The notes beneath the pieces are model-generated. The model did not search any database, was not told where the DNA came from, and saw only the letters and a program-made list of their open reading frames with translations. 25,558 nt of DNA from Saccoglossus kowalevskii (taxonomy: Eukaryota > Hemichordata > Enteropneusta > Harrimaniidae). Made by a program: the position numbers and the translations under genes. Shown piece after piece: positions 1 to 25,558 of the stretch; within the stretch, counting starts at the first letter, position 1; each line of letters starts with the position of its first letter. The stretch spans positions 18,661 to 44,218 of the forward strand of contig NW_003112473.1 in the NCBI RefSeq assembly GCF_000003605.2, given 5' to 3'.

Positions 1-2186
1 ATTTACAATATGTTGCTCATATATGTTGTCTTTTATAGATATTCGGATTTTTGGAATGGCTTCTTTTGATGAATGTAATACCGGTGTTACTGTTTTTTGT
101 TTCTCAGATATTATTTTTCCATCCAAGTATTGACATAGACTATCGGAAACCGCATCTTTAAAGTTATCTGCTTCAATAAAACCATCAAGACTAGAATCAC
201 TGCTAATGTCAGTAACATCTTGTGAATAATCTGCAAACTTCATAGGTTTCAGTCTGAAATATTTATGAACAAGGTTCATATGCCGTCTTAAACCACTTGA
301 CTTACGAAATATCCTTTGGCACATTGTACATTTATGGTTCTTAGGAGATTTTGAGTGATCATTTTGATCAACTGTTGCATTTGGATTTGTGCATGGAGAT
401 TTTACCTCTTCTGAGCCATCATTATCTGTGTGCTTCATGTTCATATGCCTCTGTAAATCAGTTTCATGAATAAAAGTGATTTTACATTTATCACATTTGT
501 GTGGTCTAAATCCGGAATGCAGTTTTTCATGTTTTCTCCAACCATCTAATGTTGAAAACTTATTATCACAATATGTACAACTGTACAGCTTATCTCCACT
601 ATGCATCAGAAAATGTCTGTCTAGTGCTGCTTTACATAAGAATTGTCGGGGACATTCGGGGCAATTAATAATCTCTTGATTGGTGTGTGAACTCATGTGT
701 TCAACTAAATATTTGTGAGATTTGAGAAGTTGTCCACAAATTTTGCAAGGATATAGTGGTTTATGATCACCAACTTCATCGTCAACATCTTCTTCATTAA
801 ACAACATGGCACTATCTTTCTTGTTTTGTTTCTCATGGTACACTGCACTTCGCAGTTTGCGTGAATTTGGTAATTCATTTTCCTGAACATTTATACTATT
901 GCATGTAGTATTTGGCAATGTCCTATTATGAATTTGTCTCCTGGAACCGATATCTCTGTTACAAACTTTTTCATTTTGTTCTGCGATTTTCATCTTTCTT
1001 GACTTTCCTGAAAGGTTTTTAAATTTGTCTTCAACATGATGCACAAAATAGTGTCTTTTAAGACTGGCGCGATGTTCAACAGCACATGGACACAACTGGC
1101 ATTTGAGATATGCCTTCCTTCTTTTGCCCCTCACCTGCTGCCTAAGAAATGTCTCATCAATAGCAAATTGTTTAAAACTTGAAAAAATAATGGGTTTTCC
1201 TGCTTCATCTCGCTGTATTGGCAAATAAGCTTTGGGAAAATTATGTTTCCTGAAACTTCCTTTCTTGAATATCACTATTTCATTTGTATTGTATTTGCTC
1301 GTTTTCATCTGTGTATCAGCCCTTTCAGTGGTGGCTTCTTTTATAGCATTGCAGTGGTTTTCTTTTCTTCCCACAATATATCCATCCCCACTACAGTTAG
1401 AATTAGGCAAAGCAAATGCATCAATCTCAGCTTGTTTGACAGTACTATTTTCTTTACTTTTAATCATTTGTCCATCAGTTGAATCAGCGTTTCCTAAACA
1501 TCGATTCTCAAGGATATTTATACCAGGGTCACCAGTTTGTTCAAAGTCATATTTAGAGATTTCATGAACTGTGTCTACATTGTCTTTCGATATTACTGTT
1601 TCATTTGGAAGACCATGTTCTGTAGAAGACTCACAATCACAATCCATCTGAAAATCAGTCTTTGTCTGCTTCACCATGCAAGTTCCACCTTCTCTGTTGG
1701 TATTAAAGCCATATTTAGACTTAGCCGAATCCAGTGTATACAGCCTTTCTTTCAATTCTGATGTACAGACATTTCTTTCAGTCAGAGAAAGATTATCATC
1801 CTGGTACCTGGGTGCGAGGTCACTAATATGTTGCTCAGTGTGGTTCTTGGCCATACCAATATCTAAGCCATCAACTTCCTTTTTTTTAGTTTCTTCTCTA
1901 AAGTCATCCACAAACAGAAATGTAGATGTAACAAATGTATTCTTAGACATTATTTCATCATGTTGACTGGCATCCCCTTCTGACAGGTCTCCCTGCATAT
2001 ATTCATAAGTAGTAGTGTCTGTATCACTAATGGATTGATTGTCATCATTTTCTATTTCATTTTGGCCAACAGCAAGTAGATCGGTTTCTTTATCAAGACT
2101 TATTTTATCATCAATAAAATTCTTGGCTGCTGACATACTGATATTCAATTCACTGGTTGATTTCTCAATTTCTTCAAGAATAGTCC
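1..2186 (-). CDS. PRDM-family gene, C2H2 zinc-finger exon (partial, runs off the left edge)
   Basis: Reading the minus strand from 2186, the frame is open for about 728 codons to the window edge. The start is a splice acceptor (T-rich tract then AACAG, at 2187-2189) whose phase continues the frame of the donor at 2377. The first ~360 residues are acidic and low in complexity, like the preceding exon. Then come six C2H2 fingers. Finger 1 (1039-1101, CQLC...HYFVH) is isolated. Fingers 2 to 5 (685-747, 601-663, 517-579, 430-495) are in tandem with short linkers. Finger 6 (265-330) lies about 33 residues further on. Fingers 5 and 6 use H-x4-H spacing. Linkers such as HSGDKLY and HSGFRPH resemble the Kruppel TGEKPY linker. 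C2H2 arrays bind DNA, so this is the likely DNA-binding end of the nuclear protein. No stop codon is visible, so the 3' end and any further fingers lie outside. The assignment to C2H2 fingers is firm. The link to the PR exons rests on splice phase and orientation. Confidence 0.9.
430..753 (-). other. Tandem block of four C2H2 zinc fingers
   Basis: Four consecutive fingers are visible in the minus-strand translation, each with C-x2-C, a 12-residue spacer and H-x3/4-H: YPCKIC...HMSSH, NCPEC...HFLMH, YSCTYC...HEKLH and HKCDKC...HMNMKH. The ~28-residue periodicity and intact ligands indicate a working DNA-reading module of roughly 12 bp. The target sequence cannot be stated from this alone. Confidence 0.92.
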
Positions 2187-2376
2187 CTGTTAGTTAAAAA
2201 AATAAAAATGACATGATGAAACAGTTTTACAACACTGAATTCCGTCAGGGAGTTTTTTCTCTCATCAAGTTTTTTTATATATAAATATATCATATGCTAC
2301 ATGCATTTCACTGGATGTATTTCCTTTGAACTTTCCGTTCAAAACAAACACATTTTTATAATGATTCATGATTTAC
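2187..2376 (-). other. Intron between the giant exon and the zinc-finger exon
   Basis: The donor at the right end reads AAAG|GTAAAT (exon ends at 2377). The acceptor at the left end reads TTTTTTTAACTAACAG|GGACTA (exon starts at 2186). The joined codon G|GG keeps the frame (…FSKG-TILEEIEK…). The intron is 190 bp, AT-rich, and includes a short TATATA run near 2275-2290. Nothing else is seen in it. Confidence 0.85.
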
Positions 2377-3433
2377 CTTTGCTGAAAGATGTTAACTTTA
2401 CTTTATTCTTTCTGTTGAAACCATATATGTTATCATCCTTACATGGCTGAGGAATAGTTGATCCACTCATGTCACTGCACCCATTGGTCTTCAATAACCT
2501 CAGGGATTCAGTCAGGGTAGTGATATCATCACTTGAAACACTGTGTCCACCATACATGTCTTCTGAGTCAAAATACAGAGCCTGTTTCTCACTGTTGGTT
2601 GTACTTCTGTTCCAAACCTTTACCCTTTCTATACCATTTGCATCCAAACCTACATCTTCATTGACAATTGATTTCTGTTGATCCTTAGATTTGATATCTA
2701 CTGTTGCTTGGCAAGTCCTGCCTGAACTATCTTCTGATGTAGCTTCAGCATCCTCACCAGAGAACACATTTTGTTCAGAACTATGACTCCTACTAGTCTT
2801 GGTTTGGTGGAATGTCTCATCAGGGTGTTCAGCATTGTACATCTTTTTAATGTTGTCACTTGTATTTTCCATACAATTCTCTCCTATTGCTTCTGTATCA
2901 TCACTTTTCACTGCCTCATTACCTGCCTTATCTTCAGAAATCTGCACATGTGCCTCACTTGTATGGATTAGACTTTTAACTCCATGGTCTACTTGTTCTA
3001 CTTCTGTTTTCTTCTTTGATGATTGTACTTCACCACTATCATTTTCTGTTGTCATGTTTGACAGCCCAGAATAACCTGTATTGCTCTCCTTGGTCACTCC
3101 CAATGCATGGAGTTTAGATTTCTGTTTTGAAAAATTAATCACAATTTCTGTTCCATCGATACTTCTTTTTGATGGATCCAACATGCTATCCCGCAAAACC
3201 TGTTTATCATCTGCTACCAATTTCACTGTTTCCAGTAACTGCTCCTCTGTTTCGGCTTCAATGAATGCTACATTCTTAATTGTAGGTGTAGCTTTGTCTG
3301 AAATCTTTCCATCACTAACTTCCATGCATCTCCACTTTGATAGATTTATCACAGTGTCTTCCAAACCACATTCTGCCATTTTTTCAGTATTGTGTTTTAG
3401 TTCGCCTCTCCCAGGAGTTGCTAATCTATATTG
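2377..3433 (-). CDS. PRDM-family gene, 3' part of the giant exon after a frame break
   Basis: This minus-strand frame is open from the stop at 3434-3436 down to the donor at 2377, about 350 codons. It is one base out of register with the preceding 8.2-kb open frame. It is best read as the same exon, because it continues the acidic, Ser/Thr/Lys-rich composition and carries two more copies of the V-I-N-L-S type motif (3338-3352 and 3128-3142) that recur just upstream. It could instead start at the Met at 3377-3379, but no promoter or splice acceptor supports a separate gene. At the 3' end the donor AAAG|GTAAAT leads into the 190-bp intron in phase with the zinc-finger exon. No folded domain is recognised; the region looks disordered. 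Confidence 0.8.
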
Positions 3434-5838
3434 TCAATTGGTGCTACGACCAATTTATTATCATCTTCTGTATCTACCCTTTTTGAAAGATTTATCACAA
3501 AGCTTTCAAATTGCTCTTGGCCACTATTCACCTCTTTATCAGTAGTCAATATTTGTCCTTCCATATTGTCAAATGCCGCTTCATTGCTTAAACACTCAGT
3601 GTTATTCTTGACATTCTGAATATTATAACCATCATTACCATTATCTACATAATTATGAAGTTTATCTGTTACCACTTGTGGAGGGTTACCTAATATACTG
3701 TCATTACTTGAGTTATTTAAAAGTTCGCCATCTTCTTTCACAACTATTGGTAGCATCACAGTGTCCCTCTTTATAAGTTGGCCATCTTCTGGTTGTTCTG
3801 TGGACGTTTTTACCTCCATACTACAAAATGTTGTTTTGATGATGTTTACTGATGCATCTGGTACTGTTGACAAGTCCACAACACAATCTTCCATCTTATA
3901 TTGGCCATGTTCTGACATTTCCCCTATTTTATATTTGTCGTTGTGCAATGTATTGTCACTACCATTTACTTGTAATGCTGTCTGTGAGGACTCTGTTTTG
4001 CATAATGCAAGTATCTGTGCATGATTTGTATTCACATTCAGATTTTCTGTATTCTCTTCTATTTTTCTGTTTACTGAATGAACTAAGGAATTGTCGGTAA
4101 TCTGTTCCTCTTGTCTGTTATTAGTTGCTTCGCAAATATATTTTGCTAATTTCTCCTGAATATCTAGTAGTGTTTCATCAAACTTCATTTCATCTCTTGT
4201 TTTTGCTGATGTTTCAATTTTCATAGTGTCATTTAGTGTAGCACTGCTATTCACTGATAGGTCAATCACACCATATTGCTTTATCTTTTCTACTGTTTCT
4301 ATATCCATGCTGCCAAATGAGTCATTGTCCAACACACTCTCTTTCATATGTACCACCTCTGATGATGATGCGCAGTTCGACAGTTCCTTTGAATTACCTT
4401 CATAAGAAGCAGTAATCAGCTCTTCTATCTTCTCATTGCATGATCCCACTTCCATTTTGCAATTGTCTTCACTTTCTGAAAGTCCTATACTGATGTCTTC
4501 AACAGCTTTAATTTGCAACAGATTCTTGTTATCCTCTGCCTCACGTTTACCATTGTTTACTGGTTTGTTGATGGTCTCATCATTTACCTGTACTTCTTTT
4601 GATGTGTCAGGTGTATATTTTGTCAATTGCAATTTATAGTCTCCTGAAGGTTCATCAACAATCTCTTCTACTTCAGTTGTGGATTGTGTTTCCTCTAGTG
4701 CATTTTCGCCAACATCTTTCATCAGCTGATTCTTATTTTTTGTATCTTCCTCTCTTTTATTAGAGCCATCCACTTCCACAGTGTCATTTAATATATTTTC
4801 ATTATCTGTTGTCACTGTTGTTGGTTCTAATTGGTCAACAGCACTTACATACATTGTATGATGGCAAATTTCAGACAGCTCGTCTTTATTCTGTATATGT
4901 TCCACTGTCCTTCTCTTAGATTCATTTATGTTCTCACCCTGCAAAATTGAGTTGACCAAATTATTGTTGCTGCCATCATTTATCTGAACTATCACTGAAG
5001 ATGCATGTTCTGTAAAATCTCTCAATGTAATGTCACTGGTTATATCACTTTTCTGCTCATCTTTCATATCCACTGATGCTTCAATATCCATACTGCAATT
5101 GTCTGCTACAGATTTGTCACTGACATTTTTCGCTTCAGCTATCATTTTTGATGGTTTGACAGTTTTTCCTTCTGAGTTAGATGGGTCACTATTATCTGGC
5201 AGTATAGTACATATTAAAAGGTCCTTTCCTATTTCTTTTGCTGTAACACTTTCCATAATGCTGGCATCACTGCTGTTAACTAGTATTTTCGATTCAAACA
5301 TACATTTTGGCAGTTTATGTACATTGCATTCTAATAATTCACCAGGAATCTGATTTTCTGCACTCACTGTTTGTGCTTTCACCTTTTGTGCATATTCCCC
5401 ATTAGGTTTCACAGTTGACAGGTCAATTACACTATAATTCAATTTAGGCTGTCCATCTTCTGATATATTTTGTTCTTCTGGAAGTTCTTCTTTTTTTTCA
5501 TCAGAAGCATCAATTTGAAATGTACAATGCGTTGCTTCATCTGGTGCGTTCTGATGGGAAGTTTTGATTTTGATTTTTTCTGACCAGTCAATCACACTAT
5601 CTTCCAATCTATGATGGCTATCTTCCGACATCTTCAGTCTCTTTGAAACTTTCTCTTTCGTTCTTTCTCCGGATGTGCTGCCTTCCAGTTTTGACCAGTT
5701 GAAAGTACTCACTTCTGTTTCACATTCAGGATTTGTTTTCTGATTTGTTCTTACTTGAGATGTGTCTATATTGTCATTTGTTGGTTTAGCCAATAAATTT
5801 CCAACTTCCAAAATCATTGGCTGTAGCAGGTCAATGAC
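3128..5838 (-). other. Series of eight degenerate V-I-D-L-S type motifs in the acidic region
   Basis: Copies in minus-strand order: VIDLL (5824-5838), VIDWS (5581-5595), VIDLS (5416-5430), VIDLS (4255-4269), VVDLS (3868-3882), VINLS (3484-3498), VINLS (3338-3352) and VINFS (3128-3142). Several share the context S-E-D-G-Q-x-K-[LM]-x-[DY]-[SC] just before the core, so they look like remnants of an older repeat. The core matches the general form of SUMO-interaction motifs (V-I-D-L-T type). It also loosely matches CtBP-binding P-x-D-L-S motifs, although the leading P is V here. The last two copies lie beyond the frame break, which supports one continuous protein. The function is inferred only. 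Confidence 0.6.
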
Positions 5839-8800
5839 ATCACCTTCTGTTTTATATAAAATATCACTTGATATTTCTTCAGTGCTTTCCACATGTTCTA
5901 TATTTTCTTCTAGTAACTTTACTTCCATAGAGACAAATCCTTTGTCAAATACACCATTACTATCATTCAGTTTTTGGTCAGGATCTTCTCTCGTCTCCAC
6001 TACATTCTGCTTTGGCTCGGGAGCTTCTTCCAAAATGGTGTTTTCACTAACATTAATTGCTTTTTCTGATTCATATTTACCACCATCATTATCTGCTGTT
6101 TCCTCAGTTGTCTGTATCTCCTCCTCATCCCTCGCGTATGGGGCTTCTGTATTATTGCTTTTGCCTCCCATGATCATACCTGCTGATAATTCAAGTAGAT
6201 ATGGTCTACTCGACTCATACTCGCATTTTCCATCAATAGCTTCCATTTCCTTACATATACGTTTGTCTAAAGGTTCATATTCTAATGTTAACTGTTCTGT
6301 GATATCTGGTGGACTACTCCCCAATTTACGCCCTTCACTATGTACAATTTCATCTGCACTCTGTGAATCTGCCTGTTGTATATATTGTTCTACAACTCTC
6401 CTAAAAGTATGGTTTGACTCATGCTCCCCTTTATCTGCAGTTCCTTCTTTCATACAGGTGGACACAACATTATGTGTTTGATTTTGGCTGTCTGCTTTTA
6501 ATAATGGGGGTGGTTGCACATTCACTATTCTTTCTCCAATTGTGTAATCAGAGGGCTTAATGCTCATCTTTAGTCTCCCTTCAATACTGGTGATAGAAAT
6601 ATGATGTGGACTGTCACATTCATTTTTTTGTTGATGGACTGATTGGTCGTTACTGATTATGTGTTTGTCACTACAAACTACACTGTGGTTTTTCTCACTT
6701 GTACAGTCATCATCGTTTGTTGGTTTCATTTTTGTTTCCATCACTGTTTTTTGGTTTTCCTGTTTATCAATAGCTGAACTATCATTAGTCCTTTGCTGGT
6801 TTTCTTTGACAACTTTGTTAAATTCCCCATCATTACCAACTCCCGTTGATATCCTTTTGGGCACGTGCATAGTTTTATTTACTGCAGTTTTCTCATAATC
6901 CAGATCCATTTTTCCTACAGAGGTCACTTCTTTGTTTAATTCATACTTGCCAATAGCTAGTTGTGGTTCTCTGACTGTCACTTTTGTTGTGCTACGACCA
7001 CTACAGTATTGCTTAAGTTCACCTTGAACAATAGTGGATATCCTTTCAACAATATCTTTTTCCCCTAAAGTCTTATCCATTGGACATTCTTTTACCACTA
7101 TGGCGCTTAATGCTGTTTCTTTTACTGTACTGTCACATCCTTGTGGATTATTTGATAGTTTATTGTCTTTATAGGCATTGCTGATTACTTGTTTCACAAT
7201 TGTATCATCACCAACACACACTGCATTTTTCGAATTCATAATGTCCATTTCGTCCAAATGATTTAAGTGTTCTTTAGTGTTTACTTCTTGTTCAGTATGA
7301 GATGCTCCTGCTTTTGTAAAGTCATCTCGCACCTGTACAGACTTGTCTGTCTTCCCCGCCCCCATGCAACCATTTGCATTGTATGCAAGACTCGGTATTC
7401 CATTCTTGGTCATCTGCACTTTATCAGAACTTATTTGCTTTTGCCAGACAATCTGTTTTTTTCTATTTTGCGGGGTTTCTTGCCAGCCCTTTGCATCCTC
7501 AATACTCCTTTTGACATTCAATGTTTGCATCGGCTCACAAGTCACGGGTTGGAGAATACCCACTTGCCCAATGACTTTGTCTGTATCATCCCTCTCTGGC
7601 ACTATCCCTGAATTGTATTCAGGACTGTCTTTATTTTTCTTGGCCTCTATGAGACAATCATTTTTATTGTAAGGAACATTCACTGTTCCACCTTTGGTCT
7701 TCTCTTGCTCTTCTTGCAAAACCTTTTCCTTTTTCTCAGTTGCCTGCTTTTTCCCATTTTGTGGGATTTTAAAAACGTCACAATTACTGTTGATATTCTT
7801 TGTCTCTGTATGCTCTACTTCACTAGTCACAGGTTGGAGAATTCCCACTAGCCCAGTGACCCTGTCTGTATCTTCTCTCTTGAGCACTATCCCTGAATTA
7901 TATTCAGGACCATCTTTATTTGTATTGGCCTCTGTTATACTATCATCAGCATTGTATGCAACATTCACTGTTCCATATTTGATTTTCTCTTGCTCTTCTT
8001 GCAGAACCTTTTCCTCTGTTGTCAGCTTTTTCCCATTTGTTAAAGTTTCAAAAACGTCAAGATTACTGTTGATATTCGTTGACTCCATACGTTCTACTTC
8101 ACAGGGCACAGGTTGGAGAATTCCCACATGCCCAATGTCTTTGTATGTATCTTCTCTCTCTAGCACTATCCCTGAATTGTATTCAGAACTGTTTTTATTT
8201 GTCTTAGTCTCTGTTGCAACGTTCATTGATCCATTTTTGATCTTCTCTTGTTCTTCTTGCAAAACCATTTCCTCAGTTGCCTGCTTTTTCTCATTTATTG
8301 GGGTTTTAAAAACGTCAACATCACTGTTGATATTCGTTGTCTCCATACATTCTACTTCACAAGTCACAGGTTGGAGAATTCTCACCTGCCCAATGACTTT
8401 GTCAGTATCTTCTCTCTCTAGCACTATCCCTGAATTGTATTCAGAACTGTCTTTATTTGTCTTGGCCTTTGTTATACTATCATCAGCATTGTATGCAACA
8501 TTCACTGCTCCATTTTTTATCTTTTCTTGCTCTTCTTGCAAAACCTTTTCCTTTTTTTCAGTTGCCTGCTTTTTCCCATTTGTTGGGGTATTAAAAACGT
8601 CAAGATTACTGTTGATATTCGTTGACTCCATACGTTCTACTTCACAAGGCACAGGTTGGAGAATTCCCACATGCCCAATGTCTTTGTATGTATCTTCTTT
8701 CTCTAGCACTATCTCTGAATTATATTCAGAACTGTTTTTATTTGTCTTAGTCTCTGTTGCAACGTTCATTGATTCATTTTTGATCTTCTCTTGTTCTTCT

Positions 8801-11592
8801 TGCAAAACCATTTCCTCAGTTGCCTGCTTTTTCTCATTTATTGGGGTTTTAAAAACATCAACATCACTGTTGATATTCGTTGTCTCCATACATTCTACTT
8901 CACAAGTCACGGGTTGGAGAATTCTCACCTGCCCAATGACTTTGTCAGTATCTTCCCTCTCTAGCACTATCCCTGAATTGTATTCAGAACTGTCTTTATT
9001 TGTCTTGGCCTTTGTTATACTTTCATCAGCATTGTATGCAACATTCACTGCTCCATTTTTTATCTTTTCTTGCTCTTCTTGCAAAACCTTTTCCTTTTTT
9101 TCAGTTGCCTGCTTTTTCCCATTTGTTGGGGTATTAAAAACGTCTAAATTACTGTTGATATTCGTTGTCTCCAAACGTTCTACTTCACAAGTCACAGGTT
9201 GGGGAATTCCCACTTGCCCAGTGACGCTGTCTGTATCTTCTCTCTCTAGCACTATCCCTGAATTGTATTCAGGACTGTCATTAATTGTCTTAGTATCTGT
9301 TGCAAAGTTCATTGTTTCATCTTTGGTCTTCTCTTGCTCTTCTTGCAAAACTATTTCGTTTTGCTCAGTTGCCTGCTTTTTCCCATTTATTGGGGTATTA
9401 AAAACGTCTAAATTACTGTTGATATTCGTTGACTCCATACGTTCTACTTCACAAGGCACAGGTTGGAGAATTCCCACATGCCCAATGTCTTTGTATGTAT
9501 CTTCTCTCTCTAGCACTATCCCTGAATTGTATTCAGAACTGTTTTTATTTGTCTTAGTCTCTGTTGCAACGTTCATTGATCCATTTTTGATCTTCTCTTG
9601 TTCTTCTTGCAAAACCATTTCCTCAGTTGCCTGCTTTTTCTCATTTATTGGGGTTTTAAAAACGTCAACATCACTGTTGATATTCGTTGTCTCCATACAT
9701 TCTACTTCACAAGTCACAGGTTGGAGAATTCTCACCTGCCCAATGACTTTGTCAGTATCTTCCCTCTCTAGCACTATCCCTGAATTGTATTCAGAACTGT
9801 CTTTATTTGTCTTGGCCTTTGTTATACTATCATCAGCATTGTATGCAACATTCACTGCTCCATTTTTTATCTTTTCTTGCTCTTCTTGCAAAACCTTTTC
9901 CTTTTTTTCAGTTGCCTGCTTTTTCCCATTTGTTGGGGTATTAAAAACGTCTAAATTACTGTTGATATTCGTTGTCTCCAAACGTTCTACTTCACAAGTC
10001 ACAGGTTGGGGAATTCCCACTTGCCCAGTGACGCTGTCTGTATCTTCTCTCTCTAGCACTATCCCTGAATTGTATTCAGGACTGTCATTAATTGTCTTAG
10101 TATCTGTTGCAAAGTTCATTGTTTCATCTTTGGTCTTCTCTTGCTCTTCTTGCGAAACTATTTCGTTTTGCTCAGTTGCCTGCTTTTTCCCATTTATTGG
10201 GGTATTAAAAACGTCTAAATTACTGTTGATATTCGTTGTCTCCAAACGTTCTACTCCACAAGTCACTGGTTGGAGAATTCCCTCCTGCCCAATGACTTTG
10301 TCAGTATCTCCCCTCTCTAGCACTATCCCTGAATTGTTTTCAAGACTATCTTTATTTGTATTGGCCTCTGTTAAACTATAATCAGCATTGTATGCATTAC
10401 TCGTTGTTCCATCTTTGATATTTTCTTGCTCTTCTTGCAAAACCTTTTCGGTTTGCTCAGTTGCCTGCTTTTCCCCATTTATTGGGGTATTAAAAACGTC
10501 TAAATTACTGTTGATATTAGTTGTCTCCAAACGTTCTACTTCACAAGTCACAGGTTGGAGAATTCCCACCTGCCCAATGACTTTATCTGTATCTTCTCTC
10601 TCTAGCAGTTTCCCTGAATTGTATGCAGGACTGTCTTTATTTGTATTGGCCTCTGTTAGACTATCATCTGCATTGTATGCAACACTCACTGTTTCATCTT
10701 TGGTCTTCTCTTGCTCTTCTTGCAAAACCTTTTCGTTTTGCTCAGTTGCCTGCTTTTTCCCCTTTGTTGGGGTATTAAAAACGTCTAAATTACTGTTGAT
10801 ATTAGTTGTCTCCAAACGTTCTACTTCACAAGTCACAGGTTGGAGAATTCCCACCTGCCCAACGACTTTGTTTGTATCTTCTCTCTCTAGCACGATCTCT
10901 GAATTGTATTCAAGACTGTCTTTATTTGGCTTATCTAGAGTACCCTGAGTATCTGCATTGGGTAATTCCATCGCATTACAGCCTTTGTGGTTGTCAGGTT
11001 TTGAATCATTAGTACCTGTATTGGAATCAGAGTTTGTTTCCGCCAGGATCTTTAGTCCAGCCTTCCTAGGCAAGTCATTCACTTTGTCTGATGTTCCATT
11101 ACAGGGAACTGATATGTTCTTTCCAACCTTATCTGTGAAAGAGCTTTGCCCAGTCAGTTTCTTTGATATGCTAGACTCTGTGTTTATTACGTCCTGACAT
11201 GTTTCAGCAAATTGTTCTTTCAATGGCTGCTTCAAATCTGCATCTCTCCAAACAGTGGACATTTGATCTAATTGAGTTTCTTTATTTACACATTCTCTCA
11301 TATTGTTCAACGTATATTTCTCATGAGTGTATGTTCTCCCTCTCTTTCTCGGACAATCCTTTTCAGGTGAATTGTCAGTTTTGTCTGTTGTGTTGAGCGC
11401 TTTGTTATTCCTATTTCGTTTCCTGCTTGGTGGTCTGCCTCTTTTCCTGGGTAGATCTGTTGTTGGTTTGCTGCCGATATGTGATGTGGTTTTTTCAACT
11501 GTAGAACTTTCTATTTTATCTACTTCTTCATACTCTGTATATTCCACTGGGATATTATACCAACATAATAATTCTTCATTTGGACTGATGTC
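3421..11592 (-). CDS. PRDM-family gene, giant exon: end of PR domain, AT-hooks, tandem repeats, disordered acidic region
   Basis: The exon begins at an acceptor (GAGCAG|GACATC) and reads DISPNEELLCWYN, the last strand of a PR/SET domain, in phase with the exon at 12868-13023. The same open frame reaches further right to a Met at 11671-11673, but that part is intronic. The exon runs 2,723 codons to a TAG at 3421-3423. Order of elements: PR-domain end (residues 1-15); two basic AT-hook-like motifs (about residues 48-86); thirteen repeats of ~95 residues (about 222-1415); then a long acidic Ser/Thr/Asn/Lys-rich region with spaced V-I-D-L-S type motifs (about 1918-2703). No enzymatic domain is visible after the PR domain. 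PRDM proteins are nuclear transcriptional regulators, and some are histone methyltransferases. Whether this PR domain is active cannot be told. The TAG coincides with a one-base frame break, so it is probably not the true end of the protein. The linker is unusually long for a PRDM protein, and the subfamily could not be assigned. Confidence 0.9.
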   Translation of the reverse strand, partial: DISPNEELLCWYNIPVEYTEYEEVDKIESSTVEKTTSHIGSKPTTDLPRKRGRPPSRKRNRNNKALNTTDKTDNSPEKDCPRKRGRTYTHEKYTLNNMRECVNKETQLDQMSTVWRDADLKQPLKEQFAETCQDVINTESSISKKLTGQSSFTDKVGKNISVPCNGTSDKVNDLPRKAGLKILAETNSDSNTGTNDSKPDNHKGCNAMELPNADTQGTLDKPNKDSLEYNSEIVLEREDTNKVVGQVGILQPVTCEVERLETTNINSNLDVFNTPTKGKKQATEQNEKVLQEEQEKTKDETVSVAYNADDSLTEANTNKDSPAYNSGKLLEREDTDKVIGQVGILQPVTCEVERLETTNINSNLDVFNTPINGEKQATEQTEKVLQEEQENIKDGTTSNAYNADYSLTEANTNKDSLENNSGIVLERGDTDKVIGQEGILQPVTCGVERLETTNINSNLDVFNTPINGKKQATEQNEIVSQEEQEKTKDETMNFATDTKTINDSPEYNSGIVLEREDTDSVTGQVGIPQPVTCEVERLETTNINSNLDVFNTPTNGKKQATEKKEKVLQEEQEKIKNGAVNVAYNADDSITKAKTNKDSSEYNSGIVLEREDTDKVIGQVRILQPVTCEVECMETTNINSDVDVFKTPINEKKQATEEMVLQEEQEKIKNGSMNVATETKTNKNSSEYNSGIVLEREDTYKDIGHVGILQPVPCEVERMESTNINSNLDVFNTPINGKKQATEQNEIVLQEEQEKTKDETMNFATDTKTINDSPEYNSGIVLEREDTDSVTGQVGIPQPVTCEVERLETTNINSNLDVFNTPTNGKKQATEKKEKVLQEEQEKIKNGAVNVAYNADESITKAKTNKDSSEYNSGIVLEREDTDKVIGQVRILQPVTCEVECMETTNINSDVDVFKTPINEKKQATEEMVLQEEQEKIKNESMNVATETKTNKNSSEYNSEIVLEKEDTYKDIGHVGILQPVPCEVERMESTNINSNLDVFNTPTNGKKQATEKKEKVLQEEQEKIKNGAVNVAYNADDSITKAKTNKDSSEYNSGIVLEREDTDKVIGQVRILQPVTCEVECMETTNINSDVDVFKTPINEKKQATEEMVLQEEQEKIKNGSMNVATETKTNKNSSEYNSGIVLEREDTYKDIGHVGILQPVPCEVERMESTNINSNLDVFETLTNGKKLTTEEKVLQEEQEKIKYGTVNVAYNADDSITEANTNKDGPEYNSGIVLKREDTDRVTGLVGILQPVTSEVEHTETKNINSNCDVFKIPQNGKKQATEKKEKVLQEEQEKTKGGTVNVPYNKNDCLIEAKKNKDSPEYNSGIVPERDDTDKVIGQVGILQPVTCEPMQTLNVKRSIEDAKGWQETPQNRKKQIVWQKQISSDKVQMTKNGIPSLAYNANGCMGAGKTDKSVQVRDDFTKAGASHTEQEVNTKEHLNHLDEMDIMNSKNAVCVGDDTIVKQVISNAYKDNKLSNNPQGCDSTVKETALSAIVVKECPMDKTLGEKDIVERISTIVQGELKQYCSGRSTTKVTVREPQLAIGKYELNKEVTSVGKMDLDYEKTAVNKTMHVPKRISTGVGNDGEFNKVVKENQQRTNDSSAIDKQENQKTVMETKMKPTNDDDCTSEKNHSVVCSDKHIISNDQSVHQQKNECDSPHHISITSIEGRLKMSIKPSDYTIGERIVNVQPPPLLKADSQNQTHNVVSTCMKEGTADKGEHESNHTFRRVVEQYIQQADSQSADEIVHSEGRKLGSSPPDITEQLTLEYEPLDKRICKEMEAIDGKCEYESSRPYLLELSAGMIMGGKSNNTEAPYARDEEEIQTTEETADNDGGKYESEKAINVSENTILEEAPEPKQNVVETREDPDQKLNDSNGVFDKGFVSMEVKLLEENIEHVESTEEISSDILYKTEGDVIDLLQPMILEVGNLLAKPTNDNIDTSQVRTNQKTNPECETEVSTFNWSKLEGSTSGERTKEKVSKRLKMSEDSHHRLEDSVIDWSEKIKIKTSHQNAPDEATHCTFQIDASDEKKEELPEEQNISEDGQPKLNYSVIDLSTVKPNGEYAQKVKAQTVSAENQIPGELLECNVHKLPKCMFESKILVNSSDASIMESVTAKEIGKDLLICTILPDNSDPSNSEGKTVKPSKMIAEAKNVSDKSVADNCSMDIEASVDMKDEQKSDITSDITLRDFTEHASSVIVQINDGSNNNLVNSILQGENINESKRRTVEHIQNKDELSEICHHTMYVSAVDQLEPTTVTTDNENILNDTVEVDGSNKREEDTKNKNQLMKDVGENALEETQSTTEVEEIVDEPSGDYKLQLTKYTPDTSKEVQVNDETINKPVNNGKREAEDNKNLLQIKAVEDISIGLSESEDNCKMEVGSCNEKIEELITASYEGNSKELSNCASSSEVVHMKESVLDNDSFGSMDIETVEKIKQYGVIDLSVNSSATLNDTMKIETSAKTRDEMKFDETLLDIQEKLAKYICEATNNRQEEQITDNSLVHSVNRKIEENTENLNVNTNHAQILALCKTESSQTALQVNGSDNTLHNDKYKIGEMSEHGQYKMEDCVVDLSTVPDASVNIIKTTFCSMEVKTSTEQPEDGQLIKRDTVMLPIVVKEDGELLNNSSNDSILGNPPQVVTDKLHNYVDNGNDGYNIQNVKNNTECLSNEAAFDNMEGQILTTDKEVNSGQEQFESFVINLSKRVDTEDDNKLVVAPIDNID
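7350..10926 (-). repeat. In-frame tandem repeat, 13 units of about 95 codons, inside the giant exon
   Basis: Units begin with N-K-[DN]-S near plus positions 10926, 10641, 10356, 10089, 9807, 9549, 9282, 9000, 8742, 8457, 8199, 7920 and 7635. Lengths are 285, 285, 267, 282, 258, 267, 282, 258, 285, 258, 279 and 285 bp, followed by a degenerate last unit. All are multiples of three, so the frame is preserved. Conserved blocks are GIVLEREDTD, GQVGILQPVTCEVER, TNINSNLDVF and KVLQEEQEK. The first block has a hydrophobic core followed by acidic residues, which resembles a SUMO-interaction motif. The EEQEK block could form a short helix. Units 4-5-6 are nearly repeated as 7-8-9, a higher-order duplication of about 807 bp. 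No known domain is recognised. Confidence 0.95.
11335..11451 (-). other. Two AT-hook-like basic motifs
   Basis: Minus-strand translation gives PRKRGRPPSRKRNR at 11410-11451 and PRKRGR at 11335-11352. The first contains the R-G-R-P core of AT-hooks, which insert in the minor groove of AT-rich DNA. The second lacks the P after RGR and is a weaker match. Both would also serve as nuclear localisation signals. They lie directly after the PR domain. Confidence 0.7.
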
Positions 11593-12867
11593 CTGCTCAA
11601 CGAAATACATCAGATCAGTGTTAAATAAATGTATTCCTAATTCAGGATGATAGCTACAATGTGTTGATTTCAATTTTTAAGTATTAAGGTAGAGATGCAG
11701 TTTACGTGACAGGTATTTCAATTAGTTAATTAGGAAACCAAGATGACCTCCCTTGTCCAGTAAAACTATATATTTTCGGAAAGCTTATTGTATGAATTTA
11801 AAAATTGTGTTAGTATTTTTGTATGGACACTGTAGTTTGAAATATACACAAAAATGTGCTTTTTTGGTCAAAAATGATTTAAAAAAAAATTAGCTTCTAA
11901 GCCATGCTTCTGTTTCCTGTCAAAATTGGTTTATGGGTACATCTGTTTACTATGAAGAAAGTGCCGTCTTGAAACCTGTCTACCAGTTATCAATTTTGCA
12001 GGGCAGCAGCTCAAATATCACTACTTCAAGTTTTTGCATAAATTAACACGCAGGCTTGTTGTCTGTACGATTGCTGTAACACTGTTGCTGTAACCCAAAA
12101 CAATGCCCCGACGGCGTTTTGAAGATAAACACATTGTCAATCATTTGTGGAAATTTCAAAACAAAAGGTCAAAGCGTCCAGGAGCTAGTTCTTTGATGTG
12201 GACTAAAAAGAAGCTGAGATAATTGCTAATTTGCATAACAATTCACAGTAAGAAGTTTGCTAATGCTCACATTTAAAACGGCTGTAACAGTTCCAAATTT
12301 AAATGTATAATCGTTATATTAAAAGTTAAATATAGTGCATATTATGGAGATCCCATCATTTCTTTTTTTTACCATGTTTCTTTTTGATTATTTATGTACA
12401 GCCTTGCTAAATCTTGCTAAGCATTCAAAAGAGAGAATGTTTGCACCTGTTATCTACATTTTAAAGTCGTTTTTGAGTCTGTTCCATTATTCACAATTCT
12501 ACAAAATTTTAACAGCTTATAGCTAAGATTGTTTGGACAATAAAAAGAAAAAACAAATTCACTCCCAAGTGCCCACAAACCTGCATCTCTACCTTAAACA
12601 AATATACCACTGTCCATAATTGGAGACATGTATATTGAATGTCACTGCTGTCTATCTTGATGCGTTTCATTTATGCAATTGTGAGTCATACCTACCTTTC
12701 GAAACGGCATTATAGCAATTTTATGTTTAATGTGTTTTTTTATAAAAATCTTCCAGTTACTTTGGTCTACCATCAAATGTGTTGTATACTATAAAGCTAA
12801 GTGTCAAAAACCACTACACTGACAGGGATATTTCAATGAAACTAGCAAAATCATTGTCAAAATTTAC
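11593..12867 (-). other. Intron within the PR domain, hosting a transposon-like element
   Basis: The donor is ATTAAG|GTAAAT at 12868/12867 and the acceptor GAGCAG|GACATC at 11593/11592, both phase 0. Splicing joins IFYKTIK to DISPNEELL, the normal order of PR/SET motifs. Most of the 1,275 bp is taken up by the inverted-repeat element at 11684-12597. The rest is AT-rich with no further feature. Confidence 0.85.
11684..12597. mobile_element. Non-autonomous DNA transposon-like element with 17-nt terminal inverted repeats and TTAA ends
   Basis: The left end TTAAGGTAGAGATGCAG (11684-11700) and the right end at 12581-12597 are perfect reverse complements over 17 nt, 914 bp apart, after which the ends diverge. 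If TTAA is the target-site duplication, the terminal repeat proper is 13 nt. TTAA duplications are typical of piggyBac and Kolobok superfamilies. The interior has no long open frame and is AT-rich, so it would depend on a transposase from elsewhere. It lies about 90 bp upstream of the acceptor of the giant exon. The family is not recognised. A chance 17-nt inverted match at such spacing is unlikely. Confidence 0.7.
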
Positions 12868-13023
12868 CTTAATTGTTTTGTAGAAAATCTGTTTGTTGTG
12901 TTGGACTGCCACCATGTTTTGTTCTTCATAATAACGGGCACCTCTAATATATCTCAGCCAATTAGATGTCCTAGGATCGGATGCATCTATACAGAATAAC
13001 CGCCTTCCTGATGGCCCCTTTAT
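12868..13023 (-). CDS. PRDM-family gene, central PR-domain exon
   Basis: The exon encodes 52 residues, flanked by acceptor CTTTCAG|ATAAAG and donor ATTAAG|GTAAAT, both phase 0. It carries the core PR/SET signatures: C-I-D-A-S-D-P, N-W-L-R-Y-I, E-E-Q-N-M-V-A-V-Q and Q-I-F-Y-K-T-I-K. These match the conserved W-[LM]-R-Y-[IV] and EQN-hydrophobic blocks of PRDM proteins. The PR domain is a divergent SET fold that lacks the canonical SET N-H-S motif, and here R-G-A-R occupies the comparable place. The CIDASDP block recalls PRDM2-type PR domains, but that is from memory and not enough to assign a subfamily. Confidence 0.93.
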
Positions 13024-14355
13024 CTGAAAGATTCAACAAGTCTTCAATCGCCAACTCAATGCAAAGACTATTTGTTATTGCTTTAAAATAACGTGTGAAG
13101 TACAAAGTATATCCGCCAACTTTGCCATGACATTTATATCATTGTAAAAAAATGTTTAAAAAAAACTTTGTTTTTCTTTGTAATTGCCAGTACTATTTCT
13201 AATTATTATGAATAATTTCGCTAAATATACAAAATAGCATATTATTATGTATGAAGAATAAATCATACTTGTTATCCACACATTCAACTCAATAAGCAGT
13301 TGACGCATACCTATGCATTTGAACAAACTCTTATTATAATTGCAAACTTCTATTCAACATTTAACTGCAACAACAGTCTGTTTGAACTCAATATCAAATC
13401 ACTTGAGCAATTAGTTGTGCAACAAAGTGATGCTAAATTTAGTTATAAGTATGCAGCATGGGGAATTATTATACCCAAAACTATTCAATTCATTTGCACA
13501 AACACACCAGATGCAGTTTAAAATGACATGCAAATGCCTTGTTTTATGCACAGATTTGAGAAAATAGTAATGGCCAATAATGAGTAATTTTTCGGCAGAT
13601 TGGTAAAACAAAATACAATGCTTCATATAACTTAATCCACATGAAGTTGATTTTGATGCATTTTTACAAATGGATGTGCATAATGTATGACATGATTTAA
13701 TTGAGTATGATTGGCCAAGGTAGATGTAGATTTGTCTATCTGGTGGACATCTTGGATCCAATTTTATAAACAAAATGTATATACTGAGTTTGAACCAAAT
13801 CTGTCCATACATAACTAGGATCAGATTCTGGAATGGCATAAATCCTTGTTTTTTATGGATATTTAGCACTGGAATGACTGTCACATACTCATCGTGAATG
13901 AAATGAAATGTGAACTAATGTTTAGATGAATATGTATCCCAAGATAAATGACATCTTTTACATGATTGGTCCAGTCATTTAAATCATTAAAACAGAATGA
14001 CCACCATCATCAGCTATTTTGTATCTGATCTCAAAAGAATTACACTATAGGACACATATGCACATGTATGAGTAAATTTAAACATTACCAATCGATGTAA
14101 GTCTGAGATACAAACTGTTGTTGATGCACAGCTGGATACACAGAGGTAAAATTATCAGTCTCTGCTTTCAGCTGAAATAATCCTTAACATGTTTTCTCAG
14201 TTTGGAATGTTTGTTCAATGGTTTTACCTCAATGTTTGATGATGTGGCAGCAATTAGCAGCCTGGTACATTCATGTACAACAATTGGAGCTAAGTATATG
14301 ATTTTCATAAATGCCAAAATATAGGTGAATGTGGAAAACTTTTGAAATGACTTAC
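13024..14355 (-). other. Intron, 1.3 kb
   Basis: The donor is TGGGAG|GTAAGT at 14356/14355 and the acceptor CTTTCAG|ATAAAG at 13024/13023, phase 0. The sequence is AT-rich. Short open frames on both strands (for example 13411-13884 minus) have no recognisable motifs and no splice support. Nothing else is seen. Confidence 0.85.
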
Positions 14356-14459
14356 CTCCCATGAATAGTACGAATCAGATTTTTCCGTCAGTTTCTTCTT
14401 AACTCCTTCATATGGTCCAAAGCGACTATCTGCTTTGATAAAATGTTTTGCCCATATAC
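14356..14459 (-). CDS. PRDM-family gene, N-terminal PR-domain exon (RFGPYEG)
   Basis: This 104-nt exon lies between acceptor TTTTTTAG|GTATAT and donor GAG|GTAAGT. It starts in phase 1 (the codon G|GT gives glycine) and ends in phase 0. It encodes I-W-A-K-H-F-I, then R-F-G-P-Y-E-G and a Lys-rich stretch ending S-Y-Y-S-W-E. The G-[IV]-W-A…RFGPYEG block is the most recognisable N-terminal signature of PRDM PR domains. Confidence 0.95.
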
Positions 14460-14929
14460 CTAAAAAACAAAGCAGCTTATTTTAAAAATGTATGGTAAAT
14501 ATATTTAAATAATTAAACTACTGCAGAATGTGTATTTAAGCAATATTGTGATTCATGCATAACAAGTTTTATGGATAACTTTGTATTTGTGTAGTTTTTT
14601 CAAATTTTATTTTAATAAAAGCAACCAAAATGAGTTGCACATTTTGTAAACAAGATTAACATGCAATGATGTGTTATGAGATTCATACTGAACATGATGC
14701 AGCACAAGGACACTAGTGCTTTCACAACCACATTTCGTTTTTGACAAGTTAAATAATTTTTCTACAATAGCCACCCTGAGATCACACATCAGGGAAGCTT
14801 ATTATTGATGGGAAAAAATGAGTACATGAAAACTCATCACTGGGAATCAATCATCACTTACTTGTGGGAACATTACAATGATTACTTAAAAAGAACCCAA
14901 ATACATTTATATCAGATAGATAAACTTAC
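14460..14929 (-). other. Intron, 470 bp
   Basis: The donor is AAAATTG|GTAAGT at 14930/14929 and the acceptor TTTTTTAG|GTATAT at 14460/14459, phase 1. The sequence is AT-rich. A 60-codon open frame on the minus strand (14607-14789) is not supported by splice sites or motifs. Confidence 0.85.
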
Positions 14930-15016
14930 CAATTTTATTGAACTCTACACTTGATGGTTTTAGTTCACAATAGGGAGGGACAGTCATGTATGGTGGCACT
15001 ATCTCCATTATGAACA
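14930..15016 (-). CDS. PRDM-family gene, exon at the start of the PR domain (possible first coding exon)
   Basis: The 87-nt exon runs from acceptor TTGTTTGTAG|TGTTCATA to donor TTG|GTAAGT (phase 1). An in-frame ATG at 15006-15008 has A at -3 and G at +4, a good initiation context, and is followed by E-I-V-P-P-Y. The C-terminal part reads S-S-V-E-F-N-K-I-G, continuing into I-W-A-K of the next exon, as expected at the start of a PR domain. The frame is also open upstream of the ATG (F-I, then the acceptor), so the exon could instead be internal, entered with one base of a codon already supplied. Which of the two is right cannot be decided here. Confidence 0.85.
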
Positions 15017-15099
15017 CTACAAACAATAACAACAAGACATGCAATGTGGTTATTAATAACATGCATTGTTCTTTAACAAAGTGTTATCTTTTTCTATTT
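15017..15099. other. Short non-coding stretch before the first minisatellite
   Basis: This holds the T-rich acceptor tract of the exon at 14930-15016 and AT-rich sequence. No gene is seen. Confidence 0.6.
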
Positions 15100-16830
15100 T
15101 GCTTGCAGTGGGTGGTGGGTTGACTAGGGTTACAGGGGGAAGCAGACAATAATAAATGTGTTGATACTGAGTGCCCCAGTACAGGGTGGGCGGGCCATAG
15201 TTTACAAGGGTGGGACTGAAACAGGTTTGTTACAAAGTGCCCTAATACAGGTTGGGTGGGCAAAGGTTTAGACGGATGGTGACTAAAACATGTTTGTTGC
15301 AAAGTGTCCTCATAGAGGGTTGATGAGCGAGGATTTACACGGGTGGGAACCAAGTAAGTTTGTTATAAAGTGCATTAATACATGGTGGGTAGACAAGGAT
15401 TTACAATGGTGGGGGCTAAAACTCTTTTTTTTAACTGTTCAAATACAGTGTAGCTTGGCAATAGTTCACAATGATGGGAACTAAATTATGTTTAATACAA
15501 AATGTCCCAATTAAATACAAGGATTTACAAAGGTGGGAACTATAATAAGTTTTCTACTAAGTTCCCCCAACCAGGATGGGTGGCCAAGGGTTTACATGGT
15601 TGGACTCTAAAATAGGTTAGTTACAAAGTGCCTGATAAAAAGGTTGGTTGGGCTAGGGTTCACAATAATGGAGACTAAAACAGGTTAGTTATGAGTGCCA
15701 CAATATAGTATAGGTGGGCCAGAGTTTACAAGGGTGGGGAATAGAGTAAGCGTGTTACAAAGTGCCCAAATTCAGATTGCGTAGGCAAGGGTTTACAAGA
15801 ATGGGAACTAAATAAGTGTGTTACAAAGTATCCCAATACAGAATGGATAGGTAAGTGTTTACCATGGTGGGGATTATAATAAATTTGTTATAAAGTGCCA
15901 CAATACAGGATGGGTGCACACAGGTTTCCAAGGTTGGGGTCTATAATAAGCTTAATGTTTGTTACAAAGTGTCCCAATATGGGGTAGGTAAGGTTTATAA
16001 GGGTGAGGACTAAACCAAGTTTGTTATAAAGTACCCCAATACAGGATGAGTGGACAAGGGTCTACAAGGATGGGGACTAAATAAGTTTGTTACAAAGAGC
16101 CCAATACAGGGTTGGTGGACAATGGTTTGCAAGAGTGGGACTATAATAAGTTTGTTATAAAGTACCCAAATTCAGGGTGGGTGGGCAAGGGTTTACAAGG
16201 ATGGGGACTCAATAAATTTGTTACAAAGAGCCCCAATACTGGATGGGTGGAGAAGGGTTTGCAAGAGTGGGACTAAAATAAGTTTGTTATAAAGTACCCA
16301 AATACAGGGTGGGTGGGCAAGGGTTTACAAGGATGGGGACTCAATAAGTTTGTTACAAAGAGCCCCAATACAGGATGGATGGAAAAGGGTTTGCAAAAGT
16401 GGGAACTATAATAAGTTTGTTATAAAGTACCCAAATACAGGGTGGGTGGGCAAGGGTTTACAAGGATGGGGACTAATTAGGTTTGTTACAAAGAGCCCCA
16501 ATACAGGATGGATGGGTGGAGAAGGGTTTGCAAGAGTTGGACTATAATAAGTTTGTTAAAAAATGTCCAATTACAGGGTGGGTAAGCAAGGGTTTACAAT
16601 GATGGGGACTCAATAAATTTGTTACAAAGAGCCTCAATACATGATTGGTGGACAAGGGTTTGTAATAGTTGAACTATAATAAACCTATTTTTGTTACAAA
16701 AGTGTCACGATACAGGATGGGTAAGGGTTTATAAGGGTGGGGAATAAACTAAGTTTGTTAAAAAATGTTCAAATACAGGTTGGGTGGGCAAGGGTTTGAA
16801 AGAATGCAGACTCAAAAAGTTCAAGTATGC
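15100..16830. repeat. Minisatellite array, about 67-bp unit, roughly 25 copies
   Basis: A unit of about 67 bp recurs from about 15100 to 16810. Its core elements are GTTTGTTACAAAG, CCCAATACAGG, GGTGGGTGGGCAAGGGTTTA and GGGACTAAAATAAG. Divergence is high at the left end and lower around 16080-16560. In that part two unit types alternate (…GAGCCCCAATACAGGATGG… and …GTACCCAAATACAGGGTGG…), giving a higher-order period of about 134 bp. The G-rich strand is the plus strand. Unit length is not a multiple of three and no long open frame follows it. It lies upstream of the PR exons, probably in an intron or the 5' region of the gene. Confidence 0.93.
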
Positions 16831-18433
16831 CATGCAGTGAGTGAGGGGTAGAAATTAAATTGAATTTCTCACTTAGTATGCCCTGAATAGGATTTGCAAT
16901 GGCAGAGTGACACTGTATCAGAAATATTTTGTTAAGCTGTTTTAAGCTAAATTAAGCCAGTCAACATGCTGCTTCCTTACTAACCTTTTGAATTATCATA
17001 GATATAAAACATGATTCTAAATCAATATGTCCAATGATTGGTTAAACTTGAGTTAATTAATATATCTATTGAATGTGCAGGAAAGCTAGTGAAAGTATGA
17101 ATTGTGAAATCATAGAAGAACTAACACTGTACAATTTTTAACTCTATGAATTTCATTGTTGTTTTACAGACGATTAAAATAAATTTTTAGAAGACTAATA
17201 AGTTTCAATGATTGATTGTAGTTATAATAAATAATTTTGATGAAATTGTTAATAATCTCACGATGGCTGACACAGGAACCTAATTGATTTTGGATTCAGT
17301 ATGTAATATCTGATTAATATTGTTAATTTCAAATATTATCAAATGATTGTTAATAAATTATTTATACACATCAATCCAATAACATTGTCATTTGGTTAAA
17401 GAAATAACAAATTTGCATACTGAATGAAATGAATAGACATGGACAATAAGAGCTCCAACACACAACTATGGATTATATATATATATAACAGAAAAGTTAG
17501 ACAGATTGGTTAAAAGATACTGACACTTTTTATTGCAGTTTTGCAAGATTTTATATTATTCCCATCATTATTGGTGAAAATTTTTATATTTTCACCCTTT
17601 CATTGTGAGAATTATAAGTATGTTAAAAAATTTATGATAATTTATTAATTTTCTCACTTTCATTGAGAATAATATCAAATCTTACTAAAATCAACAGATA
17701 ATAACAGCTTCTAGAGACGTTTTTACAAATAGTCAGACGAGATAGCAAAAAATACATAAAAATATGACAGTCTTTTACCAAAAAATTCAGATATCAAATT
17801 AACCACTATGACCAATAATGAAACTATTTCTCAAAGACAGACACAAGCATCATTAAAAAATACTTCAAATACACATGTACGTTCACAAGACACTTACCAC
17901 TAAATGTGACTGTTAAATATAATAAGAACAGTCACCCTCCAATACATACAAATTGTATGTAACGCACAATCCCCTGTTTATTAAATGGAACAGATTTTAA
18001 AGTAACAGAAGCTTAATACTATGCTTAATCGATACGACCTTGAATTTGCAGCTTGTCACAGCTTGCTCAAGCTAATCATGTTTAATAGAATAACAACCAA
18101 AAATAATACTATGATAAAACTCATGTGGAATTTAACATGAACAAAAGAAATGTACGTAAAGAATGATACTGTGGTTTTCACAAATGAGGATTATACTACA
18201 TGCAAATAATATGAGAGTAATATCATAAAGAAACAAAATCACTGTAAAAGGAAATTGCAAAATGGAATAATGGTTAAAATTGTGAATTTAAAATAAATTC
18301 CTACATTTGATAGAAACTGTGTTAGATATATCTACGTGTATAAGCTGAAAATTTCACTATAAACCTCTGAGTGCCCTAATTTTTATTCCATTGAAATTTG
18401 TTTATGTAATTTTTTATGTAATTTTAAGTAAAT
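16831..18433. other. AT-rich single-copy spacer, no gene seen
   Basis: This 1.6-kb stretch separates two minisatellites. It is very AT-rich and includes a short (TA)n run at about 17475-17487. I looked on the minus strand for an exon linking 22803-22914 to 15016 and found GT/AG pairs but none with PRDM-like coding content. Confidence 0.6.
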
Positions 18434-21290
18434 GTGCAATGCATTATGGGAGAGAAATTAAAGTTTTGCATCTATTGAGCATTTTACTGAGCAGATGTGC
18501 AATGCATTATGGGAGAGAAATTCAAGTTTTACATCTACTGGGCAAATGTGCAGTGCATTATGGAAGAGAAATTCAAGTTTTGCATCTACTGAGCATGGCA
18601 CTAAACAGATGGGCAAAGCATTATGGGAGAGAAATTCAAGTTTTGCATATACTGAGCATGGCACTAAACAGATGGGCAAAGCATTATGGAAGAGAAATTC
18701 AAGTTTTGCATCTACTGAGCATGGCACCAAACAGATGGGCAAGGCATTATGGGAGAGAAATTTAAGTTTTCCATCTACTTAGCATGGCACTAAACAGATG
18801 TGCAATGCATTATGGAAGAGAAATTCAAGTTTTGCATTCATTGAGCATTTTACTGAGCAGATGTGCAAAGCATTATGGGAGAGAAATTCAAGTTTTGCAT
18901 CTACTGAGCATGGCACTAAACAGATGTGCAATGCATTATGGGAAGAAATTCAAGTTTTGCATGTGCAATGCATTATAGGAAAGAAATGCAAGTTTTGCAT
19001 CTACTGAGCATGGCACTAAACAGATGTGCAAAGCATTATGGGAGAGAAATTCAAGTTTTGCATCTACTGAGCATGGCACTAAACAGATTTGCAATGCATT
19101 ATTTAAGAGAAATTCAAGTTTTGCAGCTATTGAGCATTTTACTGAGCAGATGTGCAAAGCATTATGGGAGAGAAATTCAAGTTTTGCATCTACTTAGCAT
19201 GGCACTAAACAGATGTGCAATGCATTATGGGAGAGAAATTAAATTTTTCCATCTACTGAGCATTTTACTGAGCAGATGTGCAAAGCATTATGGGAGAGAA
19301 ATTCAAGTTTTGCATCTACTTAGCATGGCACTAAACAGATGTGCAATGCATTATGGGAGAGAAATTCAAGTTTTGCATCTACTGAGCATGGCACTAAACA
19401 GATGTGCAATGCATTATGGTAGAGAAATTCAAGTTTTGCATATACTGAGCATTTTACTGAGCAGATGTGCAAAGCATTATGGGAGAGAAATTCAAGTTTT
19501 GCATCTACTTAGCATGGCACTAAACAGATGTGCAATGCATTATAGGAGAGAAATGCAAGTTTTCCATCTACTGAGCATGGCACTAAACAGATGAGCAATG
19601 CATTATTTAAGAGAAATTCAAGTTTTGCATTTATTGAGCATTTTACTGAGCAGATGTGCAAAGCATTATGGGAGAGAAATCCAAGTTTTGCATCTACTTA
19701 GCATGGCACTAAACAGATGTGCAATGCATTATGAGAGAGAAATTTAAGTTTTCCATCTACTGAGCATGGCACTAAACAGATTTGCAATGCATTATTTAAG
19801 AGAAATTCAAGTTTTGCATTTATTGAGCATTTTACTGAGCAGATGTGCAAAGCATTATGGAAGAGAAATTCAAGTTTTGCATCTACTTAGCATGGCACTA
19901 AACAGATGGGCAAAGCACTATGGGAGAGAAATTAAATGTTTGCATCTATTGAGCATTTTACTGAGCAGATGTGCAATGCATTATGGGAGAGAAATTCAAG
20001 TTTTCCATCTACTGAGCATAGCACTAAACAGATGTGCAATGCATTATGGGAGAGAAATTCAAGTTTTGCATATGTTGAGCATTTTACTAAGCAGATATGC
20101 AATGCATTATGAGAGAGAAATTTAAGTTTTCCATCTACTGAGTATGGCACTAAACAGATTTGCAATGCATTATTTAAGAGAAATTCAAGTTTTGCATTTA
20201 TTGAGCATTTTACTGAGCAGATGTGCAAAGCATTATGGGAGAGAAATTCAAGTTTTGCATCTACTTAGCATGGCACTAAACAGATTTGCAATGCATTATT
20301 TAAGAGAAATTCAAGTTTTGCATTTATTGAGCATTTTACTGAGCAGATGTGCAAAGCATTATGGGAGAGAAATTCAAGTTTTGCATCTACTTAGCATGGC
20401 ACTAAACAGATTTGCAATGCATTATTTAAGAGAAATTCAAGTTTTGCATTTATTGAGCATTTTACTGAGCAGATGTGCAAAGCATTATGGAAGAGAAATT
20501 CAAGTTTTGCATCTACTGAGCATAACACTAAACAGATGGGCAAGGCATATGGGAGAGAAATTCAAGTTTTGCATATACTGAGCATGGCACTGAGCAGATG
20601 GGCAAAGCATTATGGGAGAGAAATTAAATGTTTGCATCTATTGAGCATTTTACTGAGCAGACGTGCATAGCATTATGGAGAGAAATTCAAGTTTTGCATA
20701 TGTTGAGCATTTTACTAAGCAGATATGCAATGCATTATGGAAGAGAAATTCAAGTTTTGCATCTACTGAGCATAGCACTAAACAGATGGGCAAGGCATAT
20801 GGGAGAGAAATTCAAGTTTTGCATATACTGAGCATGGCACTGAGCAGATGGGCAATGCATTATGGAAGAGAAATTCAAGTTTTGCATTTATTAAGCATTT
20901 TACTGAGCAGATGTGCAAAGCATTATGGGAGAGCAATTCAAGTTCACAGATGGGCAATGCATTATGGGTGGAAATTTCAAGTTGTGCATCTACTGAGCAA
21001 ATGTGCAATGCATTATGGGTGTGAATTCCATGTTTTGTTTCTACTGGGCATAACACTCAGCAGATGAGCAATGCATTATGGGTGAGAAAATCAAGTTTTG
21101 CATCTTGGGCATTTCACTGAGCAGATATGCAATGCATTATGGGAGAAAAATTCAAGTTTTGCATCTACTGAACAAACAAGCAATACATAATGGAAAGAAT
21201 TTCAAGTTTTGCATCTACGGATCATGTCACTGAGAATAAACTCAATGCACGATGGGAGTTGCATCTTGAATTTCGCATCTACAAACTGCA
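18434..21290. repeat. Minisatellite array, 63-bp unit, roughly 45 copies
   Basis: The unit is 63 bp with core GTGCAATGCATTATGGGAG, then AGAAATTCAAGTTTTGCAT and CTACTGAGC. Two subtypes interleave: one with CATGGCACTAAACAGATG and one with CATTTTACTGAGCAGATG. Copies are very similar from 18434 to about 20930 and degrade toward 21290. Because 63 is 21 codons, stop-free frames extend over several units on both strands (for example 222 codons at 18926-19594 plus, repeating M-A-L-N-R-C-A-M-H-Y-G-R). That is a by-product of the period and not evidence of coding. At least nine units match an 18-nt Staf/ZNF143-type binding consensus. Confidence 0.96.
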
Positions 21291-21565
21291 TTATGGAAAT
21301 TTTAGGATTTAAGTTTCAGATTAACCAATGTTTTCAAAAACAAATCAGTGATCACCAATTTTCATTTTTATGAAAAATTAAATCTAAATGTTTGTATGAA
21401 ATTGTATAATTCATTCTGTTGGTATATTATGGAGCAGTTATATTTGATTATATACAGTATTTACTTTCTATTACACAACATATTTCAAGTTTTTCACGAG
21501 GTGTACTTTAGTTACTTGTATATGTGTAATGTCTTATTGCAAATTGAATGGGTTTAAGCTGAATT
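21291..21565. other. Single-copy AT-rich spacer between two related arrays
   Basis: About 275 bp without repeats separates the 63-bp and 60-bp arrays. A 69-codon plus-strand frame (21348-21557) has no motif and is AT-driven. No gene is seen. Confidence 0.6.
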
Positions 21566-22104
21566 CAAATTTTGCACTACTGAGCATGTTACTGCACATA
21601 TATGCAATGCATCATGGTAAAATTGGTATTATGTACTACTGAGCATGTTACCGAACATATGTGCAATGCATCATGGTAAAATTGGTATTTTGCACTACTG
21701 AGCATGTTACTCTACATATATGCAATGCATCATGGTAAAATTGGTATTATGCACTACTGAGCATGTTACTCTACATATATGCAATGCATCATGGTAAAAT
21801 TGGTATTTTGCACTACTGAGCATGTTACTGCACATATATGCAATGCATCATGGGAAAACTGGTATTATGCACTACTGAGTATCTTACTGAACATATATGC
21901 AAAGCATCATGGGATTTTTTTGATTTTTTAATTTTGCACCACTGAGCATGTTACTGCACATATGTACAATGCATCATGGTAAAATTGGTATTTTGCACTA
22001 CTGAGCATGTTACCGCACATATATGCAATGCATCATGGGAAATCTGGTATTATGCACTACTAAGCATGTTACTACACATATATGCAATGCATCATGGGAA
22101 TTTT
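21566..22104. repeat. Minisatellite array, about 60-bp unit, about nine copies
   Basis: The unit is 59-62 bp: GCACTACTGAGCATGTTACT, then CACATATATGCAATGCATCA and TGGTAAAATTGGTATT. It shares the order CTACTGAGCAT…AC…TGCAATGCATnATGG…TTTTGCA with the 63-bp array, so both probably derive from one ancestral monomer. Copies near 21915 and 22085 carry a diverged T-rich insertion. Confidence 0.92.
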
Positions 22105-22802
22105 TTGAAATGATTTCACAATGTTGAAATTCTGAGATGAATAATCTCACCATGGAAACAAGTCTAAAAATGAACATTTTGACCATTTTACATGTTATTT
22201 TCCACTGTATCTCACAAAATCAATCGGGTGGATCAAATTTCCTTTTTCATTTTTCGATATTATGAAGGTCTGAACTCATAATAATGAAATTATGCTGAAC
22301 ATGACAAATAGTCTTCAATTTGGCCCAAACGTCCTCAAATTGAGACACATTTTCTTCAGGCAGGGCAGCATATATATTGCATTTGCTCTAGTAAAAATGT
22401 ATTTTCAATACACACATAAATCTAAATTTACAAAAAACTGAATTTATTATTGTAATATAGTGTTTTGATCTTTGACACGTTATCTGTGTAATGCATATGT
22501 ACTATTGTATAAAGCAAATTTGGTATATAAGAAAATATTAAAAGACACAATATGGTAGAATGTTTTATTTTCACTCGAAATTAATTTTTGCTGAAGGAAT
22601 GATTCAGTGAAAATAAAATCCAGCAATTATACCTTTTTTCCTATATTTTAGATTTAACTCGTCAGAAATTAGTGCAAATAAATTCCATACAAAACATCCA
22701 AAATGTCTTTTCAGCGAAAATTTATTCCAGTTAAAATAAGTATTTAACAGTAGTAGGATTTCACTATCATCACACGCTAACAACGGCCAAATTATACCTT
22801 AC
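22105..22802. other. Non-coding stretch with a foldback sequence
   Basis: No gene is seen. TTTTATTTTCACT (22563-22575) pairs with its exact complement at 22606-22618. The nearby AATTTTTGCTGAA (about 22583-22595) is complementary, with one mismatch, to TTCAGCGAAAATT at about 22710-22722. Together they suggest the remnant of a foldback or MITE-like element across about 22560-22740. Confidence 0.5.
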
Positions 22803-22914
22803 CTGGTATTCACATGAATTGCAGTATTTATGCTGTAAATATCTCATCCAGTACATCAAGCAAACTAGAAATCCATCTTCTATATCACCACTATGATGTG
22901 CCTGTTTCAAAAAA
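22803..22914 (-). CDS. Candidate upstream exon encoding a C-x2-C knuckle (uncertain)
   Basis: The minus strand shows a good acceptor (ATCTTCTTTTTCAG at 22915 and up) and a strong donor (CCAG|GTAAGG at 22803/22802), with 36 open codons between them ending H-K-Y-C-N-S-C-E-Y-Q. Many PRDM proteins carry a small zinc knuckle (Y/W-C-x2-C … C-x2-H-G-P) just before the PR domain. This could be its first half, with correct strand and order. Against this, the exon ends in phase 0 while the exon at 15016 needs one base from upstream, so an intermediate exon holding the C-x2-H half is required, and I did not find it in the repeat-rich 7.8 kb between. An alternative acceptor at 22902 gives a 33-codon exon. 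Confidence 0.35.
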
Positions 22915-23054
22915 CTGAAAAAGAAGATAAAATAATGTTTATGAGTTTTTCGATGGAAACTAACGAAGACAAAATTCACCTCTGAAAGTAGGGACCCTGT
23001 TAAATAAATGTAGTATTTATTCTTAAAGGTTTTAAATAACAAGCGTGGGTACAT

Positions 23055-23172
23055 TTACATATTTGGTAGGGGATATTATAAAAACCTGTCTGAGTAAAAT
23101 TTGCATATTTGGTGGGAGTAATCACATGTAGCTTTAGTGAGGTGATTATTTACACCAAATATGCTAATTTTC
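23055..23172. repeat. Imperfect hairpin plus a direct copy of one arm
   Basis: TAAAATTTGCATATTTGGTG and the following GAGTAATCAC (23094-23124) are inverted at 23142-23172 (GTGATTATTTACACCAAATA then TGCTAATTTT), with a loop of about 17 nt and a few mismatches. A third, direct copy of the arm (TTTACATATTTGGTAGGGGA) starts at about 23055. This looks like a decayed foldback or MITE end. No coding is seen. Confidence 0.65.
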
Positions 23173-25470
23173 AAATTAAGCTACAATTCCTCGCCAAACA
23201 CATAGCACATCATTTTGAAGCAAGAAAGCATTTAAGACAATCATTTTTAGTATGCCCCCATTTTGGTTTATAGCTAGGTCAAAACCTTGTTGATTTTAAA
23301 CAGTGAATGCAATTGAAAGTAAATCCGATTAGTGGCTTAATACCTAAAATACAATAATGCTGGTAAGCTTTGCATACAGTACAGTGTATGTCACAACCAC
23401 ATATTTTTTAAATAATTTCTCTAGAGAAATAATAAAATATTGTCAACTGTTTATTTAATATCTAGTGTGATATGTCTAAAAGATGTTATTTAATGTGTAC
23501 TGTAAGCGTGATGGAAAAACCATTAATAGGTGATGTAAGGGCGATTGATATAATTGCTACAAATGTGCGTCTCAGAAACATTTTTGGGGACAGCCACACT
23601 GTATAAATTATAATTTGAGTGAAAATAAAGTTTGTGATGATCAGAATTGGCACCCTAAAAACAAAATAGCCAACATACTTTACCACAGAGGGCGCTGCAA
23701 TATTATCTGCAACCTCACTTCATTTTGAGTTACTTAGGAGTTTTTTTGTTTTCGAAGACATGCACAGAACATGTAAAACTGGGCAACAACTTGGTTTTAT
23801 GGAGTAGTTGATAACTGAAGAATGACAAAAAAGTGTTTTTTTTCTTTCCCAATCATTGACTGATCTAGTGTGTCCTCTACTAAGACTGATTTTCTAGTGA
23901 TCTTGAGAACTCCAAAAATTAAGTTATGCAAGCTTGTCGGTTACTTGGAAGAATTATCTTCAAAAAAAACAAAACTGAAATGTAAAGTCAATATTTTCTA
24001 TTAGGTTTATGACATGCCAGGGCTAGGAAATGAACATAACAAGTTGCATCTCAAAAGAATCTGGTCATCGGTGATTAAAGCCAATAATGGCATTCAATTT
24101 CTAACATAAATTCTCTAGATACAAATTAGTAACAGCAGCTGTATTCTATGTATTCTATGTCCCAGCTCACTGGCATGCATTTAGTTTCTTTTTCAGAATA
24201 TTAATATCTCCTGGCTAGGTATGTATAGGTTGGCATATACACTGTGCATATAACTAACTGACATCCTACTTTTAAGAGAAAACCTTAGAACATTGACTGG
24301 AAAATTTGCGTAGCAGCCAACTGAAATAATTCTGTTAATTCTGTCCTAAATTTCAATGTTCAAAACATACCAAGAGATATGAGCAGCTTGTTTAGTATAA
24401 TCGATCAGCTTCCAGCTAGGGTTGAAATTACTATAATATGACCTTAACATATTTTTTTGAAATATGGGTGGAATTTTCATTGACCTGGGGATGAGGTCAT
24501 GGGTGTTATAAATAGAGTAGTTATTACAGTGAGCTCAATAACAATACAAGTATTGCAGTACTCAGTGCTATAGGTTACAGAGCTAAGAATATAAGTAAAT
24601 ATGTCCATGCCTTACTTGTGTCACAGAATATAGCAGCTGTGGTTTTGTTTTTAGATTTTGTAAACTATTTATATCCGAGCCAATACTGGATTTAACTAAT
24701 CTATAATCAAATTTTCTTTTTAATCGCAACATACGTGTACCTTAAATATTTATTGCAACGATTATAATTGAATTATAGTTGCAGTTGAGGTGCTGATTGG
24801 TTGAATTTTAAATTTTATTAGTTTAAAATTCACTTGTTAAGGACAATTTGTCTCCTGTGTAATTAAACCAGTTCATTTTCGTCACGATGACTGTCAATGC
24901 TTAAAAACTTGCGAATCCATTAAAATTCCTGTCTCATGACATAAAAGTGGTTTAAGTATATTAGGTGATTTATCAATGAAGTAAAAAAGCATATACCATA
25001 AATATTCTAATTAAAGAATCCATCTTAGAACCTTTTTATTTTTCATGATGCAGAAATGCCTGTTCTAAATATATATGAGTTGCTTATTGTGATTAGCATT
25101 GATGGGTAAACACTGAGGTGTTAACCCCTTAAAAAGTGTTAAATATTTCTTCAATGCTTAGTTTTTCTGCCAAAAATTGATAATTTTCTGTTCTGTATAA
25201 AAAAAATTCTGTTGTTTACCTATCGATGTCAATGTCAAAAGTTTGTAAAATATCAATAGATCACTTCATTTGCCATCATTATTTTGAAATCAATTACATG
25301 TACCATATACTCCCACCATATCAGGACAAACGAAGCAGTTTTGAGTCATCTCATATCATGTTTTAGATAAATCTAAGCTTTTACTAGCATTTCCTAAAAA
25401 TACATGTTATAATACACATTTGTAGTACCATGGAAACGAGCAAGATATTTTAGGAAACTACTGCTAAATT
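23173..25470. other. AT-rich non-coding stretch, no gene seen
   Basis: No open frame with recognisable motifs is present on either strand. Minor items are a CTCF-like core at 23686-23695, an 11-nt perfect hairpin at 24802-24832, a TATAAATAG string near 24507 on the plus strand, and a short direct repeat (GTATTCTAT) near 24141. It may be intron or 5' flank of the minus-strand gene, or intergenic. Confidence 0.55.
24802..24832. repeat. Perfect 11-nt hairpin
   Basis: TGAATTTTAAA (24802-24812) and TTTAAAATTCA (24822-24832) are exact reverse complements around a 9-nt loop. The arms are AT-rich, so it may be chance or a transposon end. No T-run or gene beside it suggests a terminator. Confidence 0.6.
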
Positions 25471-25471
25471 A

Positions 25472-25558
25472 AATTTAAAATAGCTAATATATAAACAGTA
25501 CGTAATACTGTTACATTGTATTCAATTTAAAATAGCTGGTCTATAAACAGTATGTAAA
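25472..25558. repeat. Tandem duplication with a 52-bp period at the right edge
   Basis: AATTTAAAATAGCT followed by TATAAACAGTACGTAA (from 25472) recurs 52 bp later (from 25524, with TATAAACAGTATGTAA). The window ends inside the second copy, so this may be the first units of a longer array. Confidence 0.75.

Follow-up and report, generated by a model that had tools for sequence, protein, structure and literature searches.

The window analysed here, a stretch of 25,558 nucleotides of Saccoglossus kowalevskii DNA, carries on its minus strand a PRDM2-like gene in which an in-frame tandem array of 13 units encodes 1,192 residues of the linker that separates the PR domain from the zinc fingers. We consider it probable that this gene is an orthologue or close paralogue of PRDM2 (RIZ) with a coding satellite in its linker, and that unequal exchange has expanded a disordered linker, with the expansion being tolerated. 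The exon/intron model was drawn by eye from gt/ag borders and the sequence alone, and comprises the following features:

14930-15016, minus strand: putative exon in which the start codon probably lies (MEIVPPYMTV...), bounded by gt/ag borders in the model drawn by eye; further coding exons may lie upstream
14356-14459, minus strand: PR domain exon (GIWAKHFIKADSRFGPYEG...YYSWE), with gt/ag borders and a PF21549 match across the joined exons
12868-13023, minus strand: PR domain exon (IKGPSGRRLFCIDASDP...IFYKTIK), with gt/ag borders and a PF21549 match
3421-11592, minus strand: giant exon with the end of the PR domain, linker, the 13-unit array and more linker; stop codon at 3421-3423
2377-3433, minus strand: linker of the same type in a different frame (open reading frame 2366-3433, 355 codons), VINLS-like motifs included
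1-2186, minus strand: exon that encodes acidic linker and six or more C2H2 patterns, continuing past the window edge

The PR domain is assembled from the three upstream exons and the start of the giant exon (11592), which lies in a minus-strand open reading frame of 2,751 codons without a stop (3421-11676). The joined domain matches the Pfam family PRDM2_PR (PF21549) with 127 bits (cut-off 27) and SET with 44 bits. Among 15 PDB sequences found at E≤0.001, human PRDM2 (2qpw) is the best, with 105.8 bits (E 2e-29), and MECOM reaches 96.0 bits (E 2.1e-26). We assign the domain to PRDM2 over MECOM because of this 10-bit gap in the PDB scores, the PF21549 model having been run on this PR domain alone. 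C-terminal of the PR domain, C2H2 fingers are present as Pfam zf-C2H2 matches and six C2H2 patterns before the gene leaves the window. The initial annotation had described a PRDM protein, which these matches bear out and sharpen: judged by its domains, the gene appears to be PRDM2-like.

With the reading frames joined across a frame change at 3421-3433, the linker from the PR domain to the fingers spans ~3,400 residues, or ~2,200 when the array is subtracted; the exon lengths, summed across the same frame change, give a protein of ~3,900 residues inside the window, truncated at its edge. At 3421-3433 of the minus strand, the frame of the giant exon stops while similar linker goes on in another frame. 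The break may reflect a true frameshift, an erroneous base or a small intron that went unrecognised; a search by eye for a small intron bridging 3421-3433 gave no convincing donor/acceptor pair. Upstream of the first coding exon found, there are three non-coding satellites (15170-16797, 18425-21167 and 21568-22197) with units near 66, 63 and 59 bp, the 63-bp satellite comprising more than 31 copies. The consensus units of the 63- and 59-bp satellites resemble each other by eye, and may be related.

We confirmed that the array is real in this assembly. Tandem Repeats Finder reports a period of 285 with 11.0 copies at 7957-10933 (score 3413), and alignment of the units extends the array to 13 head-to-tail copies in the open frame, 12 of them good and the thirteenth decaying after its first third:

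7336-10911, minus strand: in-frame tandem array of 13 units, 1,192 residues (Tandem Repeats Finder, unit alignment)
7336-7620, minus strand: unit 13, a decayed edge unit resembling the others mainly over its first third (unit alignment)

Units 1 to 12 measure 285, 285, 264, 285, 258, 264, 285, 258, 285, 258, 279 and 285 bp, every one a multiple of three, and the array thus has the in-frame tandem copies of multiple-of-three length that characterize a coding VNTR; the end of unit 13 was set by us at 285 bp. An earlier description of 13 in-frame units of 258-285 bp, together about 1,190 residues, therefore agrees with ours, the lengths holding for units 1-12. Its ends (7350-10926) lie 14-15 bp from those given here, which reflects only the choice of unit phase. 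In composition the array has 12.8% E, 10.0% T, 9.9% N, 9.5% K, 1.2% F and 0.2% W, and it carries a net charge of -84.

At the nucleotide level, units 1-12 are 81.1-99.6% identical to each other, with unit 12 at 81.1-86.3% to units 1-11, and unit 13 is 63.7-65.2% identical to the other units. Unequal exchange is expected to leave a diverged array edge and a near-identical centre. The 3’ edge (units 12 and 13) is diverged and lies beside a centre of near-identical units; the units of the 5’ edge (1 and 2) show no clear excess of divergence over the interior. The closest pairs are units 4 and 7 (99.6%), 5 and 8 (98.8%), 5 and 10 (99.6%) and 8 and 10 (98.4%), so that units 5, 8 and 10 are indeed near copies of each other, as had been noticed at the outset. 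The proposed near-identity of units 4-5-6 with 7-8-9 is borne out for the first two pairs, but not for units 6 and 9, which are only 89.8% identical overall and agree in their first parts alone: counted per segment of ~20 codons, they differ at 3, 0, 4, 12 and 15 positions. In its last two segments, unit 9 shows 0 and 1 differences from unit 7, and the view that it is a hybrid of units 6 and 7 is therefore right. Units 3 and 6 have mainly their second halves in common (8, 5, 0, 1 and 0 differences per segment).

This pattern is accounted for by a higher-order structure of copied blocks. Three tracts exceeded the threshold in an ungapped self-scan covering offsets of 200-2,599: 827 bp at offset 807 (8 mismatches, 99.03% identity), 540 bp at offset 1350 (2 mismatches) and 552 bp at offset 543 (9 mismatches). 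They correspond to two copies of the 827-bp tract and three copies of a block of ~540 bp, which we call block X:

9412-10238, minus strand: 827-bp tract, copy 1, from mid unit 3 to mid unit 6; 8 mismatches against 8605-9431
8605-9431, minus strand: 827-bp tract, copy 2, from mid unit 6 to mid unit 9 (ungapped scan)
9412-9951, minus strand: block X, copy 1, with the end of unit 4, unit 5 and the start of unit 6 (ungapped scan)
8593-9144, minus strand: block X, copy 2, with the end of unit 7, unit 8 and the start of unit 9; 9 mismatches in 552 bp against 8050-8601
8062-8601, minus strand: block X, copy 3, with the end of unit 9, unit 10 and the start of unit 11; 2 mismatches in 540 bp against copy 1

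Copies 1 and 2 of block X are both preceded by the same stretch (the end of unit 3 or 6 and the start of unit 4 or 7). Copies 2 and 3 meet in unit 9, which therefore looks like a hybrid of units 6 and 7. A blast self-comparison, with looser ends, extends the first tract to 1,006 bp at 97.2% identity. We infer from this arrangement at least two block duplications later than an older amplification of single units. The recent and repeated unequal exchange suggested in the initial annotation is consistent with these duplications, and would be the likely mechanism behind them. A recombination hot spot was considered as well, as the block ends fall at 0.39-0.48 of the unit, and was rejected: local conservation there is unexceptional, and no stretch longer than 12 nt is invariant in 12 units.

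The copies could in part be an artefact of assembly, with two haplotypes or a mis-resolved repeat placed in tandem, such that the 827-bp copies at 99.0% identity are alleles or over-expanded units. A difference of about 1% between alleles is common in many outbred animals, and an erroneous base could account for the frame break at 3421-3433 of this gene. However, there are three copies of block X instead of two, with offsets of 543, 807 and 1350 bp, and units 1, 2, 3, 11 and 12 differ from their neighbours far beyond the allelic level. We hold an artefact of this kind to be quite unlikely: the count of 13 units could be off, but that diverged units form an array here is hardly in doubt.

Expansion of the linker by unequal exchange, the explanation that we favour, would have begun with tandem duplication of a 95-codon stretch, the copies of which then diverged by roughly 9-19%. 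Later, recombination out of register, either as unequal crossover or as conversion among the units, would have duplicated mid-array blocks of ~540 and ~807 bp. As the monomer is a multiple of three and free of stops, every exchange of units preserves the frame. Mispairing of unit copies at recombination may thus change the length of the linker in frame-keeping steps with little functional effect, frame-breaking exchanges and indels would be removed, and a longer linker would be the main effect of the repeats. It is plausible that the copy number varies between individuals.

For the coding status of the array, we derived a codon table from the remainder of this open reading frame, outside the repeats, so that composition is common to training set and array. 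With this table the sense frame of the array scores +0.448 bits per codon, against -0.388 to -0.956 in the five other frames. The three plus-strand frames of an intron stretch score -0.514 to -0.713, and the finger exon +0.217 bits per codon. Only the sense frame of the array scores positive, and the minus frame is therefore likely to be the coding frame, as far as codon usage can tell. A plus-strand open reading frame at 7673-10381 (902 aa) was considered as an antisense gene and rejected with a codon score of -0.417; it is a by-product of the repeat, and is long because the consensus unit, read round, is stop-free in one antisense frame and is repeated.

Constraint on residues is not visible between the units, either in pN/pS across the six frames or in synonymous counts. 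The 66 pairs formed by units 1-12 have a pooled pN/pS of 0.73 (0.49-1.15 by bootstrap over codons), and with units 7-10 omitted, the remaining 8 units give 0.78 (0.54-1.15). On 258 gap-free columns the coding frame has 0.72, compared with 0.71, 0.71, 0.74, 0.81 and 0.83 in the other five frames. Variable sites are spread flatly over the codon positions (29/33/32 in 86 columns), and of 117 alleles derived relative to the consensus, 30 are synonymous (29.3 expected) and 86 non-synonymous (82.0 expected). At this power, a ratio of 0.73 is compatible with moderate constraint. The initial annotation had named a dN/dS near 1, together with stop codons in other alleles, as evidence that would speak against its reading, and the first half of this comes close to what we find, as the bootstrap interval includes 1.

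Stop-creating changes alone look scarcer than expected. On the consensus background, 1 derived allele creates a stop in the coding frame, where 5.68 would be expected (P 0.018, uncorrected and for one of six frames). Two non-coding frames lean the same way (2 against 4.95, P 0.11; 5 against 7.99, P 0.18), and the deficit is absent in three of the other five frames (P 0.54, 0.92 and 0.98). The selection for an open frame proposed earlier is thus matched by the depletion of stops, but weakly, given the uncorrected P value and a pN/pS like that of the other frames. From these counts, the frame has probably been kept open while the residues drifted, and the array behaves as a coding satellite whose frame appears to be maintained and whose residues appear little constrained.

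Residues that evolve as though unconstrained would also be expected if the array were not translated, being either spliced out or part of a pseudogene, and the end of the giant exon frame at 3421, with similar linker continuing in another frame, points in the same direction. Against this stand the 2,751 open codons, codon usage that is coding-like in the sense frame only, the somewhat depleted stops, and the gt/ag exon borders around a recognisable PR domain and fingers. We regard an untranslated array as very improbable.

The unit has no known domain that could be recognized: Pfam gives no match below E 0.0065 and none common to more than 3 of the 13 units, and a unit profile finds 0 PDB sequences at E up to 1. 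The fraction of disorder-promoting residues in the array is 0.73 and that of aromatics 0.034. By the charge-hydropathy rule the array falls on the disordered side, as do all six segments tried, zinc fingers and PR tail included, and the rule therefore does not discriminate. From its composition, the array is predicted to be a disordered linker. An origin of the unit in the linker stretch ‘VIDLLQPMILEVGNL’, which blastp matches with unit 12 (E 0.001, composition correction off), was rejected: the unit profile reaches no more than 5.1 bits at this stretch, a score equalled or exceeded by 8 of 499 reported shuffles (500 made).

The PRDM2 linker carries a motif that binds RB, of the IxCxE kind in human. 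A loose scan for IxCxE-type motifs found five matches in the joined reading frames: units 5, 8 and 10 each have V-E-C-M-E, the linker has VVCSD, and the fifth match lies within a finger. None of them is a clear counterpart of the RB-binding motif. The loosely LxCxE-like V-E-C-M-E, carried by unit 5 (9535-9792), unit 8 (8728-8985) and unit 10 (8185-8442), is probably there by chance. Elsewhere, the non-repeat linker contains seven V-I-D-L-S-like motifs at 3128-5595 of the minus strand (VIDLS and VINLS twice each, VVDLS, VIDWS and VINFS), which we take to resemble SUMO-interaction or CtBP motifs and treat as putative. In shuffled joined reading frames the pattern, which was written after the motifs had been seen, occurs 0.14 times on average and at most 3 times (2,000 shuffles); the core [DN]LS is less striking, with 8 seen against a shuffle mean of 2.7 and a maximum of 9.

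Within the units, a T-P site followed by lysines is present in 11 of the 13 and could be functional, and the first 46 residues are net acidic in all 13 (-3 to -7), the remainder ranging from -6 to +5. These features would suit a functional multivalent module, in which each unit contributes a phosphorylatable T-P site and an uneven charge, and copy number tunes how the protein clusters on chromatin, as reported for the disordered repeats of Ki-67. In Ki-67, phosphorylation of these repeats is reported to form charge blocks and to promote phase separation (PMC9106583). Yet the T-P site is missing from units 11 and 12, the charge contrast is small and missing from several units, constraint on residues between units is not detectable, and no Ki-67-type family is among the Pfam matches. 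We consider such a module unlikely. On present sequence evidence, we see no role for the repeats beyond adding length to a floppy linker.

If copy number varies, the array would supply naturally graded linker lengths in a conserved chromatin regulator, with which the importance of linker length and valency for PRDM2 could be examined. If the array is neutral, it would be an example of a nuclear regulator that tolerates a coding satellite, whereas long coding repeats are described as prevalent in surface proteins (PMC3899988).

The protein resembles PRDM2/RIZ1 in its PRDM2-type PR domain, long linker and downstream C2H2 fingers. It differs in size: published lengths are 1,718 residues for human RIZ1 (PMC12384398) and 1,969 aa with 11 fingers for PRDM2 of the clam Mulinia lateralis (PMC10451705, Table 3), whereas here ~3,900 residues, within the window, across the frame change and cut by the edge, include the array of 1,192. 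The initial annotation knew of no PRDM protein with such a linker array; among the top papers listed by full-text searches, no title or abstract opening mentions one, which is weak evidence of absence. We give little probability to the further-reaching idea of a PRDM2 lineage in which this histone-methylation regulator has evolved a fast-turning, copy-number-variable disordered linker module, in which individuals would differ in protein reach or valency and which would be a second PRDM coding satellite beside the PRDM9 fingers, acting on linker length and not on the DNA target.

The finger array of PRDM9 turns over by unequal exchange. Like that coding minisatellite, for which rapid turnover is described (e.g. 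PMC3890296), the array is an in-frame tandem repeat in a PRDM gene; the PRDM9 unit is a DNA-binding finger under positive selection at its recognition positions (PMC3890296). In the present gene, by contrast, the repeated unit is a 95-residue piece of linker without a known domain. Ki-67 repeats are roughly 120 residues long and carry T-P sites. The likeness to Ki-67 lies in the many repeats of a predicted nuclear protein, those of Ki-67 being phosphorylated and disordered (PMC9106583), but the Pfam and PDB searches found no sequence relationship. A prevalence of minisatellites is reported for genes whose products are extracellular or sit on the cell surface (PMC3899988). The array shares with the VNTRs of mucins the build of one large exon from variable coding repeats (PMC13345508). 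Mucins are secreted or surface proteins, whereas the protein described here is a predicted nuclear regulator.
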